DNA of 62,982 nt from a virus: the IMG/VR virus record IMGVR_UViG_3300042924_002983, positions 1-62,982 of that record. The stretch is one strand, 5' to 3'. This document shows positions 1 to 62,982 of this stretch, in pieces (positions within the stretch are counted from its first letter, which is position 1; each line of letters starts with the position of its first letter). Made by a program: the position numbers and the translations under genes. Below the pieces are notes generated by a model. It saw only the letters and a list, made by a program, of their open reading frames with translations, searched no databases and had not been told where the DNA came from.

Positions 1-373
1 CAATGATTGGCTGACCGTCCGGCCCCATGGCTGGCACTGGGGGCTGGGGCTGGATGCCAAGGAGTGCTGGCCCGATGATGGGATACTCCTTGGGGGTCAC
101 CGCGCGGTTGGGGTTCCGGTGGTGGATTACCGCGGTGAAGAGGCGCACGGCCTCCCACACACGGTTGACCTGCATGCGGAATGCAGGAGGAGTCATCCCC
201 TTGTTGTAGCCCCGCTCCCCGCGGGCATACCCATCTTTCCACATGAAATCTGGGTCGCCAGCGAAGAAGTTCATCGCCTCGTCACCGTCCTCTGTGAACG
301 GACGCTTATGAGCAGTTGCCTGCTTAATGCACTCAAGCCAGCGGGCGACGATTGGACGAAGCGGTTTATCCAT
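1..373 (-). CDS. Portal protein, N-terminal fragment (cut by window edge)
   Basis: This is the first ~124 residues of the same portal protein that is complete at 60179-62158. The start is the ATG at 373, preceded by GGAG five bases upstream; the C-terminus lies beyond base 1. The protein text is nearly the same as the right-hand copy (MDKPLRPIVARW, then FMWKDGYARGERGYNKG). It is a partial gene because of where the contig ends, not a pseudogene. Confidence 0.85.
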   Translation of the reverse strand, partial: MDKPLRPIVARWLECIKQATAHKRPFTEDGDEAMNFFAGDPDFMWKDGYARGERGYNKGMTPPAFRMQVNRVWEAVRLFTAVIHHRNPNRAVTPKEYPIIGPALLGIQPQPPVPAMGPDGQPII

Positions 374-397
374 GGAGACTCCTATTAGCTAGTGTCC

Positions 398-715
398 TTA
401 CTTGCCTCTGCGGGCTTCCAAGTCGGCCACCTTCCGCTCCAAAAGCGCCACTTTCTCGGCCAGAATCGCATTCTTCTGGGGCTTGTGTTCCCAGTTGCCG
501 TAGTCCTTCCAAGCCGGGAACTCGCTCACGCCCGGGTCGGTGACATGGTGGACCGACTGCTTCTCATTCCCGCCGTACCCGGGGGCCAAGGCCCACAGGG
601 TGAGGGTCCGCTGGCTCACCTTCGTCACCAACGCCGGAACAGTCTCCGCACCCTCATGGGCACGGAACAGCACCCAGTCACCAAGCTCAGCTGTCGGCAT
701 CACGTAATCGCTCAT
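398..715 (-). CDS. Small protein with C-terminal coiled coil, between terminase and portal
   Basis: A 105-residue protein whose ATG overlaps the terminase stop (ATGA), so it is probably translationally coupled to it. The first ~60 residues look like a small beta-rich domain (LGDWVLFRAHEG...ALVTKVSQRTLTLWAL). The last ~25 residues form a charged heptad-like helix (ILAEKVALLERKVADLEARRGK). The copy at 62183-62500 differs at six residues, so the sequence tolerates change outside the core. I do not recognise the family. Position between terminase and portal suggests a packaging or head accessory role, which is inference. Confidence 0.75.
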   Translation of the reverse strand: MSDYVMPTAELGDWVLFRAHEGAETVPALVTKVSQRTLTLWALAPGYGGNEKQSVHHVTDPGVSEFPAWKDYGNWEHKPQKNAILAEKVALLERKVADLEARRGK

Positions 716-2397
716 CTTTGTCTACTCCCCATTGGCCCGAGAACAATGCAGTTGTCTTCGGACGACTGCTGCCTGCGGCGTTTATCCGCGAGGTAACGCA
801 CCCACCATGGATCGGGGCCATAGGTCTTTGGCGGTGCGTGGTATTTGGGTTCGTACGCGCAGAGGTACTCCACGCTTTGAATGGCGTGGACTTCCCCGCG
901 GCTCTGCGGCTCATCGGTCACGTAGACCTGGCCGTTGACGCTCGTCGTCTTCTTCCGGTAGCGGCGAATCTCGCGCATCAGATTCGGACAAGCACCGTCC
1001 AAGAACTTCAGTCTGGTGCTGCCGTCTCCCCGGATGTGGAGCATCTGCCGGACAAGCGCCGTGCGGGCCGGGATGTCGTCTGAGCCGGGGATGAAGCCGT
1101 ACCCGCTCATCTGCGACTTGATGCCGCGCTTCTTCAGTTCCTCTGAGTACAGTTCATGGGGGAGACGGCCCGAGCCTAAGTCTCTGAGCATGCCGCCGTG
1201 CATGTCGATGATGAACGTCCGGTAGCTCTGGCCATCGGCCTTCTGTGCGAACTGGTCGCCAAAGATGAGCGCGTTGGCCTGTCGGATATAGAGTTCGTCG
1301 TAGATCAGCAGGAACTTTTCGTCCGGCGGTACGGCACCGAAGACGCACGCGAGGACTGTATGGCCAGGGTCAATCGCCACATACCGCGTCCAGTCCTGCG
1401 GAACCCGCCCATCGGGTAGATCCTCTCGCCGCAGAACATGCACGCCAGGATTGAACGACGGGTACATGAGCGTGCTTTCCGTGGTGAACTCACCCTCCGC
1501 TCGCATGCGAAGCTCGTCCATCCCCAAGGCAGACCACCGCTCAATGTTTTTGGCTTTTTCTTCTTTGTCGATATGGTCGTTGTCCAAGAAGCGCAGGGTG
1601 AACTTCTTAATAATTGAGTTCTCGCGCCCCTCTTCTTCGGCCTTGTCCGCACGTTCACACAACCCCAACAGCGCATCGTTTTTACTATGCGGCATAGCCG
1701 ACCATACAAACCGGCCTTTGCGGTCGGCAAGCCGCGCCTGCATCTCCCCGACCCACCGTTCATTATTAATATCCTCATCAATGTGAACTAAGTCGGCCTG
1801 GAACCCTTGGGGTGGTTCGCCTTCGGAGGAGAAGCAATTAATAGTCCACCCGTTAGTAAGCTCTGCTTTGTTGAGATAGCCTGCGTTCTTCAGTACCCAA
1901 CTCATCTCTTTGATCATGCGGGGCGGGATGAGGGGCGGTGCTGGCTTGGCTTTGGCGGGGTCGTCCACCCCGGGCTTAAATGCCCGCCACTGATTCGTCT
2001 TCTCGTCCTTGATCATCTTGAACGCACCGGCACGGAACAGCATCGGCACAACCACAAGACCTATGTGGGGCCAGTTCCGGCCGATGATCACTAGGTTCCC
2101 GCCCTCTTTGGGATACTTCCCGTACGGGTCTTGTCCGGTGGCTGCGCGAGCATCCTCTATGAAACTTGCGGCGCTCTTTCCTGACCGATTGCCGCCGATC
2201 AGCAGGCGTTCGCTCGCCATGCACTTGTGGAACTCCTCCTGCTTTGGCATCGGGGTGTAGAGCCGCAGAGCTTCGATCCGGCGTTCAGCAAGCTCCAGCT
2301 GAACATCACGCAGCTGGTTGAGAGCATGCTGTGTGATGCCTTGGACGGCCGGTTCGTCAGGTGGCGGTGGTGGTGGTACGTGTGGGTGCTTGCGCAT
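712..2397 (-). CDS. Terminase large subunit
   Basis: A 561-residue ATPase-nuclease that packages DNA into the prohead. The ATPase half shows Walker A GGNRSGKS at about residues 69-76 and Walker B LVHIDED at about 203-209. The nuclease half has VAIDPGHT near residue 343 and IDMHGG further on, which fit the acidic metal-binding residues of the RNase H-like domain. Length is normal for the family. The N-terminus is proline-rich and overlaps the preceding zinc-finger ORF by 41 bases. The gene precedes the 105-residue protein and portal across the circular junction, the usual packaging order. Confidence 0.93.
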   Translation of the reverse strand: MRKHPHVPPPPPPDEPAVQGITQHALNQLRDVQLELAERRIEALRLYTPMPKQEEFHKCMASERLLIGGNRSGKSAASFIEDARAATGQDPYGKYPKEGGNLVIIGRNWPHIGLVVVPMLFRAGAFKMIKDEKTNQWRAFKPGVDDPAKAKPAPPLIPPRMIKEMSWVLKNAGYLNKAELTNGWTINCFSSEGEPPQGFQADLVHIDEDINNERWVGEMQARLADRKGRFVWSAMPHSKNDALLGLCERADKAEEEGRENSIIKKFTLRFLDNDHIDKEEKAKNIERWSALGMDELRMRAEGEFTTESTLMYPSFNPGVHVLRREDLPDGRVPQDWTRYVAIDPGHTVLACVFGAVPPDEKFLLIYDELYIRQANALIFGDQFAQKADGQSYRTFIIDMHGGMLRDLGSGRLPHELYSEELKKRGIKSQMSGYGFIPGSDDIPARTALVRQMLHIRGDGSTRLKFLDGACPNLMREIRRYRKKTTSVNGQVYVTDEPQSRGEVHAIQSVEYLCAYEPKYHAPPKTYGPDPWWVRYLADKRRRQQSSEDNCIVLGPMGSRQR

Positions 2398-2536
2398 ATT
2401 CGCCGCAGTAGTCGGTATCTGCCGTCACGGGATGAACATCGACGGGTTCATTGGCCATCGGGAGCGGGGGGTAGCGGTGGCACTGGCCGTGGCGATCCAC
2501 CGTCTTCTCCCACCACCGGCACGTTTTGCACTCCAT
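2357..2536 (-). CDS. Hidden 59-residue zinc-finger protein
   Basis: A short ORF in a frame of its own, overlapping the last 89 bases of the preceding gene and the first 41 of terminase. It begins at an ATG preceded by AAGGAGTT five bases upstream, a strong ribosome site. The protein starts MECKTCRWW, continues GQCHRYPP and ends near DYCGEY, the C-x2-C...C-H...C-G-E pattern of small zinc proteins common in prophages. The function is unknown. The good ribosome site and the family-like pattern argue that it is real despite overlapping two genes. Confidence 0.7.
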   Translation of the reverse strand: MECKTCRWWEKTVDRHGQCHRYPPLPMANEPVDVHPVTADTDYCGEYAQAPTRTTTTAT

Positions 2537-3002
2537 GTTGCAACTCCTTCAAAGGGATTCCTTGGATCGTAATCGTTGTGGCGGCTTCCATAATTCGCTG
2601 GCGAAGCTCGTCCTCTAGCTCCTCTTCGCTCCAAGCGGTGAGAGGTTTCTTGGCTCCACCCATAGCGGTGTTGGCAGACACCAATCGCACAACGGTGTCC
2701 AGCATCTTGGTTCTGAACGCGCCGCCAGAAGGCGCATCAAAGAACTGTTTGAGGTACACGTTGGAAAACCCTCTCACCCCACCGAAATACTCCATGAGAA
2801 CTTCCAAGAGTTCCGATGAGTGGGGGATGTTCGCGCCGCCAATCCTGGCCGAGGCTACGAACAGATCGACCGCGCCCTTCTCAATCTCCGCGAGCTTCTT
2901 GTTGCCCTTCTTCTTGCGGGCCTTCTTCTCATGGGCGTTGCGGCACTTGCGGCACCGCGCGTGAAACCCGTCCTTGGATTTATGCCAGTTGGCGGGTGTC
3001 AC
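2448..3002 (-). CDS. Putative terminase small subunit with N-terminal zinc ribbon
   Basis: At least 184 residues from the GTG at 3002. It lies just upstream of the large terminase, where small subunits usually sit, and its middle is helical (LLEVLMEYFGG...KQFFDAPSGGAFRTKM). In-frame codons upstream of the GTG encode a first CxxC (KACIQCGTSYE), which would pair with CRKC to make a zinc ribbon. The only start-like codon that keeps it is CTG at 3047, with GGAG well placed upstream. So the true protein may be ~199 residues with a CTG start. The terminase role is inferred from position; a regulatory DNA-binding protein is the alternative. Confidence 0.6.
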   Translation of the reverse strand: MTPANWHKSKDGFHARCRKCRNAHEKKARKKKGNKKLAEIEKGAVDLFVASARIGGANIPHSSELLEVLMEYFGGVRGFSNVYLKQFFDAPSGGAFRTKMLDTVVRLVSANTAMGGAKKPLTAWSEEELEDELRQRIMEAATTITIQGIPLKELQHGVQNVPVVGEDGGSPRPVPPLPPAPDGQ

Positions 3003-3039
3003 TTCATAGGAAGTCCCGCACTGGATGCACGCCTTGTAC

Positions 3040-3906
3040 TCAGACAGGTTTCACACTCCACTTAGGGCGCAGATCCATCAGCTTCACGCCCGCATCGTAG
3101 TTGGCTTCCCAGCACTGCTTGAGCTTGCCGCTGATGTCCACAGCCTGGACGATCTGTGGCTTGCCAACGCACTTCGGCTTCCAGTGCCCAGCCCACGCAT
3201 CCCAATTGCAAAACACTGGGTTGTAGCCCAGCTTTTGCGTGCCCGCGAGGGACAGGTCGCGGGTCATCGTCACATCCTCAGTGGATGACTTCTCAGACTG
3301 ATACTTGTCTGGGTATTCGTAGTAGAACCAAGGGTTGTCGTTGGTGTCCTTTGGCTCAGTCACCTCAAAGGCCCGCATGTCGTACATGATCAATCCCGTG
3401 GGCAGGGCGGCGCACTCTTGGATGCCTGCCATCTTGGCCCCGGTGTCACGGTCGTACATCTCCAGCTTGAAGTCTGGATTGGCGTTGTTCGACTGCAGAG
3501 CCTGCCATCGGAACACGTAGACGTTCTCATGCGGTGGCGGGCCGCAGTAGGGCGCGCCGATGACCACCGGACCCTTGTGGTAGTGATCTACCAAGAAGTC
3601 GAAGGACGAGGACAGGAACGGCTTGGCATCGGCTTGCCCAGCGTACATGTCAGGCTTCATGTCCGAGTCCACCATCACTAGCACATCGACACCGTACTGG
3701 CGAGCCATGAGGACGGCCCGATTGCGTGTCATGGTGATGGGCGTGTCTGACAGATTCCACACTTGGATCCGCGAGACGCGAGGGTCTTGCGCAAGGCTAG
3801 ATGTGACCGGAAGCATCCACTCCCGAATGTCAGGCACCTCAGAGGAGATGCCGCCGTTGCCGCCGTAAGAGAACGTGCAGAAACCGATGGAGAACTTTTG
3901 TTGCAT
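3040..3906 (-). CDS. GT-A type glycosyltransferase-like protein
   Basis: A 288-residue protein with features of nucleotide-sugar glycosyltransferases: TRNRAVLMA, then the DxD metal site in VLVMVDSDMKPD (about residues 76-87), then a C-terminal domain with ALPTGLIMYD and STEDVTMTRD typical of phage relatives. It would transfer sugar from an activated donor to phage DNA, virion protein or host surface; the acceptor cannot be seen. It sits between the putative small terminase and a disordered structural protein. Its stop overlaps the extended start of the next gene. Confidence 0.75.
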   Translation of the reverse strand: MQQKFSIGFCTFSYGGNGGISSEVPDIREWMLPVTSSLAQDPRVSRIQVWNLSDTPITMTRNRAVLMARQYGVDVLVMVDSDMKPDMYAGQADAKPFLSSSFDFLVDHYHKGPVVIGAPYCGPPPHENVYVFRWQALQSNNANPDFKLEMYDRDTGAKMAGIQECAALPTGLIMYDMRAFEVTEPKDTNDNPWFYYEYPDKYQSEKSSTEDVTMTRDLSLAGTQKLGYNPVFCNWDAWAGHWKPKCVGKPQIVQAVDISGKLKQCWEANYDAGVKLMDLRPKWSVKPV

Positions 3907-3955
3907 TTCACACCCCGGGGTAGGTGTACAAGTCTACAGTATGACTAGGCGAGTG

Positions 3956-5392
3956 TCAACGACGCCTGGAGGGCACGCCTTGGACGTTAGCGCGCGGGTT
4001 GTACGCAGTCCCTTGTGACGGTGGCTCAATGGGGCGGGCGGTGCCTACTCGCTGACTAGACCGCCGCCTTGAACCCGCATATTCAGCCGCCAGTTGTCGA
4101 TTGCTGAAATCAATAGGGTCGGTTGGCGTAAGATCAGTCGGATCTTCCAGTTGGCGTGTTGGGAAACCCGTCGAACGCATAAACTCAGGCGGGGCTGGAG
4201 GGCTGCTTGGCTGCGGATTGAAATAGTCCGATGTATCGCTGGGGAAGATGGATACCGATTGGCGGGCGGCGCTGCGACTGGGTGCGCTTGCTGCCTGAGA
4301 TGGCCTGGAAGGGGAGCCTTGCTGCGGCGGGGCGGCAAAGGTAGCGGTACGCATGTCATAGTTCTGAGGCGCGAACTGGTCGTAGGTCTGCTGGTCCCAA
4401 GTCGGCTGCGGGTTGTTGGCTTGCGGGCTATTGCCGAACGGGTTCTGGAAGTTGCCCTGCATGTATTGCGTGGCGTTGCCCATGGCCCGCTGAGCGTCTG
4501 GGTTCTGCTTGGCGCTGGGCTGAGATCTTGGGCCGTAGCTTTGAACTAGGCTGTCGCCGTAGGGAACCTGCTGGCGAAAGTTTCCAACCGCCTGCGGGTT
4601 CTGCTGCGCGCGCTGCGACTCCGCAGCTTGCGAGAATGGGTTGTAGAACGTACCGTTGGCCAGCTGGTCGTTGGCCTGCGACAACAACTGACTGGGGTCG
4701 AAGGTCACGGGGCCGGTCTGCTGACCACCGTTGTACTGGCCGAGCCGCTGCGAGAGGTTGCCGACAAACGCCTCGCGCTGCGTCATGGCATCCTGCCACT
4801 GCAGCGGGTTCCCATCCACGCCGGTCGCGCTCGCTTGGATCGGGCTGGGGCGTCGGTCTATGGCGTTGTATGCCATGTTTCCGGCGTTACTCTGCCCGCC
4901 AGACATTGGACCGTACTGGCCGGTCGTCGGGTTATAGCCCTGTGATGTGAACACCCCGGGCATCGTAAACGACTGAGCCTGCGTGTTGCCGCCGTACTGC
5001 TTAGATGCTTGGTTGTACGCCTGCGCCCAAATCTGGTTGGATGGCACCTGCCCCGAGAGGTCGTTCCGCTGCGCTCCCTTGGGAGGAGTCCAGCCACCAC
5101 TTGGGCCTTGGATGGGGGGAATGCCGTAGCGTTCGTAGGGAGACAGCGATGCTGCTCCGGGCGCAGAGCCGGTCTGCGCGTATGCCGACATGTCAGGTGC
5201 CTTACTGGGCGCAGCTTGCTGCTGGGGAGCTTGCGGCTTGGAGGACGAAGTGCTTGCGCTGGTGGACGGGCCAGACGCACTAGGCTGCGAAGCCCGTTTC
5301 CGCGCCTGCTCCGCGATCCATCCTTTGTCACCAAAGAACTTATCTGTCTCGGCAGCGGCATACGCTGGGTCGGTCCCTTTGGCGAAAATCAC
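3956..5392 (-). CDS. Low-complexity Q/P/S/N-rich virion-region protein
   Basis: A 478-residue protein almost without hydrophobic core. The stretches are rich in Gln, Pro, Ser, Asn and Tyr (for example PQQQAAP, GQYGPMSGGQSNAG, NPQPTWDQQTYDQF). Such compositions occur in phage head or tail accessory proteins and scaffold-like proteins. The GTG start overlaps the stop of the 51-residue gene (TAGTG), implying coupling. A short gap containing a good pyrimidine-rich leader separates it from the glycosyltransferase. I do not recognise the family. The start region (YAAAETDKFFGDKGW) is the only part that looks folded. Confidence 0.7.
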   Translation of the reverse strand: MIFAKGTDPAYAAAETDKFFGDKGWIAEQARKRASQPSASGPSTSASTSSSKPQAPQQQAAPSKAPDMSAYAQTGSAPGAASLSPYERYGIPPIQGPSGGWTPPKGAQRNDLSGQVPSNQIWAQAYNQASKQYGGNTQAQSFTMPGVFTSQGYNPTTGQYGPMSGGQSNAGNMAYNAIDRRPSPIQASATGVDGNPLQWQDAMTQREAFVGNLSQRLGQYNGGQQTGPVTFDPSQLLSQANDQLANGTFYNPFSQAAESQRAQQNPQAVGNFRQQVPYGDSLVQSYGPRSQPSAKQNPDAQRAMGNATQYMQGNFQNPFGNSPQANNPQPTWDQQTYDQFAPQNYDMRTATFAAPPQQGSPSRPSQAASAPSRSAARQSVSIFPSDTSDYFNPQPSSPPAPPEFMRSTGFPTRQLEDPTDLTPTDPIDFSNRQLAAEYAGSRRRSSQRVGTARPIEPPSQGTAYNPRANVQGVPSRRR

Positions 5393-5547
5393 TAGCGATC
5401 TCCTTGTTGCGTTGTCATGCCGTCCGTGCCAACGCCCGTGCCGTAGAGCATGCGAAGGCGTTCAGCATCGTCCTGCGGGAGATCGCGGATCTCAGCGATT
5501 AGCTGGCGCAGGAAGTCCAGGTTCTGGATGGCTGGGTCTTGGTTCAT
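5392..5547 (-). CDS. Small 51-residue protein in head operon
   Basis: It begins with ATG at 5547 and reads MNQDPAIQNLDFLRQLIAEI and on to a TAG that overlaps the GTG of the next gene. The first half is an amphipathic helix with acidic and Leu residues (RDLPQDDAERLRMLYG). It lies directly after the capsid terminator and before the low-complexity protein, to which it appears coupled. The function is unknown. Codon use and the exact stop/start overlap support it as a real gene. Confidence 0.55.
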   Translation of the reverse strand: MNQDPAIQNLDFLRQLIAEIRDLPQDDAERLRMLYGTGVGTDGMTTQQGDR

Positions 5548-5550
5548 CTA

Positions 5551-5584
5551 GAAAACGGGGCCAGGATGTTTCCACCCTGGCCCC
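5551..5584 (-). terminator. Rho-independent terminator after capsid genes
   Basis: On the minus strand GGGGCCAGG and CCTGGCCCC form a perfect 9-bp stem (arms 5557-5565 and 5576-5584) with a 10-base loop, followed by GTTTTC. It lies just after the decoration-like gene, so it would end or attenuate the abundant capsid transcript before the packaging genes. Confidence 0.75.
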
Positions 5585-5611
5585 GCCCCCGAAAGCCCGT
5601 GAAGGGCAGTT

Positions 5612-6229
5612 TTACGAAGCCCGAGTCCGAATCAGAGCGAGAACGGCCGAGCCGGTCGTCGCACCCGCGCTGCATGCGTAACCGATGACACCGATGCCGT
5701 TGTCGTTCGCACCAGCAGTGCTGGACGACAGCGGGGACACCGTCACGCGGCCAGCCGTGGTCGCGCCGCTCGTCGCAGCGGTCACCACCGACAGAGCCGA
5801 GCGGACGGCAACGTCCGAACCGGAGAGGGCCACCGACACTTCGGTCGGGCCATCAACCGTCACCCAGAACACATCATTGTTGGCAACGCCACCGGCCGGG
5901 AGGAACTCGTCCACCACACCAACGAGCGAATCGTTGGTCACCGCAGCGTAACCGTCAGCAGCGCCAAAGAGAGCCTTGCCGGTGCCACCCAGTCGAACAA
6001 CTCGCTTGGGCAGCAAGGCCGCACCCGAGGTGTTACGAACAGCGATGCACACCTTGCGGCGATTGCTGCGGACCTGACCGTTGACGGGGTTCACATCGGT
6101 GAACTCCTTCACACAGCCAACCCAGTTATCGCCGTACGACCCTGTCGTAATACCGTACAGACTGTCATTCGGACTATCCAAGCCAAGCGTCTGGCCCAGA
6201 CCGAACGGAGGATCAACTTGCAGTCCCAT
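5612..6229 (-). CDS. Probable capsid decoration/stabilising protein
   Basis: A 205-residue beta-rich, small-residue-rich protein encoded 18 bases after the major capsid gene. The pattern of many VRLGGTGKALFG / GVVDEFLPAGG-like strands with Ala/Gly/Thr loops, and the position immediately downstream of the major capsid protein, match phage head decoration or cement proteins. It has no catalytic motif or signal peptide. The gene ends just before a strong terminator, so it belongs to the highly expressed capsid unit. Exact family not identified. Confidence 0.65.
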   Translation of the reverse strand: MGLQVDPPFGLGQTLGLDSPNDSLYGITTGSYGDNWVGCVKEFTDVNPVNGQVRSNRRKVCIAVRNTSGAALLPKRVVRLGGTGKALFGAADGYAAVTNDSLVGVVDEFLPAGGVANNDVFWVTVDGPTEVSVALSGSDVAVRSALSVVTAATSGATTAGRVTVSPLSSSTAGANDNGIGVIGYACSAGATTGSAVLALIRTRAS

Positions 6230-6247
6230 TGTGACTATAGTCCTTTC

Positions 6248-7369
6248 TCAGGCGGTGATGATTTTGAAGAAGTTGCGCGGCGACTTGAACTTCAAGTTGC
6301 CGAGCGTCGAAACAACGTAGCGATACTGCTGGGTGATTTCGTCATAGAATGGACCCTCTGAATTCATCAGCTGGCCTTCCATGCAGAGCAGTTCAATGTT
6401 GCCCACAGACAGGCCGTAGCCGGTGCCCGCAGGAACAGAACCTTCGCTCGCGATTTCCACCCCGTCCAGTTCAAACACATCGGTGAAGCCATAGGATCGC
6501 AGGCCGTTAGTACGGCTGACAATCACTCGCTCCTTGGAGTCCAGCGTGTTGAGGAAGTCGATATAGCTGCGTCGATCAAACAGCAACATATCCACTTGAT
6601 CCTCTTTGCTATCATTTCGGCGGGTCTGGTGAATCGCTTCACGCACCGCCTTAACGCAGTTGGCAGACCAAGTGTTCCCGGTCGCATTGAAGTAGGTGCT
6701 AAGACCCTGGACGATTACCGGAGAGTAAAAATCAAACTCCGGGTCGGCCGAGCCGTTGGGCCAGACGCCCGTCGTCTGCGAGCCACCGTACGCACCCAGC
6801 ACAGTCGAAAGACCGGCGTAGGTATCGGACGGTGCGTAGAACGGGTCAGCATCATTCCGGTTGCGAAGCGCGCCGGTGGTGACGTTGATCGTCTGCGGCG
6901 TAGCGGCCAGACCAAGGAAACTCTCAACGCCGTGGAAACGGAGTTCGTTGCCAGCAGCATAGCCGTCAACCACCCACTCCTTGGCAAGGTACTGTTCCAT
7001 GCTAGTAAGCAGGCGGCTCGCCATCTTACCAGCGACGTTTACAAGCGCCTGAGCCGAGCGATTTTCCAGCATCTCTTTTTTATAGATGGCATCGCTTGCC
7101 TGTGCCCCGCGGAATTCAAGCTCCGCTCTCTTCCAGAGATTCTGGCGTGCGAAGGTACGCGGCGTTTCTCCATTATTCCCCGATGGAACGTGGTTCCGGT
7201 ACTGGATCTCCCAATCAAAACCCCTGCCTGACATGTTGGTGCGGATCTGGCCCGAGCCTTCCAGAGCAGCAAACAACTTGTACTTACGAAGCGATGCGAT
7301 CTCCTCCTCACGGAGGTGGTTTACAATGGTCGTAGCAATACTACGCGCCCAGTCAGTCGAACTTGCCAT
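6248..7369 (-). CDS. Major capsid protein (HK97-type)
   Basis: A 373-residue protein that should form the icosahedral shell. It lies directly after a scaffold-like gene (stop and start overlap as ATGA) and before a decoration-like gene, the standard order. The N-terminus is helical and charged (REEEIASLRKYKLFAALEGSG). The middle contains long helices (ENRSAQALVNVAGKMASRL) and a C-terminal part with GNIELLCMEGQLMNSEGPFYDE, resembling environmental podovirus capsid proteins. Length fits the family. A maturation protease was not found, so the N-terminus may not be processed. Confidence 0.85.
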   Translation of the reverse strand: MASSTDWARSIATTIVNHLREEEIASLRKYKLFAALEGSGQIRTNMSGRGFDWEIQYRNHVPSGNNGETPRTFARQNLWKRAELEFRGAQASDAIYKKEMLENRSAQALVNVAGKMASRLLTSMEQYLAKEWVVDGYAAGNELRFHGVESFLGLAATPQTINVTTGALRNRNDADPFYAPSDTYAGLSTVLGAYGGSQTTGVWPNGSADPEFDFYSPVIVQGLSTYFNATGNTWSANCVKAVREAIHQTRRNDSKEDQVDMLLFDRRSYIDFLNTLDSKERVIVSRTNGLRSYGFTDVFELDGVEIASEGSVPAGTGYGLSVGNIELLCMEGQLMNSEGPFYDEITQQYRYVVSTLGNLKFKSPRNFFKIITA

Positions 7370-8385
7370 CAGATAACTCCATCGTTAGCTAGTTGGCTTT
7401 TCAGCCGGTCCTCAAAACTCATCCGCGCGCGCGGTGCCCGCGGTTCCGTAGTTCCTGCACTTCGATTCGGAGTGCGTGTTGCGCGCTCGCGAAGGAACTG
7501 CATGTTCTGTTCTGCAACGGGGTCGGCCTGGGGGACAGGAGGGGCAGGGGGGGCCATCTGAGGCTGAGCCTGCATCTGCTGCATCTGCTGGTAGCGCATG
7601 TTCAACAGGTCGCGCTGCAGCATGCCGGTCGCGTACTTCCAGCGGTCATTGGCCGACTGGATGCCAAGCTGCTGTGCTTGGGCGATGTACTGCGAGATCG
7701 CCTGACCTTCTTGGGTGGGATTGCCCTGCTGGTCGTAGAGCCAGTCAGCGTTCTGACGCTCCAGATCCTGCACGTAGTTCTGCGTCTGGTACTGGCTGAG
7801 ATGGTTCTGCACCATCTCCTGAGCCTTCTGGATCGCGACCTGCTCAACGAAAGGCTTGAGCGTGTTTTCGGGATCGGTCACCAGCTTGCGGGCGAAATCT
7901 GCCGTGTAGCTCTGGTATTCCCTGAGAGCCTGCTGGGCCTCATAGGGAGCATCCTGCGAGATCACTTCCTTGCCCGTGGAGGGATCCCGAACGATGTAGC
8001 TCTTCCACGTATCCTTGACCTGGGGCGGCGACCACCACTTCGGAGCTTCTGGCTCCTTGGGCTTGGCAGCTTCGGCCTGAGCCTTCTTCCAAGTCTCAAA
8101 CTCCCGCTGGTTCCGCAGGTACTCCTGGGCGTAGGGAACGACCGACTGGTACTGCTGCAGCTGACGCTGAGTCTCACCGTAGCCGTTGTAGGCCCGATAG
8201 AGGTTCTGGGCGATTGAGAGATCGTCCTGACCCTGGAAGTCGGGGAGGTGCCGGAAGGCAGAGTAGGGGGTATCAAAGCCGGGAGTAGAAGTCTCTGAAC
8301 CGGCCGTGTCCTGCGAGGGTGCTTCGTAGCTTGTCTCAGCTACGGGAGCTTCCTGCGTCTGGAGTTCTGGAGTTTCGTCTGACAT
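7369..8385 (-). CDS. Putative scaffolding protein
   Basis: A 338-residue, Gln/Glu/Lys-rich, mostly helical protein (for example KKAQAEAAKPKEPEAPKWW; YQQMQQMQAQPQ) with an acidic disordered N-terminus (ETPELQTQEAPVAETSYEAP) and a basic C-terminal tail (RMSFEDRLKSQLAND). Such a helical body with a basic C-terminal capsid-binding tail is typical of scaffolds. Its stop overlaps the capsid start by ATGA, the usual scaffold-capsid coupling. There are no catalytic residues. Confidence 0.75.
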   Translation of the reverse strand: MSDETPELQTQEAPVAETSYEAPSQDTAGSETSTPGFDTPYSAFRHLPDFQGQDDLSIAQNLYRAYNGYGETQRQLQQYQSVVPYAQEYLRNQREFETWKKAQAEAAKPKEPEAPKWWSPPQVKDTWKSYIVRDPSTGKEVISQDAPYEAQQALREYQSYTADFARKLVTDPENTLKPFVEQVAIQKAQEMVQNHLSQYQTQNYVQDLERQNADWLYDQQGNPTQEGQAISQYIAQAQQLGIQSANDRWKYATGMLQRDLLNMRYQQMQQMQAQPQMAPPAPPVPQADPVAEQNMQFLRERATRTPNRSAGTTEPRAPRARMSFEDRLKSQLANDGVI

Positions 8386-8441
8386 GTATTTCCTTTCGGG
8401 GGAAGGGTCTACATAGTCAGTGTCCTGTTTCTCCTATTTTG

Positions 8442-9404
8442 TTACGGGGTAGGTTGCTCGCTTGCGCCAGAGGCGGCTGCGCCTGCTCCTATTGCTCCCG
8501 GTACTGCATACTTGCGCAGGATGCGGATCTGGTCTTCGGTGCCTGGGAACATCACGTAGTTGCGCGTGCCGCTTGGGCCGAGATTGCGTGATCCTTGGTC
8601 TAGGTAGCGGATGCCGGGAACCCCCGATGATCGCAACGCCTCCGATGCCAGCTTAAAACGCTCCTCAAAGTTATCCGCCCCATATCGCCGCACTGCTGGG
8701 TGGCCTGACAATCCGTGGTAGATGTTTCTGCCGCTAATTTCCCAAGGCGTGTCAAACCCATAAGCAGTAAAGAGAGTATCTTTTTCCAGCCCAGGCTGGT
8801 TGAAGTTTTTCCCCCGAATCGGACTTCCTACAGAGTCCACAGACGGAACCCCCAGCTTGCGCAACGCCTCTAGGACATGTGGCGGCTGGTCCATCATCGT
8901 TGCGTCCCAGTCCAAGAAGGCGCTTTCTGGATGAGCTATCTCTAACTCATACCCAGTGCCCAGCTGGTCTTTGGCGACTCTTGCGCTGTCGGTTACCTCG
9001 TAACCAGAGAATCCAGATTTACGCCCCAGTGACTGGCTTATTGCCTGCGACGGGTAATCAAATCCCAGCCAGTCGTTGGCGTGTAGCTCTTTCAGAAAGT
9101 TTTGCTGACGCGGGTCAAACCCTTGCAGGCTCCCCATCACATCGGCTGGGTCTGCGTCTTCTGGAAGTGCATTGAGGAAGTCATCACGCAACTTGCGGTA
9201 TGAGAGAGATCGCCTGTACTCGTCGGCAACATCTTTGTTTTGGGCTAGGTAGTGGCCGTAGCCGTAAGCCTGGTGTCCCTCTCCTGAGTTGATGAACTTT
9301 GCATCAAAGCCATCAAAGTGCTTGGGCTGCGGGCTACCGTGATAGGCGCGGATGACTTGGCGTACCGCATCACCGGATGCGTCTAGCTGGCTGGGCGTAG
9401 GCAT
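8442..9404 (-). CDS. ADP-ribosyltransferase-like virion-associated protein
   Basis: A 320-residue protein with the hallmarks of phage ADP-ribosyltransferase domains: AYHGSPQPKHFDGFD at residues ~20-34, EGHQAYGYGHYLAQ at 42-55, and a C-terminal GVPGIRYLDQGSRN...GTRNYVMF. In these proteins the AYHGS histidine and the GYGHYLA tyrosine bind NAD. It lies in the head operon between scaffold and a structural protein, so it may be packaged and injected to modify a host target; this is inference. The C-terminus (VPGAIGAGAAASGA) is hydrophobic. Residues 71-128 are homologous to part of the 488-residue protein at 42841-44307. Confidence 0.75.
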   Translation of the reverse strand: MPTPSQLDASGDAVRQVIRAYHGSPQPKHFDGFDAKFINSGEGHQAYGYGHYLAQNKDVADEYRRSLSYRKLRDDFLNALPEDADPADVMGSLQGFDPRQQNFLKELHANDWLGFDYPSQAISQSLGRKSGFSGYEVTDSARVAKDQLGTGYELEIAHPESAFLDWDATMMDQPPHVLEALRKLGVPSVDSVGSPIRGKNFNQPGLEKDTLFTAYGFDTPWEISGRNIYHGLSGHPAVRRYGADNFEERFKLASEALRSSGVPGIRYLDQGSRNLGPSGTRNYVMFPGTEDQIRILRKYAVPGAIGAGAAASGASEQPTP

Positions 9405-10285
9405 CAGAATTCTCTTATGTAGTCGCCGGGACGGGTGCGGTATTCGCTTGGCGGCTGCGGTGTCGGGGCGAGTTCTGGGATCAGATTCGATAGCAGGGGG
9501 ATACCGTAGGACGGCGAGATCAGTGCTTGGCTGGTGCCGAACTCACCGACCAATGCTCCGAGAGCGCGCTTGCCTGCACGGGCTGCGTTGACGGCATGGC
9601 CAAGTCCGTTCCAAGGGTCCATCACGGAATCCATCCCAGTACCAAGAATCATTGCGGCGGTCTTCGGGACACCGGCAGCATGGAGAGAATCCGAAGCTGA
9701 TAGCTGGAGATCCGCGGCCTGCTCCTTGGCGACACCGGAGACGACTTCGTCCCAAGCTCCGGGGGCGATGTTTCTTGGTCGTCGCCCCCGCATCTGCCTA
9801 GCTTGTTCCGCAACATCGACAACCGTAGGAGTTCCTTTGGGAACCCAGCCGCGCTCTTCGGCCCCGTACATCATGGCGGTGTTGAGGGCGCTGTCGAACT
9901 GCTTCTTGGCGTTTGGGTAGGGATTGCCTTGGGGATCCACCCAGTTTGCCAGACGTTGACTGCTTGCCACGGCCATCTGGGGAATGGCACTGAACATGGC
10001 CCCCGCGTTGTACAAGGGTGCGCCGGGAGCCAACACTCCTCGCCAATGGTACGGAGACTTCAGCGAATCCAACTCGCCCCGCTCATAGCTACCGATCTCA
10101 GACGCTATCCGCGGATCGATATTGGCTCTGTCTGCTGGTGTGGGGTGCATCGCAGCAAGTCGCTGAAGCAACTTCTCCTGCCGTTGCTTGTCGTCCCACT
10201 CCTTCTGAGAGTCCATTTCGTAGCCAAGTATGCTACGCGCCAGACGGCCGGGAAGGTTGTATTGGGAGTCTAGCGGCTCAGCCAT
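9404..10285 (-). CDS. Structural-region protein of unknown function
   Basis: A 293-residue protein whose stop overlaps the start of the ADP-ribosyltransferase-like gene, so the two are coupled. The N-terminus is charged and helical (EMDSQKEWDDKQRQEKLLQRL). The middle has GVLAPGAPLYNAGAMFSAIP and GTGMDSVMDPWNGLGHAV, glycine/alanine-rich amphipathic segments reminiscent of internal virion (ejection) proteins such as the 1197-residue one here. I do not recognise a family. A partner of the ADP-ribosyltransferase in the capsid is a reasonable guess. Confidence 0.65.
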   Translation of the reverse strand: MAEPLDSQYNLPGRLARSILGYEMDSQKEWDDKQRQEKLLQRLAAMHPTPADRANIDPRIASEIGSYERGELDSLKSPYHWRGVLAPGAPLYNAGAMFSAIPQMAVASSQRLANWVDPQGNPYPNAKKQFDSALNTAMMYGAEERGWVPKGTPTVVDVAEQARQMRGRRPRNIAPGAWDEVVSGVAKEQAADLQLSASDSLHAAGVPKTAAMILGTGMDSVMDPWNGLGHAVNAARAGKRALGALVGEFGTSQALISPSYGIPLLSNLIPELAPTPQPPSEYRTRPGDYIREF

Positions 10286-10300
10286 TCGTATCCTTCAGAG

Positions 10301-10723
10301 TTAGCACTTCCACGCGCGCAGGGACGAACCGCCCCATCTTGGAGTGCATTCGCCGCACGCGCAGCGACCCTCCAAGTACAAGGCGGCAAAACGCAGCAAC
10401 TCAGGGTCATCACGGAAATGCCCTAGTCCAAGGTTGCAGCGGCTGCACAGCGCACCGCGAACCTCGCCTGTTTTGTGGTTGTGGTCGATGGCCAACTGAA
10501 TCGATTGCGTCTCACCGCAGATAATGCACTCCCGTATCTGCCGCGCATCTGCAAACGAAACAACGTCGCTCACACCCGGAGGCATGCGAGTTGCCTTGCG
10601 GTAATCGCTACGGCATTGCTTGCACCAAGAATCCAAGCCGTTCGTCTTGCGAGAGTTCTTGGGGAAGAAGGTTGCGGTAGCTTCTTTTGCCTCTCCGCAC
10701 TTGGTGCAGGTCAGCAGTTCCAC
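10301..10723 (-). CDS. Endonuclease VII-like HNH nuclease
   Basis: A 140-residue protein with an N-terminal zinc ribbon (CTKC at residues 6-9, CKQC near 34-37) followed by the endonuclease VII core. The core has CIIC, then AIDHNHKTGEVRGALCSRCN, then GHFRDDPELLRFAALYLEG. DHNH supplies the beta-beta-alpha metal catalytic residues. T4 endonuclease VII resolves branched DNA before packaging; many stand-alone copies in phages act as mobile nicking enzymes. Its place among head genes suits either role. The last ~25 residues (CACGECTPRW) are unusual for the family. Confidence 0.85.
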   Translation of the reverse strand: MELLTCTKCGEAKEATATFFPKNSRKTNGLDSWCKQCRSDYRKATRMPPGVSDVVSFADARQIRECIICGETQSIQLAIDHNHKTGEVRGALCSRCNLGLGHFRDDPELLRFAALYLEGRCACGECTPRWGGSSLRAWKC

Positions 10724-10980
10724 GCACGCCTCGCCTTTCGCAAACGGCTATCTGGATCCGCGGCGGCTTCGGGCCACATCTTCATTTGACCCGCACTCCT
10801 GGCACAGAAGGAATCTCTCCGCGGCCCGCCCTCTGGCTGGGGTGCTTGGAGATTGGCACCGTTAGCGCGGTTGTAACTTGCTCGCCCCTTGGCATTCAGC
10901 CCGCCGTCAGGGTCTTGCCCCTCCTTGCGCGCCCACGCCCCGGCCTTCAGCTGGCGAATCTTGTCACCGTCCTTGTCCAC
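10711..10980 (-). CDS. DUF6321-like small phage protein
   Basis: The start is taken as GTG at 10980 because GGAGGAAGG lies immediately upstream, giving 89 residues. It has PDGGLNAKGRASYNRANG, then QPEGGPRRDSFCARSAGQM and DPDSRLRKARRAWNC, which match my memory of the DUF6321 phage family. No enzymatic function is known. Its first residues (MDKDGDKIRQLKAG) resemble those of the gene just upstream, suggesting an ancient tandem duplication of an N-terminal module. It overlaps both neighbours. Confidence 0.7.
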   Translation of the reverse strand: MDKDGDKIRQLKAGAWARKEGQDPDGGLNAKGRASYNRANGANLQAPQPEGGPRRDSFCARSAGQMKMWPEAAADPDSRLRKARRAWNC

Positions 10981-11119
10981 TGACCTTCCTCCATTGCTTG
11001 GAATCAGGGTAGTCCTTATCACCAGGCTTCGCCGGTGCTTCGCCACGCTCACGCTTGGCGTGGATATTGGCCCACAGCCCCTTCTTCAACTCCCGAATCT
11101 TGCCGCCTTCTTTGTCCAT
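10964..11119 (-). CDS. Small basic 51-residue protein
   Basis: It begins at ATG 11119, which overlaps the stop of a 12-codon ORF, and reads MDKEGGKIRELKKGLWANI, then HAKRERGEAPAKPGDKDYPD. It is highly basic and helical. The pattern is familiar from small phage virion-region proteins but has no assigned role. It shares its N-terminal pattern MDK(E/D)G-KIR-LK with the next gene and overlaps its start by 17 bases. Confidence 0.6.
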   Translation of the reverse strand: MDKEGGKIRELKKGLWANIHAKRERGEAPAKPGDKDYPDSKQWRKVSGQGR

Positions 11120-11157
11120 TACTCGTCCCAGTCGTCGTCAAAGAGAAAGTCAAACAT
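11119..11157 (-). CDS. Possible 12-residue acidic peptide
   Basis: An ORF reading MFDFLFDDDWDE. Its ATG overlaps the stop of the upstream gene (TGATG) and its TAA overlaps the ATG of the downstream gene (TAATG), so ribosomes could pass through all three. It may only serve as a coupling linker; whether the peptide is made is unknown. Confidence 0.35.
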   Translation of the reverse strand: MFDFLFDDDWDE

Positions 11158-11708
11158 CAACCAAACGTCTCCTGATCGTTATTGCGCGACCGCAACTGCT
11201 GCGCTTGTAACTGCATCTGGAGCATGCGATCCCTCTCACGCTGCTCAACGGCCAGCCTCCGCAACAGAGCCTCTTGGCGCATGGCCTCCATCTGGGCCTG
11301 ATGCTCCATCCGGCGCTGTTCGCGGGCTTGGGCCACGCGGGAGTCGTTCTCGTCTCGGATGGCACCCGTGACATCACCGATCATGCCCTGCAAGTGCCGA
11401 GCCTGCGCAGAGGCCACCTGTTGCGCCATAGAGGCTGGATTCATCGAAGTGGCTCCTGCGTAGGGCTGCATGTTGAACGGGCGTCTAGCGACCTGCTGGG
11501 GGGCTTCTGGGGCATTTGGCTGCGCGGCGGGTTGTGGTGCAGCTTGGGGCTGGAAGGGATTGCGACCCTGACCCCTGCGGGCGTTGCGAGCAAGGATGAG
11601 CCGCTGAGCCTCGGCGCGGATCTTGGGGTCTGAGCTTTGCAAACGCGCTTTGATGTCGGCATCAAACTCCGCTTCCTCGCCCCACCAGCTAGCATCTGCC
11701 ATTGCCAT
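11157..11708 (-). CDS. Gln/Arg-rich coiled-coil protein, first gene of the structural operon
   Basis: A 183-residue protein: short folded N-terminus (WWGEEAEFDADIKARLQ), a Pro/Ala/Gln linker, then ~75 residues of charged helix (REQRRMEHQAQMEAMRQEALLRRL and on) predicted to form a coiled coil. It is the first gene after the leader region. No family is recognised. Composition suggests a virion assembly or scaffold-associated protein. Its stop overlaps the 12-codon ORF. Confidence 0.65.
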   Translation of the reverse strand: MAMADASWWGEEAEFDADIKARLQSSDPKIRAEAQRLILARNARRGQGRNPFQPQAAPQPAAQPNAPEAPQQVARRPFNMQPYAGATSMNPASMAQQVASAQARHLQGMIGDVTGAIRDENDSRVAQAREQRRMEHQAQMEAMRQEALLRRLAVEQRERDRMLQMQLQAQQLRSRNNDQETFG

Positions 11709-12160
11709 AATCGCCCTCCTACTAGGTCAGTGCCCCGCGGCGACAGCGGACACGCAGAGGGCTGGAAAACAGGGCTAGAGGGCTGGCGACACGCGGAGGG
11801 ATTCAGCTTTCGGGTTTCGCGAAACGCGGAAAAGGCGACATGTGGGGGCTACGGGGTGCAAAAAATCCAGGGGTGGATATGACTGAATACCGTTACCGAT
11901 CTGGGGGGGAGAGGGGGGTATTCGGCGTGTTGCCTACCCTCCCTCCCTCCCTCTAAACCGTTGACCCGCAAGCACTTAGGTCATTCGTTCCGATTGCAGA
12001 CTGGAAACGGCGGAAGCTTACGTTTTCGTAAGGCGACGTTTTTTCCCGGCGGCCCCTTTGGATGCATCGCCCCCCTATCCAACCGTACACTATCCCTCTC
12101 TTGCAATCCCGTTGCATATCATCCTGGCTATACGCCCGTACAGTACCTGGGCGGTTCAAT
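11709..12160 (-). promoter_or_regulatory. Leader/promoter region of the structural operon
   Basis: About 450 bases without a convincing gene lie between a strong terminator and the first structural gene, so a minus-strand promoter must lie here or further upstream. Visible structure: a perfect 12-base palindrome GTTTCGCGAAAC at 11814-11825, a G/C-skewed tract near 11905-11920 and four CCCTC-type repeats near 11935-11952. I cannot place a -35/-10 pair with confidence, which would fit use of the phage's own sigma factor. Confidence 0.4.
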
Positions 12161-12163
12161 AAA

Positions 12164-12197
12164 ATAGCCCCCGGGGAAACTAGTCCCCGGGGGCTAT
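12164..12197 (-). terminator. Strong terminator hairpin
   Basis: ATAGCCCCCGGGG (12164-12176) and CCCCGGGGGCTAT (12185-12197) form a perfect 13-bp stem with an 8-base loop. On the minus strand it is followed by a T-rich run (TTTATTG), so it should end transcription of the gene at 12225-12833 and insulate the structural operon from the control region. Confidence 0.85.
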
Positions 12198-12224
12198 ACG
12201 CTTGCCCACTACTGTACGTCTGGA

Positions 12225-12833
12225 CTATTCGGCCTTGGGGCGCCACGTTATCCGGTTTGCTAGTTCTTCCACAGTCCACGGGGATGGGCTGGGAACCGGG
12301 GCCGGATGGAACGTAGGCCGGACACTATCGGCACCGTAGGCTGTGGCGAGGAGATCGGCCGCGGACTGTTTGCGGGAGAGGCTGGCCAACCTACGGCCGA
12401 TGGGGCCGTTTGGCATGGTCTCCACAGTCTCCCGTGCCATCGTCAAAGCATCCGGCCGGGGGATGGCGGCTTGCAACCTACGCTCACGCATCGCGAGCAT
12501 TTCGGCAGACTGCTGCCGATTTTTGGCCCTACGTTGGCCCGTAAAGCCACGCCATTGAGACCGGCGAGCATATGCCCGTATGGCGTAGTAAGCCCGCATA
12601 TGATCGCCCCGGGCGTAGGGGAGGGAAGTGTAGTCCCGTGCCAGCCAGTGAAGATAAAACTGGCTGGCTGCCTCCTCTGCTGCCTCTTCATCCAAGCCAT
12701 CGTAGCGAGCGGTCCTATATAGCCCCTCTCGCAGGGCCATATGTTGCTCGCCGGTTAGATCGGCGGGGTTGTAGGTCTCACGGGGGAACGCACAAGAGGC
12801 TCCGTTGCCGATTGTCAGTGTGGTGGAACGCAT
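12225..12833 (-). CDS. Unknown protein, possible regulator with own terminator
   Basis: A 202-residue helical protein transcribed divergently from the early genes and ended by its own terminator, a layout common for phage regulators. Residues ~45-110 (GLDEEAAEEAASQFYLHWL, then YYAIRAYARRSQWRGF) loosely resemble sigma region 2 or a helical DNA-binding fold, but no helix-turn-helix can be named. The C-terminal third holds IGRRLASLSRKQSAADLLATAYG. I do not recognise it. A repressor or early/late switch protein is a guess from position only. Confidence 0.6.
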   Translation of the reverse strand: MRSTTLTIGNGASCAFPRETYNPADLTGEQHMALREGLYRTARYDGLDEEAAEEAASQFYLHWLARDYTSLPYARGDHMRAYYAIRAYARRSQWRGFTGQRRAKNRQQSAEMLAMRERRLQAAIPRPDALTMARETVETMPNGPIGRRLASLSRKQSAADLLATAYGADSVRPTFHPAPVPSPSPWTVEELANRITWRPKAE

Positions 12834-12993
12834 GGGTATCTATCCTCCGTTGGTAACTGCTGGCCAGTATCTGCTGGCCATGGTTGAACTATAACGCTTA
12901 CTATCGGCCGGGGGAAGTGGGTTACCAAAAAAAATCATATCGGCCGGAATATTTTTTTGGGGCTGGGGTCTAATAGTAGTTGTGATCGTCAAA

Positions 12994-13027
12994 CGCTCAC
13001 GCGATGCGGAAACGTGTCGCGTGAGCG
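12994..13027. repeat. 11-bp perfect inverted repeat
   Basis: CGCTCACGCGA (12994-13004) and TCGCGTGAGCG (13017-13027) flank a 12-base spacer. With half-site centres about 23 bases apart, it suits a dimeric operator. It lies just downstream of the first GTCTAATAGT element. Confidence 0.7.
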
Positions 13028-13124
13028 TGAAACGCACTCCGCGTTTGTTACTCTGGTAACGAATGCGATCAGCGTCTGCCAGGTCTCACACACTGCCCCG
13101 GATTTTGCGGGCAATTGTTACACT

Positions 13125-13155
13125 GAAAATTCCGTGAAATGTTCGCGGAATTTTC
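13125..13155. repeat. 10-bp inverted repeat, operator or terminator stem
   Basis: GAAAATTCCG (13125-13134) and CGGAATTTTC (13146-13155) pair perfectly around 11 bases. It lies right before the second GTCTAATAGT element. The right arm ends in TTTTC, so it may also act as a weak terminator between two tandem promoters. Confidence 0.65.
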
Positions 13156-13454
13156 TGTGCGACAAGTCTAATAGTGTGTGTGACGTTTAACGTCGCCCGC
13201 GTGATGGGGAAGCGTGTAGCTTCTGCGCATGCGGGCAGCAAAACCATCCGATACGCGGACGACTCCGCATGCTGTCCTCTGGGCAGCTACCGTGCTTTGC
13301 GCGGTGCCTATTGCAGGCGGATTCGGACAACGCTGGGAGAAGGCATACGAAGCCCGGAGCCGTTTGACTCCCGCCACCAGAAGACCGGCAATAGCTAGTA
13401 CACCAGCCGGGTCCGCGTATCTGATTGTTTTGTTTCCTTCAATGGAGTTAATCC

Positions 13455-13805
13455 ATGTCAAAGGCCCAGGCTGGTGCTACGGCCATCATGGAGGCTCTGA
13501 GGATTCCTTTGGACAAGTTAAGGCAGGCGGGCAATGTTGCCGTACCTGCTGATGACTTGTGCGAACGGGCCATCCTTGGGTGTCTCAATTCCCGTGATGG
13601 CAGTTGGCGTAAGACTCGCCCGTCGAATGAGGAATCCGAAACGCTTTGGGCGTTGGTGAAGTTTCACCGTTCGGGTGGTTCCTTGTACGGGTGGCCGTGG
13701 TTTGCACCCAAGGATCTGATCGACCCGCTGGATACCCTCGCGGTAGTCCTGCTGGGTGGTCATTCCAATGCGGCAAACGCATGGCAACGTGCGATGCACG
13801 GTTAA
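13455..13805 (+). CDS. First early gene, unknown function
   Basis: A 116-residue protein starting at ATG 13455, seven bases after GGAG. It is the promoter-proximal early gene. N-terminus: AIMEALRIPLDKLRQAG; middle: LCERAILGCLN, ESETLWALVKFHRSGGSLYGW. The mixed helical content and lack of motifs prevent assignment. First-transcribed small phage proteins often act on host functions, but nothing in the sequence shows this. Confidence 0.65.
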   Translation: MSKAQAGATAIMEALRIPLDKLRQAGNVAVPADDLCERAILGCLNSRDGSWRKTRPSNEESETLWALVKFHRSGGSLYGWPWFAPKDLIDPLDTLAVVLLGGHSNAANAWQRAMHG

Positions 13806-13931
13806 CGGGATTCGATCCCGGGCAGGTGGTGGTGAGGGTGCGATATGACTGCACCCAATAAGGCCAAACAAGCTGCCTGCCCGGGTTCGGTTGCCGTTTC
13901 TGGTAATCGGTTTCTTTCCATGGAGGTACGT

Positions 13932-14759
13932 ATGGCAATTCGCCGTATACGTACCGCCAAGCCTCTGGGTGTCATTCTGCACCGGGGCGTGTCTCCTTAT
14001 GACGGTTCTCCGTATGTGGTCATCATGCCACTTCGGAATTCCAAGAATAAGAAGACCGGCTCAATGCTTCAGACCTATATTCTTAGGGCTGATATGCATC
14101 CAGTGGTGGCGGTACGCGAAGAACAAGATGGGGCCATCTGTTTCAACTGCCCCATGCGTGGTCTGGTCGGCTTTCCTAAGCGGACACCGGCCAACGCAAA
14201 GCGTAATCCAAAGCGTTGGCGTGCGTGTTATGTCAACGTCGGGCAGGGGCCAGCAATGGTCTACGGTGCCTACATGCGTGGTCGGTACGTTGAATACGAT
14301 CCGATCATGCATGATCAGTACATCCGTGATCGCAAGATCCGGTTCGGTACATACGGGGAGCCGGTGCTGATACCGCTTGCCCTGGTGCAGCATCTGGCCG
14401 GTCTTTCAGACGGCTGGACGGGCTACACCCATGCGTGGAGCAACCTGACCTACGCTCCATACAAGCAGTTCTTCATGGCCAGTGTCCATGGTCTTACGGG
14501 GCCATGGTCACGGGAACATGCGAAGTCTCTTGGCTGGCGTACCTTCCGCACTATGCGGGGAGGTGAGCCTGCTGCTGATGAAGTCTTGTGCCCAGCGTCT
14601 TTGGAGGCTGGCCATCGTCTTAGCTGCCTGACTTGCAGGCTGTGCGACGGTGCCGGTGTCCGCAAGATCGGCTTGGCTATGCGTGATGTGTACATCCCCG
14701 GGCATGGTGGCAAGGCGATTATGACCGCTGTCGCCAACCTGCCCATTCTCCAAGCGTAA
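13932..14759 (+). CDS. DUF7227 / Rep63-like phage protein
   Basis: 275 residues from the ATG at 13932, chosen because GGAGGT sits just upstream; in-frame codons reach back to 13845. The pattern is familiar: QTYILRADMHPV, FNCPMRG, CYVNVGQGPAMVYGAYMRG, GTYGEPVLIP, TGYTHAW, MASVHG, GWRTFRTMR, then a cysteine cluster (CPASLEAGHRLSCLTCRLCDGAG). Relatives are often labelled rolling-circle replication protein Rep63 or DUF7227, but the activity is unproven to my knowledge. The conserved Cys/His positions suggest metal binding. It heads the early small-gene array and is its largest member. Confidence 0.75.
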   Translation: MAIRRIRTAKPLGVILHRGVSPYDGSPYVVIMPLRNSKNKKTGSMLQTYILRADMHPVVAVREEQDGAICFNCPMRGLVGFPKRTPANAKRNPKRWRACYVNVGQGPAMVYGAYMRGRYVEYDPIMHDQYIRDRKIRFGTYGEPVLIPLALVQHLAGLSDGWTGYTHAWSNLTYAPYKQFFMASVHGLTGPWSREHAKSLGWRTFRTMRGGEPAADEVLCPASLEAGHRLSCLTCRLCDGAGVRKIGLAMRDVYIPGHGGKAIMTAVANLPILQA

Positions 14760-14768
14760 AGGCGCAGC

Positions 14769-14960
14769 ATGGAAACGATGAATGCGGAGACGATTGGACG
14801 CAAGGCCACAGTGGTCGGCCCAAACCGGCGATCGTTGTCGGACAAGAAACTGCTGTCCGAAATCAAACGGCTGAAGCGTGACTGCGCCAGTTTTGGCGGG
14901 GCCATGCTGCTGGCCGCTTACCAAGCCGATGCCGAGCGGCGTGGCTTAAAGGAGGTATGA
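14769..14960 (+). CDS. Small early protein
   Basis: 63 residues; a second ATG lies three codons in. Basic helix LSDKKLLSEIKRLKRDCAS, then GGAMLLAAYQADAERRG. Its end encodes the GGAGG ribosome site of the next gene and the stop overlaps it. Unknown function. Confidence 0.6.
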   Translation: METMNAETIGRKATVVGPNRRSLSDKKLLSEIKRLKRDCASFGGAMLLAAYQADAERRGLKEV

Positions 14961-15190
14961 GCGTGGAATACACACTGACAGACGCCAGGTTGCGGTCGCT
15001 GAAGGCAGCTGTGACCCGTGCCCAGAACAAGCAGGATTGGCGGGCCGTGATCGCGGCATGCGAGAAGGCAGACCGGACGTTCCGAGAGCAAGGATACCCG
15101 GACTGCTGGTCAGACTTTGAGCGACACAAGGGTGACGCAGAGTTGTCCCTGAAGTTCAACTACCTGCTCATAGATAAGGGGTGCTGGTGA
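14957..15190 (+). CDS. Small early protein
   Basis: 77 residues from the ATG at 14957, but GGAGGT touches that ATG, which is too close. The GTG at 14963, six bases downstream of the same site, is the more likely start (75 residues). Helical, charged: ARLRSLKAAVTRAQNKQDW, then ACEKADRTFREQGYPDCW. Unknown function. Confidence 0.6.
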   Translation: MSVEYTLTDARLRSLKAAVTRAQNKQDWRAVIAACEKADRTFREQGYPDCWSDFERHKGDAELSLKFNYLLIDKGCW

Positions 15191-15191
15191 C

Positions 15192-15401
15192 ATGGGCAAA
15201 CCAGCCAGATGGACGGCACCCAACGGCAACGTGTGGGAATTCGTACGCACAGAGAAGACCATTGGCGCGGAAGGGTTTACGCCGGGGCATCAAAGGACAA
15301 TGTGGTATCTGGATCGCATCCACAAAGTGACGCGGCCAGACGGCACGGTGTACTACGACTACGAGATGATCGATTGTGGGCAACATCACGGAGACAAGTG
15401 A
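15192..15401 (+). CDS. Small early protein
   Basis: 69 residues, starting one base after the previous stop. Beta-rich and charged (ARWTAPNGNVWEFVRTEKT, then RPDGTVYYDYEMID). It has no motif. Part of the tightly packed early array. Confidence 0.55.
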   Translation: MGKPARWTAPNGNVWEFVRTEKTIGAEGFTPGHQRTMWYLDRIHKVTRPDGTVYYDYEMIDCGQHHGDK

Positions 15402-15403
15402 CC

Positions 15404-15580
15404 ATGTTTATTAAGTATGTGGCCGAGGTGAGGTTTGATGAACTGGGGTGGGTGACTATCCCAGAAGAGTTCGCAACCCGCGAGCAGGCGGATACGCGGG
15501 CCTTTGGCATGGCGTTGACGATGGGCGGGAAGGAAACCCGCGTGATCGAAGTGCCAGACGGCGAGAAGGTGGAGGCGTGA
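15404..15580 (+). CDS. Small early protein
   Basis: 58 residues from ATG 15404, two bases past the preceding stop. Reads MFIKYVAEVRFDELGWVTIP, with alternating strand-like residues, then a short helix (REQADTRAFGMALT). Unknown function. Overall shape fits a small alpha/beta protein. Confidence 0.55.
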   Translation: MFIKYVAEVRFDELGWVTIPEEFATREQADTRAFGMALTMGGKETRVIEVPDGEKVEA

Positions 15581-15582
15581 CC

Positions 15583-15711
15583 ATGGAATGTGATCAGTGT
15601 GGGTGCGGCGAGCAGGCGTGGAGCGGTGTCTTAGGCGACCTGTTCCATGCCTGCTGCCGTGCATGTGGTTGGGTATACTCTTGTCCACTAGAGGAGGTGA
15701 GTGATGAGTGA
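15583..15711 (+). CDS. 42-residue zinc-ribbon-like protein
   Basis: Begins at ATG 15583 after GGAGG. Cysteines are spaced CDQCGCG...CCRACGW...SC, enough for one zinc site. The C-terminal codons EEVSDE encode the ribosome site GGAGGTGAGTG of the next gene. Unknown function. Confidence 0.55.
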   Translation: MECDQCGCGEQAWSGVLGDLFHACCRACGWVYSCPLEEVSDE

Positions 15712-15916
15712 TGTGCGACTGCCGCTCAATGTGCGGCTCAGTGATCTGAGGACTTTGTTGACATGGAAGGATGGCGATTGCGATCCCGAGATGTATGTGC
15801 GGATCGAATCGGGCCGAGCGTTTCTGTATGCCGTGAAGCGTATGCATGGGCAGAACGGTATCGGCAAGATGGTGTGGAGCCGTGAGATTCCGGTGCTACC
15901 GGGGGAGGATGACTGA
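15704..15916 (+). CDS. Small early protein
   Basis: 70 residues from ATG 15704, five bases after GGAGGTGAG. Contains PLNVRLSDLRTLLTWKDGD and ESGRAFLYAVKRMHGQ. No motif is recognised. It overlaps the gene before and touches the gene after it. Confidence 0.55.
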   Translation: MSDVRLPLNVRLSDLRTLLTWKDGDCDPEMYVRIESGRAFLYAVKRMHGQNGIGKMVWSREIPVLPGEDD

Positions 15917-16113
15917 TGGCTAAGACTGTTGCGGTCCACCTGACCGCTGACGAGATCGATGGTTTGTTCGATGCGTTGGATGACCAAGTTCGCCACTGGG
16001 AGAACTGCGGTGGCAACGATGAGGAGAACGCACGTTATGCCCGCATCATCGCTGGCCTGACTGCGACCGCTCGCAAGTTGGAGAACGCCCGTGACCAGAT
16101 GGAGGACGAGTGA
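15916..16113 (+). CDS. Small early helical protein
   Basis: 65 residues, acidic and helical (TADEIDGLFDALDDQVRHW; RYARIIAGLTATARKLENAR). Start ATG overlaps the previous stop (TGATGG). Could be a two-helix hairpin. Unknown function. Confidence 0.55.
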   Translation: MAKTVAVHLTADEIDGLFDALDDQVRHWENCGGNDEENARYARIIAGLTATARKLENARDQMEDE

Positions 16114-16355
16114 TGCCACGCATTGCCGTGTGTCTGAACTATGAGGACAGGGATAACCCTCGCTTCTCAGGTGAGAACGATTACCCGGACTACTGCCGAC
16201 AGTGCTATGCGGACGCAGACGAGGCAGAGATTGCCGCTGAGTACGGCGTATCCGTGGATGCGGTGGACAAGATCGATGACGAACACCCTCAGTATGAGGG
16301 CGAGGACTACACCTGCACCGAGTGTGGCAAGACTCTAACAGCAAAGGATGATTGA
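16113..16355 (+). CDS. Small acidic protein with two CxxC pairs
   Basis: 80 residues from ATG 16113. CRQCYADADEAEIAAEYG and CTECGKTLTAKDD supply two CxxC pairs separated by an acidic helix, so a zinc ribbon is likely. Start and stop both overlap neighbours (TGATG). DNA or RNA binding is possible but unproven. Confidence 0.55.
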   Translation: MPRIAVCLNYEDRDNPRFSGENDYPDYCRQCYADADEAEIAAEYGVSVDAVDKIDDEHPQYEGEDYTCTECGKTLTAKDD

Positions 16356-16630
16356 TGCACAAGATAGCACCAGTGCCCAACCACAATGGGTCACCAGCCG
16401 ATGCGCTGGCCGAGCAGATGATGGAGGTGTGCCATGCCTTGGAGGCAGCGGTCGGTGCCATGTGCCAGTGGCAACCGCATGGCAGGGACTACCAGATTGG
16501 TGGCGACTACCAGGCTGACAGGATTGAGTTCCTGAGACGGGTCGGTTTGTTGGAGGCAATGGCCAAGCAGTACGAACAGGAAGCGATTGCTGTGATGGAA
16601 TACTACAACTGGAAAGAGAGGGTCGGATGA
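16355..16630 (+). CDS. Small early protein
   Basis: 91 residues; helical with LAEQMMEVCHALEAAVGAMC and EFLRRVGLLEAMAKQYEQEA. No motif. Stop overlaps the next ATG. Confidence 0.55.
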   Translation: MHKIAPVPNHNGSPADALAEQMMEVCHALEAAVGAMCQWQPHGRDYQIGGDYQADRIEFLRRVGLLEAMAKQYEQEAIAVMEYYNWKERVG

Positions 16631-16875
16631 GCAGATACCATGTGAAGGTGGGTGATGCGACGTTCGCCTACGGGTATGACCGTCCGTTGCAGGAATACTT
16701 CTTGCAGAAGCACACGCCGGGGGAGGGTGACTACCCGGACGTTGAGGATCTGGTGGGCAGCTACACCGGCAAGGGCTACGGCACTGCCGGTGAACTGTTG
16801 GAAGCGGTGGCTAAGCATGGCCTGCCGTTGCCGGAAGCGCATATGACTCTGATCAGTTTGGATCTACCCTTTTAA
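16627..16875 (+). CDS. Small early protein
   Basis: 82 residues reading MSRYHVKVGDATFAYGYDRP, then LVGSYTGKGYGTAGELLEAV. Mixed alpha/beta. No recognised family. It is followed by an AAGGAG ribosome site for the next gene. Confidence 0.55.
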   Translation: MSRYHVKVGDATFAYGYDRPLQEYFLQKHTPGEGDYPDVEDLVGSYTGKGYGTAGELLEAVAKHGLPLPEAHMTLISLDLPF

Positions 16876-16885
16876 GGAGACAGCT

Positions 16886-17329
16886 ATGAACCGTGACGAT
16901 TGCAAGGTTGGTATGACGGTGTCGTTCGGGCGTGGGCGTGGTGCCCACACCAAGGGCAGGGTGCTGAAGGTCAACGACAAGAAGGCCAAGGTGGAAACGC
17001 TGGAGCAACGCAACAGCAATGCGGCTGGCACCATCTGGAACGTGCCCTACTCCATGCTGACAGCGTGTGAGTTCGTCGCCCCGCAGGCACAGCCCTATCC
17101 CAATGGGCTGACGATCACCGGTGTGAGGTATCTTACAGGCAACGAGTGCCTCAATGAGGGGTGGGACATCGGGCTGTACGACTTCGCGGTCGCACTCACC
17201 CTGTCCGATGGCTCCATGATCTTTGCGTCTGCGGACTATGAGGGTAACGGGCCTGGTGCCCTGTTCGGTCGGATGCGTACCGGCGAGCAGTTCATCCTGT
17301 CCCCAGCACAGAAAGAGGTGGCGGTATGA
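16886..17329 (+). CDS. Two-domain early protein with SH3/KOW-like N-terminus
   Basis: 147 residues. Residues ~6-60 (VGMTVSFGRGRGAHTKGRV, then VNDKKAKVETLE) look like a small SH3/KOW-type barrel as found in nucleic-acid-binding proteins. Residues ~75-135 (ITGVRYLTGNECLNEGWD, then ALTLSDGSMIFASADYEGNG) form a second beta-rich domain seen in other phage hypotheticals. The function is not known. An AAGGAG site precedes the start by six bases. Confidence 0.6.
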   Translation: MNRDDCKVGMTVSFGRGRGAHTKGRVLKVNDKKAKVETLEQRNSNAAGTIWNVPYSMLTACEFVAPQAQPYPNGLTITGVRYLTGNECLNEGWDIGLYDFAVALTLSDGSMIFASADYEGNGPGALFGRMRTGEQFILSPAQKEVAV

Positions 17330-17640
17330 AGATGAGTAAGAAGTTGGCCGAGGATTTCTGCGATCACGTTTGCGGCGAGGATGCAGAGCTTTACTACGAA
17401 GCCTTCTGTCAGTGGGCGGCGGGGCGCTGCGACCAAGTGGGCACATTCTTCTGGTCCGACTTGGCTATCCAAGTGAGGGACTGCGGCCACAAGCACAGTG
17501 CCCATGCCCTGTATCGGCTGGCGTCCGTGCTGGCGAGCGAACTGAACAGAGAGAAAGACTTCATCGGCAGGATTGGTCGGGCATTCACAGCGTGCGCTGA
17601 GCGGTTCGGCGTGGAAGAGGAAGACATCGTCAGGAGGTAA
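17326..17640 (+). CDS. Small early protein
   Basis: 104 residues; ATG overlaps the previous stop and a second ATG follows two codons later. Helical, with Cys and His residues (FCDHVCGEDAELYYEAFCQW; RDCGHKHSAHALYRLASVLA). Metal binding is conceivable, but the spacing is not a known motif. Unknown function. Confidence 0.55.
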   Translation: MKMSKKLAEDFCDHVCGEDAELYYEAFCQWAAGRCDQVGTFFWSDLAIQVRDCGHKHSAHALYRLASVLASELNREKDFIGRIGRAFTACAERFGVEEEDIVRR

Positions 17641-17643
17641 GCG

Positions 17644-18222
17644 ATGCGTGTACTGGTAGCGTGTGAGTTCACCGGCACGGTGCGCCGTGCGTTCCGTGAG
17701 CTAGGGCATGATGCATGGAGTTGCGACATCCTGCCTGCCGAGGATGGCGGGCCGCACATACAGGGTGATGTTCGCCAGGTTTTGGGTGACGGGTGGGATC
17801 TGATGGTTGCCCACCCACCATGCACCCACCTTGCGGTCAGTGGTGCCCGCCATTTCCATCGCAAGCAGGTCGAACAGGCCGAGGCGTTGGAGTTTGTGCA
17901 GACGCTGATGGATGCACCCATCCCACGCATAGCACTGGAGAACCCAGTGTCTGTGATCAGCAGTCGGATTCGTAAGCCGGATCAGATCATCCAGCCCTAC
18001 CAATTCGGCCATCCAGAATCCAAGAAGACATGCCTCTGGTTGAAGGGACTCAACCCCCTGCAACCAACGGCTGTGATGCAGATGCGTGGACGGTGGGAGA
18101 ACCAGACTCCCAGTGGACAGAACAAGTTAGGGCCATCACCGGATCGGTGGAAGATTCGGAGCAAGACCTACCCCGGTATTGCCCATGCGATGGCTACCCA
18201 GTGGGGTGTGGAGGATGCGTGA
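17644..18222 (+). CDS. DNA cytosine methyltransferase-like protein
   Basis: A 192-residue protein of the short phage methyltransferase-like type. MRVLVACEFTGTVRRAFRE is the SAM-binding loop, ILPAEDGG the following acidic strand, LMVAHPPCTHLA the catalytic Pro-Cys loop and IALENPVSVISS the ENP motif. C-terminus has KKTCLWLKGLNPLQPT. In C5-cytosine methyltransferases the Cys in PPC attacks cytosine and ENP binds it. The target-recognition domain is very short, so specificity or activity is uncertain. It could protect phage DNA from host restriction. Confidence 0.78.
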   Translation: MRVLVACEFTGTVRRAFRELGHDAWSCDILPAEDGGPHIQGDVRQVLGDGWDLMVAHPPCTHLAVSGARHFHRKQVEQAEALEFVQTLMDAPIPRIALENPVSVISSRIRKPDQIIQPYQFGHPESKKTCLWLKGLNPLQPTAVMQMRGRWENQTPSGQNKLGPSPDRWKIRSKTYPGIAHAMATQWGVEDA

Positions 18223-18431
18223 TGCCAAAAACGCGGAGCAAGATGGGTAGTTTGTCACGTTCGCAGCATGCCGAGGTTGCTTGGTGCACGGAGGACATCC
18301 AAGACCGGCGACCAGACTGGTCGGCTAAGAGATGTTTTGCGTTCCTTATGAATAACGAGGATGAGATTCAATGCGAGATGATCGAACGTGGATGGGAAGT
18401 TATCAACAACCTTTTGGCAAGGGAGGAATGA
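18222..18431 (+). CDS. Small early protein
   Basis: 69 residues from ATG 18222, seven bases after GGAGG and overlapping the methyltransferase stop. Basic N-terminus, helical C-terminus (KRCFAFLMNNEDEIQCEMIE). Unknown function; coupling suggests co-expression with the methyltransferase. Confidence 0.55.
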   Translation: MPKTRSKMGSLSRSQHAEVAWCTEDIQDRRPDWSAKRCFAFLMNNEDEIQCEMIERGWEVINNLLAREE

Positions 18432-18745
18432 TGGCACATACACCAGGGCCGTGGGGCATTGTATTTCACTGTGATGTCGAACGCATCCGGCTGAACGGAT
18501 CGACGGTCTACCAAGTGAGCGATGTGACTGACCCGGAGTTCCCATCCGGCACGCCCCGCTACAACTTGGATGACCTGCGATTGATGGCGGCAGCACCTGA
18601 GATGTTGGCCACGCTGCGAATAGCGGCAGATGCACTGGACTACGCACAGGCACAGGTCGATTCGGAGAACGATGCACACAACCTACGTGTACGGTTGGTG
18701 CAGGTAAAGCGAGTGATTGCCAAAGCAGAAGGGAGGGGTGAGTGA
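18431..18745 (+). CDS. HTPGPW-type small phage protein
   Basis: 104 residues starting MAHTPGPWGIV and containing DDLRLMAAAPEMLATLRIA. The HTPGPW start plus a later (D)xRL(I/M)AAAPE(L/M)L helix is a pattern I know from many phage hypothetical proteins. No function is established. ATG overlaps the previous stop (TGATGG). Confidence 0.65.
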   Translation: MAHTPGPWGIVFHCDVERIRLNGSTVYQVSDVTDPEFPSGTPRYNLDDLRLMAAAPEMLATLRIAADALDYAQAQVDSENDAHNLRVRLVQVKRVIAKAEGRGE

Positions 18746-18978
18746 TGCCCGCAGTGCATATGAGTGAGCATGAGGCCCGCGTTCACATGATCTCGTTACT
18801 GAACCACATGGATGTTGATGGATTGGCGTTGGCCTTAAGCGAGAGCTACCTATTTGAGGACAGGCCGGTGGTGGTGAAGGGGGCGAAGATCGAAAGCTAC
18901 GCCTACCTCAACGGCATGTCTGGCGGCGATAGGCGCGGCGATGTGTACGCATTCGACGGGCTTGCGGACGAGGAGTAG
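18745..18978 (+). CDS. Small early protein
   Basis: 77 residues from ATG 18745 after GGGGTGAG. Helix ARVHMISLLNHMDVDGLALA, then strands ending YAFDGLADEE. Unknown function. Confidence 0.5.
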   Translation: MPAVHMSEHEARVHMISLLNHMDVDGLALALSESYLFEDRPVVVKGAKIESYAYLNGMSGGDRRGDVYAFDGLADEE

Positions 18979-19001
18979 GTTCCTTAACAAGGAGGACAGG
19001 G

Positions 19002-19157
19002 ATGTCTATGCTGGACGTTTGGAAAGACGAGACGATTGAGACTGCCATTCGCCTGTTGGTCAACGCCGAGCGGTTGTTGGAACCGTTCCGTGACCAGGAG
19101 GGTGACTGGGGTAGGGTGTACGAACAGATCCATAAGTTCTTAAAGGAGGAGTGCTGA
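19002..19157 (+). CDS. 51-residue early protein
   Basis: Starts at ATG 19002 after AAGGAGGACAGGG. Helical throughout (ETIETAIRLLVNAERLLEPF; YEQIHKFLKEEC). Its last codons make the ribosome site AAGGAGGAG for the next gene, whose ATG overlaps its stop. Unknown function. Confidence 0.55.
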   Translation: MSMLDVWKDETIETAIRLLVNAERLLEPFRDQEGDWGRVYEQIHKFLKEEC

Positions 19158-19444
19158 TGGCTTGGCGAATGAACACACCGCCGGACTACGATGGTGGCCC
19201 TCTCAGAGACAGCGACTGGGGCGTGGTCTACAGGGATGAGACTGAACCTACGCTGCCTGAGTACGTCTGCATCTTCTGGCGGGTGCGCGGGGAGGTAGCT
19301 TATGTACGCGGAGGACTGAACTCTTTCTGCCCGTCCACCGCAAAGCCCGCGGATGCGGTGAAGATAGCGATAAAGAAATCCAAGGACTACACCGACACTG
19401 CCACAGACAACATCGTCTGGTGGGGTGTACTGAGAAACAAATAG
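19157..19444 (+). CDS. Small early protein
   Basis: 95 residues from ATG 19157 (MAWRMNTPPDYDGGPLRDS). Beta-rich with PEYVCIFWRVRGEVAYVRG and a basic helix AVKIAIKKSKDY. No family recognised. Confidence 0.55.
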   Translation: MAWRMNTPPDYDGGPLRDSDWGVVYRDETEPTLPEYVCIFWRVRGEVAYVRGGLNSFCPSTAKPADAVKIAIKKSKDYTDTATDNIVWWGVLRNK

Positions 19445-19455
19445 GAGGAGTGCTG

Positions 19456-19770
19456 ATGAACAAGCTGGCTGACAAGCCGCTGTATGACACGCCGATTGAC
19501 ATGCTGCGGCACATCGTTGAATCGTTCAACAGCTGCAAAGAATCCTTTATGGATGACAAGACGATCCCGCAGTTGATGAACATCTACAACTGCTGGATGC
19601 GTAGTGGCTGGGACTTCTACCCAGACCAGTGGTCACCCAAGCAGGTGAAGGAAGCAATGGATGGGATCGTTCCTGACTGGGACCGCAAAGAGCAGCCGGT
19701 CTTTCACAAGGATCGCAGTGAGACGCGGTTCATTGGGGCGTTTGAGATTATCTGGAAAGGAGAACGCTGA
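19456..19770 (+). CDS. Small early protein
   Basis: 104 residues from ATG 19456 after GGAGGAG. Helical start (YDTPIDMLRHIVESFNSCKE), aromatic middle (NCWMRSGWDFYPDQWSPKQV). Unknown function. Stop overlaps the next ATG. Confidence 0.55.
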   Translation: MNKLADKPLYDTPIDMLRHIVESFNSCKESFMDDKTIPQLMNIYNCWMRSGWDFYPDQWSPKQVKEAMDGIVPDWDRKEQPVFHKDRSETRFIGAFEIIWKGER

Positions 19771-20096
19771 TGGTGGCTAAGAGCAGCAAGCGGACACACA
19801 TAATCAACCTGCCTTGCATCGGGATCTGGAGTCGGACGGCTTCGACAGATCCCAGCCCAGGCAACACTCTGGTCGGACTGTGGATTGAGGACAACGGCAA
19901 TCAGAGCATCAGGTTTTTCTGCGCCTACTTCTGCAATGCGGCAGGCGAAGGCGTTGACCCTGACGAGGAGGACTGGACGCACATCACATACCACTGCCGC
20001 CAAGCGGGGGTGGGCAGGGCGTGGCAAGGAGAGATTGAACCGCCCGATTACTGGGCCGAGGCACGGTGGCTTATACCCGAGTGGGGAGGTGAGTGA
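19770..20096 (+). CDS. Small early protein
   Basis: 108 residues. Aromatic-rich with Cys and His (RFFCAYFCNAAGEGVDPDEE; WTHITYHCRQAG). The end, WGGE, is encoded by the boundary sequence GGAGGTGAGTGATG that serves the next gene. Unknown function. Confidence 0.55.
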   Translation: MVAKSSKRTHIINLPCIGIWSRTASTDPSPGNTLVGLWIEDNGNQSIRFFCAYFCNAAGEGVDPDEEDWTHITYHCRQAGVGRAWQGEIEPPDYWAEARWLIPEWGGE

Positions 20097-20275
20097 TGAC
20101 GAACGAGAGGTACGCCAAGGCGCTCGCCCGGGTGGAGCGGTCGCCCCGCCTGCGGAAGTACAAGTCCATCGTTATGCAGGACTATGGTGGCAGGCATTGG
20201 GAGTGGGTGACCTATGCCCAGGTGAAAGAGATTGAGTCTTGGGCCAAGCAGATAAAGGAGGACAGTGATGGCTAA
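20096..20275 (+). CDS. Small basic early protein
   Basis: 59 residues from ATG 20096, immediately after the boundary sequence. Basic: RYAKALARVERSPRLRKYKS, then a helix YAQVKEIESWAKQIKED. Unknown function. Confidence 0.5.
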   Translation: MTNERYAKALARVERSPRLRKYKSIVMQDYGGRHWEWVTYAQVKEIESWAKQIKEDSDG

Positions 20276-20657
20276 GAAGAAAGCAAAGACCAAGCACACG
20301 CGGCAGGACGATGAGGCGGTGACGTTCCTGAGCTACGTGAAGAAGCAGGCACCCAACCTGTACGAACGGTACGCATCGCTTCAGCCCTTTGAGGATGTGA
20401 TCAACGAGTGCTGGGTGAATACCGAAGATGGGTATGTGGGCATCGGGATTGAAACCGGCGCTGGCGTGTGGGCTAGTGGCGACAGGCCGATGTACTACGC
20501 GGAGATCCACTTCGATGAGGTGGTTCTTCAGTTCGACATTGAGTCCGAGGACGAGACGTTCCGCGAGAGCTACTCCACCGACATGGCTGGGCTGTGGTCT
20601 TTCCTGCGTCAGATCCCCAGGCCGATGCATTCCTTCGGTAAGTGGAGGCCCAACTGA
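20268..20657 (+). CDS. Early protein with lysine-rich N-terminus
   Basis: 129 residues from ATG 20268. Starts MAKKKAKTKHTRQDDEA, then a helical part (TFLSYVKKQAPNLYERYA) and beta-rich core (DGYVGIGIETGAGVW; AEIHFDEVVLQFDIE). The basic tail could contact nucleic acid. No family recognised. Confidence 0.55.
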   Translation: MAKKKAKTKHTRQDDEAVTFLSYVKKQAPNLYERYASLQPFEDVINECWVNTEDGYVGIGIETGAGVWASGDRPMYYAEIHFDEVVLQFDIESEDETFRESYSTDMAGLWSFLRQIPRPMHSFGKWRPN

Positions 20658-20899
20658 TGGCTGACGTTGCGGAAGTAAGGGCTGACATCTCAGAGATGCT
20701 GCGTGCCATTCGTATCAACGGGTGCGTGCCAGTTATGCGTGAGGCTTTGCTGTGGTGGCAGTCGTACCTCATTGCCCACCAAGAGAGCGGCCTGTCGGCT
20801 GTAGATAAGCAGGGCTACGAGGTTCTGTATAAGCAGCTGAAGTTCTTGTTGACCGAGGTGTTCCCCGATGAGGAGGGCGGTGATGGACAAGCTAGTTGA
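20657..20899 (+). CDS. Small helical early protein
   Basis: 80 residues from ATG 20657, overlapping the previous stop. Helices RADISEMLRAIRINGC and REALLWWQSYLIAHQE and YKQLKFLLTEVF. Could be a small helical bundle. Unknown function. Confidence 0.5.
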   Translation: MADVAEVRADISEMLRAIRINGCVPVMREALLWWQSYLIAHQESGLSAVDKQGYEVLYKQLKFLLTEVFPDEEGGDGQAS

Positions 20900-21065
20900 G
20901 TTGCGGGATGGGCTGCAGGAATACTCATGCACCTGCATCGCCAATGCGTATGCAGAGATGGGGCAGTACGGTGCTGAGTGGGGAGCGATCAAACATCTGT
21001 ACCTCGTACTGTGTGCGTGGGATGTTCTGGATCGGGAAGTAACCAGGCTAGCGGAGGAGGAGTGA
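20883..21065 (+). CDS. Small early protein
   Basis: 60 residues from ATG 20883, within the end of the previous gene. DKLVELRDGLQEYSCTCIA, then LYLVLCAWDVLDREV. Helical with three Cys. Unknown function. Confidence 0.5.
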   Translation: MDKLVELRDGLQEYSCTCIANAYAEMGQYGAEWGAIKHLYLVLCAWDVLDREVTRLAEEE

Positions 21066-21439
21066 TGCGAGACATGTCCAATGACCTGCGGATTGTGCAG
21101 TGGTTTCTGGATCTCCCCAAGTTGCAGGAGATTATGGGCTGGCCGGTCGGTGCCGAGCGTCTTGTCGCCAGTGGGCAGGACATCCATCGCCTGTCCAAGC
21201 AGGAGCCTGGTGATCCCGTGGCAATAGCCGCGGCGTGGAACAGTCTCGGCGGTGCGCTTGGCCCCAACCTACTGGGCACGCTGATGTCCTGCGATCACTG
21301 GCGGGAGCTTGTGCCCCCGGTGTCTGGCCCAAGCAGCGATGACGAGGAAACTGTGTGGACGGGTGGCGGCAAGAGCGTGGTGGCCCGCTTGGTCTATGAC
21401 AACGGGCGACCGATCAATGTTGTCTTTGAAGTTCGATAG
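21065..21439 (+). CDS. Early protein of unknown function
   Basis: 124 residues from ATG 21065, which overlaps the previous TGA. N-terminal helices (VQWFLDLPKLQEIMGW) and a C-terminal beta section (VVARLVYDNGRPINVVFEVR). No family recognised. Confidence 0.55.
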   Translation: MRDMSNDLRIVQWFLDLPKLQEIMGWPVGAERLVASGQDIHRLSKQEPGDPVAIAAAWNSLGGALGPNLLGTLMSCDHWRELVPPVSGPSSDDEETVWTGGGKSVVARLVYDNGRPINVVFEVR

Positions 21440-21447
21440 GAGCAACA

Positions 21448-21555
21448 ATGTACAAGGATGTACTGAACGTGCTGCATGTTCTGGCTACCGCTATACTTAT
21501 GTTGTTGGCGGGCCAGTTGAAGGAGATGTGTGTGAAGATACTGGGAGGTGAGTGA
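21448..21555 (+). CDS. 35-residue membrane peptide
   Basis: Reads MYKDVLNVLHVLATAILMLL, then AGQLKEMCVKILGGE. One hydrophobic helix at residues ~5-21. Stop overlaps the next ATG within the boundary sequence. Short membrane peptides in phage early regions can alter the host membrane, but no specific role can be shown. Confidence 0.45.
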   Translation: MYKDVLNVLHVLATAILMLLAGQLKEMCVKILGGE

Positions 21556-21557
21556 TG
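21544..21557 (+). repeat. Repeated gene-boundary sequence GGAGGTGAGTGATG
   Basis: The identical 14-mer, combining ribosome site, stop and start, occurs at 15693-15706, 20085-20098, 21544-21557, 21762-21775 and 22373-22386. At two of these (21544 and 21762) the match extends to at least 17 bases (adding GCT). Each links two unrelated tiny genes in the early array. Confidence 0.85.
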
Positions 21558-21773
21558 GCTTGGCAACAGATGCCCGCCGATGCAGGGCAGATCGTTGATG
21601 TGCGGTACGACTGCGACTGGGAGACACGCACACTGTACAAGCGTGTTGCCGACCGCAACGAGGGCAGTGTTGAACTGCTGCTTGGACGGATCGTTGACGG
21701 TGAGGATAGGTACGAACCACAGAATGGCGTACTGCCAAAGGTGGAGCGGTGGATTTCAGAGGGAGGTGAGTGA
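21555..21773 (+). CDS. Small early protein
   Basis: 72 residues (MAWQQMPADAGQIVDVRYDC). Beta-rich and charged. Ends SEGGE, encoded by the boundary sequence. Unknown function. Confidence 0.5.
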   Translation: MAWQQMPADAGQIVDVRYDCDWETRTLYKRVADRNEGSVELLLGRIVDGEDRYEPQNGVLPKVERWISEGGE

Positions 21774-21982
21774 TGGCTAAGACATGGGAGTACCGTGGCC
21801 GCGTCATCGAAGAGGACTTTGAATCTTGGGCTGACCCAGGCCGGATGAGGAAGACTCGCACCGGATACATCATCCGCGCAGCAGGCTTTGCCAAGCGTTC
21901 TGTTTACGTTCCGGGAAAGTATCGCACGCTGGTCGAAGCCAAGCGTGCAGTGGATGAAGTCCTTGAAGGAGGGTTTTGGTAA
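21773..21982 (+). CDS. Small basic early protein
   Basis: 69 residues (MAKTWEYRGRVIEEDFESW, then TGYIIRAAGFAKRSVYVPGK). Basic with beta-strand pattern and a C-terminal helix. Unknown function. Confidence 0.5.
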   Translation: MAKTWEYRGRVIEEDFESWADPGRMRKTRTGYIIRAAGFAKRSVYVPGKYRTLVEAKRAVDEVLEGGFW

Positions 21983-22188
21983 TGGCGTTCGCTAAGTACA
22001 GATACATTGCTTTCGACTACGAAGAGGGGCATGCCTACCCGTATGTCTGCACTGCATGGCGCATGGTGGGTGGGATGAATGTCGGGGATCGGTTCACTGA
22101 GCAGGTCGGAGAGGTGATCATCGAAGCCCTGCGTGAGGATGGCATTACGATTGATGTCACGCAGTCTAAACCCGAGGAGGTGAAGTGA
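21982..22188 (+). CDS. Small early protein
   Basis: 68 residues from ATG 21982 overlapping the previous TAA (TAATG). YRYIAFDYEEGHAYPYVCTA, then a helix EQVGEVIIEALREDG. Unknown function. Confidence 0.5.
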   Translation: MAFAKYRYIAFDYEEGHAYPYVCTAWRMVGGMNVGDRFTEQVGEVIIEALREDGITIDVTQSKPEEVK

Positions 22189-22400
22189 TGGCTAAGATGC
22201 TGTGCGAGTGCAAGGCTGGTCAGTTCCAAGGCGAGCCTATCGATGAGCAGTTCGCTGCGTTCGATGCACTCGCTCGTCAGTGCGGGTATGCGTCTGGCAT
22301 AGCTGCCGCGAATGAGTGTGTGCTGTGGGGGGATACGGTCGAACAGGCCGTTGCGTTTATGTCCAAGCAACTGGAGGTGAGTGATGGTCGCAATGAGTGA
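22188..22400 (+). CDS. Small early protein
   Basis: 70 residues from ATG 22188. Mixed helices (EQFAAFDALARQCGYASG; DTVEQAVAFMSKQLEV). Its last codons overlap the next ORF through the boundary sequence. Unknown function. Confidence 0.5.
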   Translation: MAKMLCECKAGQFQGEPIDEQFAAFDALARQCGYASGIAAANECVLWGDTVEQAVAFMSKQLEVSDGRNE

Positions 22401-22470
22401 GACGATGGACTTTCTGATCGGTGGCACCGGGGTGCTGCTGCTGTTGTGGTGGGGTTCTTGGAGGCACTGA
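22384..22470 (+). CDS. 28-residue membrane peptide
   Basis: Starts at ATG 22384 after the boundary sequence, or at ATG 22393. Reads MVAMSETMDFLIGGTGVLLL, then LWWGSWRH: one membrane helix ending in Trp and Arg. The serine recombinase start follows two bases after its stop. Unknown role. Confidence 0.4.
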   Translation: MVAMSETMDFLIGGTGVLLLLWWGSWRH

Positions 22471-22472
22471 CC

Positions 22473-23246
22473 ATGCTGTACGGATATGCCCGTGTTTCTA
22501 CGGACAAGCAAGAGAACTCAGCCGATGCCCAGGCTATCCGGCTTAGGGCATACGCTGAGCAGTCGGGCTTGGAGTTTGGAGGCGTGTTCGTAGACGAGGA
22601 TCAGTCGGCATTCCACATTCCATGGCACCAGCGCAGGCAAGGCAGGGCGCTGTGGGACAAGCTCAAGGCCGGGGATGCGGTGGCGTTCTGCACGTTCGAC
22701 CGAGTGTTCCGTTCGGTGCTGGATGCTGCGGTCACTTTAGACAAGTGCAAGGCGCTTGGCGTTCAGCTGCGGTTCCTAGACAACAGCATCGATGTGATGA
22801 CAAGCGAAGGCGAGTTGACGTTCAACGTCCGGTCTTGCGTTGCCCAGTTTGAAAGTCAGATCAGAGGCCAGCGGCAGCGGGAGATCCAGTCCTACCTGCG
22901 CGCAGCCGGTCGCCCGTACGGGAAGTTCCGTCCGTACGGATGGGTGGCCAAGGACAAAGCGTTCGTTGTCTACCGTCCCGAGCGGGAGATCGGTGACATG
23001 GTTGTGGCCATGCGCAAGGCAGGCCGGTCCTTCACGGACATCTGCCTGCACCTGTGCAAGAAGGAACTGCGCAAGCCACCCAACAAGAAGGGTGTCATGG
23101 GGTACTACGGCCTGACAGACACAGTTGCTCTGCATCGGGCAGCGTCAGCTGGATACCCAAGGATCCGGCCAAGACTTTCGCAAGCGCAGTGGCGCGACGA
23201 GATGCAGCGCGTAGAGAAATCTCATGCGACTCAGCCAGCGCTCTGA
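22473..23246 (+). CDS. Serine recombinase (resolvase/invertase family)
   Basis: 257 residues from ATG 22473. The N-terminal catalytic domain begins MLYGYARVSTDKQ, with the nucleophile Ser9, and has FDRVFRSVLDAA carrying conserved arginines. SCVAQFESQIRGQRQREI is the long E helix. A partial recombinase domain follows (GRPYGKFRPYGWV, then SFTDICLHL). Large serine integrases are ~450-550 residues, so this one lacks the zinc ribbon/coiled-coil part and is closer to a resolvase or small transposase-type enzyme. Its last 152 bases overlap the sigma gene on the opposite strand. It is the last early gene. Confidence 0.85.
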   Translation: MLYGYARVSTDKQENSADAQAIRLRAYAEQSGLEFGGVFVDEDQSAFHIPWHQRRQGRALWDKLKAGDAVAFCTFDRVFRSVLDAAVTLDKCKALGVQLRFLDNSIDVMTSEGELTFNVRSCVAQFESQIRGQRQREIQSYLRAAGRPYGKFRPYGWVAKDKAFVVYRPEREIGDMVVAMRKAGRSFTDICLHLCKKELRKPPNKKGVMGYYGLTDTVALHRAASAGYPRIRPRLSQAQWRDEMQRVEKSHATQPAL

Positions 23247-23661
23247 GTGTCTTGCCGTTGATGAACCTGTCGGTGGCTAGCTCCTGCTCCCACTCTGGGA
23301 GATCAGCGATTGCCAGCCGGATGTGGTCAACGTGATCGAACTCTGGCAGCAGGTCAGCCGCCTCCTCCAGCGTGATGCGGATCTCCCCTGGCTGGCGGGC
23401 TAGCTTCTTAATCGCCTTGTACATGGCGTTGAGTACAGCCCTGGCGAAGTATGCCTTGGGGTAGGGCAGTCTCTTAGGGTCATAGGTTCGGGCAGCTTTG
23501 ACCAGCGCCAGATACCCTTCGCTTTGCAGGTCTTCGACCAGCACAGACCGCTGCCAACCGGGCCGGTTCTGCAGGAAATACTTTGCGAGTATGGCCGCGA
23601 GCGGCATGTACTCAACGACCAGGCGTTGACGCTTGGCTGAGAGCTTCAATCGTTTTGTCAT
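23095..23661 (-). CDS. Sigma-70 family RNA polymerase sigma factor
   Basis: 188 residues. Region 2 is visible at ~41-75 (LVEDLQSEGYLALVKAARTY, DPKRLPYPKAYFARAVLNAM), with the SEG-x-LGL-like helix that contacts core polymerase and the -10 element. Region 4 is at ~119-163 (LPEWEQELATDRFINGKTL, then ESHEISLRAASRRATALAKV), a helix-turn-helix for -35 contact. The protein should redirect host RNA polymerase, most simply to the late operon. It is the most distal gene of the minus-strand middle operon and overlaps the serine recombinase tail to tail. Confidence 0.85.
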   Translation of the reverse strand: MTKRLKLSAKRQRLVVEYMPLAAILAKYFLQNRPGWQRSVLVEDLQSEGYLALVKAARTYDPKRLPYPKAYFARAVLNAMYKAIKKLARQPGEIRITLEEAADLLPEFDHVDHIRLAIADLPEWEQELATDRFINGKTLRALAESHEISLRAASRRATALAKVLAGSLGIQLTLPDAEQLCLSGRSTP

Positions 23662-23839
23662 GCGCGTTCAGACGAACCTCATGTTCCTCAATGGTCTGGC
23701 GCAGTTCGTCTAGCATGCGCGGCAATGACTCCACGCTACTGGCAATGACCGCAACCTTGGCATGCAGGCTGAATGCCCACGGGACTACCGCTGCGGCAAC
23801 CGAAATGCCCAGCATCCACAACTCTGTCTCAGGCGACAT
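23612..23839 (-). CDS. Small membrane-anchored coiled-coil protein
   Basis: 75 residues: a membrane helix at ~8-26 (LWMLGISVAAAVVPWAFSL) followed by a charged heptad helix (SLPRMLDELRQTIEEHEVRL). This shape resembles inner-membrane spanins, Rz-like proteins and small phage anchors. It lies next to other membrane and secreted proteins upstream of the sigma gene. A lysis-accessory role is possible; not proven. Confidence 0.6.
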   Translation of the reverse strand: MSPETELWMLGISVAAAVVPWAFSLHAKVAVIASSVESLPRMLDELRQTIEEHEVRLNAHDKTIEALSQASTPGR

Positions 23840-24068
23840 CTGTTCCCCTCACCATGGCGATTAACATGAGTCCCGCGTACGGGTGTAGCTGCCCTTCCTC
23901 AACGTGGAGTTTGATCATCCGCGTTGCTTTGAAGGCGTCGGCTTCGGGGTATCTGTACATGTGGGTGTGCCCGTTGTATCGGGCTAAGACTTCAAAGCTG
24001 AGTTCGCTTCCAGTCTCAGGTGCTCTAGGCTTGTTGGGTGTTCGCTGAAAATCCATTTGGCTAGCCAT
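23829..24068 (-). CDS. Small protein of unknown function
   Basis: 79 residues taking the ATG at 24068 (MASQMDFQRTPNKPRAPETG); an in-frame extension to 24125 looks non-coding. Core: ELSFEVLARYNGHTHMYRYP, then AFKATRMIKLHVEEGQLHPY. No family recognised. Overlaps both neighbours. Confidence 0.5.
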   Translation of the reverse strand: MASQMDFQRTPNKPRAPETGSELSFEVLARYNGHTHMYRYPEADAFKATRMIKLHVEEGQLHPYAGLMLIAMVRGTDVA

Positions 24069-24298
24069 GCACTGATGAGGTTGATGATGATGGGGAGGAC
24101 GATCAGCAGCAGGACCGATCCGCATTCCTGGTGACGGGCGCGGAACTCACTGCGGATCTGCTTCTTCCATGCGCGCTTGTCGGGATTGGCAGTGGCGATT
24201 GCGATCAGCGCCACCTCCTCGCCGTGCTTGGACATGCGAGCAGCACCAGTCTCTTCCGCACACCGCAATGCTATTTGCTGGGCAAGCATGTCTTGCAT
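23984..24298 (-). CDS. Small protein with one C-terminal membrane helix
   Basis: 104 residues; cytosolic-looking basic helix (KRAWKKQIRSEFRARHQEC), then a membrane segment at ~61-82 (SVLLLIVLPIIINLISAWLA) and a short polar tail. Holin-like size but only one clear membrane helix. Part of the membrane/secreted cluster. The 3' end overlaps the next gene by 85 bases. Confidence 0.55.
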   Translation of the reverse strand: MQDMLAQQIALRCAEETGAARMSKHGEEVALIAIATANPDKRAWKKQIRSEFRARHQECGSVLLLIVLPIIINLISAWLAKWIFSEHPTSLEHLRLEANSALKS

Positions 24299-24522
24299 TC
24301 CTTAGAGGGGACAAGCACAGACTTGGTCTTACATGCGCACCCAGGCGGGCACGCGCAGTCGGTCACATGCCCATCGCCGTGCGTGATCTTGCCGTTCTTG
24401 CACAGCCCGCAGCACTTGGACTTGGGTGCAACGTAGGTGGTGACAACGTACGCTGCCTCCACTGCTACCCGCTCAGGGAATGTGGGCACAGGGAACAGCA
24501 GCGAGAAGATGAGACTGATCAT
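24271..24522 (-). CDS. Secreted Cys-rich small protein
   Basis: 83 residues: signal-peptide-like start (MISLIFSLLFPVPTF), then a Cys-rich domain KCCGLCKNGKITHGDGHVTD, CACPPGCACKT and ECKTCLPSK. Eleven Cys and a HGDGH motif suggest metal binding or disulfides outside the cytosol. ATG overlaps the stop of the papain-like protease gene, so the two are coupled. I recall similar HGDGH/Cys proteins from Planctomycetes; this needs a database check. Confidence 0.55.
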   Translation of the reverse strand: MISLIFSLLFPVPTFPERVAVEAAYVVTTYVAPKSKCCGLCKNGKITHGDGHVTDCACPPGCACKTKSVLVPSKECKTCLPSK

Positions 24523-25466
24523 GTTTGCAGTAGTCCGATGGTGCCGTAGTCGGGCAGCTTCTGAGGGGGGAAGCCATCCACATTGCCGTAGGCGTAGCAG
24601 TCGCCGCCGCGGATGCAGACCTCCCAGTCTTCAGCCTTGGTGACGATCATCCCTGGCACCCACGGTGGCAGGTAGGTTGGCCATTCTTTGGGAGGCTGGT
24701 TCCACGCACCCCAGGAATTCTGGATGAAGAACACATCGAACGGCCAGAACTTGCGAGTGAAGTCCATGCCGACCGTGGCCATCGCGTGCGACCAGCCTCC
24801 TGCCGTGCGCGGATGGATGTGGTCTTTGCTGGGGTGCTGCGACCAAGAGGCGAACTGCCCCGATGCTATCGCGTATCCGTTGAACAAGGCATCGACCGCA
24901 TCGCTCATCCGGGTCAGCTGGCGGATGACACCGACCTTATTGCTGCGGCACAGGGACTTCACTTCTTCCGGCACACCGCCACTGCCCCACCGCGTACCGA
25001 TGCTGCTGTTGTATTTCGCAAGATCAACCGCGTCGTATTTCTTACGCAACAAGAAGCCAGTTTCGTTGACGAACATCGCCGCGCGGGCCGGGGACATGCC
25101 TTCTCCCGCGTGCCCACGCGCACCGTACGTAGGTTCCGTTGCGCTTCGGACGACAAAACTTTCCGGCCGGTTCTCAATGCAGATTTGCGTGGCCCTGGTC
25201 GTATCGATAGCGTTGCGCGAGCAGTGGGAAGTGCAGTCGCCAGTCGTCTGAACCTCAGTGAAAGACAGGGGGTCTAGCTTCTGCGTGTACGCCCACAGAG
25301 CGGCACGCTGGCCTTCCCCGCTGCCCATTGTGTTCGGCTCATAATAAACCGACTGCCTCTGGGATTCACCAAACAGGCCACGCTCACGCGCACTGTCGAT
25401 GTAGCCCTGCAGCCCAGCATCGTACGCCGCTAGCGGCTGGAACACGTTGTCTTTTTCGTCAGCCAC
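24519..25466 (-). CDS. Papain-like (C1) cysteine protease
   Basis: 315 residues with the full papain signature in order: oxyanion Gln73 and catalytic Cys78 in QTTGDCTSHCSRNA, catalytic His227 in GGWSHAMATVG, and Asn250 in FFIQNSWGAWN. Spacing Cys to His (~149) and His to Asn (23) fits the family. No signal peptide or propeptide is visible, so it would be made in active form in the cytosol. Such a protease is very unusual in a phage. It is coupled to the secreted Cys-rich protein and lies two genes away from small membrane proteins; a subtilisin-like protease is 1.2 kb upstream. Lysis, capsid maturation or host-protein cleavage are all possible. Confidence 0.85.
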   Translation of the reverse strand: MADEKDNVFQPLAAYDAGLQGYIDSARERGLFGESQRQSVYYEPNTMGSGEGQRAALWAYTQKLDPLSFTEVQTTGDCTSHCSRNAIDTTRATQICIENRPESFVVRSATEPTYGARGHAGEGMSPARAAMFVNETGFLLRKKYDAVDLAKYNSSIGTRWGSGGVPEEVKSLCRSNKVGVIRQLTRMSDAVDALFNGYAIASGQFASWSQHPSKDHIHPRTAGGWSHAMATVGMDFTRKFWPFDVFFIQNSWGAWNQPPKEWPTYLPPWVPGMIVTKAEDWEVCIRGGDCYAYGNVDGFPPQKLPDYGTIGLLQT

Positions 25467-26112
25467 AGCATGCCTCCTGAGAAGTAGCTCTCAGATAGTT
25501 TGCTGCCATTTCCAAGACAGCAGGATTGTCCTTCGCACTGCCGAGCAGCCGGTTGCACAGGTTGCAGAGTGTGCCTCGCACTACACCAGTAGCGTGGCAG
25601 TGATCGATGTTGCGTTCACTTGCGTTAGAGAAAGCCGCTCCGCATATGTCGCAGGCTTCTACGCTGCACATGTCTCGCACTTCTTCCAATGTCAGTGCAT
25701 AGGTGTGAGCGCGGTTGCGGATGCTTGTGCAGTCCTTGCATTCCTTTCGGATGCCGGACGCTCGCTTGGTTGCGCGAGGGAATTCCGATGCTGGCTTTTC
25801 CGCGCCGCAGTCGCTACAAACCTGGGACACAACAGACACTTCGTAATGCACGGCAGACTTGCGTGCATTTGTGCAGAGCTTGCACTCGCTTTGCAGGCCG
25901 CTGCTCTTGTGCTTTGCTCTGTTGAAATCGCTTGCCGACTTTCGCTGCTTGCAATTTCTGCACGTTTGCTCTGTCACGTTTACGCAAATGTTCTTGGCAG
26001 CCGACTTGTAATTGCGACATCTTTTGCAAGACGGCTGGTAGCCATTGCGGCACGGGCTGTATTCAGTCAGCGGCTTTGTGATGCCGCAGACTGTGCAAGA
26101 CTTCTCACTCAC
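25459..26112 (-). CDS. Endonuclease VII-like nuclease with three zinc-ribbon repeats
   Basis: 217 residues. Three copies of a CxxC...F...SG...CKxC ribbon occur at ~6-33, 50-80 and 99-127 (CTVC/CKRC, CRNC/CKLC, CSDC/CKDC). They are followed by a complete endonuclease VII core: CDICGAAF, NIDHCHATGVVRGTLCNLCN, LGSAKDNPAVLEMAANYL. His of DHCH is the catalytic base. The tandem ribbons are an expansion of the single ribbon seen in the enzyme at 10301-10723. Probable branched-DNA or homing-type nuclease. It overlaps the protease gene by 8 bases. Confidence 0.8.
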   Translation of the reverse strand: MSEKSCTVCGITKPLTEYSPCRNGYQPSCKRCRNYKSAAKNICVNVTEQTCRNCKQRKSASDFNRAKHKSSGLQSECKLCTNARKSAVHYEVSVVSQVCSDCGAEKPASEFPRATKRASGIRKECKDCTSIRNRAHTYALTLEEVRDMCSVEACDICGAAFSNASERNIDHCHATGVVRGTLCNLCNRLLGSAKDNPAVLEMAANYLRATSQEACCG

Positions 26113-26494
26113 TTTGTTTCGCCACCTCCCGGCATGCGGCTGCGATCTGGTTCACTAGCGAGGGGCTAAGTGGTGCATCATCCAGAGGGAACTTGTCGGC
26201 CATCACCTTCTCAACGGCAACGTCCAGGCCAGCGTACTTGCCGCGCATGTCAGCAGCGGCCAGCTTCAGCGTGTTGATGTGCAGCTGCCGCCACATACCC
26301 ACGGTGCTGATGAGGTTGCCGTTGTCCTTCTCGGTCACATCGGCAAGGGACAGGTAGATACCCTTGAGGTGCGAGCGGTCTGATCGGCTGGCCCCGGCCA
26401 TCGCAGTAGCGACTGGGCCTTCGGCTTTCTTGGGAGAGGGGATGAACGTCAGGGCGGCGACAACTATGGCGACGATCACTGGGATGTTCTTCAT
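26105..26494 (-). CDS. Membrane-anchored or secreted protein
   Basis: 129 residues taking MKNIPV at 26494 as start (the in-frame extension is out of character). N-terminal hydrophobic helix IPVIVAIVVAALTFIP acts as signal or anchor. The rest is helical (ISTVGMWRQLHINTLKLAAA; SLVNQIAAACREVAKQ). It overlaps the next membrane protein (ATGA) in the cluster with the two proteases. Unknown function. Confidence 0.55.
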   Translation of the reverse strand: MKNIPVIVAIVVAALTFIPSPKKAEGPVATAMAGASRSDRSHLKGIYLSLADVTEKDNGNLISTVGMWRQLHINTLKLAAADMRGKYAGLDVAVEKVMADKFPLDDAPLSPSLVNQIAAACREVAKQSE

Positions 26495-26712
26495 GCCTTC
26501 ACCTTCAGCAGTGCTTGGAGGAGGGCGTTGCATGCGCTGACGACAGAGGCGTCTTCGCTCGCCTCCTTCACGGCGACGATGGATTCGATCTGCTTCATGA
26601 TCGACGGCTTGCCCTTGTTGCTGACAGGCAGCTTGATTGCATTGAGTGGGAGGTAGGTGAGTACCACTGCAACTGCCACCGCAACGAGGGCGAGAATCTG
26701 TACAGTCGTCAT
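26491..26712 (-). CDS. Small membrane protein
   Basis: 73 residues: membrane helix at ~3-22 (VQILALVAVAVAVVLTYLP), then a helical cytosolic or periplasmic part (IESIVAVKEASEDASVVSAC). It starts inside the subtilase stop (ATGA), so it is coupled to the protease. Similar size to the gene at 26105; they could be partners. Confidence 0.55.
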   Translation of the reverse strand: MTTVQILALVAVAVAVVLTYLPLNAIKLPVSNKGKPSIMKQIESIVAVKEASEDASVVSACNALLQALLKVKA

Positions 26713-27650
26713 AGGATCTTGGCTCCCGGGATAAAGATCGTCACTCCATTAATGTTTGCCTGCATGGAGTAGGTCATCAGCTTGTGCGGATCGACTAGCC
26801 CCCAGCCGTAGACGTTGTCCCGGCCTTGCTCGCCAACGTCCTTGCATGTGGTGGACAGCGCCTTCATCACATCGGCATGGTTCACCGTGCGATCCAGCTT
26901 GTGCTGCGCCGAGATGTACAGCGCCAGTACACCGGAGACGAACGGCGCGGCCATGCTTGTCCCGCTCACCGTGGCGTAGCCATCGGACAACCATGTGCTG
27001 GTGATGTCCTGCCCTGGTGCGGCGACGGCAATCTCTTTCCCACGGCTGGAGAACTCACACGCTGCGCCGTGGCTATCGACTGCGCCAACAGCGACCGTCT
27101 CTTGGTAGGCGGCGGGGTAGTTCACAGACCCACCGTCGTTGCCTGCGGCGCACACCACCACAATGCCAGCAGCGTGAGCTTCACGCAGTGCGCTATGAAC
27201 ACCATCGTCCGTGCGACTGGAACCCAAGGACATGGAGATGATCTGCACCTTGGCTTCGATGGCATGACGCACAGCCTGCGCCACCCACTCGTTGCTTCCC
27301 ATCCCGCTGTGTCCAAGGACTTTGAGGGAGAGGATTCGGGAGGCGGGAGCGATGCCCTTAGCCAGCCCGCCGCGCGCAGCAATGATCCCGCTCACATGCG
27401 TACCGTGCCCAAGCGTGTCATGCGGGTCCGAGTCGGATGTGAAGTTGCGGTAGTCAACCACCGCCTCGTCCAAGGCATGGTGCTTGGCAACGCCACTGTC
27501 GATGACGGCCACCGTCACGCCTTCGCCCTGTGACTTCTGCCACAGAGAGGGGATCCCGTAAGAGCAGACACCCCAGTCCACTCCATGCTGGAGGGCGCGA
27601 GGGGCATCTAGGTTGACCCGATAGGGTGGGAGGTGGACGAACCCGCTCAC
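26709..27650 (-). CDS. Subtilisin-like (S8) serine protease
   Basis: 313 residues with all S8 landmarks: Asp51 in VTVAVIDSGVA, His82 in TLGHGTHVSGI, oxyanion Asn171 in VCAAGNDGG and Ser232 in VSGTSMAAPFVSG. Order and spacing are those of an active peptidase. There is no signal peptide and no propeptide before residue ~40, so it is probably intracellular or released only on lysis. It is translationally coupled to a membrane protein at each side. Phage-encoded subtilases are rare. With the papain-like enzyme it forms a two-protease module. Confidence 0.88.
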   Translation of the reverse strand: MSGFVHLPPYRVNLDAPRALQHGVDWGVCSYGIPSLWQKSQGEGVTVAVIDSGVAKHHALDEAVVDYRNFTSDSDPHDTLGHGTHVSGIIAARGGLAKGIAPASRILSLKVLGHSGMGSNEWVAQAVRHAIEAKVQIISMSLGSSRTDDGVHSALREAHAAGIVVVCAAGNDGGSVNYPAAYQETVAVGAVDSHGAACEFSSRGKEIAVAAPGQDITSTWLSDGYATVSGTSMAAPFVSGVLALYISAQHKLDRTVNHADVMKALSTTCKDVGEQGRDNVYGWGLVDPHKLMTYSMQANINGVTIFIPGAKIL

Positions 27651-28003
27651 TCTGCCTTGCCTGCAGCCAGTGCTTTAAGGATTGAGATGACGATGGGCAG
27701 GATCACATCGATGAGTAGCTTCCAGTCCACGCTCAGGGCGGCGCACTCAGCACCCGCCTCAAAGACCAGGGCTTCGTAGTCCTGCTCTTCGTACTCCGCG
27801 TCATGGAAGCGGTGCGTGGTCAGCGCCTTGGGGCCAACAGCCTGCGCCTCCAAGATCGGGATCAGCACCCGGGCAATCGAATCGACCAGCGCCCACTGCT
27901 CCCCGTAGGGGAGATCCTTGCGCCAAGCCTTGGCGATCTCTACCACCTTGACCAGCGCCGCTTGGTGGGCAAGCAGGAACTTAACTACCTTCAGATTGAC
28001 CAT
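27647..28003 (-). CDS. Small protein with C-terminal membrane helix
   Basis: 118 residues from ATG 28003, preceded by GGGAGAGG. N-terminal helices (VKFLLAHQAALVKVVEIAKAW), acidic middle (EYEEQDYEALVFEAG), then a hydrophobic C-terminal helix (LLIDVILPIVISILKALAAG). A tail-anchored shape, coupled to the subtilase (ATGA). Could anchor the protease or act as a holin-like protein; inference. Confidence 0.55.
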   Translation of the reverse strand: MVNLKVVKFLLAHQAALVKVVEIAKAWRKDLPYGEQWALVDSIARVLIPILEAQAVGPKALTTHRFHDAEYEEQDYEALVFEAGAECAALSVDWKLLIDVILPIVISILKALAAGKAE

Positions 28004-28382
28004 GAGCCTCTCCCGTAGTGTCATTGATTGCGATTGCCACAATGGCGTGGCCCGCGATGTCGGCCAGCGTTTCCCTAATAGCTAGTGTCCGATCTGTGCC
28101 GATCATCCCCCGGAGGCGGCGGCACTTCTCCCCGATCCTGGCCAGCTGGTAGACCCACGGTTCGATACCGTCCTCTGCAACGCCTAGCGCGTTCTCTAGC
28201 GGGCTTTCCTCCGCACACCCGTAGTACCCCCGCTTCCTGCTCAGGAGCCGCCATAGCTCAACGCAGATGGGTAGGTAGGGGTCGTCGGGGGATACGGCCA
28301 GAGCCTCACCAAGTGCGCTCTCGGCAAGCCTTAACGAGTCGGCCGTATTCGGCCCAGAAACTGGGATGGTGGTAGGGGTCAT
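27981..28382 (-). CDS. Helical protein of unknown function
   Basis: 133 residues from ATG 28382 (MTPTTIPVSGPNTADSLRLA). Helical with PYLPICVELWRLLSRKRG and YQLARIGEKCRRLRGMIG, then ALADIAGHAIVAIAI. The C-terminal EKCRRLRGM...IRETLADIAGHAIVA resembles small phage proteins of unknown function. Overlaps the genes on both sides. Confidence 0.55.
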   Translation of the reverse strand: MTPTTIPVSGPNTADSLRLAESALGEALAVSPDDPYLPICVELWRLLSRKRGYYGCAEESPLENALGVAEDGIEPWVYQLARIGEKCRRLRGMIGTDRTLAIRETLADIAGHAIVAIAINDTTGEAHGQSEGS

Positions 28383-28659
28383 CGTTATCAATCTCCTCCT
28401 CGTCCAACAGGAATGCGGTGCGGGCATGCGCCCACTCCTCGCAGAAAGTCTCAACCAGTGCGTCCCGATCCAGGCTGTCCCGCAGAGCGATCACCCCGCG
28501 GTCGGCGTCGTCGCTCAGCAGGAAATACCCCAGGTGATCCGGCATCTGTGCCGCCGACCTGACGCACACTCTGAGCGGGAACGTGCAGGGGAAGCGTTCC
28601 TCTGCCCACCTCTTCAGTTTGCGGGCCAGCGCCCGCCTCCAGCAGGAACTTCGGGGCAT
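28306..28659 (-). CDS. Metallopeptidase-like protein with altered HExxH site
   Basis: 117 residues from ATG 28659, seven bases after GGAG. The helix LVETFCEEWAHARTAF aligns with the HEWAHA zinc-site helix of a phage peptidase-like family; here the first His is Glu. The later HHPSFWAEYGRLVKACR fits the family's C-terminal helix. If the first His is essential, the protein is inactive or uses other ligands (HHP). It overlaps the nuclease gene by 209 bases in another frame. Confidence 0.55.
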   Translation of the reverse strand: MPRSSCWRRALARKLKRWAEERFPCTFPLRVCVRSAAQMPDHLGYFLLSDDADRGVIALRDSLDRDALVETFCEEWAHARTAFLLDEEEIDNDDPYHHPSFWAEYGRLVKACRERTW

Positions 28660-28945
28660 CGGACAACTCCATGATCAGTAGCCAGGGCTGGTTGTTACGC
28701 CGGTGCAGGACGACAGGGCATTTCCCCCGTGCATCCCGGCGGGCTTGCGCCAACCAGTCGTATGGGTTCCCCCGCTCAGTTCGCTTCACCTCAAGATGAA
28801 TGCCCGGGTAGTCACTGATCACATCCGGGGAGTCAGTTCCCCCGGCAAATTGCTGGCCCCGGCGGGCCTTGCCGCCCATCACATGCGCCCAAACTTTGGA
28901 CGCCTCAAGCTCCCCACGGCAACCTTTGGCACGGGACTGGGTCAT
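28451..28945 (-). CDS. Holliday junction resolvase-like PD-(D/E)XK nuclease
   Basis: 164 residues from ATG 28945 (MTQSRAKGCRGELEASKVWA). The nuclease core is GTDSPDVIS (PD with Asp), then IHLEVKRTE (ExK) and a helix DWLAQARRDARGKCPVVLHR, ending with WLLIMELSDAPKFL. These residues bind metal and cut branched DNA. Residues after ~100 (GPQTEEVGRGTLPLHVPAQS and on) are Pro/Arg-rich and overlap the next gene in another frame. The natural end is probably near ~100, the rest a read-through tail after stop loss. Confidence 0.75.
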   Translation of the reverse strand: MTQSRAKGCRGELEASKVWAHVMGGKARRGQQFAGGTDSPDVISDYPGIHLEVKRTERGNPYDWLAQARRDARGKCPVVLHRRNNQPWLLIMELSDAPKFLLEAGAGPQTEEVGRGTLPLHVPAQSVRQVGGTDAGSPGVFPAERRRRPRGDRSAGQPGSGRTG

Positions 28946-29205
28946 TTTTGATACCTCGCCAGAAGGCCGTTGGAGTGGCGGGATTCCACCAGCGTGAGCA
29001 TCGGGAACTGTTCTGTCAGTAGCTTGATGGCATCCATGCCAACCTTCAGCTTGTCGATGGACTTCTCGTTCTGACTGATCCACCGGCCCAGCCTGCCGCC
29101 CATGTTCAAATCGGTGGTGGCACCGGCTGGCTCCCAGTAAATGAGGAACGTGTAGCTGGCAGTGCGGATCATTGTGCCTGTGTTCATGGTGATCTTGCCG
29201 TCCAT
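28942..29205 (-). CDS. Small protein of unknown function
   Basis: 87 residues; a second start (MNTGTM) lies six codons in. SYTFLIYWEPAGATTDLNMG, then SIDKLKVGMDAIKLLTEQFP. Stop overlaps the nuclease start (ATGA). No family recognised. Confidence 0.55.
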   Translation of the reverse strand: MDGKITMNTGTMIRTASYTFLIYWEPAGATTDLNMGGRLGRWISQNEKSIDKLKVGMDAIKLLTEQFPMLTLVESRHSNGLLARYQK

Positions 29206-29582
29206 GAGGTGATGTTCTGCTGGCGTTCGCGGGTGTAGTAATCCGGCAGCGGTTCCGGGTCGTAGCCCAAGTGCTTCTTGTGCTTTAGAGATGCAAGAAA
29301 CGCTGGGTCATAGTTATCTGGGTCGCACTCTTCTTTAACGCCTAGAAGTATACGCTTGTCCAGGTCAGGGCGTCCACTGTAAATCTTGCCGCCGTGGTAC
29401 ACGCCATGGCAGTGCGAGCAGAGGCGCAGGTAATTGCGGATGTCATGCTTGCGACCGGCACCACCAATGATGTGGTGAACCTCCAGGCTGCGGCGACCGT
29501 CAGACTCAGGCCACCAGCACACGGCACAGCAGCGGTGCAGTTCAACCCACGCTAGCAATTCCTTTTGCTCAGCCTTATTCAT
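29184..29582 (-). CDS. HNH endonuclease
   Basis: 132 residues from ATG 29582 (MNKAEQKELLAWVELHRCCA). HNH core: CAVCWWPES, SLEVHHIIGGAGRKHDIRNY, LRLCSHCHGVYHG. Two CxxC pairs bind structural zinc; VHHI, N and HCHGVYH supply the beta-beta-alpha metal site. Stand-alone HNH proteins in phages are homing or packaging nucleases. Its position among DNA-repair-like genes is compatible with either. Confidence 0.82.
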   Translation of the reverse strand: MNKAEQKELLAWVELHRCCAVCWWPESDGRRSLEVHHIIGGAGRKHDIRNYLRLCSHCHGVYHGGKIYSGRPDLDKRILLGVKEECDPDNYDPAFLASLKHKKHLGYDPEPLPDYYTRERQQNITSWTARSP

Positions 29583-29853
29583 TCCGCAGAGTATAAGGCT
29601 GTGCATCTGCCAGCGCAACCGACTCTCGGATCCACAATTCCATGTCGTATCTCTCTGGATGGCACAAGGAACACAACTGTGTCATCGGTTCCGCTGTGAC
29701 TTTGTAGGTCTTCTGGCTTTGCACAAGGCTCGTAGCCCACATGCGGCACACCGTATCCTCTCCGGTCCACAGATGGGACTTGCCATTCACGGACCCAAGA
29801 CTGTTACACCGGACCAAGAATCCCTTTCGCTTCGGCAGACTACGCTTATCCAT
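29575..29853 (-). CDS. Small protein with paired cysteines
   Basis: 92 residues from ATG 29853 (MDKRSLPKRKGFLVRCNSLG). GEDTVCRMWATSLVQSQKTY and TQLCSLCHPE resemble a phage family with a GDTxCRM(W)ST pattern and a C-terminal CxxC. Probable small zinc protein. Overlaps the HNH start. Confidence 0.55.
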   Translation of the reverse strand: MDKRSLPKRKGFLVRCNSLGSVNGKSHLWTGEDTVCRMWATSLVQSQKTYKVTAEPMTQLCSLCHPERYDMELWIRESVALADAQPYTLRNE

Positions 29854-29889
29854 ATAACCCCCTGTCTGTTTCGGTACGGAAAACTGCAC

Positions 29890-30240
29890 CGACTCCCTGG
29901 AAAATCCCGAAAGGAAAATTCCAAGGAGTCAGCAAAAGCCTGTTTACGGTTGGAGCCACAGACCTCTACCCTAAGTGTGACCTTTGATAACGCAGTTCCC
30001 TTAGTTCAACCCTGCCACTGCGCTGCGATTGGCTCATGCCTCGGTGGACGCGGAGTCGTCAGACGAACCACCTTTACCGCAGAGAAACACATCGAACCGC
30101 GTGATTGCCTGTCGGCGCGTCTACGCGGGGTTGCCCCCTCTTCGCCATTCCATGGCAGCGGCTAGCCTTGCACAGCTAGCCTTCGGCGGGGGGCCGATCT
30201 TCATACCGTGTGCCCATCCAGGGGCTATGTGTGTGCGGAG
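29890..30240 (-). promoter_or_regulatory. 350-base intergenic region, possible internal promoter
   Basis: No convincing gene on either strand. It holds an 11-base inverted repeat with one mismatch (ACTCCCTGGAA at 29892-29902, TTCCAAGGAGT at 29919-29929), which on the minus strand lies just upstream of the gene starting at 29853. A short stem GGCTAGC/GCTAGCC at 30160-30181 follows the 30241 gene. This is the only long gap in the middle operon, so a second promoter with an operator is plausible. Confidence 0.45.
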
Positions 30241-30387
30241 TTATTTACTAGCCATCATCCAGAGTCCAACATTGGCAGCGGCGTAGGCAGCGTAAGTGAT
30301 TGCCATGCCTACGTTTCCGTGAAGCCCCTGTTCAAAGGACACATACAAGTAGATCACACCCGTCATTATGATTAGTGTCCCGCTCAT
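30241..30387 (-). CDS. 48-residue two-helix membrane protein
   Basis: Starts at ATG 30387, overlapping the previous stop (ATGA). MSGTLIIMTGVIYLYVSF and MAITYAAYAAANVGLWMM are two hydrophobic helices joined by a short polar turn (EQGLHGNVG). Size and topology suit a small pinholin-type protein, but this is inference. It ends the upstream part of the operon before a 350-base gap. Confidence 0.5.
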   Translation of the reverse strand: MSGTLIIMTGVIYLYVSFEQGLHGNVGMAITYAAYAAANVGLWMMASK

Positions 30388-30875
30388 CGCCTCTCCAGTG
30401 CGGCCTTCAGTCGGGCGATGATATTCGATTGAACCTTAGCTCGCCACCGAGTTGATGCCAATTCTTTTCTCACCTCTTGGGCCAGCCGATCTGGCAGTGC
30501 CTGCAACCGCATGTCGATGCTGAGCGGAGTGTCGGGCATCCAGTGGGTAATTGGGGCCGCGCCCTTCTCCACCAAGAATTCACCGTCGAAGTCGCAGTAG
30601 TACCACATGGCTCCGTCCGGCCGTGCTACGTAGCGCCCCGCCCTTGGCGGCAGCTGCTCTGCCACCGGGATCCACTCCTCCTGCGGCTCGCCGTTGACGC
30701 AGCGGTCATGCAGGTCTTGGCACTCACCCACCAAGACGCCGATGGATTCGCCGTCCAGCTTCCGGCCTTTTCGCAGGCGTTGGATCTCAACTGCGGCTTC
30801 CATCACCAGCGGTCGGGCAGCGTCCATCAATGCGAAGTGTGAGGCTGCAAGCAAACGGTCAACGATGTCGCTCAT
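30384..30875 (-). CDS. DUF551-containing protein
   Basis: 163 residues from ATG 30875 (MSDIVDRLLAASHFALMDAA). The centre has EWIPVAEQLPPRAGRYVA followed by ITHWMPDTPL, the signature of DUF551, a small domain widespread in phages and prophages with unknown function. Flanking helices (VMEAAVEIQRLRKG; DRLAQEVRKELASTRW) are charged. Start overlaps the stop of the 27-residue peptide. Confidence 0.75.
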   Translation of the reverse strand: MSDIVDRLLAASHFALMDAARPLVMEAAVEIQRLRKGRKLDGESIGVLVGECQDLHDRCVNGEPQEEWIPVAEQLPPRAGRYVARPDGAMWYYCDFDGEFLVEKGAAPITHWMPDTPLSIDMRLQALPDRLAQEVRKELASTRWRAKVQSNIIARLKAALERR

Positions 30876-30955
30876 GCCAGTCGCTCCCACAAAACGTAGG
30901 CCAGCATGGCGGCGCAGCCCAAGTAGAACAGCGTGTGCATCTGACGCTCGGTCAT
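30872..30955 (-). CDS. 27-residue membrane peptide
   Basis: MTERQMHTLFYLGCAAMLAY, then VLWERLA: one short hydrophobic helix. The TGA overlaps the next ATG, indicating coupling. Unknown role; may be too short for confidence. Confidence 0.35.
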   Translation of the reverse strand: MTERQMHTLFYLGCAAMLAYVLWERLA

Positions 30956-31024
30956 GGTGTCACTTTCTGGAATACGGAAAGCAGGGTTTTTGGTAGACCG
31001 GAACCCAGCAAAACCGGGATGCGA

Positions 31025-31315
31025 TCACCAGTAGCGGACGCAGGCGAACCAGCCGCGCGCACCGCGGGACACGGCGACTTCCTTCACCTTCCGCTGGCCC
31101 CAGTAGCATGAGGCGCGGCAGGCGGCGTCCCCGCTGACGGTGGAGAAGCCGATCCCTTCGTATCCCTGGCCACCCCGGTGTCGGAGGATGCCGGTGCGGG
31201 CCATCTCGTTGGCATCGTCCTGAGCGGAGCGGGTGACGGTCACCGTCCGCGTGCGGGTGTCGGCTTGGGCTACGCTGGCCACACACAAGATGAAGCAAAC
31301 TGTAAGAAAACGCAT
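31025..31315 (-). CDS. Secreted protein with signal peptide
   Basis: 96 residues: signal peptide (MRFLTVCFILCVASVAQA, likely cut after AQA), then a small mature domain with DDANEMARTGILRHRGGQGY, EGIGFSTVSGDAACRASCYW and SRGARGWFACVRYW. Three Cys. I recall secreted planctomycete proteins with the same HxGG-GYEGIG pattern, which hints at gene exchange with such a host. Function unknown. Confidence 0.6.
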   Translation of the reverse strand: MRFLTVCFILCVASVAQADTRTRTVTVTRSAQDDANEMARTGILRHRGGQGYEGIGFSTVSGDAACRASCYWGQRKVKEVAVSRGARGWFACVRYW

Positions 31316-31367
31316 AGTCGAATCCTTTCGTTACGAACCATCCATGACCAACACCGTGTTGGTCGTA

Positions 31368-31595
31368 CTATTCGGGAGACGCCTCCCGTTTGGCAAAGTC
31401 CCGGGCAGCGTCTGGATCGAACTGCCCAGGGAATGTGAAGTCCAACCAGCTTGGGTAATGACGCAAAAGCCGCCTCGCCTCGGCCCTGACATCCTTGGGT
31501 ATCCGCTTCAGCCCGCCACCGTATGGGGTGGCAAGCCGTAGCAGGAACCGCTGGGCAGACAGGACGCTGCGAGTGCGTTCGTTGGGTAGGGTCAT
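31368..31595 (-). CDS. BPSL0761-like small protein
   Basis: 75 residues beginning MTLPNERTRSVLSAQRFLL, then IPKDVRAEARRLLRHYPSWL. This start and the EARRLLRHYPS motif match the BPSL0761 family known from bacteria and phages; its role is unknown. It overlaps the preceding gene's stop by one base. Confidence 0.65.
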   Translation of the reverse strand: MTLPNERTRSVLSAQRFLLRLATPYGGGLKRIPKDVRAEARRLLRHYPSWLDFTFPGQFDPDAARDFAKREASPE

Positions 31596-31831
31596 TAGTT
31601 GTTGCTGAAACCAGGGAGCGCCCGCTCGCAGGCGTGTCGAATGCAGGTGTCGATGTACCCGATGAGGCGACGGCAGTCTGCCGCTTCAGTGAGGTGGCTA
31701 TTCATCTCCTCTTCATAGTCGTCGTCATCTTCGTACTCAGCGGCAAGGTCTTCGCAGCAGTCCGCAGACTGCTCTAGCAGAGCCACCAGCTTTTCCAGTT
31801 CTTCGCCATCAAGTTCAATGTTAATAATCAT
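31595..31831 (-). CDS. Small acidic protein
   Basis: 78 residues from ATG 31831, placed after GAGGTGG. Acidic stretch LAAEYEDDDDYEEEMNS flanked by helices (GEELEKLVALLEQSADCCED; AADCRRLIGYIDTCIRHAC). Charge could mimic DNA; this is speculation from composition. Overlaps the previous gene. Confidence 0.5.
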   Translation of the reverse strand: MIINIELDGEELEKLVALLEQSADCCEDLAAEYEDDDDYEEEMNSHLTEAADCRRLIGYIDTCIRHACERALPGFSNN

Positions 31832-32124
31832 GTCCACCTCGGGTAAATAATAACACCATTAGTACGACTGCCGTTCATCACTTCCACCGCGACGATGCGG
31901 GGGAAAGCCTTGGTCATCATCTCTGCCGTGTCGATCATCGCTTGGGTATCAATCACCTGCCGGTTGGCTTGCACGTAGGCGTTGATCTCAACGTAGTCTT
32001 CTTGGTCAATCGGCCCGCTCTTATCACGCTCCACCCATGTGCGGATGTTGGTGCTGAGCGTGCGGAACGCCAGGATGTTTTCGTACAACCGCTGCGGCTT
32101 GGAGAACATTGGGAGAAAGCTCAT
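31828..32124 (-). CDS. Small protein of unknown function
   Basis: 98 residues. SKPQRLYENILAFRTLSTNI, then a helix and a C-terminal strand region (VEVMNGSRTNGVIIYPRWT). ATG overlaps the stop of the leucine-zipper ORF (ATGA). No family recognised. Confidence 0.55.
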   Translation of the reverse strand: MSFLPMFSKPQRLYENILAFRTLSTNIRTWVERDKSGPIDQEDYVEINAYVQANRQVIDTQAMIDTAEMMTKAFPRIVAVEVMNGSRTNGVIIYPRWT

Positions 32125-32246
32125 GCCTCACCCCACATTCCGATCAGCTTTGCCTGGAGCCTTGCGACCTCGGCCTCTAGCAGACGGATCCGACTTATCA
32201 ATTGTTTCACTGTCTCCTCCTCCTTGGACAAAGATTCCTGTGTCAC
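32121..32246 (-). CDS. 41-residue leucine-zipper-like protein
   Basis: Starts at GTG 32246 (TTG 32252 is an alternative nearer GGAG). Reads VTQESLSKEEETVKQLISRI, then RLLEAEVARLQAKLIGMWGE, heptads of Leu/Ile/Val typical of a dimeric coiled coil. It is nested out of frame in the end of the nuclease gene, but its TGA overlaps the next ATG exactly, which supports translation. Confidence 0.45.
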   Translation of the reverse strand: MTQESLSKEEETVKQLISRIRLLEAEVARLQAKLIGMWGEA

Positions 32247-32739
32247 CGTCAACCATCTCCAGTAATTGATGTGGGTACAAAAGTGTGACAAGTTCCTCCG
32301 CGGCGCGCAAATGACTTTTTGGTGCGACGAGGGTGGGCACCTCATGCCCGCGGCCCCGGTCGAACACAACCTGCTCAGTCCATGTCTCATCCCTATCTAA
32401 CGCCGACAGCCACACCCACTTGCCGGTGGGCTTCGACTTATAGATGTAGGCAAAGTGCCGTAGGTTCTCACGTGCCATCCCGTGCAGGTCATCAACGAAC
32501 ACCGTGTCGTAGGGGTAGTCCTCTGGACAGGTGAACGAGATGGACCGCTCCTTGATCTCCAGACTCAGCATCACCACTGCGTCGGGTGTCTCGCAGTGAT
32601 CCTTGTTCTTGTTGTGACCCGTGATCACCAGCTTGCGACCATGAGCCGCCGACCGGCCAGCGGAGCGCAGGTCATCGACCCACGCACGCTCGGCGCGGTG
32701 GCCATTACTCAACGCGGATTTGAATGAACGATGCGGCAC
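32128..32739 (-). CDS. Putative PD-(D/E)XK nuclease
   Basis: 203 residues from GTG 32739, preceded by GGAGG. RAERAWVDDLRSAGRSAAHG, then CETPDAVVMLSLEIKERSIS supplies PD and ExK; PYDTVFVDDLHGM follows. The motif order fits a small PD-(D/E)XK nuclease, though only from motifs. The C-terminus is charged (ETIDKSDPSARGRGRKAPG). It sits between unknown genes and the helicase, in the recombination operon. Confidence 0.55.
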   Translation of the reverse strand: MPHRSFKSALSNGHRAERAWVDDLRSAGRSAAHGRKLVITGHNKNKDHCETPDAVVMLSLEIKERSISFTCPEDYPYDTVFVDDLHGMARENLRHFAYIYKSKPTGKWVWLSALDRDETWTEQVVFDRGRGHEVPTLVAPKSHLRAAEELVTLLYPHQLLEMVDGDTGIFVQGGGDSETIDKSDPSARGRGRKAPGKADRNVG

Positions 32740-33223
32740 GTGGCCTCCATGCAAAAGCTTTGATGCCAGGGGAAGGTTTCCTTTCCATCCCCCTTGTGCT
32801 GCGAACCTCCAAGGCTCGCTGCAGGATCTCCGCTGGCGCGGGGTCGAAGGGCTTCAGACCCTCGTCGTACCACTCCAGTTTGGGCGCAATCGGCTCGGCC
32901 TCGCGGATCAAAGCGGTACGGCGGCGCACATCGGCCGACCACGCCGCGCTCTCCCCGAAGACTTCACCAACGTCGCGGTCATCGAAGCCGGGGTCCAGCT
33001 GGCAGATGACGGCGAGCCGCTCACGGCTGGGCACCTTGCCGAAAGCCTTCATCATCCTCACCACACCCCGGCAGACCTCGGGTTCAAGACCCAGTTGCTT
33101 GGCGACCCGAACCACCGGCTCTTGGTTGACGACCACGCGGTGCCACAGCTGACCGGCGAAAGCCAATGGGTGCGTTGAGCCAAGACCACAGTCGCCGCCA
33201 GAAATTAACTTTACGATGTTCAT
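32705..33223 (-). CDS. Unknown helical protein in recombination operon
   Basis: 172 residues from ATG 33223, placed after AAGGAGGTTCGG. VVRVAKQLGLEPEVCRGVVRM and GFDDRDVGEVFGESAAWSAD VRRR look like two helix-turn-helix-type units; then ALEVRSTRGMERKPSPGIKA. DNA binding is plausible; the family is not recognised. Codon use is normal for this operon. Confidence 0.6.
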   Translation of the reverse strand: MNIVKLISGGDCGLGSTHPLAFAGQLWHRVVVNQEPVVRVAKQLGLEPEVCRGVVRMMKAFGKVPSRERLAVICQLDPGFDDRDVGEVFGESAAWSADVRRRTALIREAEPIAPKLEWYDEGLKPFDPAPAEILQRALEVRSTRGMERKPSPGIKAFAWRPRAASFIQIRVE

Positions 33224-33335
33224 CCGAACCTCCTTGTGTAAACGCATGCTCCGGTGGGAACGCATGCGGGACATCGAACCTCCAGAGAATCTCCGATACC
33301 GTCTCATCAACTAACAAATCTTTCTGATCGTCCAT
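33084..33335 (-). CDS. Possible 83-residue protein overlapping two genes
   Basis: Starts at ATG 33335 after GGGGAGACGCC and reads MDDQKDLLVDETVSEILWRF, DVPHAFPPEHAFTQGG. The last 140 bases overlap the next gene in another frame and become Arg/Gly-rich, as out-of-frame sequence does. The acidic first half looks like a real small gene; the end may be a lost stop. Confidence 0.4.
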   Translation of the reverse strand: MDDQKDLLVDETVSEILWRFDVPHAFPPEHAFTQGGSDEHRKVNFWRRLWSWLNAPIGFRRSAVAPRGRQPRAGGSGRQATGS

Positions 33336-34365
33336 GGCGTCTCCCCAATTCTTTGCGGAACATTGACTTGATCCAGCCGTTGAGCTTGTCGTTGCCAGCC
33401 GCCCATTGAACGTAGTGATCGGGCAGCTCGCACAGTTTGAATCCGGCGTACTTCCCCTTAAGCGGGTTGTTGTAAGTGCCCACTGAGCGAACACCCTTCC
33501 ATGTAATATCAACGTCCTTACCGTGGATGCGGCCCTCGCCCCGGCCGTGGGTGTTGCGGCGCATCTCTTCGATCAGCTTGGCGTTGGCGATCTTCTCGGC
33601 CTTCTTCGCAGCCTCTGCCGCGGCGAGGTCGTCTATTTCTTTCTGCGTGAGTGGAGACTGCGCCGCTGCTTTACGCACCGCTTCTTTGACTTCCGCGTCT
33701 TCGCTGGTGCAGAACATGTCCACACTTGTGATGACCGTGTGATCCAGAGTTCCTGCTGTGCAGTCAACAATTTTGAAATAGGGCTTATCCGAACGCTGGA
33801 TAGCAGCAATTCTGTCGTCAGCTGTGAGAAGGCCCGGGTCGTCAACAACTCCGGGGAGAGGACGAGTGGCTCTACCAACGCACTGAAGCCAGAAACTTCT
33901 GGAGCGGGTTGGTCGGGCAAGGATGAGGGTTGCGGTCGGTGGGTAATCGAATCCCACGGCGACGACTTGGCAGTTGACGAGGACTCTGGCTTGTCGGGAC
34001 TTGAAGGCTGCAAGTGCATCGGCTCGCTCCTCGTCAGGCATGGTGCCCCAGACACAGACGGCGGGGATGCCGTAGTTGTGGTTTAAGAAATGACAGCCAC
34101 CCTTGGCTGCGAACACACTGCCGGTGAAGAGGACCGTCTGTCCCTCCATCTCTTCGGCGGTGATCATGCAGGCGCGGTGCAAGTTGGCTTCCTTGTTCAG
34201 TTCAGCCGCGAGCTTCGTCTGGTTGAAGTCGCCGCCGACAATGTTGACCTTGCTCAGATCCAGTGACTCAACCTTGCTCAGCTTGCAAACAGGGGGAACT
34301 GACCATCCGTTGGCGATGGCCCACTGGAGGTCGTAGTTGCAGACGGACTCTTCGTAGAACTGCAT
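33307..34365 (-). CDS. SF2 helicase, C-terminal half (RecA2 domain)
   Basis: 352 residues from ATG 34365, six bases after AAGGAG. Starts MQFYEESVCNYDLQWAIANG, which in full-length helicases follows the TATPFR motif. Later motifs: TVLFTGSVFAAKGG, VCVWGTMPDEERADAL, VLVNCQVVAVGFDYPP (motif V) and WLQCVGRATRPLPG (motif VI, QxxGRxxR). So this is the second RecA domain, with a charged C-terminus (RKAAAQSPLTQKEIDD). It has its own ribosome site while the N-terminal half is read in another frame. Confidence 0.85.
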   Translation of the reverse strand: MQFYEESVCNYDLQWAIANGWSVPPVCKLSKVESLDLSKVNIVGGDFNQTKLAAELNKEANLHRACMITAEEMEGQTVLFTGSVFAAKGGCHFLNHNYGIPAVCVWGTMPDEERADALAAFKSRQARVLVNCQVVAVGFDYPPTATLILARPTRSRSFWLQCVGRATRPLPGVVDDPGLLTADDRIAAIQRSDKPYFKIVDCTAGTLDHTVITSVDMFCTSEDAEVKEAVRKAAAQSPLTQKEIDDLAAAEAAKKAEKIANAKLIEEMRRNTHGRGEGRIHGKDVDITWKGVRSVGTYNNPLKGKYAGFKLCELPDHYVQWAAGNDKLNGWIKSMFRKELGRRHGRSERFVS

Positions 34366-34868
34366 GCGTTACTCCTTAGCATTGGCTTACCGTCCATCCG
34401 AAACGGTGTGGCCGTGAACCCAGCGACCATTGCTCCTTGGCCCTGGAAGAACTTCAACATCTCTATGACGGCTTCGCTGCACTGCATGTGTGCCTCGTCA
34501 ACTATGACGAGCGAGAAGCCTTGGAATCGCTTGTATCTCTTCTCGCCCTGACGGCTGGACAGCAGCGTCTGCTTCGATGCGACCACCACCTTGGCGGGCC
34601 AGTAGTCCCGCTCGGCAACGAAGTCGGCCATCTCAATGTCGGGGTCGGAGTCGGTGACCTGACGCACCTTGTCAGCGGCCTGCCATACCAACTCACGCAT
34701 CGGGGCGATGATCAGCGTGCGACCTTGGATGCGATCCGCGAGGGCCGTGAAGATCACCGTCTTGCCCGCGCCGGTGAACAGGCCAACGAGCGTGGACTTC
34801 ACACCGCGGCGCATTGCGTCCAGCAGCGATTCGATCACTTCAGTTTGGTAGGCGCGCAGTCTGAGCAT
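34278..34868 (-). CDS. SF2 helicase, N-terminal half (RecA1 domain)
   Basis: 196 residues from ATG 34868, with AAGGA upstream. LRAYQTEVIESLLDAM (Q-like motif), GLFTGAGKTVIFTALAD (Walker A), TLIIAPMRELVWQ (Ia), SLVIVDEAHMQCS (DEAH box), VAGFTATPFRMDGK (motif III). The remaining ~35 residues are out-of-frame with the family (LRSNACSSTKSPSATTTSSG). This half and 33307-34365 together make one DEAH helicase of the recombination cassette; frameshift, sequencing error or genuine split are possible. Confidence 0.85.
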   Translation of the reverse strand: MLRLRAYQTEVIESLLDAMRRGVKSTLVGLFTGAGKTVIFTALADRIQGRTLIIAPMRELVWQAADKVRQVTDSDPDIEMADFVAERDYWPAKVVVASKQTLLSSRQGEKRYKRFQGFSLVIVDEAHMQCSEAVIEMLKFFQGQGAMVAGFTATPFRMDGKPMLRSNACSSTKSPSATTTSSGPSPTDGQFPLFAS

Positions 34869-34899
34869 GAAACGTCCTTGTGTATGAAGAAGCCCGGGG

Positions 34900-34926
34900 G
34901 AGGGCGGGTCGGAGGTTCCCGCCCTC
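34900..34926 (-). other. Hairpin between SSB and helicase
   Basis: GAGGGCGGG (34900-34908) and CCCGCCCTC (34918-34926) form a 9-bp stem with a 9-base loop in the 88-base gap after SSB. No clear T-run follows on the minus strand, so it is more likely an RNA processing or stabilising hairpin or an attenuator than a full terminator. Confidence 0.55.
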
Positions 34927-34956
34927 AACCCCAGGCGGCGCGGAGCAGCGCGCCTT

Positions 34957-35307
34957 CTAGCGGAACTCTGAAACGAACTCTTCTTCGCGGGCACTGTCCT
35001 TCTTCCCGCCAACAAGCTGGATGCCTTTGACGTTGAGGACAACCTTGCTCCTCTTCTGGCCGTCACGCTCCCAGACCTGCTGATCAAGCTCGCCTTCGAC
35101 AAGGACAGAGGTGCCCTTGTTGAGGTAGTTGACGACAGCGCCACCCTTCCAGTATTCGCAATCCATGAACAAGACCTTGCCCTCGCGGTAAGGGTTGTTC
35201 ACGGCCACGCTGAACTTCACAACATCCTTCTCGCCAACGCGACGAATGTCGGGGTCAGCAGTGATGTTGCCCATGAGAATCGTCCTGTTGTAAAAAGAAC
35301 TAGCCAT
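34957..35307 (-). CDS. ssb: Single-stranded DNA-binding protein
   Basis: 116 residues. FYNRTILMGNITADPDIRRV, KFSVAVNNPYREGKVLFMDC, VVNYLNKGTSVLVEGEL and KVVLNVKGIQLVGG form an OB fold typical of bacterial SSB. The acidic tail ends EEEFVSEFR rather than the canonical DxDIPF tip, so it may not recruit host partners in the usual way. It binds single-stranded DNA during replication and recombination beside ERF and exonuclease. Start overlaps the ERF stop by 8 bases. Confidence 0.9.
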   Translation of the reverse strand: MASSFYNRTILMGNITADPDIRRVGEKDVVKFSVAVNNPYREGKVLFMDCEYWKGGAVVNYLNKGTSVLVEGELDQQVWERDGQKRSKVVLNVKGIQLVGGKKDSAREEEFVSEFR

Positions 35308-35959
35308 TGGTCACTACCTCCTTGGTTTCCCAGCATCGAACAAACTCAGCCTTGCAGCGGTCGTACACATCCCGTGCAATCGCCTTCTCCCGAAGACGCA
35401 ACTCCACTGTCTTCATCACGTTGACCGCAGTGCCACGGTCTTCCGCGTCTGCGATGGTCTTCTTCCACTCCTGCTCCCACTGCAGGTTGCGAGCGGAAGC
35501 ATTCGGCTTAGGCGATGTGCGCTGCGGAGCGGACTCCACCTTCACACTGTCACCGTCGTCATCGGCCTCGCCAGAGAATCCTCCGGTGAGTGCCATCAAC
35601 AGGGTCCGCTTGGCGTAGGTCATCGCCGCACCGAACCCCTGCATGTCACCTTTGGGGTTCACCAGCGGCGAGATGCCGGTGATGTATTGCCCAGTCTTGT
35701 GACGCAAGGTTCCGACCAGCACCCACTGGCCAGCAACCAGCCCCGGCCGGAAGTCCGGCAAGGCCAAGCCGTGCTTGGTCAACGGGCCACGCAACGAATC
35801 GCAGCAAGTGGCGTAGGACGAGAACCTGCTTTTGAAGTGCGGGTTCGCAGCGTCCAACTCAACGTGCTTGTACTCAGCCTGTGCCTTGGCCAGTGCCTCT
35901 GTGAGTGCGCTGGTATCGGGCGACGAGCTTGGTCCCAGGATGTCATGGCTATCGGTCAT
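35300..35959 (-). CDS. erf: ERF-family single-strand annealing protein
   Basis: 219 residues. LTEALAKAQAEYKHVELDAA, NPHFKSRFSSYATCCDSLRG and LTKHGLALPDFRP, TLRHKTGQYITGISPLV, GAAMTYAKRTLLMALTGGFS are the ERF core (single-strand annealing). GEADDDGD and a charged linker precede the C-terminal helix. ERF anneals complementary strands for recombination or genome circularisation. Coupled to the exonuclease and SSB genes (start/stop overlaps). Confidence 0.88.
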   Translation of the reverse strand: MTDSHDILGPSSSPDTSALTEALAKAQAEYKHVELDAANPHFKSRFSSYATCCDSLRGPLTKHGLALPDFRPGLVAGQWVLVGTLRHKTGQYITGISPLVNPKGDMQGFGAAMTYAKRTLLMALTGGFSGEADDDGDSVKVESAPQRTSPKPNASARNLQWEQEWKKTIADAEDRGTAVNVMKTVELRLREKAIARDVYDRCKAEFVRCWETKEVVTNG

Positions 35960-36810
35960 ACTGTGATTACCTCCTCCTCTTGACGCTTCGCCCAGGCGGG
36001 GAACTGAAGCTCCGTGATCTCGCCCGCATCAGCGGACTCATACACGCCAGTCTCCCGGCGAAGGCGAACCTCCTCCATCACGCGGGTCATACGCAGGCCC
36101 GCCTCCTCAACGATCTCCGTTGGCAGATAGAAAACGTGGACACCGTACGGGGCCATCGTCTGGACGAAGACGAACGGCATGCGGAAGTGCGGCAGGCCCA
36201 CAGCCTTGGCACCTTGGCAGTACAGCCATTCCTGCTCCGCGTATCCGAAGTCCATCGCACTGCGGTAGACCTTGTCCCAAGTGGACGAGGTCGTCTTCAG
36301 ATCCCACCACAGCGTTGGTGTGCAGCCGTCCGGTCGCACCTTGCAGCGGTGGCCGTTCAGTTCAAAGAACACCGACACCTGAGTCTCAGTGGTCTGCTCC
36401 ACCAGAGCCTTGGCGGCAGGGTTCTCAAGGAGATGAGTCAACATCACCTCCAGCTGCCATCCCTCTTCCGCGTTGCAGTCGATCAACCCCTTGGCCTCGG
36501 CCTGCGACTTCCACTCGTCGTAGGCTTTCCCCCGGCGGTGGCCGTTGCTGGCCAGCACCTCGGCGGGAGGGATGGCGAGAACGTCACTCAACTTCTTTCC
36601 CTCACAGACAGCCGTGACGATGGTGTCAAACTTGCTGCCCGTGCGGGTTCCGGCGTTCCCCCCAAAGAGGGAGTAGCCGTGATCCATCCACCGCTGCGCC
36701 TCGCCGCCGTACTTGGCGACCGAGTGCAGGTAGGACCGGCCAAGAAAATCGTTCTGAGAGTGGTAGTCGGCATTGCTCATGCCCACAACCTTCCGTGGCA
36801 AAGTAGTCAT
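35956..36810 (-). CDS. RecE-like (DUF3799) PD-(D/E)XK exonuclease
   Basis: 284 residues from ATG 36810, preceded by GGAGGTG; the longer in-frame extension is antisense to the tRNA-like region and not credible. HSVAKYGGEAQRWMDHG, GTRTGSKFDTIVT, EAKGLIDCNAEE, then KVRPDGCTPTLWWDLKTTSS with the D...xK metal site, and RSAMDFGYAEQEWLYCQG. This is the pattern of the DUF3799/RecE exonuclease that degrades one strand to expose single-stranded DNA for the annealing protein. First gene of the minus-strand middle operon. Confidence 0.85.
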   Translation of the reverse strand: MTTLPRKVVGMSNADYHSQNDFLGRSYLHSVAKYGGEAQRWMDHGYSLFGGNAGTRTGSKFDTIVTAVCEGKKLSDVLAIPPAEVLASNGHRRGKAYDEWKSQAEAKGLIDCNAEEGWQLEVMLTHLLENPAAKALVEQTTETQVSVFFELNGHRCKVRPDGCTPTLWWDLKTTSSTWDKVYRSAMDFGYAEQEWLYCQGAKAVGLPHFRMPFVFVQTMAPYGVHVFYLPTEIVEEAGLRMTRVMEEVRLRRETGVYESADAGEITELQFPAWAKRQEEEVITV

Positions 36811-36821
36811 CCGTACACCTC

Positions 36822-36959
36822 CTAGTGAAAAGCCCCATCCGTGGGGCGAAGCGACTCCCTCCGAAGACCGCGGCGGAACAAAACCGCCGCTCGGCCCAAC
36901 TGTCCAAGTGCGAGGAACGTGAGCAGAGTGCCCACGCCGTGAAGAAAAATGACGATCAC
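36822..36959 (-). CDS. Possible small membrane ORF upstream of exonuclease
   Basis: From GTG 36959: MIVIFLHGVGTLLTFLALGQ, then a basic tail. The stop sits 11 bases before the exonuclease ATG, as in an operon, but no ribosome site is visible upstream and the start is uncertain. Listed for completeness. Confidence 0.3.
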   Translation of the reverse strand: MIVIFLHGVGTLLTFLALGQLGRAAVLFRRGLRRESLRPTDGAFH

Positions 36960-36975
36960 CAGCAGGGCTAGGACC

Positions 36976-37053
36976 GCACCCCGTATGATTCGGGAGATCC
37001 ACCCCGAAGGGGGGACGCTTCGACCGACTCTATCCAATTGAGCTAGGGGTGCC
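36976..37053 (-). other. tRNA-like element, probable attachment-site remnant
   Basis: On the minus strand GCACCCC (37052-37046) and GGGGTGC (36982-36976) can form a seven-pair acceptor stem exactly 77 bases apart, followed by TA and a canonical D arm GCTC-AATTGGATA-GAGT. The anticodon stem and T arm do not pair (T loop reads CCCGAAT), and U33 is missing, so it is not a working tRNA. It lies about 100 bases from the tyrosine recombinase start, so it may be the phage half of an attachment site in a host tRNA gene. Confidence 0.55.
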
Positions 37054-37080
37054 ATGTGGTCCGTCAGTATAGCAGAGGGC

Positions 37081-37132
37081 TTGTGGATTCCAATGGAGGG
37101 GGTAGTCTCACCCCCCTCACCCAGATCCACAA
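37081..37132. other. Two-part hairpin upstream of integrase
   Basis: Outer arms TTGTGGAT (37081-37088) and ATCCACAA (37125-37132), inner arms GAGGGGGT (37096-37103) and ACCCCCCTC (37110-37118, one C extra). In DNA it could be an integrase or Xis binding arrangement; in RNA, a strong stem before the integrase start with no T-run. It separates the tRNA-like element from the integrase. Confidence 0.6.
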
Positions 37133-37148
37133 AATTTCCGATAACAAC

Positions 37149-37970
37149 ATGACTGTGCGACAGTTCGCGGAGGCTTACGCCCTCCAATCGGGGGCTAGCC
37201 CCGGATACCGTGAGCAACTCATTGTGATGGCAAAGCGGCTCCCTTGGGGGGTGGCCGACTTGACCGTCGCCAACATCGATGCGTACCTGACGAATGCTCT
37301 CGGTCATCTCGCCGCCTCCACGGTTCACAACCATCGCCGGATGCTGTCCACCCTGCGACGAGCCGCCCTGCGCGACGGCCTGTTGGTGGACGATTGTACA
37401 CGCCCGATCCGCCGTGTCAAGCACACCTTGCCGATGGTCCGCGCTTGGACCCATGACGAAATGCGTCACCTGCTTGCGGTGGCCTCTGAGATGCCGGGGG
37501 GTACGCTGTACTGCCCGCACCGAATCCTGCTGCCCGCATGGATTTTGGTGGGCTACAGCAGCGGGCTGCGGCTCGGGGATCTGCTGGCCATTACCTACGA
37601 CTCCCTTCGCGGGGATCGTCTGGCTACGGTTCTGCAGAAAACTCGCCAGCAACATGTCGTCGTCCTTGACGGGAATGCCTTGGAATCCATTCGCTCCCTG
37701 CCCCGTCGCGGCCCGAAGATTTTCGGGGGACTGGTCGGAAGGAGCCGGATCATAGTGGCCATGCGCTCACTGGTCAAGCGCGCGGGCCTGACAGGCTCAG
37801 GCAAATACCTGCGTAGAAGCAGTGCCACTTACGCTCAATTAGCGGGAATGGACGCCACTGGACACTTAGGTCATTTGACCCCGGGCATGAAACGCCACTA
37901 CCTAGATCCCGTGATTCTGTCGGATCTTAAGCGGGCGGTCCCCAGCCTAGAACTGGCTGGGCAACCCTAG
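37149..37970 (+). CDS. int: Tyrosine recombinase / integrase
   Basis: 273 residues from ATG 37149; codons upstream to 37056 are in frame but overlap the hairpin, and no clear ribosome site is seen for either. N-terminal core-binding helices (NIDAYLTNALGHLAASTV, HNHRRMLSTLRRAAL). Catalytic domain: Arg141 in SSGLRLGDLL, Arg222 in GKYLRRSSATYAQ, His242 in GHLGHLTPG, Tyr251 in MKRHYLDP. The usual His two before Arg222 is Lys219, a variation that may be natural in its clade. Probable integrase of a temperate phage, next to the attachment-like element; ends inside the 1197-residue gene on the other strand. Confidence 0.85.
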   Translation: MTVRQFAEAYALQSGASPGYREQLIVMAKRLPWGVADLTVANIDAYLTNALGHLAASTVHNHRRMLSTLRRAALRDGLLVDDCTRPIRRVKHTLPMVRAWTHDEMRHLLAVASEMPGGTLYCPHRILLPAWILVGYSSGLRLGDLLAITYDSLRGDRLATVLQKTRQQHVVVLDGNALESIRSLPRRGPKIFGGLVGRSRIIVAMRSLVKRAGLTGSGKYLRRSSATYAQLAGMDATGHLGHLTPGMKRHYLDPVILSDLKRAVPSLELAGQP

Positions 37971-40900
37971 CATCTGCATCGGGTCCATGCCTGCCTGCGC
38001 CTTCTTCTTGTCCCGGGCACGCTTGGCGGCTTCGTTCTGGATAATCTTGTAGAGCAGGTACATGTCCCGCTGCTCCCTGGGCATGGATCGCACCACATCC
38101 TCTGGGACAGTTAGGTTTTCGTAGGTGCGGACGCCGGGGGTGGTGGACAGGAGTTTGTTCAGCATGTCCCGGGCGGCAAGCTGCTTGGTCCGCTCGCTGT
38201 CAACGTCCGTGAGCTTGAAGCCAGCGAGCAAGTTGATTGCTGCCTTGGCGTAGCGATCCGTTGGGTCCAGTCGCTCGTCCCGCAGCTGGCGCATGGTGCC
38301 TAGCGCGCGGGATCCGAACGGCACAAGGTTGGTGATCGCATTCTCCAGCGGTCGCCCAATCGGCCCGATGTCCTGCTCAAGCGTGGAGTAGAGGTCCGAC
38401 AACTGACGACCGCTATACAGCTGCCGGTTGGTTGTGGACTCAATGAGGTACTTCGCCAGCGGGTTCAGCTGGCCAGCGAAGTTCATCCCGGTCTTCTGAA
38501 TGGAGTCCATCACGCGAGCGGTGGTTGTAGCCCCAACGCCCGGGGTGAACATGTTAAGCGTTGACTCAAACGGCAGATCGATATTTGTCACGTACCGAGT
38601 CAGGCCGTCCTTCGGCTGCAGCGGGAAGTCGGCTGGCAGGGGGATGGCAGCAGACTGACGAAGGTGTTCTGGGACAAAGTTCTCTTCGCTCGGCTCGGAC
38701 CCTCTTGTCACCGCTCGGATAAGTTTGCCCTGCAAACCACCGGGTTGGTACAGAAAGTTTTCAGCAATGGAGGGAAGGATGCCTTTCTGGAAACTATAGA
38801 AGGGCACCGCGCGCTTCATCACGTTCCGCTCAAAGGATGTGAAAGCGGACGGGCTATAGTCCACCTGACTCATGCGGGTCAGGTCAGCTGCCTGCCCAGG
38901 ATCGACACCCTTGCGGACTTGGTTGAGGAACGTGCCGGTGCGGAGGGCATCTTCGACTGAGTTGCCCACAGCGTCATTGAGAACAAGCAGCGGGTTGGTC
39001 TGCCGGTTCAGCGGGTTGCGAGTCAGGCCCACCCCACGCATGGAGAAGAAGTCGCTTGCCCGATTCAGAAAACCCCGGCGGTTTGCCGGGAGCATTCGGT
39101 CCAGCAACCCATCGCCCGTGTTCGCTCCCGTGTACATCCCCTTAATGGACTGCTCGGGGAGGTTGGATACATCGTCTACAAGGTTGCCGCTGCCGATGCG
39201 GTTCTGCCCTGTCATGTCCAAGAAGGTGTCAATGCGCTCTTGCGGACTCATGCCGACAAAACCGGGAGCGTTTTCCAAGCGGGCGGCGATTGCAGAGTAG
39301 TCGCCGTTGCTTGCTCGCAGACCAGCGAGGAAGTCCATCGGGTTGCCCGCCCCGTGGGTCGCCGCGTTGATCAGTCCGCTGTAGCTATTGCGCACATGGA
39401 ATGCGGGGGATGCAAGGGCACCACCCTTAAACGCAGCCGTGAACTGATCCAGTGCGCCAAGCAGTCCCTTCTCAGGGAGGCTGGCGCGGGACGGGGATGC
39501 GAGCGTCTGAAGCGAATCCATCAGTCGCTCGGGCACGGAGAAGTTGGCAACGTCCCGGCCAGTGCGGGCCTGCCACATCCGCCGGAAGTTGTCGGGGTCA
39601 AAGTTCAACCTGCGGGCGGCTTCCTCCAATGGCACCACTGCACCACCGACTACGTTCCGCGCGGAGACGTTTTGGACACCGTTCAACAACTGATTGATGA
39701 CCTGTTCCGTGTTGGCCCGAACGCGGTTCTGGCCAAGCTCATAGGTCATCGCATTCTGCCACGCGGGTGTGTCGAATGCCCCGGTGTTGTTGGCGGCGAA
39801 CTGCGTGTCCATGCTACGCAGGAACTCAGCAAGGTCGCCTTTGTTCTCCCTCATCGTTCGCACGGCAGGGCGAAGCATTGTCATGCGCTCGGCGGGCGAG
39901 GCGGCTTGGTACTCCGCAGTGGCCATGATCCTGTCGGCCTGCCCGCGATACGGTGTGTCCAAGCCAAGCTGAGTAAACGCATCATCTATCAGATAGCGGG
40001 AGTCGCGTGCGTTTGCATTCAGTAGGTTCTGCTGCAAGCCTGCGGAGTCAAACGTCCCGCCCCCGGGGAGCGGTCCATTGCCCGTGAGCGCGCGGAAAGT
40101 CCTGCGGCCACCTTCGATGTCGGTGTAAGGCTTTCGGCTACGGCCGAAGTTGTCCTCTGTGCCCAAGACAAGCTCGCCCTGCGACCAAGGCTTCTCCACA
40201 TACGGCGAGGCGTTGGGGCGAATCGGCGCAGCGTCCTGCTCCCACCACTTCAGCTGGCGTGGGAACCAGTTGGTGCCGTGATCACGGCTGTGCCAGCTTG
40301 GGCCAGCTAGTCCAAGAGCTTCAGCACGTTGGCGGGCGCGGTCGCCCATGTTGGTGAAGTTGTCTCGGATGTCACGGAACTCAGGTACGTTCTCCAGCAC
40401 CCAGTCTGCTATCGGATCGCCACTGGTCTTCTGCATCGGGCCGAACTGCCCCTGCCCAAGCAGATCACCTGGAGATTCCACAAAGTCAGCCAGCGCGTTC
40501 TGGAGGCGGGTGCTTTGAAAGTTTCGCAAGTCCGCCGGGATCGCCCCCATCGGTGACATGTCCGGCACATTGGCCTGCAACGCACGCCTCTGCATGCGCG
40601 TGCGATCCAGCAGCAGAGCTTCGTCCAGCCGCTGGTTGTCAGCGCGGGCGATACGGCTAGCCCACTGGAGGTCGGGATCCAACACCTCGCCGGACGGCTT
40701 GTGGAACAACGCCGCGGCCCCGCTGACGACAGGTCCGGTGATCGGGTTGCGCTTGGAAGCCTCGCCAAGAGCGTCCAAGCCTTCCGCAAGAGAATCGCCC
40801 AGCTGACCACCGCGGATGTTGAATCCGAGATTGGTGCCGGGGACGCGGAAGTCCATCAGTCCGGCTATCGGCGCATCCAGATCGGCGGGGTCAGCGCCGT

Positions 40901-41540
40901 ACCTCCTTGCCTGCTGCTGGAATCTCTGCAACGCATCCGCGGGATCAGCGGCCTCCGCGATCAACCGGCGTGGCGTCTGGGTGCGGTAATAGGAGCGGAT
41001 GCCTTGGCCAGCCTCACGCGCCTGCCCGCCAAGCCCGCCCAGCACCTCTTGCGCTGCGGCAGTCTGCGCAGCCGTTGGAGCGAATCCACGGTAGGCGTCG
41101 GTGGCCGCATGTCGAAGAAGGCCAGTGTCTCGCACCGCCCTACCCGCGGGTCCAAGAGCGCCCTTGCCAAGGATGGCCAATGGATTGAGGTACGTGAGCG
41201 GGTCGGTGACGATCTCGGTCGCCAAGCCGCCAAAGAAGTTGAGCCAGTTATCTTGCCTACCGGCTAGGCCGTACTTGCGGTTAAGGTCACGGCCGCTGAT
41301 GCGCTCTTCGCTAAAGGGATCACCAGCCAGCAGGCCACGCACCCACGCTCCAGGCGTGTCAAGAACGCCACCAACCATGGCTAGGCCAGATGTTCCAGCC
41401 TCTGCGAGAGAGCGGAGCATGCTGCTCCTCTCCTCCTGCGGCATGAGGTCCGCAAGAGTCGGATCATCGCTGGGGATCCCTTCCTGCCCATTCAGCAGGC
41501 CATAGGGATCGTATAGATCAAAGAGCGGGGAGCGAGCCAT
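37947..41540 (-). CDS. Large internal virion protein (LPD38-like C-terminus)
   Basis: 1197 residues, the largest gene. N-terminal third has Gly/Ala-rich amphipathic segments (AEAGTSGLAMVGGVLDTPG; NFFGGLATEIVTDPLTYLNP). The middle resembles injected internal virion proteins. The C-terminus has LNPLAKYLIESTTNRQLYSG and RALGTMRQLRDERLDPTDRY, like LPD38-type polyvalent-protein domains. Podovirus ejection proteins have this size and composition and form a tube for DNA entry. It ends the minus-strand structural operon, overlapping the integrase end by 24 bases. Confidence 0.72.
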   Translation of the reverse strand: MARSPLFDLYDPYGLLNGQEGIPSDDPTLADLMPQEERSSMLRSLAEAGTSGLAMVGGVLDTPGAWVRGLLAGDPFSEERISGRDLNRKYGLAGRQDNWLNFFGGLATEIVTDPLTYLNPLAILGKGALGPAGRAVRDTGLLRHAATDAYRGFAPTAAQTAAAQEVLGGLGGQAREAGQGIRSYYRTQTPRRLIAEAADPADALQRFQQQARRYGADPADLDAPIAGLMDFRVPGTNLGFNIRGGQLGDSLAEGLDALGEASKRNPITGPVVSGAAALFHKPSGEVLDPDLQWASRIARADNQRLDEALLLDRTRMQRRALQANVPDMSPMGAIPADLRNFQSTRLQNALADFVESPGDLLGQGQFGPMQKTSGDPIADWVLENVPEFRDIRDNFTNMGDRARQRAEALGLAGPSWHSRDHGTNWFPRQLKWWEQDAAPIRPNASPYVEKPWSQGELVLGTEDNFGRSRKPYTDIEGGRRTFRALTGNGPLPGGGTFDSAGLQQNLLNANARDSRYLIDDAFTQLGLDTPYRGQADRIMATAEYQAASPAERMTMLRPAVRTMRENKGDLAEFLRSMDTQFAANNTGAFDTPAWQNAMTYELGQNRVRANTEQVINQLLNGVQNVSARNVVGGAVVPLEEAARRLNFDPDNFRRMWQARTGRDVANFSVPERLMDSLQTLASPSRASLPEKGLLGALDQFTAAFKGGALASPAFHVRNSYSGLINAATHGAGNPMDFLAGLRASNGDYSAIAARLENAPGFVGMSPQERIDTFLDMTGQNRIGSGNLVDDVSNLPEQSIKGMYTGANTGDGLLDRMLPANRRGFLNRASDFFSMRGVGLTRNPLNRQTNPLLVLNDAVGNSVEDALRTGTFLNQVRKGVDPGQAADLTRMSQVDYSPSAFTSFERNVMKRAVPFYSFQKGILPSIAENFLYQPGGLQGKLIRAVTRGSEPSEENFVPEHLRQSAAIPLPADFPLQPKDGLTRYVTNIDLPFESTLNMFTPGVGATTTARVMDSIQKTGMNFAGQLNPLAKYLIESTTNRQLYSGRQLSDLYSTLEQDIGPIGRPLENAITNLVPFGSRALGTMRQLRDERLDPTDRYAKAAINLLAGFKLTDVDSERTKQLAARDMLNKLLSTTPGVRTYENLTVPEDVVRSMPREQRDMYLLYKIIQNEAAKRARDKKKAQAGMDPMQMLGLPSQF

Positions 41541-42832
41541 TACGGTGCGGCGGGAGGTGCGTAGGTGGCGTAACGAGGAGTGCCGTGCAAGTAGTACGAT
41601 GGAACGCTCGCCGTGCCTCTGGCGTTCAATCCGTGATCCTCAACCAGCTTGTGCCTGACAGCAGGATCGGTCACGCCAAGGCGATAGAGGATCGCATCCA
41701 TTCGCTGAGCGTCGGCTTCCCAAAATCCCGTCCAAGATTTGTTGGCCTGCTTGGCAATAGCAGAAAGCGTTTCGACGGCAGCGGGATTTTCGTACTGCTT
41801 GCCAGCAATGTCGCGGACGCCGGGGCCAAAGGCACGCTCGCTAATCGCCAACTGCTGCTCGGTGGCAAGCTGCTTAGCCTTTTCTTCTAATTGCTGTTCA
41901 GTGGCTCCTATCTTTTCTGTCAACACGCCAGCGTTAATTCGCGCGGATTCAACTTGTGCATCTGCGGCTAGCTTCTGGCCAGCAACAGTGGCTTCATTGC
42001 GCGCCTTATTCTCTTGCATCATCGCTGTGATCTTTGCAAGCTCGGTCGCATGGGCCTGGGCAGCAGCGGTGTTTCCGGCCTGCATCTGTGCCATCATCGC
42101 CTCATGCCTCTGATTGGCTTGCGCCATCAAACCCTCATGCCGCATCTTCTCCTCGGCGTTGCGGGCGTTGTACTTCAGTTCTTCAGCAGCGCGGACAGCC
42201 TCACGCTCTTCTCTTCCCTCTTGTCGGGCGGCGGAATTGTTTTCCGCAGCGGCGGCTCTAGCGTCTTGCCCTTCGGCGCGGCGAGTCTCCGCTTCCAGCT
42301 GAGCGATGGCCATGCGTGGATCGCCGTTGTAGTTGCGATTGCCGGTCATCCGTGATTCGATGACACGCTGCTGTTGCTCTGGGCTAAGCATGCCGAATGC
42401 GTTGGACATGTTGGCGCGTGAGTTGGAGCTAGCCAACATCATCTGCGACTTCCACTGCTCCATCCGCGCGTTCTCGTCATCCATGCGCTTCTGGGCCATG
42501 GCGGCGCGTGCCTGCATCGGCATCACGTTGTCTTCGGATCGGGCTTCCCCCACACCAGCCCACTCTGGCTGCTGCATGAGTTCTTCGACAGGCGTGCCAG
42601 TAGCCTTGGCCGCACGGTACAGCATCCGTTCCCGCCGGTAGTCGTCGGTCTTAATCCGAGCGGCTTGCCGCTGAAACATCGCCTCTTTATCCGCCTCCGA
42701 TAGAACCGGATCCTCCTCAATCGGAGTAGCGGCACCCTCCAAGCCATCAGACAGCAACTCTGGCGTAATGGGAATGCCGGAACGCCGAAAAGCTTCTAGG
42801 CGAGTAAGCCCAGAAATGGGGTCGATTGGCAT
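41540..42832 (-). CDS. Long coiled-coil virion protein
   Basis: 430 residues with a folded N-terminus (PISGLTRLEAFRRSGIPITP), then ~200 residues of Ala/Glu/Arg/Gln helix (ARAAAAENNSAARQEGREER; LKYNARNAEEKMRHEGLMAQ; AQVESARINAGVLTEKIGAT). This is typical of an internal core or tape-like protein. The C-terminal part (KSWTGFWEADAQRMDAILYR) is globular. ATG of the 1197-residue gene overlaps its stop. Family not recognised. Confidence 0.65.
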   Translation of the reverse strand: MPIDPISGLTRLEAFRRSGIPITPELLSDGLEGAATPIEEDPVLSEADKEAMFQRQAARIKTDDYRRERMLYRAAKATGTPVEELMQQPEWAGVGEARSEDNVMPMQARAAMAQKRMDDENARMEQWKSQMMLASSNSRANMSNAFGMLSPEQQQRVIESRMTGNRNYNGDPRMAIAQLEAETRRAEGQDARAAAAENNSAARQEGREEREAVRAAEELKYNARNAEEKMRHEGLMAQANQRHEAMMAQMQAGNTAAAQAHATELAKITAMMQENKARNEATVAGQKLAADAQVESARINAGVLTEKIGATEQQLEEKAKQLATEQQLAISERAFGPGVRDIAGKQYENPAAVETLSAIAKQANKSWTGFWEADAQRMDAILYRLGVTDPAVRHKLVEDHGLNARGTASVPSYYLHGTPRYATYAPPAAP

Positions 42833-42840
42833 CTTATCTC

Positions 42841-44307
42841 CTACCGTGTCTGTGCGTAGTTGCGCTGCTGATCACCCATGGCTTGGAGCCTGCGAACTTC
42901 TGCCATCATCTGCTGGGCCTGCGGAACTTCGCCGCCAGCCTTCTGCCGCATCTGGTTCAGTTGGGCGATAAGAGCCTGGGCCTGGATGTGCGGATCCTTG
43001 GACCCCTGCGCCTGCTGCGGAGTCATGGCGTTACGGCTCTGATTGCTCAACGCCATGAGCCGATTGATCTCCTGCATCATCTGCTGCGCCTCGGGCACTT
43101 CGCCGCCCGCGTCACGCCGCATCTGGTTGAGCTTGGCAATCAACGCCTGCGCTTGGTCGCGCGGGCTGGTGGAGGTTTCAACCGATGGGGCAGGACGACT
43201 CTCAGCCGCCAAGTCTGCGGTGCCATCGGTGCTGTCTAGATCGCCAATGGCTTCTGACTGCTTGGAACGCATGCCCGATGGCATCATGTTGTAAGCGGTA
43301 GCCCCGGCACCGATCAGGCCAGCACCTGCAGCGGCCTTGGCCCAAGCAGGAATGCCACCCTTGCCAGGAGCAGGAGCAAGTGGAGACGCGGCGGTTGGGG
43401 CACGCCCACCCATCACGTTGTCGAACTGGCTGGCAATGTCATCGACTGCCTGCTGGTCACGCATCGCAGTAGGGGCTGGTAGCGCACGCTGCGCTGGGGC
43501 CGGTAAACCCCGGCGGGGCGCCATAGTGAGCCGTCCGGCGGGCTGGCCACGGCCATACTGACGAGCAAGATCGTCTGCCGCCTCGTCCAAGCTGCTCTCG
43601 GACATGCCGAACATGTTCACATCGTCGCCGGGATTACGGTCCACGGGAACGCCAGCAGTGGTGCCGATGCGGGCCTGCTGCGGGGCCGGGAGTCCGCGCA
43701 TGGGTGCGGGAATCATAGCGCCGCCTTGGGCGGGAATTGCCACTCCGGGGCCGCGCAGGCGACTGTTAATCAGCGACTGCCGTGCGGCCACTAGGTCGGG
43801 AGACATTTCCAAGCGGCTCGCCGCATTCGGAGAGGCCAAGCCTGAAGAAGCGGCCTGCGAAGGATAGTCGAAGCCCAGCCAGTCGTTTGACCGCAACGCC
43901 TGCAGATACTGCCTTTGCTCGGGCGAGAACTCCGACATGGCGTCCATCACATCCGCCTCATCGGCGTCGTACGCAACAGGCCAAGAGTCCCGCAGTTCAT
44001 TGTGCGCGGCAACGCGGTCGCCAGACATGCCGGTGCCGCGCGGCTGACCAACGGGAACACCAGGCCCGCGGACCCCATAGGGGATCAACGAACGGACGCT
44101 ATCACCGGCAGTGTCACTCCCCATAGGAAGCTGCAGCTGCCGCATGGGCCTGCCAGTGCCGGTCGCCATTTCAGAGACGGCCTTATACACAGCGTCGGGC
44201 GACATGTCGGGCGTGATTGCGCCAGCGCGGAGAGCCTTGTTGAGCCATACGGAGTTAATCCCCGTGGCCGCTGTGAGGCTATCAATCCACTGAGCGGGAG
44301 TGGCCAT
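42841..44307 (-). CDS. Mosaic virion protein with a fragment of the ART domain and internal repeats
   Basis: 488 residues. Residues ~103-158 (NELRDSWPVAYDADEADVMD, SPEQRQYLQALRSNDWLGFD, YPSQAASSGLAS) align well with residues 71-128 of the ADP-ribosyltransferase-like protein at 8442-9404, but the catalytic ends are absent. The C-terminal third carries two copies of a ~40-residue unit (QALIAKLNQMRRDAGGEVPE and AQALIAQLNQMRQKAGGEVP). Middle is Pro/Ala-rich linker with one helix (GGIPAWAKAAAGAGLIGAGA). A structural or injected protein assembled from pieces. Confidence 0.68.
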   Translation of the reverse strand: MATPAQWIDSLTAATGINSVWLNKALRAGAITPDMSPDAVYKAVSEMATGTGRPMRQLQLPMGSDTAGDSVRSLIPYGVRGPGVPVGQPRGTGMSGDRVAAHNELRDSWPVAYDADEADVMDAMSEFSPEQRQYLQALRSNDWLGFDYPSQAASSGLASPNAASRLEMSPDLVAARQSLINSRLRGPGVAIPAQGGAMIPAPMRGLPAPQQARIGTTAGVPVDRNPGDDVNMFGMSESSLDEAADDLARQYGRGQPAGRLTMAPRRGLPAPAQRALPAPTAMRDQQAVDDIASQFDNVMGGRAPTAASPLAPAPGKGGIPAWAKAAAGAGLIGAGATAYNMMPSGMRSKQSEAIGDLDSTDGTADLAAESRPAPSVETSTSPRDQAQALIAKLNQMRRDAGGEVPEAQQMMQEINRLMALSNQSRNAMTPQQAQGSKDPHIQAQALIAQLNQMRQKAGGEVPQAQQMMAEVRRLQAMGDQQRNYAQTR

Positions 44308-44579
44308 TACGATTTCTTCCCCTTCTTCGGAATGTCAGGCATCTCTTCGCCGTCTTCTGGGCCGTCGTCGTCTTCGACCATCGGCGTGTTGGGCTTGCCG
44401 TGCATCTCTTCGTCCAGATCGGCAAGGTCGTTCTTCGGGCGTTTGTCGGACTTCTCGTCCTTGCCCAGCTTGGCGATGATCTTCTTTTCCTCTTCGTCGC
44501 TAGCGGACAGCAACTGCTTTACCAGCCGCTTCAGTCCGGCCTGCGTCAGGTCGTCCAAGTCAAAGTCAATGCGTGCCAT
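44307..44579 (-). CDS. Small acidic/basic virion-region protein
   Basis: 90 residues, mixed charge: FDLDDLTQAGLKRLVKQLLS, then EEKKIIAKLGKDEKSDKRPK and VEDDDGPEDGEEMPDIP. Mostly disordered after residue 30. Stop and start touch neighbours. Unknown function, perhaps a chaperone or adaptor for the internal proteins. Confidence 0.55.
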   Translation of the reverse strand: MARIDFDLDDLTQAGLKRLVKQLLSASDEEEKKIIAKLGKDEKSDKRPKNDLADLDEEMHGKPNTPMVEDDDGPEDGEEMPDIPKKGKKS

Positions 44580-44956
44580 TAGTTAAGCAAGCCCCCAAGT
44601 ATCGAAGTCGCAAAGTTCATCGCAGAGTTCTGCCGCTGCTGTGCGGCCATCTGGTTGTTGTATTGCTGCTGAAGCAACAGAGACTGAATCGACTGCTGCT
44701 GCTCGGCGTCGGCCTGCTGGTTCTGCATGGCGTAGGCGTTGTTGTAGTCCTGCGCCTTTTGCTTAGCGCCGTACGCCTCGGCAATGCCTTGGGCCATCTT
44801 CTGCGCGCCCTGCATGCCAGCGTTGCTCACCTGCCCAGCGCCGCGCGACATGCCGCCGCGATCCAGCTGCTTCATCGTCAGGCGTGGATCACCAAGCGAA
44901 ATCGCGTTGGCGTAGTCGTTGTTGAAGGCGGCGTTAACCCGCTGTTGTGGTATCAA
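44579..44956 (-). CDS. Gln-rich helical virion-region protein
   Basis: 125 residues. A short N-terminus (QQRVNAAFNNDYANAISLGD), then Gln/Asn/Ala helix (AQDYNNAYAMQNQQADAEQQ; LLLQQQYNNQMAAQQRQNSA). Composition and location among internal proteins suggest a core component. Start overlaps the stop of the next gene upstream. Confidence 0.6.
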   Translation of the reverse strand: MIPQQRVNAAFNNDYANAISLGDPRLTMKQLDRGGMSRGAGQVSNAGMQGAQKMAQGIAEAYGAKQKAQDYNNAYAMQNQQADAEQQQSIQSLLLQQQYNNQMAAQQRQNSAMNFATSILGGLLN

Positions 44957-45219
44957 TTCGATAGCCCTCGCAAGAGGTTGCCCGCAGGCCCATAGACGCC
45001 ATCCATTCGCGACTGCATGAGATTGTTGCGCTGGCTCTGCTCAGAAATTTGGTTCTGCAACCCTTGCAGCGCGTACCGTTGGGAGAACTCCTTGGCCTGC
45101 TTGCCAAGCTCCGACTGGCGGCGGGCGGTCTCCAAGTCGTTGTTGGCCTGCGACCCCTGCAGGAGCGAGGCGAAAACGTCTTGGTGGCTGGATGGGTACT
45201 GGCTATAGGGAGAGATCAA
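44953..45219 (-). CDS. Small Gln-rich virion-region protein
   Basis: 88 residues, polar and helical (SSHQDVFASLLQGSQANNDL; ARRQSELGKQAKEFSQRYAL). Pairs with the following Gln-rich gene. Unknown function. Confidence 0.55.
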   Translation of the reverse strand: MISPYSQYPSSHQDVFASLLQGSQANNDLETARRQSELGKQAKEFSQRYALQGLQNQISEQSQRNNLMQSRMDGVYGPAGNLLRGLSN

Positions 45220-45236
45220 GTGGATGCTCTTGAGGG

Positions 45237-46325
45237 TCAGAAGATCTGGCGTTGGTTGCGGAACACGCCCATGTTGCCAATGGTGCGGTTAAACAGATCG
45301 TTCACACCAGCGACGGATGCGGTGTAGGTTTTCTGGCTATCCTTAAACCCGGAGTTCATGTCAGTCTGAACCGTCCCGATCCGATTGGCCGAATCGGAAT
45401 ACCCGCCAGACAAGGCGTCCAAGAGCGAGCCGGTCGGGATCGCTTGTCCTTCTCGGGGTCGGGACTCTGGGAACTCACGCGCGAAGTTGTAGAACTGATC
45501 CATGCCGCGGGATGACGCGCCAAGATTCAGCTTGTTGAAGTCCATCAGAGCGCCGTAGGCATCTCCCACCATCGTACGTGGCATGTTGCGGGCAATGGCT
45601 TGGTCGGCATTGAGCGAACCCATACCGGAGTAGTAGTTGTTGTTGAGTGAAGACAACTCCCGGCCGTTGTTGATGTCACCACGCAGGTTTTCCAGCATGC
45701 TGAAACCCTCGCCGCCGTATTGGCTAATTGCTGGGGTGGGCGAGCCGCCGGTCTGGCCTCCCGCCAGCCCAGGCAGGGCAGCAGAGACATCGCGGCCGAC
45801 CTGCATCGCTGCGCCAGACTTGCCAAGTCCCGCCAAAGCGTTGTAACGGCCAACGCCAAGCTGGCTGACCGCGCTCTGGTTGCCGACATTCATATCGGCT
45901 AGCGCCTTCTGATAGCCGTTCTGGTTCTGCGCCCACGCCTGCAATCCCTGCCCAGCCACGTTGCCGTAGCTCGCCATGGCAGCTGTGCCAAGATTCGACA
46001 CCGCAGCCTGACGCGCAGCCTCGGCCGCGGATGCAGCTTGGTTGGTGGCCTGAGCGTTGTTCCACGTATTGCCCAGAGCGTTTGCGATGCCGCCAATACC
46101 ACCGGCCATGGCGGCGTAGTTCTGGGCGTAGCTGTTCCCAAGGCTGGCAAGCCCTTGGTTGTAGGTGCCGTACCCCTTGTTGTAGGAGTCGTACATCCCG
46201 CCAAGGGTCTGACCAAACTGGCCAGGAGCTTGGGCCAGCGCCCCGCCGACAGCGGTAGCGTATTCCTTCGCGGTTTGTCGGCCGAAGGGGGCTAGGAATG
46301 TGCCGGTGAAGCCGTTCATGGACAT
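45237..46325 (-). CDS. Gly/Asn/Ala-rich virion-region protein
   Basis: 362 residues, low complexity: N-terminal ALAQAPGQFGQTLGGMYDSY, middle SAAEAARQAAVSNLGTAAMA, C-terminal DLFNRTIGNMGVFRNQRQIF. Alternating Ala-rich helices and Gly/Asn loops resemble internal virion or tail-tube filler proteins. First gene after the Cys-rich protein. Family not recognised. Confidence 0.65.
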   Translation of the reverse strand: MSMNGFTGTFLAPFGRQTAKEYATAVGGALAQAPGQFGQTLGGMYDSYNKGYGTYNQGLASLGNSYAQNYAAMAGGIGGIANALGNTWNNAQATNQAASAAEAARQAAVSNLGTAAMASYGNVAGQGLQAWAQNQNGYQKALADMNVGNQSAVSQLGVGRYNALAGLGKSGAAMQVGRDVSAALPGLAGGQTGGSPTPAISQYGGEGFSMLENLRGDINNGRELSSLNNNYYSGMGSLNADQAIARNMPRTMVGDAYGALMDFNKLNLGASSRGMDQFYNFAREFPESRPREGQAIPTGSLLDALSGGYSDSANRIGTVQTDMNSGFKDSQKTYTASVAGVNDLFNRTIGNMGVFRNQRQIF

Positions 46326-46334
46326 AAGATTCTC

Positions 46335-47525
46335 CTACTTGTTATTGCCCCTGAGAGTCTGTTTCAGTGCCGACAGGGAAATCGCAGCCAGAATCAAGGC
46401 GTATCCAGCGGGTGGGAAAAACCACAAACCCCGCTTTTCAGCCTCTTCTTTGAGCCAGCCACAGATTTCTGGGAGGCGTGTCAAACACACCCGCCCGCCC
46501 CAGTCGTCCATCTGTGCAGCCCGCGCGTTACAACTGCACGTAGGGGAGGCAACAATCCCAGCTAGGCGCAGCAGAGCTTTTAGCTCCGTGCCGGGGCCGG
46601 TGCTGGCTGGCGGTTCCTCACCGGACGCATAGACGATTGGCTCACCGATGGCAGCTGGCGTGAAGCCTGGGCAAGGGTCAGTCGTAAAAGAAATCTGCAC
46701 GGCATAGCTGCCAACTTGGTTGTTGGTGCAACTCCCGCTAGTCAGGTTGGGTCGCAGTGCAAGATCTCCGGCCCCTGGTGTGCCTGTGTAGTTGGAGCCA
46801 ATGTCGAAAACAACGTCTCCAACCCTGCCGATGAGGCGTGCCCTGTTGACCGCTATCACATTGCAAGCATCTGCAGAGGTGCCGGGAACCCCATCCGGGC
46901 TTTGCGCCGCTGTGTTTTGAGTAGCGGTAATTGTCACTGTCACCCCGTCAGGAATGGTAATGACTACTTGATTCCAGCCTGCCGGGTCTCCGATAACGAC
47001 AGAGCGGCTGTACGTGGTGGTTGTGGTGGCTAAACAACCAGACGGCCCACAGCACTTCTCTCCTACCGCACAGCAGTCGTACGCCGCCCCAGTACCGGCG
47101 CAAAAGGTGCCGGTCGTACACTTGTCCACGCAGTTCCCGCTAGCGTTATCGCATCGCTGCGACAGCGGGCAGCACGTACCGGCACAACAGGAACGAGGCG
47201 CAACGCATGTGAGAACGCAGGAGCCTGAGACGCAAGCGTTGCAGTAGTACGCTTGGCACCCTCCGTGCGGCACTCCTGCTGCGGTCAGAGTGGTGCAGTT
47301 ACAGGTAGTCTGTGGCGCGTTCAGCACTTTGCCGACAGAGGAGCAGACGCAGGCATTTGAGAGAGTGCATGGTGTGTTGTACGGCGGTGCGGATGTGCAT
47401 GCGTATTGAGTGCAATCGCCACCAGTGGTGAATGTTCCGAACCGATACACACATTCAGATTGTGAAGTGTCCCTACACACGGACCCATTGCAGCACCGGC
47501 CCGTCTCGCAACAGGTACAGGTCAT
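46335..47525 (-). CDS. Cysteine-rich tail-region protein with C-terminal membrane segment
   Basis: 396 residues with about 32 Cys in the first ~165 residues. They lie in repeating pairs (TCTCCETGRCCNGSVC, RSCCAGTCCPLSQRC, YDCCAVGEKCCGPSGC), like small granulin-type disulfide knots. Residues ~170-290 are a beta domain (VVIGDPAGWNQVVITIPDG). The C-terminus has a conserved-looking NARAAQMDDWGGRVC module and a hydrophobic helix (FFPPAGYALILAAISLSAL). Disulfides cannot form in the cytosol, so they would close after lysis. Very unusual for a phage; perhaps an adhesin or an exported protein. Confidence 0.65.
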   Translation of the reverse strand: MTCTCCETGRCCNGSVCRDTSQSECVYRFGTFTTGGDCTQYACTSAPPYNTPCTLSNACVCSSVGKVLNAPQTTCNCTTLTAAGVPHGGCQAYYCNACVSGSCVLTCVAPRSCCAGTCCPLSQRCDNASGNCVDKCTTGTFCAGTGAAYDCCAVGEKCCGPSGCLATTTTTYSRSVVIGDPAGWNQVVITIPDGVTVTITATQNTAAQSPDGVPGTSADACNVIAVNRARLIGRVGDVVFDIGSNYTGTPGAGDLALRPNLTSGSCTNNQVGSYAVQISFTTDPCPGFTPAAIGEPIVYASGEEPPASTGPGTELKALLRLAGIVASPTCSCNARAAQMDDWGGRVCLTRLPEICGWLKEEAEKRGLWFFPPAGYALILAAISLSALKQTLRGNNK

Positions 47526-48988
47526 CAGATGCGCGGCCTCAAGTAAACCAGCTGGTCTGCCTTTTGCACTACTGTGATGTCCACTCTCTTTGACTCATAC
47601 TCTTCATCCAGCAACACCTCGTCGTCCTTCAAAGTCCCTTCCCCCGTAGGCTCCGTGACAGCCACGTAACCATCCAAGGACACCTGCACATCGGTAGTGC
47701 CTGCCGTCAATGTGACGGTCGCTCCCGCAGCACTGACCGTGACGGCAGATGTGGTGCTGCCGGTCGTTGGACTGAACGTGCCGCCGTTCACCTTGAGCGA
47801 CACGGACGAAGACGCAGAAGACTTTGTCAGCGTGATCGTCGGCGTGTTGACGGTCACGGACTTGGACGACCCCGGCGAGACGAGAGTCACGTTCCCGTCC
47901 ACCTTCCCTTGGCTGGTAATGGACACGCTCGGCGCGCCTGTGAAGACAACGCTCTTGGTCACGCTTGTCGTTGTCAGGACAAGTTTGCAAGAAGCATCCA
48001 AATAGCCGCCGGTGGGAATGTCTAGCGTGACCGTTCCTGCCAGCGTTCCAAGCGCACCAGTGGCCGCGATGCCGGTTGGGGTTGCTGAAAACGTACCGCT
48101 GGTAGGTATGTCAACGGAAGCCGTCAGCGGGCCGCACGTTGCGTTAGGGTACGTGTCGTAGAAGATTGTGCCGGTCGCCGTGGCGCCCGATAGAGTTCCC
48201 CCAGTGATGGTCGGTATCGTTATCGTACCACTGGCTTCGATGGCACTTAGGGTCGCGCTTTCGACGGTCGGGACTTCTACCTGCCCCGTAACCGTAAACT
48301 CCCTGTCTACCTCAGTGGTGCCGACCGTTACCGCCTTGTCGTACACGCGGGCGTTGGTGGCGTGTGGCACATCCACCTTGCCGTTAACAGTCACGCTTTT
48401 CAGAATGCGGGCGTTGCCGGTAGGGAAATTCTGTTGCTCACCGCCTGGGCCACCGCGAAAAATGACGGTGGTGATGCCGTCGCGCCCGTTGAAGCCATCG
48501 CGGCCATCGCGACCTTGGCTGCCAACGTAGGTGTTGTTGATGTATTCAACATTCAGATTGGTAGTGTTGAGGTTCTGGGTGGTAGTGTTGTTGATGTAGG
48601 TGTTGTCGAACGTGCTGTTGCCAGCGACATTGAACGTATCGCCGCCGAAGTAGTTGTTGTAGTTGAAGTCTTGGTTGATCGGGAAATTGAACTGGTGACC
48701 GTCGTAGTTGTTGGTGTTGGTGGTGTTGGTGTAGGTGTCGCCAGCGACATCAACGAACGTATCTTGGCCAGCGGTAGGAATCAGTCCGGGGTAGTCGGAT
48801 GTCTTCCACACTCCTTTTCTTGCCAGCCCGCCAGGGCCGGTTGAGGTAGGCGGCTGAAGATTCACAGCGCCGCGGTGCGAGAGCGGTTGCTGGCAGTTGC
48901 CAAGAGCCTGCATCAGCTGCCGCAACGCGGCTTCTGGCAGAGCGCCGGAAAGAGCCTGCGCCAGCTGTGGCATGCTTTGTGTAAACAC
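47525..48988 (-). CDS. Tail fibre-like protein with Asn-rich and collagen-like segments
   Basis: 487 residues. N-terminal helix (QALSGALPEAALRQLMQALG), an Asn/Thr/Tyr-rich region (TNTNNYDGHQFNFPINQDFN), a short collagen-like GXY run (GSQGRDGRDGFNGRDG) and then beta repeats rich in Thr/Val/Ser (for example TVNTPTITLTKSSASSSVSL). Such architecture is common in receptor-binding fibres. Ends by overlapping the Cys-rich gene. Confidence 0.7.
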   Translation of the reverse strand: MFTQSMPQLAQALSGALPEAALRQLMQALGNCQQPLSHRGAVNLQPPTSTGPGGLARKGVWKTSDYPGLIPTAGQDTFVDVAGDTYTNTTNTNNYDGHQFNFPINQDFNYNNYFGGDTFNVAGNSTFDNTYINNTTTQNLNTTNLNVEYINNTYVGSQGRDGRDGFNGRDGITTVIFRGGPGGEQQNFPTGNARILKSVTVNGKVDVPHATNARVYDKAVTVGTTEVDREFTVTGQVEVPTVESATLSAIEASGTITIPTITGGTLSGATATGTIFYDTYPNATCGPLTASVDIPTSGTFSATPTGIAATGALGTLAGTVTLDIPTGGYLDASCKLVLTTTSVTKSVVFTGAPSVSITSQGKVDGNVTLVSPGSSKSVTVNTPTITLTKSSASSSVSLKVNGGTFSPTTGSTTSAVTVSAAGATVTLTAGTTDVQVSLDGYVAVTEPTGEGTLKDDEVLLDEEYESKRVDITVVQKADQLVYLRPRI

Positions 48989-51573
48989 TACTTTGCACCC
49001 TCCACAACGACCGCGTGTATAGCAGGTGCATTTGCGGACGAAGACTGTGTGCCAGCAAACGCTATGGCGACATGCCTGTCGGCCCCAGCGGATCGCTCTT
49101 CATTGCCGCCGCTGAACATGGCGCGTGCCACACCGCTTGCCTCACCAAGGGCAGAGCGAGTGCGCTTCATGTTCAGAACAGACTCCGCGCCGGGGACGAC
49201 CGGGACAAATCCATCACCCCGATCACTGGCAACGGCATTCGGCCTTGGGGTGTCGGAGCCGTTGAAGTAGCGGGATAGCGAGAGCGGGGCATCGCCCGTA
49301 GTCGGCGTGTACAGCAAGCTCACGGCCTGCCTACTGTCCTCAGTCACTAGCTGCAGATTGCCAGAGCGGAAGCTGTACGGGATGGCAGTGCCATTGTCTG
49401 AGTAGCCTGCCATCCGTACGAACCCAGACGCTGCGTACGCAACCCCTTGCTGCCCGCCAATAGCGTATGGTGCCGCGGCCGTCAGTGGCACTGCGTACTG
49501 TTCTTCCCACCAAGACTTTGTGGTTAACGAATAGCAGAGCGCACGGGAAGGAGAGGCGTCAGTGGAGTTGCAGTAGAAGAATCGGACAACCTTGGTGGCC
49601 AGGTCGGCCCGCACAAAAAACTGGGAGGACTTTGAGAAGTCGATGATGCCGTCGCGCCAGTAGTTGTCCACCGGCAAAGAGATCGGCTGGTCACTCTGGC
49701 CTTCAAAGACATACATCCCGTAGCTATCCGCAATGAAAGCCACGCCACCCATCACATCCCAGCAGCGGCTGTTCAGAACCCCGCGGTAGGCCACCAGCAT
49801 GATGCTTGCATCTAGCACGGGCTGGGCCACGTAGGTCAGCTTGTATAGATGCCTGGACTGGGCGGCGATTAGAGAGGATCCCAGAGGGATGAGAGCTACC
49901 ACCGCATCAGAGTCGCCCGCGTTTTCTTGGACAACAATCTCATTTTCCAAGGGGATGGATTCCGGCTCGTCCACCTCTGAGAAGTAGAGGCTGTTGGGCT
50001 TCTCTCCAGTCGTATCCACGGCCAGCCAGCAGCGGTCTTGGAACATGCACGCCACGGAGAAATTCCCTGGCGGCACACCAAAGCGGCGGGCGTTTAGCTG
50101 GCCGCTAGGCAGGGTCACGGGCAGCAGGCCGTAGCCATCGCGCTCAGCGTCTGACAGCTGCTCGTCTGTGAACGTATCCGTGAACGTGCCAGTGAAATTC
50201 CCAGCAGACCGCAGGATTTTTGCCACGCGGAACAGAAGAACGCTCTGGTCGGAGGTGGTGCGCCACAACTCTACGGCCGAGACACGGTCGTCCAGCCCCG
50301 CGTGCGCAAGAGTCCAAGTTAAAGAGGAAGCTCCGTTTTGAACGTCCACCTCAATCAATTCAGAAATCGAAGAACTGATCGGCCCGCGGAACTTCTCTGG
50401 CGTGGAGTCGATATAGCGGATCGCGCACTTGTACTTGCCCCGCATGACGTTGGAGATAGTTGCGGTGGCAGTCGCGTTGTAGTCGCCAAGAGAGACAGTC
50501 GGCGGCAAGGCGTAGCCGCCAGCGCCAAAGACAGTGACCTTCGTTATGCTGCCCCCTGACACCGCCGCAGTCGCCGCGGCAGCGGAGGCTGTATCGTCGG
50601 TGGCGTCGGGCTGAAAGGAGATGGCGGGTGGCGCAAGAAAGCCGGTCCCTCCGCTGGTCACAGTCACAGCCGCTACACCGTACAGCATGCCGACAGACAG
50701 GACGGCACCAGCGCCGCCGCCTCCTACCAGCGAGGCAGTCACAGCACCAGTAGCTCCCTTCCCGCCAGAGCGCAGGTCTACGGACGCAACCGCTCCCGAC
50801 TCAGAGATGGTGACGACAGCATTCGCGCTAGTCAGACCCTGCGCGCTGGAGAACACAACCGTGGGTGCGGTGGTATAGCCAGAGCCACCATTGACCACCG
50901 TGACTGCCTGCACGGACCCTGACACTCCAAGAGAGAACGAAGCACCGGAAGCATTGCTGTTGCTGATCGACACAGAGGGAGCGGATGTGTAGCCTGCCCC
51001 CGGCTCCGAGACGGTGATGCCGACAACCCGTCCTCCTGCGACATCCGCTCGCGCCACTGCCGTCTTTGTTGGTGACCCGCCAGAGAAGGTGACTGTCGGA
51101 GCCGCGGAGTAACCGTTGCCGGGGCTGACGACATTGACGGCATCCACATAGCCAGCCATGGAGGAACTGGCGATGGCGACAGCCGGTCCCTTGTATGGCT
51201 TTTGCAATCCGATGGGTTGCATGGTGCCCGCAGAGCCGTCCCAGCGTAGGCCGCGCCCCATGCCGTCGAACACGTACAGATCATTGAATCGCGAACGGAC
51301 AAAGGACGCAGGAATAACCGCGCCGGTGTACACGCTCGCGGATGCTTGTGCGTTGCCCGAGATGGTGACCGTTGGCGCGGATGTGTAGCCTGTTCCACCG
51401 TTGGTGATAACAACAGACTCAACCTGCGTACCGGCCATGTGGGCAAGTCCGGCAGCACCCGCACCACCGCCGCCAGAAAAGCTCACTGAAGGTGGGGCGG
51501 TGTAGCCGGAACCGCCAGTAGTCATTGAGATTGAGACGACTTGGCCGGATCGACGTTGGGCCAGATAGGTCAT
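48988..51573 (-). CDS. Large tail protein with glycine-tyrosine beta repeats
   Basis: 861 residues. Residues ~10-360 hold many copies of a VxxGGxGYTxAPTVxxSG unit (VTNGGTGYTSAPTVTISG, VVSPGNGYSAAPTVTFSG, VSEPGAGYTSAPSVSISN, VVNGGSGYTTAPTVVFSS). The C-terminal half is globular (QSRHLYKLTYVAQPVLDASI, MGGVAFIADSYGMYVFEGQS), resembling podovirus tail hub or tubular proteins. Probably a tail tube or hub with an inserted surface repeat domain. It follows a small gene and the head-tail adaptor. Confidence 0.7.
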   Translation of the reverse strand: MTYLAQRRSGQVVSISMTTGGSGYTAPPSVSFSGGGGAGAAGLAHMAGTQVESVVITNGGTGYTSAPTVTISGNAQASASVYTGAVIPASFVRSRFNDLYVFDGMGRGLRWDGSAGTMQPIGLQKPYKGPAVAIASSSMAGYVDAVNVVSPGNGYSAAPTVTFSGGSPTKTAVARADVAGGRVVGITVSEPGAGYTSAPSVSISNSNASGASFSLGVSGSVQAVTVVNGGSGYTTAPTVVFSSAQGLTSANAVVTISESGAVASVDLRSGGKGATGAVTASLVGGGGAGAVLSVGMLYGVAAVTVTSGGTGFLAPPAISFQPDATDDTASAAAATAAVSGGSITKVTVFGAGGYALPPTVSLGDYNATATATISNVMRGKYKCAIRYIDSTPEKFRGPISSSISELIEVDVQNGASSLTWTLAHAGLDDRVSAVELWRTTSDQSVLLFRVAKILRSAGNFTGTFTDTFTDEQLSDAERDGYGLLPVTLPSGQLNARRFGVPPGNFSVACMFQDRCWLAVDTTGEKPNSLYFSEVDEPESIPLENEIVVQENAGDSDAVVALIPLGSSLIAAQSRHLYKLTYVAQPVLDASIMLVAYRGVLNSRCWDVMGGVAFIADSYGMYVFEGQSDQPISLPVDNYWRDGIIDFSKSSQFFVRADLATKVVRFFYCNSTDASPSRALCYSLTTKSWWEEQYAVPLTAAAPYAIGGQQGVAYAASGFVRMAGYSDNGTAIPYSFRSGNLQLVTEDSRQAVSLLYTPTTGDAPLSLSRYFNGSDTPRPNAVASDRGDGFVPVVPGAESVLNMKRTRSALGEASGVARAMFSGGNEERSAGADRHVAIAFAGTQSSSANAPAIHAVVVEGAK

Positions 51574-51848
51574 TAGGCGCTACCTGTCTTTACGGAGGAG
51601 TAGATGCGTCCGGCTGAATCTTGGTAGACGAGATGCTCGCCTGTGCCGCTCTGGTATCGGAAGGCAGATACAATCGGAGATGCCGTGGAGTCGGCAGAAG
51701 TGAACGTGATGGGCGACAGGCCCGAACGAACGGTGAGCTTCCCGGGCACCAAGCACTGCAGGTTGATTTGCTGTACCGTGGACCCGGGAGGTGTGGCATA
51801 CGACGATGCGTTGGTGACCAGCCCCGCCCACTTGTCGATAACGATCAT
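51573..51848 (-). CDS. Small tail-region protein
   Basis: 91 residues: IDKWAGLVTNASSYATPPGS, then GKLTVRSGLSPITFTSADST and YQDSAGRIYSSVKTGSA. The text resembles the start of podovirus tail tubular proteins, so this and the following 861-residue gene may form one function in two pieces. Start overlaps the adaptor's stop (ATGA). Confidence 0.6.
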   Translation of the reverse strand: MIVIDKWAGLVTNASSYATPPGSTVQQINLQCLVPGKLTVRSGLSPITFTSADSTASPIVSAFRYQSGTGEHLVYQDSAGRIYSSVKTGSA

Positions 51849-52987
51849 GGGTTGCCTCCATCAAAGTTGTCGGCCTGCAGCGGAGTCCTCCACGCCATAG
51901 CGTCGAAGATCACTCGCTGCGGTTGCTGGAATGGAGTAAGGGCATCCGACTCCATGGCCAGCCGCAAGTCCCGCTGGTACATGGCAAAGGCGTTGTCGGG
52001 CTTGGTGTTGCGCGTGCGGGCCAGCCAGTACGCAGCACAGGACAAGAACCCGTTATTCATCCCGGGCGACATGTCCACAATGTCGGTGACGAGATACTTC
52101 GCGCCAGTGGCCGTGAGGGAGGTAGCCAACGTGCAAGAGGTCGCGCTGGCGACCGAAGCGATGACTGCCTCGCCTTGGTAGGGTAGGAGCGAACCGTCGC
52201 TACCAGGGAAATCCGTGGAGGTTCCCACTCGCAGGACTGAACCCACCATGGCGGCTGTGAATGCAGTGCCCGTTCCCGTGACGGCTGTGCCCGCAATGGT
52301 CACCGTGCCCTGACGCGAGCCAGCCTCATGGCCTGAGATCCGCAGGCGGCGGGGGAGGCGTCGGTACGTGAAGTCCAAGTTGGAGTTGGCTACCGGATAC
52401 CCAACAACCTTAATCGCCCACCCAGTGCCATGCGGATCCTTGATGACCGTCCACGCATGCGGCGGTCCCGCAAGGTTGTTGGCGTTCTCCAGCTTCATCG
52501 CTTGGTCTGCGGACACGTAGATGAACCGCGTCCAAGCGACATGGTCGATTGGGGAGTCCAGCGACCGGAAGTCGGACGGCAGAGGGAAGGTGTCTTGGTA
52601 CAGCGTGGCAGCGGTGGGATTGAGGAAATCGCTGGAAGGAGTCAGGATCGGGTCGCAGAGCAGTCGGGTGCTGCTGACGCGAGTGGCGATCTTCGCGACC
52701 GTGTTGTTGAGGCGCATGCGAGACAGCGCCGAGTTAGTCGGGAATGCGTCCCCAGACGACAGGTCGAAGAACCTTGTGTCTTGGCTGTAGGTGACCGAGC
52801 CGTACCAGTTGATGGAGAACCGGATGCGGCCATGAGTCTGGTAGTAGTTCCAGTCGCGGATCGTTGAGAGTTCGCTGTACGCGCGCTGGATGGATGTGCG
52901 GATGTCGGTCTGCTCTGCATCCTGCGGTCCACCAGAACTGCTGGTGATGAGATGTTCGACTGCGTCGTAGTAGGTAAGCACGGTCAC
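51845..52987 (-). CDS. Head-tail adaptor / tail tubular-like protein
   Basis: 380 residues. N-terminus TYYDAVEHLITSSSGGPQDA, then RTSIQRAYSELSTIRDWNYY, characteristic of a connector family between portal and tail in environmental podoviruses. LPSDFRSLDSPI, then a beta domain inserted at ~230-290 (GTVTIAGTAVTGTGTAFTAA), then FDAMAWRTPLQADNFDGGNP. It probably seals the portal and binds the tail. Confidence 0.7.
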   Translation of the reverse strand: MTVLTYYDAVEHLITSSSGGPQDAEQTDIRTSIQRAYSELSTIRDWNYYQTHGRIRFSINWYGSVTYSQDTRFFDLSSGDAFPTNSALSRMRLNNTVAKIATRVSSTRLLCDPILTPSSDFLNPTAATLYQDTFPLPSDFRSLDSPIDHVAWTRFIYVSADQAMKLENANNLAGPPHAWTVIKDPHGTGWAIKVVGYPVANSNLDFTYRRLPRRLRISGHEAGSRQGTVTIAGTAVTGTGTAFTAAMVGSVLRVGTSTDFPGSDGSLLPYQGEAVIASVASATSCTLATSLTATGAKYLVTDIVDMSPGMNNGFLSCAAYWLARTRNTKPDNAFAMYQRDLRLAMESDALTPFQQPQRVIFDAMAWRTPLQADNFDGGNP

Positions 52988-53232
52988 GCTTCTCCGTTCA
53001 GACTAGCTTGGTATGCGGCAATAACTTCAGCAGTGTGAGCCGCCTCGCATACGGCTTGAACAAGCGGAATCTCGGACGAGTAGTCGTCGCCCGGGTGAAT
53101 GATGTGACGATGGAAGTTGCGCGCGATCTCCGCATCCCCGTCGCGAACAATGATTGCCTCACGTACTTGGACGGAGCGATGCGCGCCCACAACTTCCACC
53201 CGATCTACTTCTGACGTTTGCGTAAGTGCCAT
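52984..53232 (-). CDS. Small conserved tail-region protein
   Basis: 82 residues from ATG 53232 (MALTQTSEVDRVEVVGAHRS). VQVREAIIVRDGDAEIARNF and HRHIIHPGDDYSSEIP form a pattern I know from phage structural modules with fibre genes. Unknown role. Its stop overlaps the adaptor start; an upstream in-frame extension runs into the fibre gene. Confidence 0.65.
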   Translation of the reverse strand: MALTQTSEVDRVEVVGAHRSVQVREAIIVRDGDAEIARNFHRHIIHPGDDYSSEIPLVQAVCEAAHTAEVIAAYQASLNGEA

Positions 53233-53234
53233 AT

Positions 53235-55265
53235 TTAGTCTGCCGTGTAGAGGACCGTGAACCCAACGGTCCATCCTGGGGTTTTAAAATCGCTAGCTGT
53301 AAAGCCTTCGGCGTTGGCCTTTACCAGAGTCGCTGTAGACGATCCGCCATCGGGACCATAAAGCATAGGCGGGGCCACTACGCCAGCAGCGAAGGCGTTG
53401 CTGTAGTGAACAACACCACCTCCGACAGATGCCGAAGAAGCGGTGAATGGCAGCGAGATCCCAACAGGCGACCCGCTGCCAGTGAACGCGCTCACGCCAA
53501 GCCGAATGTGGGCTGTAACATGCTGCCCAATTTTGATGTATCGTCCCACTGCGTTGATGACGGTCACAGACGAAAAGCCCGAGACAAAGGTAGGAGTCCA
53601 TGTTCCTTCCTCGTAATCGTCCAACGTGTTGGCAGCGGCTGTATTCGTTCCAAACAGAACTCCCGTTGAGGCGCGGATAGCTCCTGCCACATCCAGCTTG
53701 ACGGCAGGGCTGGAAGTGCCGATGCCCACGTTGCCGCCGTTCTGAAGCGTCATGAGCGTAACGCCGCCCGCGGCACTGATAGCCGCATCGGGAGTGGCGT
53801 GTGCGCTCACCGCACCGAAGTACACGTAACCGCCGCCGATTCCGTAAGCCGACCCAACCCCGTACTGCGAGTCATTGGACCGACACAGCGAGCGGCCACC
53901 TGAGATGTTAAGGCCCGTCTGCCCCGTGATGGCTCCGGTGCAGGTCAGCGCGCCCGAGATGGTGTCGCCTGCCTTGGACACCGCGTTGAGTGTTGTGCGA
54001 ACCGCAGCCGCATCCGCTCCGGCCAGAATGCTTCGACCGAACGCAGTGCAGGTGATTTCTTCAATGACACCAGCCCCCGCAGTGGACCGGCCAAGAAGCC
54101 TGTCAGTGGCAGAGACGTTCTGAATCTTGGCGTAGGTGACTGCACTGCCAGCAATGTCGGCTGTGATCACAGCGCTGGCATTGATTGTCCACGTTTCACC
54201 AGAGCCGCTGACGGTGATGTCACCCTTGTTGCCGTCGCTGATCGAACTGCCAGACGAAACGGTCACAGCCCCAGTTAAGCCGTTCACGCTTGTCACGGGT
54301 CCATACTTTGCCGCTTCCGTTGCGAAGTCTGTGATCGTTGACGCAGCCTGCGTGTGAGCCAGAGGCGTGCGCGCGTCAGAAAGCCTGGAGTCGTTGCCTT
54401 GGCAGAAAGAACCCGCTGCCGTCCCAAATGCGCCCGCGCTCAACACGCCAGAGGTGGTGGTGATGATTGGCAACCCAGAGGTAGACCCAATAGCACCGGC
54501 GTTCGTTATGCTGCCGTGCGTGTGGGCGGCGGGCGTGCGTGCGTCCGACAATCGCGAGTCGTTGCCCTGGCAGAAAGATCCAGCCGCAGTCCCGAACGCT
54601 CCGACTGTTAGAACACCGCTGGTGGTGGTGATGATCGGCAGTCCCGATGTGGAACCGATGGCACCGGCGTTAGTGATGTTGCCGTGGACATGCGAGGCGG
54701 GCGTGCGCGCGTCAGAAAGCCTGGAGTCCGTTGTCACCACCACCGCAACGCCGCCAACCGTCAGGGTGCCCGGGATGGACGCGGCCCCGTCGTTCGTAAA
54801 CGACATGAGCGCCCCGCCGCCAGCCTTGCTGATTTGCGCTCCGGGGGTTGGCGTACCGTCTGTGGCACCAAAGTACACTGGACCGCCGGTTGACACATAC
54901 CGCACGCCCAGGCCATACGGCTCACTGGCGGGCGCTAGAAATGTTCTCCCGCCCGTGACGGTCAGTGGCGTGGCCGCATTGATCGCCAGCCCGCCTGTCA
55001 TGGTGTCGCCGGTCACGTTCACGTAACGCCCGTCCGCGGCAGTCTGTGTAATCGCGCCAATGTCCGCAGCGGACAGGGCATCGGAGCCGCCAGTAGCGTG
55101 CGAGGACTTATGGGCCGTAGGCAGGGACAGGAACGTCGATACGCCCCCGGCGGCAGTCTGGTAGTACAGCTTGCCATCCGCTTGGTTAATGGCGATTTCG
55201 CCGTCAGCCAGCGAGGCTGGGACTTGTCCGGCCGTGTTGCTGCGTTTTAGGCGGGGAGGGGGCAT
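53235..55265 (-). CDS. Tail fibre with three 56-residue repeats
   Basis: 676 residues. N-terminal anchor LKRSNTAGQVPASLADGEIA, then INQADGKLYYQT is shared in style with other fibre genes here. Three copies of a 56-residue unit (SRLSDARTPxxHxxG...TTTSGVLxxGAFGTAAGSF) form a shaft; the C-terminus (GTWTPTFVSGFSSVTV) is a typical distal domain. It should bind a host receptor. No intramolecular chaperone or sialidase motif is visible. Confidence 0.8.
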   Translation of the reverse strand: MPPPRLKRSNTAGQVPASLADGEIAINQADGKLYYQTAAGGVSTFLSLPTAHKSSHATGGSDALSAADIGAITQTAADGRYVNVTGDTMTGGLAINAATPLTVTGGRTFLAPASEPYGLGVRYVSTGGPVYFGATDGTPTPGAQISKAGGGALMSFTNDGAASIPGTLTVGGVAVVVTTDSRLSDARTPASHVHGNITNAGAIGSTSGLPIITTTSGVLTVGAFGTAAGSFCQGNDSRLSDARTPAAHTHGSITNAGAIGSTSGLPIITTTSGVLSAGAFGTAAGSFCQGNDSRLSDARTPLAHTQAASTITDFATEAAKYGPVTSVNGLTGAVTVSSGSSISDGNKGDITVSGSGETWTINASAVITADIAGSAVTYAKIQNVSATDRLLGRSTAGAGVIEEITCTAFGRSILAGADAAAVRTTLNAVSKAGDTISGALTCTGAITGQTGLNISGGRSLCRSNDSQYGVGSAYGIGGGYVYFGAVSAHATPDAAISAAGGVTLMTLQNGGNVGIGTSSPAVKLDVAGAIRASTGVLFGTNTAAANTLDDYEEGTWTPTFVSGFSSVTVINAVGRYIKIGQHVTAHIRLGVSAFTGSGSPVGISLPFTASSASVGGGVVHYSNAFAAGVVAPPMLYGPDGGSSTATLVKANAEGFTASDFKTPGWTVGFTVLYTAD
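54365..54735. repeat. Tandem 168-base repeats in fibre gene
   Basis: Units begin at 54365, 54533 and 54701 with a GCGTGCGCGCGTCAGAAAGC-like start. Period is 168 bases (56 codons) for two full units; the third is partial. The first and third starts are identical, the second more diverged, suggesting recent copying. In-frame repeat number could change by recombination. Confidence 0.85.
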
Positions 55266-55333
55266 GGCAGTCCTACGAAATGGGCCTATAGGCTATTGCC
55301 CGAGAAAGGCGCGGAGAGCGGCGAGGGGGATGG

Positions 55334-56257
55334 TCATGGATTCGGGAACGCTGCCGCAGGAGGAGTGAACGCAGATGTATAGCGGGCAGCAGTGGTAATA
55401 CGTATCTCGTCCATCCTGCCGTCCCAGTAGCCTGCAAATGTAGAACTGCCGTTTACGTTGTACTCCCATGTGCCGATATATAAAGGATGTGTCGAAGCCA
55501 CCGGGGCACCAAGACTGGAGATTGTGCCAACCAACTGGCCGCCCGCAAATACATAGCCAGACGTGCCAGACCGCACCATTGCTAAATGCGTCCACGTATT
55601 GGCTGGGAAATACGTTTGCGAAACGTCAACGGTCTGCTCGGTGCTGCCTTGCGACACAAAGTAAAATCGCATGTAAGTGCCGAGCGCGCGAATGGATGCA
55701 GTCATCCCGTCCCAAGAAGTGCCTGCCGTAGAATATCTGCCTCGGTGAAGAATGCCTCCAGAAAGCGTTGAGCTATTCGGGTATATCCAGCACTCCAGCG
55801 TGTAATTGCTGCCCAGATCAAGACTGGATGAGGACGGCACAGTCAGGTAATCGGTATAGCCGTTAAACGCGAGCGCCCCGCTGCCGAAACGGGGCGTGCC
55901 CGTGGCAGTAGGTGAACCGTAGGGCGTTACCGTTCTCGCGTAAGTGGACGAGTCCGCCAGCGTGCCATCAGCGTGCATAAGCAAAACAACACTGCTGGCA
56001 AAAGCGTCTGTTTCCCACGTTGACACTGCCGCACGCTTCCAGGTGTTCGTAGCCGTTGCGACATAGAAAAATCCACTGGCGTTGTCGTACGCGATGCTCC
56101 CCGCTGCTCCTTCTGCCGTTGCGGACGCTGGCGCGGCTGACCAGCTTAGACCACCACTCGCGACGAGTTCCCAAGCCACGCCCGTCCACGCCCAAGTGCG
56201 ACCGTTGGATGTGTATAGCTGTCCCGTTGTGGGCGATGCTGGAGGGGTGAGGGGCAT
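55334..56257 (-). CDS. Fibre-like protein with LamG/concanavalin-like domain
   Basis: 307 residues. N-terminus TGQLYTSNGRTWAWTGVAWE (a short fibre-attachment motif shared with the next gene), then SIAYDNASGFFYVATATNTW, then a LamG_3-type domain: VVLLMHADGTLADSSTYART, NGYTDYLTVPSSSSLDLGSN, YTLECWIYPNSST, NTWTHLAMVRSGTSGYVFAG. Such domains bind carbohydrates. Probable receptor-binding accessory fibre. Confidence 0.78.
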   Translation of the reverse strand: MPLTPPASPTTGQLYTSNGRTWAWTGVAWELVASGGLSWSAAPASATAEGAAGSIAYDNASGFFYVATATNTWKRAAVSTWETDAFASSVVLLMHADGTLADSSTYARTVTPYGSPTATGTPRFGSGALAFNGYTDYLTVPSSSSLDLGSNYTLECWIYPNSSTLSGGILHRGRYSTAGTSWDGMTASIRALGTYMRFYFVSQGSTEQTVDVSQTYFPANTWTHLAMVRSGTSGYVFAGGQLVGTISSLGAPVASTHPLYIGTWEYNVNGSSTFAGYWDGRMDEIRITTAARYTSAFTPPAAAFPNP

Positions 56258-56266
56258 GTGCTAGTC

Positions 56267-57241
56267 CTATGCGATGTTGAGTACGGCCGTGATGCGGTCG
56301 TTGCCCTCTGACACTTCGCTGTCCTTGGTGTACCGAAGGACAAGATATTGCCCCGCCGTGACGGCTACAGTGCCAGTGGACGATGAGGTGCCGGTAACTA
56401 TTCCAGAGGTTACAGTCAGGCCGACCGGGTGATTGCTGTAACCACTATCGGCCAACGAGTGGCTGGCGGGAGACGACGAAGTGCGATAAAGAGCACCACC
56501 GTCAAACCCGTTCTCGCTGCTTGCCGTGACCGTGTAGGAGAGCGTGCCACTAGTCCCGATGAGCAGCCAGAGGCGAGTGTCGTTATTGTCAACGCTGGTC
56601 ACGGTTGCCGTGATGGTGCCCGTGCCTGTCAGGGTGTAAGAGCCGTTCCCAAACTTGTTGGCGTATGCGATTGGGGCCGCAGCCGCAGGCGTTACCGCAG
56701 TGGATGCCGCTGAGTAGCTGCTAGTGCCCACTCCATTCGTCGCGGATACTCTGAAGACAACAGCCGTACCGTTGGTGAGTCCCGTCACGGTGGCCGATGT
56801 AGCGGTTGACGCGGCCCGCGCGAACGTCGTCCAAGTGGAGCCGCTGTTGGTGCTGTACTGAAGGGTGTAGTCGGTTATTGGAGTGACCGAAATGACAGTC
56901 GGTGCTGTCCATGAGACTGTGGCCTGCGCGTTGCCGCCAGTCGCGGTCACGCTCGTTGGGGCAGCGGGAGTGAACAGCGCACGCAGTTCAACGTCCGTGC
57001 CACCACCACTCACACCTAACTCAATGTAAGCGCCCTGCCATTGGTATGTCCTAGCCGTATCGGTCGCAAGGTAAATCACGCCGCCAACCCCGGTTGCGGG
57101 AAAGCCTGCGACTGTCGCCGCAGTGAACACACCGCCACTCGCAGCGACGAGTTCCCACGCGGGGGAATTCCAGACATACGTTCTGCCGTTCTGCTGGCTG
57201 GTCTGTCCAGCGGATGGGGAACCTGGGAAAGAGAGTGGCAT
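56267..57241 (-). CDS. Fibre-like protein with fibronectin type III domain
   Basis: 324 residues. N-terminus AGQTSQQNGRTYVWNSPAWE is shared with the preceding gene. An FN3 domain follows (APTSVTATGGNAQATVSWTA, SVTPITDYTLQYSTNSGSTW, SATVTGLTNGTAVVFRVSAT) and a C-terminal beta domain (TLTGTGTITATVTSVDNNDT, TAVLNIA). FN3 domains occur in fibres that contact host surfaces. Confidence 0.8.
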   Translation of the reverse strand: MPLSFPGSPSAGQTSQQNGRTYVWNSPAWELVAASGGVFTAATVAGFPATGVGGVIYLATDTARTYQWQGAYIELGVSGGGTDVELRALFTPAAPTSVTATGGNAQATVSWTAPTVISVTPITDYTLQYSTNSGSTWTTFARAASTATSATVTGLTNGTAVVFRVSATNGVGTSSYSAASTAVTPAAAAPIAYANKFGNGSYTLTGTGTITATVTSVDNNDTRLWLLIGTSGTLSYTVTASSENGFDGGALYRTSSSPASHSLADSGYSNHPVGLTVTSGIVTGTSSSTGTVAVTAGQYLVLRYTKDSEVSEGNDRITAVLNIA

Positions 57242-57258
57242 GTGTTACCTAGCCCGAA

Positions 57259-57618
57259 TCAAATGATTGACGCTTCAACAAACGCCTGATCAACCTGCTC
57301 AGCCGTAAGGCCCAAGGCTGTCGCCAAGGGGATAAGCATCTTGTGCGACCGCTCAACGTACGGTGCGTAGTCCCACTCCACTCGCACAGAGTCTCTCTGT
57401 ATCTGATCGGGGATCGCGTCTATAGCTGCATCTACCTGTGCCAGTGAGACGCTGTTCCTAATCAACCAAAGGCGTATCTGGCGAGCAGAGACGCTTGCGG
57501 GAACGAGGGGCGTCTCAGGCTCAACGGCCTGCTGGTTCCTGCCGATGACGTTGCCATCCTCGTCACGCACTTCCCAGACGCGCATGCCATCGATAATGCC
57601 GAGATAGGTGGTGGTCAT
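57259..57618 (-). CDS. Small protein coupled to fibre gene
   Basis: 119 residues from ATG 57618 (TTTYLGIIDGMRVWEVRDED), then a helix-rich part (VSARQIRLWLIRNSVSLAQV; DQIQRDSVRVEWDYAPYVER). Its position right after a fibre gene and its size match tail fibre assembly or fibre-tip chaperones, but this is only positional. ATG overlaps the fibre stop (TCATGA). Confidence 0.6.
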   Translation of the reverse strand: MTTTYLGIIDGMRVWEVRDEDGNVIGRNQQAVEPETPLVPASVSARQIRLWLIRNSVSLAQVDAAIDAIPDQIQRDSVRVEWDYAPYVERSHKMLIPLATALGLTAEQVDQAFVEASII

Positions 57619-58538
57619 GAGATCCGCCCGTATAGGATGAAGTTGCCAAAAGGCACACTTGTTGCGGCTGTCGGGATATCCGTTAGGCCAGTAACAGCAC
57701 CAGCAGCCATCGGCGGCAGCCTCATAAAGCTGCCGGAAGTGACGGTAGCCGCCTGCCATGTTCCGGGCGTGCTGCCGACAATCAGTAGGCCGACCGCGTA
57801 GCGAGTCCCGGCGACAAGGTTGTAGGACGCAGGGTACCCGCCAGTGGTACTAAACGCGCGAGAGTAGATCGTATTCGCGACGTTGCCGATTGTGGTGTCG
57901 CTCGCCGTGCGTGCAACCATAGTGATCGACGGGGTTGTGGCCGTAACAGAATCAGTGATCGTCTCGCTCACAGTGAACAGCGCAAACCTGCACAGCGACA
58001 GCGATGCGGTACTCGTTCCAGCGTTTACGAACGTAATCGTCGTAGCTGTCAAGTTGTACGGAGCCGTGAAAAACGCCAGCTTCAGATTGCCGCTTGTGGC
58101 ACTTGCATTGCCTATCGTTCCGTGGTTTCTCGGCAACCAGTCAATCGATGCAGCGGTGGTCTGCATCGCCCATCGAAGATTTTCGTTCCGCGTAACGTCG
58201 CCGCTTAACCTCGCATCTGGCAGGATACCACTTGTGATGTCACTAGCCGATACGGTCGTCGCTATAGCTGCCACTTCGACATATACAGTTGATTCCCATC
58301 GGTATATTTTGGAGGTATCAACACTGAGGTATAACACCCCTTCCTGACCTGTCGCAGGAAAACCAGCCGTCGTTGCGTGTCGAACAAGAGACGCGCCGGT
58401 CGGCAGTGCGGTGACGACCCCCGAGCCGTTGCGGTAGAACAGCTTGCCGTCGCCTTCGTTGATGGCGATCTGCCCAGAGACGAGCGATGGCGGTACGTTG
58501 CCAGCCGTCGTTGATCGGAGAATCCTGACTGTCGCCAA
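57615..58538 (-). CDS. Tail fibre-like protein
   Basis: 307 residues. N-terminal anchor ILRSTTAGNVPPSLVSGQIA, INEGDGKLFYRNGSGVVTAL, like the 676-residue fibre. Middle YLSVDTSKIYRWESTVYVEV, then a beta-rich C-terminus (TVSETITDSVTATTPSITMV) without known domains. Host-recognition role inferred from the anchor. Confidence 0.7.
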   Translation of the reverse strand: MATVRILRSTTAGNVPPSLVSGQIAINEGDGKLFYRNGSGVVTALPTGASLVRHATTAGFPATGQEGVLYLSVDTSKIYRWESTVYVEVAAIATTVSASDITSGILPDARLSGDVTRNENLRWAMQTTAASIDWLPRNHGTIGNASATSGNLKLAFFTAPYNLTATTITFVNAGTSTASLSLCRFALFTVSETITDSVTATTPSITMVARTASDTTIGNVANTIYSRAFSTTGGYPASYNLVAGTRYAVGLLIVGSTPGTWQAATVTSGSFMRLPPMAAGAVTGLTDIPTAATSVPFGNFILYGRIS

Positions 58539-59306
58539 CTAGAACGTGCCCCCGTTGATGTCGGAGTCTGGGGCCAAGTAATCGGTTCCAGCGGATGCCA
58601 ACGAATACGTGGAACCATTTCCTTTGAGGAGTCCGTTGACAGCCGATGTCAGCCCCGTCCCGCCGTAGGCCGCTGCTACCGCGGTGCCCTGCCAAGTTCC
58701 CGTGCCAATGGTGCCTACGCTCGTCAGGCTGGAACCCGTGACTCCCGTGCCAAGAGCGGTCGCTGACAGGACGGTCGTCCCGTTGATCTCATACACCTTG
58801 GTGGCTAGGAGATTGAAATCCTGATTGCTCGTCCAAGCGGCTGTTGCGCTGACCCAGGTGAGCGTCTTGTCGCCGTTGCCTTTAAGCGTGATGCCGCCGC
58901 CGTCTGAGGTGGCGTCTGACGGCGAAGCGGTATCGCCCAGAATGACGTTGATGTCATCGACGCTGACCGTGGTGCTATTAATGGTAGTCGTCGTACCGTT
59001 GACCGTCAGGTTTCCACCGACCGTCACGTTGCCAGAGAAGGACGCACCGGCCAGCTGGGCGTAGCCGGACAGATCTACGTTGCCGCCGCCAGCAGCGACA
59101 GCCGAATCGACATAGGCCAGCGTGGCAAAAGCACCGGACCCACCAATGGCAATGACTTGGGTGGCCGTGCCGCCCGCACCGCCCGTGCCAGTCCCGTAGT
59201 ACAGAATGTTCGTCTGCTCATTGAATGCAAGTTCTGCGTTGGCCATGCTGCTGGGTGACCCCGCACCACCGCCGCTTGCACGCCTTTTGATTCTTAATGT
59301 CGCCAT
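58539..59306 (-). CDS. Tail fibre-like protein
   Basis: 255 residues. N-terminal anchor LRIKRRASGGGAGSPSSMAN, then AELAFNEQTNILYYGTGTGG. Followed by the repeated tail-fibre shaft (VTVGGNLTVNGTTTTINSTT; GTGVTGSSLTSVGTIGTGTW) and a C-terminal YSLASAGTDYLAPDSDINGG. The GTGTW/GGTG repeat occurs in many fibre proteins. Confidence 0.75.
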   Translation of the reverse strand: MATLRIKRRASGGGAGSPSSMANAELAFNEQTNILYYGTGTGGAGGTATQVIAIGGSGAFATLAYVDSAVAAGGGNVDLSGYAQLAGASFSGNVTVGGNLTVNGTTTTINSTTVSVDDINVILGDTASPSDATSDGGGITLKGNGDKTLTWVSATAAWTSNQDFNLLATKVYEINGTTVLSATALGTGVTGSSLTSVGTIGTGTWQGTAVAAAYGGTGLTSAVNGLLKGNGSTYSLASAGTDYLAPDSDINGGTF

Positions 59307-59665
59307 CAGAAGCTCCCCCCGTCTACAACCGAACTCTCTGGATAATTACGCCACTTGCCCGCCGACCACCGCAGCACATCGCCTGTTCTGATGTCTGTCA
59401 TCTCCACATCGCTAGAAGACGGCAATGAGAAGCGCAGCGCAGTCAGCAGGTACGGCAGATTGTTCCACCGCGTCACACCGTCACCGATCTTGATCGCCCC
59501 CGAGCCGAACGCTGGGTCCGAGTAGTCGTACGTGTCTGCCGATGGTTCCGTGGTAAGTGGGACATCTCGCTCATAGCCCACCTCGCCTGCCAGCAGGACC
59601 GGATTCGCGGCCGACCATTCCGCAGCCGTACCGCGCCGAAGCTGCGAGTATTTGATGTAGCTCAT
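59306..59665 (-). CDS. Fibre N-terminal-domain protein (Mtd_N-like)
   Basis: 119 residues. LRRGTAAEWSAANPVLLAGE, VGYERDV, then IKIGDGVTRWNNLPYL is the domain named after the Bordetella phage major tropism determinant N-terminus, a virion-attachment module. Only this module and a short tail are present (VLRWSAGKWRNYPESSVVDG), so it may be a fibre stub or adaptor for larger fibres. Confidence 0.78.
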   Translation of the reverse strand: MSYIKYSQLRRGTAAEWSAANPVLLAGEVGYERDVPLTTEPSADTYDYSDPAFGSGAIKIGDGVTRWNNLPYLLTALRFSLPSSSDVEMTDIRTGDVLRWSAGKWRNYPESSVVDGGSF

Positions 59666-60195
59666 ACGCCGCGCCCCTTGGCCCGATAGGCATGCTTAGC
59701 GATCACCTGCTCGCGGAGGTCTGCGTTCTTCGCGGACGGGTTCAGCTTCTTGGCCTTCGCTACTTCCTCTCGCACAATCTTCTCGCTGATGAGCTTGCGC
59801 TTGGGATCGGCCGCGCCCGGGTCGTAGTTCACCGTTCCGCTCACGGCCAATCGCCGCTTGTGGGCGACTTTGAGTACATCGTCGTTGTTGGAAACCCACG
59901 CTTCGGGATCGCGCCAGCCTCGCTTGTCGGCCAGCCCTCCCACGTAGTGCTTGCCCGAGATATTGATGCCTGCGCTCTTGGCTTCCGCGGCCACGTACTG
60001 GGCCTGACGAACAGGCATGTCGTCCAGCTGCTGGTTGTTCATGCGGCCCTCCATGAACGCACGGTCTGTCCCCTTGGTTCCGGGGGGTGTCTGCATGGCG
60101 ACCATAGCGGCCCACTTCTCGCCGTAGGGCAGGGCGCGCTTATAGGTAGCGATGGCTTCTTCGCCAGCGCGCTTAACTTCAACCGGGATTTCCAT
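59662..60195 (-). CDS. Small virion protein after portal
   Basis: 177 residues from ATG 60195 (MEIPVEVKRAGEEAIATYKR), overlapping the portal end by 17 bases. Helical and basic: AQYVAAEAKSAGINISGKHY, VGGLADKRGWRDPEAWVSNN, KLISEKIVREEVAKAKKLNP. Such proteins are seen near the portal of environmental podoviruses. No enzymatic motif. Possible adaptor or internal protein. Confidence 0.6.
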   Translation of the reverse strand: MEIPVEVKRAGEEAIATYKRALPYGEKWAAMVAMQTPPGTKGTDRAFMEGRMNNQQLDDMPVRQAQYVAAEAKSAGINISGKHYVGGLADKRGWRDPEAWVSNNDDVLKVAHKRRLAVSGTVNYDPGAADPKRKLISEKIVREEVAKAKKLNPSAKNADLREQVIAKHAYRAKGRGV

Positions 60196-62158
60196 TTGGC
60201 GGTCCTTCGGGGGGCGGGCCTGGAGGTGGGGGAGGAGGAGGCGGGACCAAGTAGCGCGACACATCGGTGTTCATCGCCTTGCCCCAGTCCTCCAGGAGCG
60301 CGTTGAACAGTTCCGGCTTCCCGGCCTGCAACAGACCCTGACTGATCGGCGCGAGAATCTGCATCGCGTTGGTGATGTTCTCAATGCGAGTGGCGACGTT
60401 AGGCTTCTTCACAGACCCAGCCTCAACGCGGTACGAATACTCACGCACAACTGAATCCGGGTCTTCGCCTTGAACGTGCATCTGCCATGCCTGCGCCGCC
60501 ATAGGGCCAAGCAGCGGAGCAACGTCCTGCGGTCCAATCAACCAGCGGGCGAGAAGGGCTTCCTTGCGCGCGACCAGCGACAGAGCGTCTTCCAGAATGT
60601 TTGCATAATCGTCCGGCCTCACCGAAATCTGCTCAGCCTTCACGGTCGCTTCTGCAGCTGATCTGAAGGAATTTCTGGTCATACCGTAAATGAGTTCTGT
60701 CAAACCCACTCGCCGGTCGAACAGCGCGGTGACCTCAGAGATGATCTGGTACATGTCCGAGGTGACCCCCGGCATCTGGAAGACCGAGATCACATCATTG
60801 ACCGACCGGCCGATAGCTTCCGAGATCTCTACGATCTTGAACCCGCCCTCGTCCTTCTCCAGGATCTTGGCCTTGAGGTCCGGGTCTGCTGACTTGGCTA
60901 CACCGATCAGCACCTGCGCGCTGGTGGCAATGCGCGTGGCGAGGAAGCTCATCGCCCAGTTGATGAATCGAAGCTCACCGATACCGGGACGAATGATAGA
61001 GATGGGCCAGCTGTACCCTGGCTTGCCGTGCCAAGCGAGCGGGGTGAACGGCCAGCCGCCTGGTTCTGCCCAAAAGGGAATGGGCCACTGCGCCGCCATG
61101 AACATCGACGGTGCAACGCCAGTCTCGTCTACTTCTTCCTGCAGCATCGCTTCAGGCATGTTCAGTGGGAAATCAATTCCCTCTGCCACCGCGATATAGC
61201 AGTTGGGACCGAACGCATCGAACTTGCCGCGGAGGTCTTTGTCGGCGTTCTTGAGCCGGTCGCCAAACCCTGTCTTGGAGTAAACCTCCCAGTAGACGAT
61301 GAGGTCGTTGGTCTTGCCCAGCTTCTTCTTGTATTCAAAGCCACGCTCGTTGTTGTCGCCGCGTGACGAGTAGCTCTCCATGTGACCCTTTAGGTCTTCA
61401 CGGGAGAGACCGAACTTCGCCGCTACCTCGTCCACAGGCTGGACCCGCTTGCGCGCTGCCCATCGGATGTCCTCAAACTCATCGGCATCGGGATCCCAGA
61501 CGAGGTTGTCGATGGAGTCGTAGAAGCTCCCGGCCATCTTCAGCTGCGAGCCGGGGGGCGAGTAAAGCTCATGCCACCAGACGCCTGCACCCTTAATGAA
61601 CGCTTCCTCCACCACCTTCCGCGAGTGCTTCTTAAGATCTAATTCATTCGGGGTGTAGTTGAGGTAGTCTTCCAACAGCCTGGAGACGAGCTTGCGCCGC
61701 TCCAGCATCATCTGCTGATCCTGCAAGCCCTGCTGGTACATCTGCATGCCGGGGTCTGGCATCATCACTGGCTGGCCATCGGGTCCAATGATTGGCTGAC
61801 CGTCCGGCCCCATGGCTGGCACTGGGGGCTGGGGCTGGATGCCAAGGAGTGCTGGCCCGATGATGGGATACTCCTTGGGGGTCACCGCGCGGTTGGGGTT
61901 CCGGTGGTGGATCACCGCGGTAAAGAGGCGCACGGCCTCCCACACACGGTTGACCTGCATGCGGAATGCAGGAGGAGTCATGCCCTTGTTGTAGCCACGC
62001 TCCCCACGGGCGTACCCATCTTTCCACATGAAATCTGGGTCGCCAGCGAAGAAGTTCATCGCCTCGTCACCGTCCTCTGTGAACGGACGCTTATGGGCGG
62101 TGGCCTGCTTAATGCACTCAAGCCAGCGGGCGACGATTGGACGAAGCGGTTTATCCAT
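60179..62158 (-). CDS. Portal protein
   Basis: 659 residues from ATG 62158, five bases after GGAG. LFTAVIHHRNPNRAVTPKEY and the conserved long helices (KKHSRKVVEEAFIKGAGVWW; DFPLNMPEAMLQEEVDETGV), then PGIGELRFINWAMSFLATRI, MTRNSFRSAAEATVKAEQIS and ISVRPDDYANILEDALSLVA identify a podovirus-type portal. It forms the dodecameric ring at the packaging vertex and binds terminase. The last ~20 residues are proline-rich (PPPPPPPPGPPPEGPPNGNP). The same gene's start is repeated at 1-373. Confidence 0.9.
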   Translation of the reverse strand: MDKPLRPIVARWLECIKQATAHKRPFTEDGDEAMNFFAGDPDFMWKDGYARGERGYNKGMTPPAFRMQVNRVWEAVRLFTAVIHHRNPNRAVTPKEYPIIGPALLGIQPQPPVPAMGPDGQPIIGPDGQPVMMPDPGMQMYQQGLQDQQMMLERRKLVSRLLEDYLNYTPNELDLKKHSRKVVEEAFIKGAGVWWHELYSPPGSQLKMAGSFYDSIDNLVWDPDADEFEDIRWAARKRVQPVDEVAAKFGLSREDLKGHMESYSSRGDNNERGFEYKKKLGKTNDLIVYWEVYSKTGFGDRLKNADKDLRGKFDAFGPNCYIAVAEGIDFPLNMPEAMLQEEVDETGVAPSMFMAAQWPIPFWAEPGGWPFTPLAWHGKPGYSWPISIIRPGIGELRFINWAMSFLATRIATSAQVLIGVAKSADPDLKAKILEKDEGGFKIVEISEAIGRSVNDVISVFQMPGVTSDMYQIISEVTALFDRRVGLTELIYGMTRNSFRSAAEATVKAEQISVRPDDYANILEDALSLVARKEALLARWLIGPQDVAPLLGPMAAQAWQMHVQGEDPDSVVREYSYRVEAGSVKKPNVATRIENITNAMQILAPISQGLLQAGKPELFNALLEDWGKAMNTDVSRYLVPPPPPPPPGPPPEGPPNGNPG

Positions 62159-62182
62159 GGGCACTCCTATTAGCTAGTGTCC

Positions 62183-62500
62183 TTACTTGCCCCTGCGGGC
62201 TTCCAAGTCGGCTACCTTCCGCTCCAAAAGCGCCACTTTCTCGGCCAGAATCGCATTCTTCTGAGGCTTGTGTTCCCAGAAGCCGTAGTCCTTCCACGCC
62301 TGGAACTCGTTCACGCCGGGGTCGGTGACATGGTGGACCGACTGCTTCTCATTCCCGCCGTAGCCGGGGGCCAAGGCCCACAGGGTGAGGGTCCGCTGGC
62401 TCACCTTGGTGACCAAGGCCGGGATGCACTCAGCGCCCTCATGGGCACGGAAGAACACCCAGTCACCAAGCTCAGCGGTCGGCATTACGTAATCGCTCAT
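62183..62500 (-). CDS. Small protein between terminase and portal (second copy)
   Basis: 105 residues, same gene as 398-715 with six substitutions (for example Leu16Phe, ThrVal to CysIle, Asn to Phe). Complete here; ATG overlaps the terminase stop (ATGA). See the left copy for features. Confidence 0.75.
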   Translation of the reverse strand: MSDYVMPTAELGDWVFFRAHEGAECIPALVTKVSQRTLTLWALAPGYGGNEKQSVHHVTDPGVNEFQAWKDYGFWEHKPQKNAILAEKVALLERKVADLEARRGK

Positions 62501-62982
62501 CTTTGTCTACTCCCCATTGGCCCGAGAACAATGCAGTTGTCTTCGGACGACTGCTGCCTGCGGCGTTTATCCGCGAGGTAACGCACCCACCATGGATCGG
62601 GGCCATAGGTCTTTGGCGGTGCGTGGTATTTTGGTTCGTACGCGCAGAGGTACTCCACGCTCTGGATGGCGTGGACTTCCCCGCGGCTCTGCGGCTCGTC
62701 GGTCACGTAGACCTGTCCGTTGACGCTCGTCGTCTTTTTCCGGTAGCGGCGGATCTCGCGCATCAGATTCGGACACGCACCATCCAAGAACTTCAGCTTG
62801 GTCGAACCGTCTCCCCGGATGTGGAGCATCTGCCGGACGAGCGCCGTGCGGGCCGGGATGTCGTCGGAGCCGGGGATGAAGCCGTACCCGCTCATCTGCG
62901 ACTTGATGCCGCGCTTCTTCAGTTCCTCTGAGTACAGTTCATGGGGAAGACGGCCCGAGCCTAAGTCTCTGAGCATGCCGCC
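62497..62982 (-). CDS. Terminase large subunit, C-terminal fragment (cut by window edge)
   Basis: The last ~161 residues of the terminase described at 712-2397 (GRLPHELYSEELKKRGIKSQ, then YEPKYHAPPKTYGPDPWWVR). The N-terminus lies beyond the window end. It is the same locus as 712-1197. Confidence 0.88.
   Translation of the reverse strand, partial: GGMLRDLGSGRLPHELYSEELKKRGIKSQMSGYGFIPGSDDIPARTALVRQMLHIRGDGSTKLKFLDGACPNLMREIRRYRKKTTSVNGQVYVTDEPQSRGEVHAIQSVEYLCAYEPKYHAPPKTYGPDPWWVRYLADKRRRQQSSEDNCIVLGPMGSRQR

Follow-up and report, generated by a model that had tools for sequence, protein, structure and literature searches.

A cysteine-rich, lectin-like protein from the structural operon of uncultured phages is a candidate host-binding protein

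The analysed stretch of DNA, hereafter the window, corresponds to the IMG/VR virus record IMGVR_UViG_3300042924_002983 and is 62,982 nucleotides long. It is probably a near-complete genome, opened between the terminase and portal genes (Table 1). Among its late genes is one for a protein with 39 cysteines and six CC pairs, and the initial annotation had counted the extreme cysteine content exactly: residues 1–165 hold 32 of the cysteines. The other five frames across the gene each contain 6–17 stops, and the cysteine content of the other main late-gene products of the window is mostly 0–1.7%. The start codon overlaps the stop codon of the preceding gene (TGATG), which suggests translational coupling within the structural operon. 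Elsewhere in the window, positions 8442–9404 gave a sub-threshold match to ART-PolyVal, the ADP-ribosyltransferase domain of polyvalent proteins (E 6.8e-6).

Table 1. Positions of the genes and protein features described in the text.
Feature	Position	Strand	Remarks
Terminase	712–2397		Weak Terminase_6N match
Downstream neighbour, 362 aa, Cys-free	45237–46325	−	Conserved synteny
Cys-rich lectin-like protein, whole ORF, 396 aa	46335–47525	−	Single open frame; 13 relatives with the same synteny
C-terminal four-helix CxC...C module, residues 309–390	46356–46601	−	AlphaFold pLDDT 91.9, pTM 0.82
Hydrophobic fourth helix of the module, residues 369–388	46362–46421	−	TM-like only in the clade of the window
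LecA/PA-IL/PllA-like lectin-fold domain, residues 166–288	46662–47030	−	PDB sequence and structural matches
N-terminal Cys-rich domain, residues 1–165, 32 invariant Cys	47031–47525	−	Alignment of relatives
First Cys unit, residues 9–43, GRCCNGSVCRDTSQSECVYRFGTFTTGGDCTQYAC	47397–47501	−	Matches exported planctomycete GACC repeat
Upstream neighbour, 487 aa, collagen-like and beta-repeat, fibre-like, variable	47525–48988	−	1-base overlap with the Cys-rich ORF
Structural protein, 861 aa, conserved synteny anchor	48988–51573	−	19 relatives at 71–100%; PHROGs virion structural match
Portal	60179–62164

The 861-aa structural protein appeared tail-tube- or nozzle-like on inspection. The fibre-like neighbour contained a collagen-like stretch (GSQGRDGRDGFNGRDG). 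The ends of this protein were conserved, and its middle part varied greatly in length (304–707 aa in relatives). Scanning IMG/VR with the Cys-rich protein yielded four loci, and scanning with the 861-aa protein 19 loci. The order of the genes for the 861-aa, fibre-like, Cys-rich and Cys-free proteins was the same in each of the 13 contigs of sufficient length. Homologues are thus present in the tail modules of other phages, in synteny with virion genes on no fewer than 12 further phage contigs. The whole Cys-rich protein and its relatives had no match in Pfam, NCBIfam or PHROGs, and cultured phage records contained no relative of the protein or of its C-terminal module.

Assembly of phage tail proteins takes place in the reducing cytoplasm, and these proteins usually contain few cysteines. 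The Cys-rich protein started with MTCTCCETGRCC and had no signal peptide, so its 32 N-terminal cysteines would be made in the reducing cytoplasm as well. All 32 were invariant in 13/13 relatives, in an alignment in which the non-cysteine positions of the N-terminus averaged 39% pairwise identity. The cysteine pattern is therefore under strong constraint and not due to chance. In 11/11 members the number of cysteines was even, with 32 or 34 in residues 1–165 and two or four in the lectin domain. Within the lectin domain, the alignment columns 265/279, 272/323, 235/238 and 268/269 always gained and lost their cysteines together in these 11 members. Such paired gain and loss is expected of disulfides but not of free thiols or of a metal site with four ligands, and the lectin-domain cysteines therefore probably form disulfides. 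By extension from this pattern we infer that the N-terminal cysteines are also disulfide-bonded; metal binding and oxidation after lysis are the alternatives there. No disulfide map was drawn because the AlphaFold model of the whole protein was weak for residues 1–37 (pLDDT <50).

The initial annotation had also described a beta domain and a NARAAQMDDWGG module following the cysteines, and both were real, conserved features, the former covering residues ~167–288. When the profile of the whole family was compared with PDB sequences, only PllA and the PA-I galactophilic lectin scored below E 1 (E 0.04–0.05). The profile of the lectin domain matched PllA and the PA-I-type lectin at E 0.0012/0.0015, and nothing else below E 7. 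The predicted model placed LecA-family entries at or near the top with both Foldseek and VIA-align; in the latter, six of these entries reached Z 10.6–11.0 over 98–110 residues, compared with 9.4 for the next family. This comparison with LecA, made by database matches only, supports the assignment of the predicted middle domain to the LecA/PA-IL fold family. Fold and domain boundaries were the same as in LecA (PA-IL) and PllA. Most of the phage relatives had a G..L.L..ND...T..DN.G.F motif, of which ND...T..DN aligned with the calcium and sugar loop of PllA. The phage domain differed from LecA and PllA in being flanked by a Cys-rich head and a helical module and in having extra paired cysteines. 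In the window itself, the aspartate aligned with the PllA/LecA calcium ligand was replaced (RPNLTSG... vs the relatives' ND.NTGDN; N-L...N-N), which makes sugar binding by this member uncertain. A scan of viral contigs with the lectin domain found nothing beyond the window family, and literature searches for phage LecA and for Cys-rich phage tails returned nothing relevant with the phrases tried.

A profile scan of IMG/VR found the C-terminal module at about 80 loci, most of which matched only residues ~305–390. Its consensus was G.GT.L...L...GI...P.C.C..RA..M[DN]..G..WC......I.GWLKEE..KR.LPF....A...v..AI, in which the conservation of GWLKEE is partly by construction, as this motif was one of the search seeds. 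The module was absent from Pfam (above cut-off), PHROGs, PDB sequences and cultured phages. DUF5535 was considered as its identity and set aside, since few modules matched and the best match was partial and below the Pfam cut-off (1e-4). AlphaFold modelled the module as four helices with high confidence, and none of the PDB folds matched this model convincingly (Foldseek E ≥2; VIA Z ≤3.6). Among viral proteins, there were only two plausible matches, one of them strong, and both were uncharacterised proteins of uncultured phages. Judged from the model, the fold of the module may be new. A second architecture, in which the module follows a ~100-aa beta-like domain (PPP....LDV.Y...P), was seen in large phages (L104:3630–4199 and L062–L099). 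In L104, the module adjoined a terminase-like gene and had no Cys-rich neighbour. Since the module occurs in a different protein in these loci, docking of Cys-rich proteins would not be its sole role.

The module was nevertheless linked to Cys-rich proteins in many phages. It was fused to them in the window family, in L043 and in the Pirellulales MAG L103 (618 aa, 44 Cys), and unrelated Cys-rich ORFs lay immediately upstream of it in L036, L039, L045, L048, L052, L053, L055, L066, L085 and others. A Cys-rich ORF was fused to the module or located up to three genes upstream in 14/26 non-redundant loci, compared with 12/58 control triplets taken from the same loci (Fisher p 0.004, a moderate p-value obtained with a conservative ORF caller). 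On a planctomycete chromosome (L107), a Cys-rich ORF followed by a diverged module ORF was located beside a phage gene that appeared protease-like on inspection. Fusion and adjacency together suggest that the module and the Cys-rich proteins work together. The initial annotation regarded such an appearance as almost unheard of in phage virion proteins, which is not true of this group, since Cys-rich ORFs adjoining the module recur across many uncultured phages.

Many of the unrelated partner proteins started with the same leader, M(S)PLYxxNGxLL....LA....CCC (M(S)PLYLYNGQLL....LA....CCC-like), which was found in L040, L043, L044, L047, L048, L052, L053, L055, L058, L066, L068 and L085. This leader is possibly a signal for virion attachment or processing. 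L044 encoded three consecutive Cys-rich proteins (positions 4226–9742; 44, 52 and 43 Cys), of which the second has poly-Ser stretches, and a module ORF directly downstream. In L103, a prophage-like contig, the gene directly upstream of the Cys-rich module fusion (positions 2293–4245) encoded a 650-aa protein whose long repeats are of the GSGSGS and GDGTGS types.

The cysteines could instead bind zinc or an iron-sulfur cluster in a cytoplasmic or virion-interior protein, with the CxC...C of the module as part of the metal site. The absence of a signal peptide would fit such a protein, as would the number of conserved cysteines C285, C330, C332 and C347, which is four, and the CxxC zinc-ribbon-like N-terminus of the module carriers L044, L047, L057 and L058. 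However, the lectin-domain cysteines vary strictly in pairs, as disulfides do, and a CC-rich pattern together with a LecA fold is characteristic of proteins that are exported. Within the helical module, the AlphaFold model places the third cysteine ~15 residues from the CxC along the same helix. Moreover, an N-terminal unit matches a repeat of planctomycete proteins with signal-like leaders (see below). We therefore consider metal binding improbable and prefer a disulfide-rich protein displayed on the virion.

The rates at which the parts of the protein evolve are in line with such a display. Across relatives, the 861-aa protein averaged 80% identity and the module 73.5%. Averages were lower in the Cys-rich N-terminus as a whole (50%), the lectin domain (47%) and the fibre-like neighbour (41%). 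Divergence is thus far more rapid in the Cys-rich and lectin parts than in the structural gene upstream. Between the window and L009, the lectin domain was saturated at synonymous sites, compared with a dS of 0.48 for the structural gene. L009 and L012 differed by a dS of 0.03–0.07 except in the module, where dS was 0.92. Conversely, L009 and L015 had a dS of 0.26 in the module and of 1.37 in the structural gene. These contrasts indicate that the module was exchanged independently. Receptor-binding proteins are typically mosaic, with exposed parts that change rapidly and a base that is conserved. The Cys-rich protein likewise combines a position in the structural operon, a variable, putatively exposed part and a conserved anchor, and it shares domain swapping with phage receptor-binding and tail-fibre proteins. 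It differs from them in its predicted disulfide-rich scaffold and LecA-type lectin and in having no relative in cultured phages.

A membrane-like helix at the C-terminus, pointed out in the initial annotation, is hydrophobic indeed: its Kyte–Doolittle hydropathy was 1.6–2.4 in the window family, and all full-length members had this helix and a basic tail. These features would suit a non-virion protein that acts in the host, tail-anchored in the membrane, for example for superinfection exclusion or lysis. Yet the helix is homologous to the fourth module helix of the other carriers in other phages, which is less hydrophobic (0.5–1.6). A C-terminal anchor without a signal peptide would also keep the Cys-rich and lectin domains in the cytoplasm, while sequence change in the putative ectodomain outpaces that in the conserved genes next to it, and the gene was inside the structural operon in all relatives. 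We regard a tail-anchored protein as less probable still than a metal-binding one.

A search for the cysteine repeat in possible host genomes, suggested in the initial annotation, found it in Planctomycetota. A profile of the phage Cys units matched planctomycete proteins at E 1e-6 to 3e-5. The planctomycete repeat has the pattern GACC..G.C...C...GGTY.GDG..C...C and shares with the first phage unit the spacing CC-x4-C-x7-C-x12-C-x4-C, a GT[FY] and a G before the fifth cysteine. With phage units only as the query, the first Cys unit was found in 3/199 genomes of Planctomycetota and in 0/200 genomes of a second phylum, that of G002, a MAG titled Alphaproteobacteria. When host units were added to the query, the repeat was found in 12/294 and 1/299 genomes, respectively (10/292 vs 1/299, p 0.005, leaving out the two genomes that supplied the units). 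Relatives of the terminase TerL of the window had a similar distribution (13/294 vs 2/299, p 0.0035), and no member of the window family was found in cellular genomes. Based on these sequence matches, the host probably belongs to the Planctomycetota.

Several of the host carriers of the GACC repeat had hydrophobic, signal-like N-terminal leaders on inspection, and L109 contained ~16 tandem copies. The phage protein, in contrast, had one clear unit and no signal peptide. The proposal of the initial annotation that a host-like exported protein was captured by the phage is thus borne out for the first Cys unit alone, the rest being a phage-specific combination that ends in a phage-borne module. 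The match of the first unit to exported repeats of planctomycetes would also fit a protein captured from the host cell surface that serves as a decoy or mimic and not as an adhesin. This reading has only a slight chance of being correct, about that of the tail anchor, as just this one unit matches, the protein lacks a signal peptide and the lectin-domain and module architecture occurred only in phage contigs, the lectin domain having been sought in viral contigs.

Our preferred reading, which we hold with moderate confidence, is that the Cys-rich protein is a virion-displayed host-binding protein, either an adhesin or a receptor-binding accessory, of a phage probably infecting Planctomycetota. 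From the patterns described above we infer its virion location, disulfide state, glycan binding, the docking role of its module and its host. The N-terminal 165 residues would form a disulfide scaffold with about 16 bridges, part of which would consist of a repeat likewise exported by the hosts. The LecA-type lectin domain in the middle would bind a surface glycan, and the conserved four-helix module would dock the protein onto the virion or escort it there. The disulfide-stabilised adhesin suggested in the initial annotation thereby gains indirect support from the LecA-like fold, the paired gain and loss of cysteines, the fast divergence with recombination, and the synteny with virion genes in other contigs.

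Cys-rich YTV proteins were reported from planctomycete cell walls (PMC8567305, PMC10632474). These wall proteins of Planctomycetales resemble the phage protein in their richness in cysteine and in the host phylum, a likeness drawn from their published description; they differ from it in being wall proteins of the host. With the phrases tried, no paper on phages of planctomycetes, a phylum with Cys-rich protein walls, was found in the open-access literature. Tentatively, uncultured phages, largely of Planctomycetota, might share fast-changing, disulfide-rich virion adhesins that are docked by the dedicated four-helix CxC...C module, which would be a new fold and family. The module may also handle thiols, possibly allowing disulfide exchange with the Cys-rich protein walls of the hosts. 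We consider this wider scenario possible, though doubtful.

The combination of 32 invariant cysteines in the head and a lectin fold in a protein without an export signal opens a testable route to understanding how planctomycetes are bound by phages. The previously undescribed module, present at about 80 phage loci and often beside Cys-rich proteins, constitutes a new domain family to characterise.
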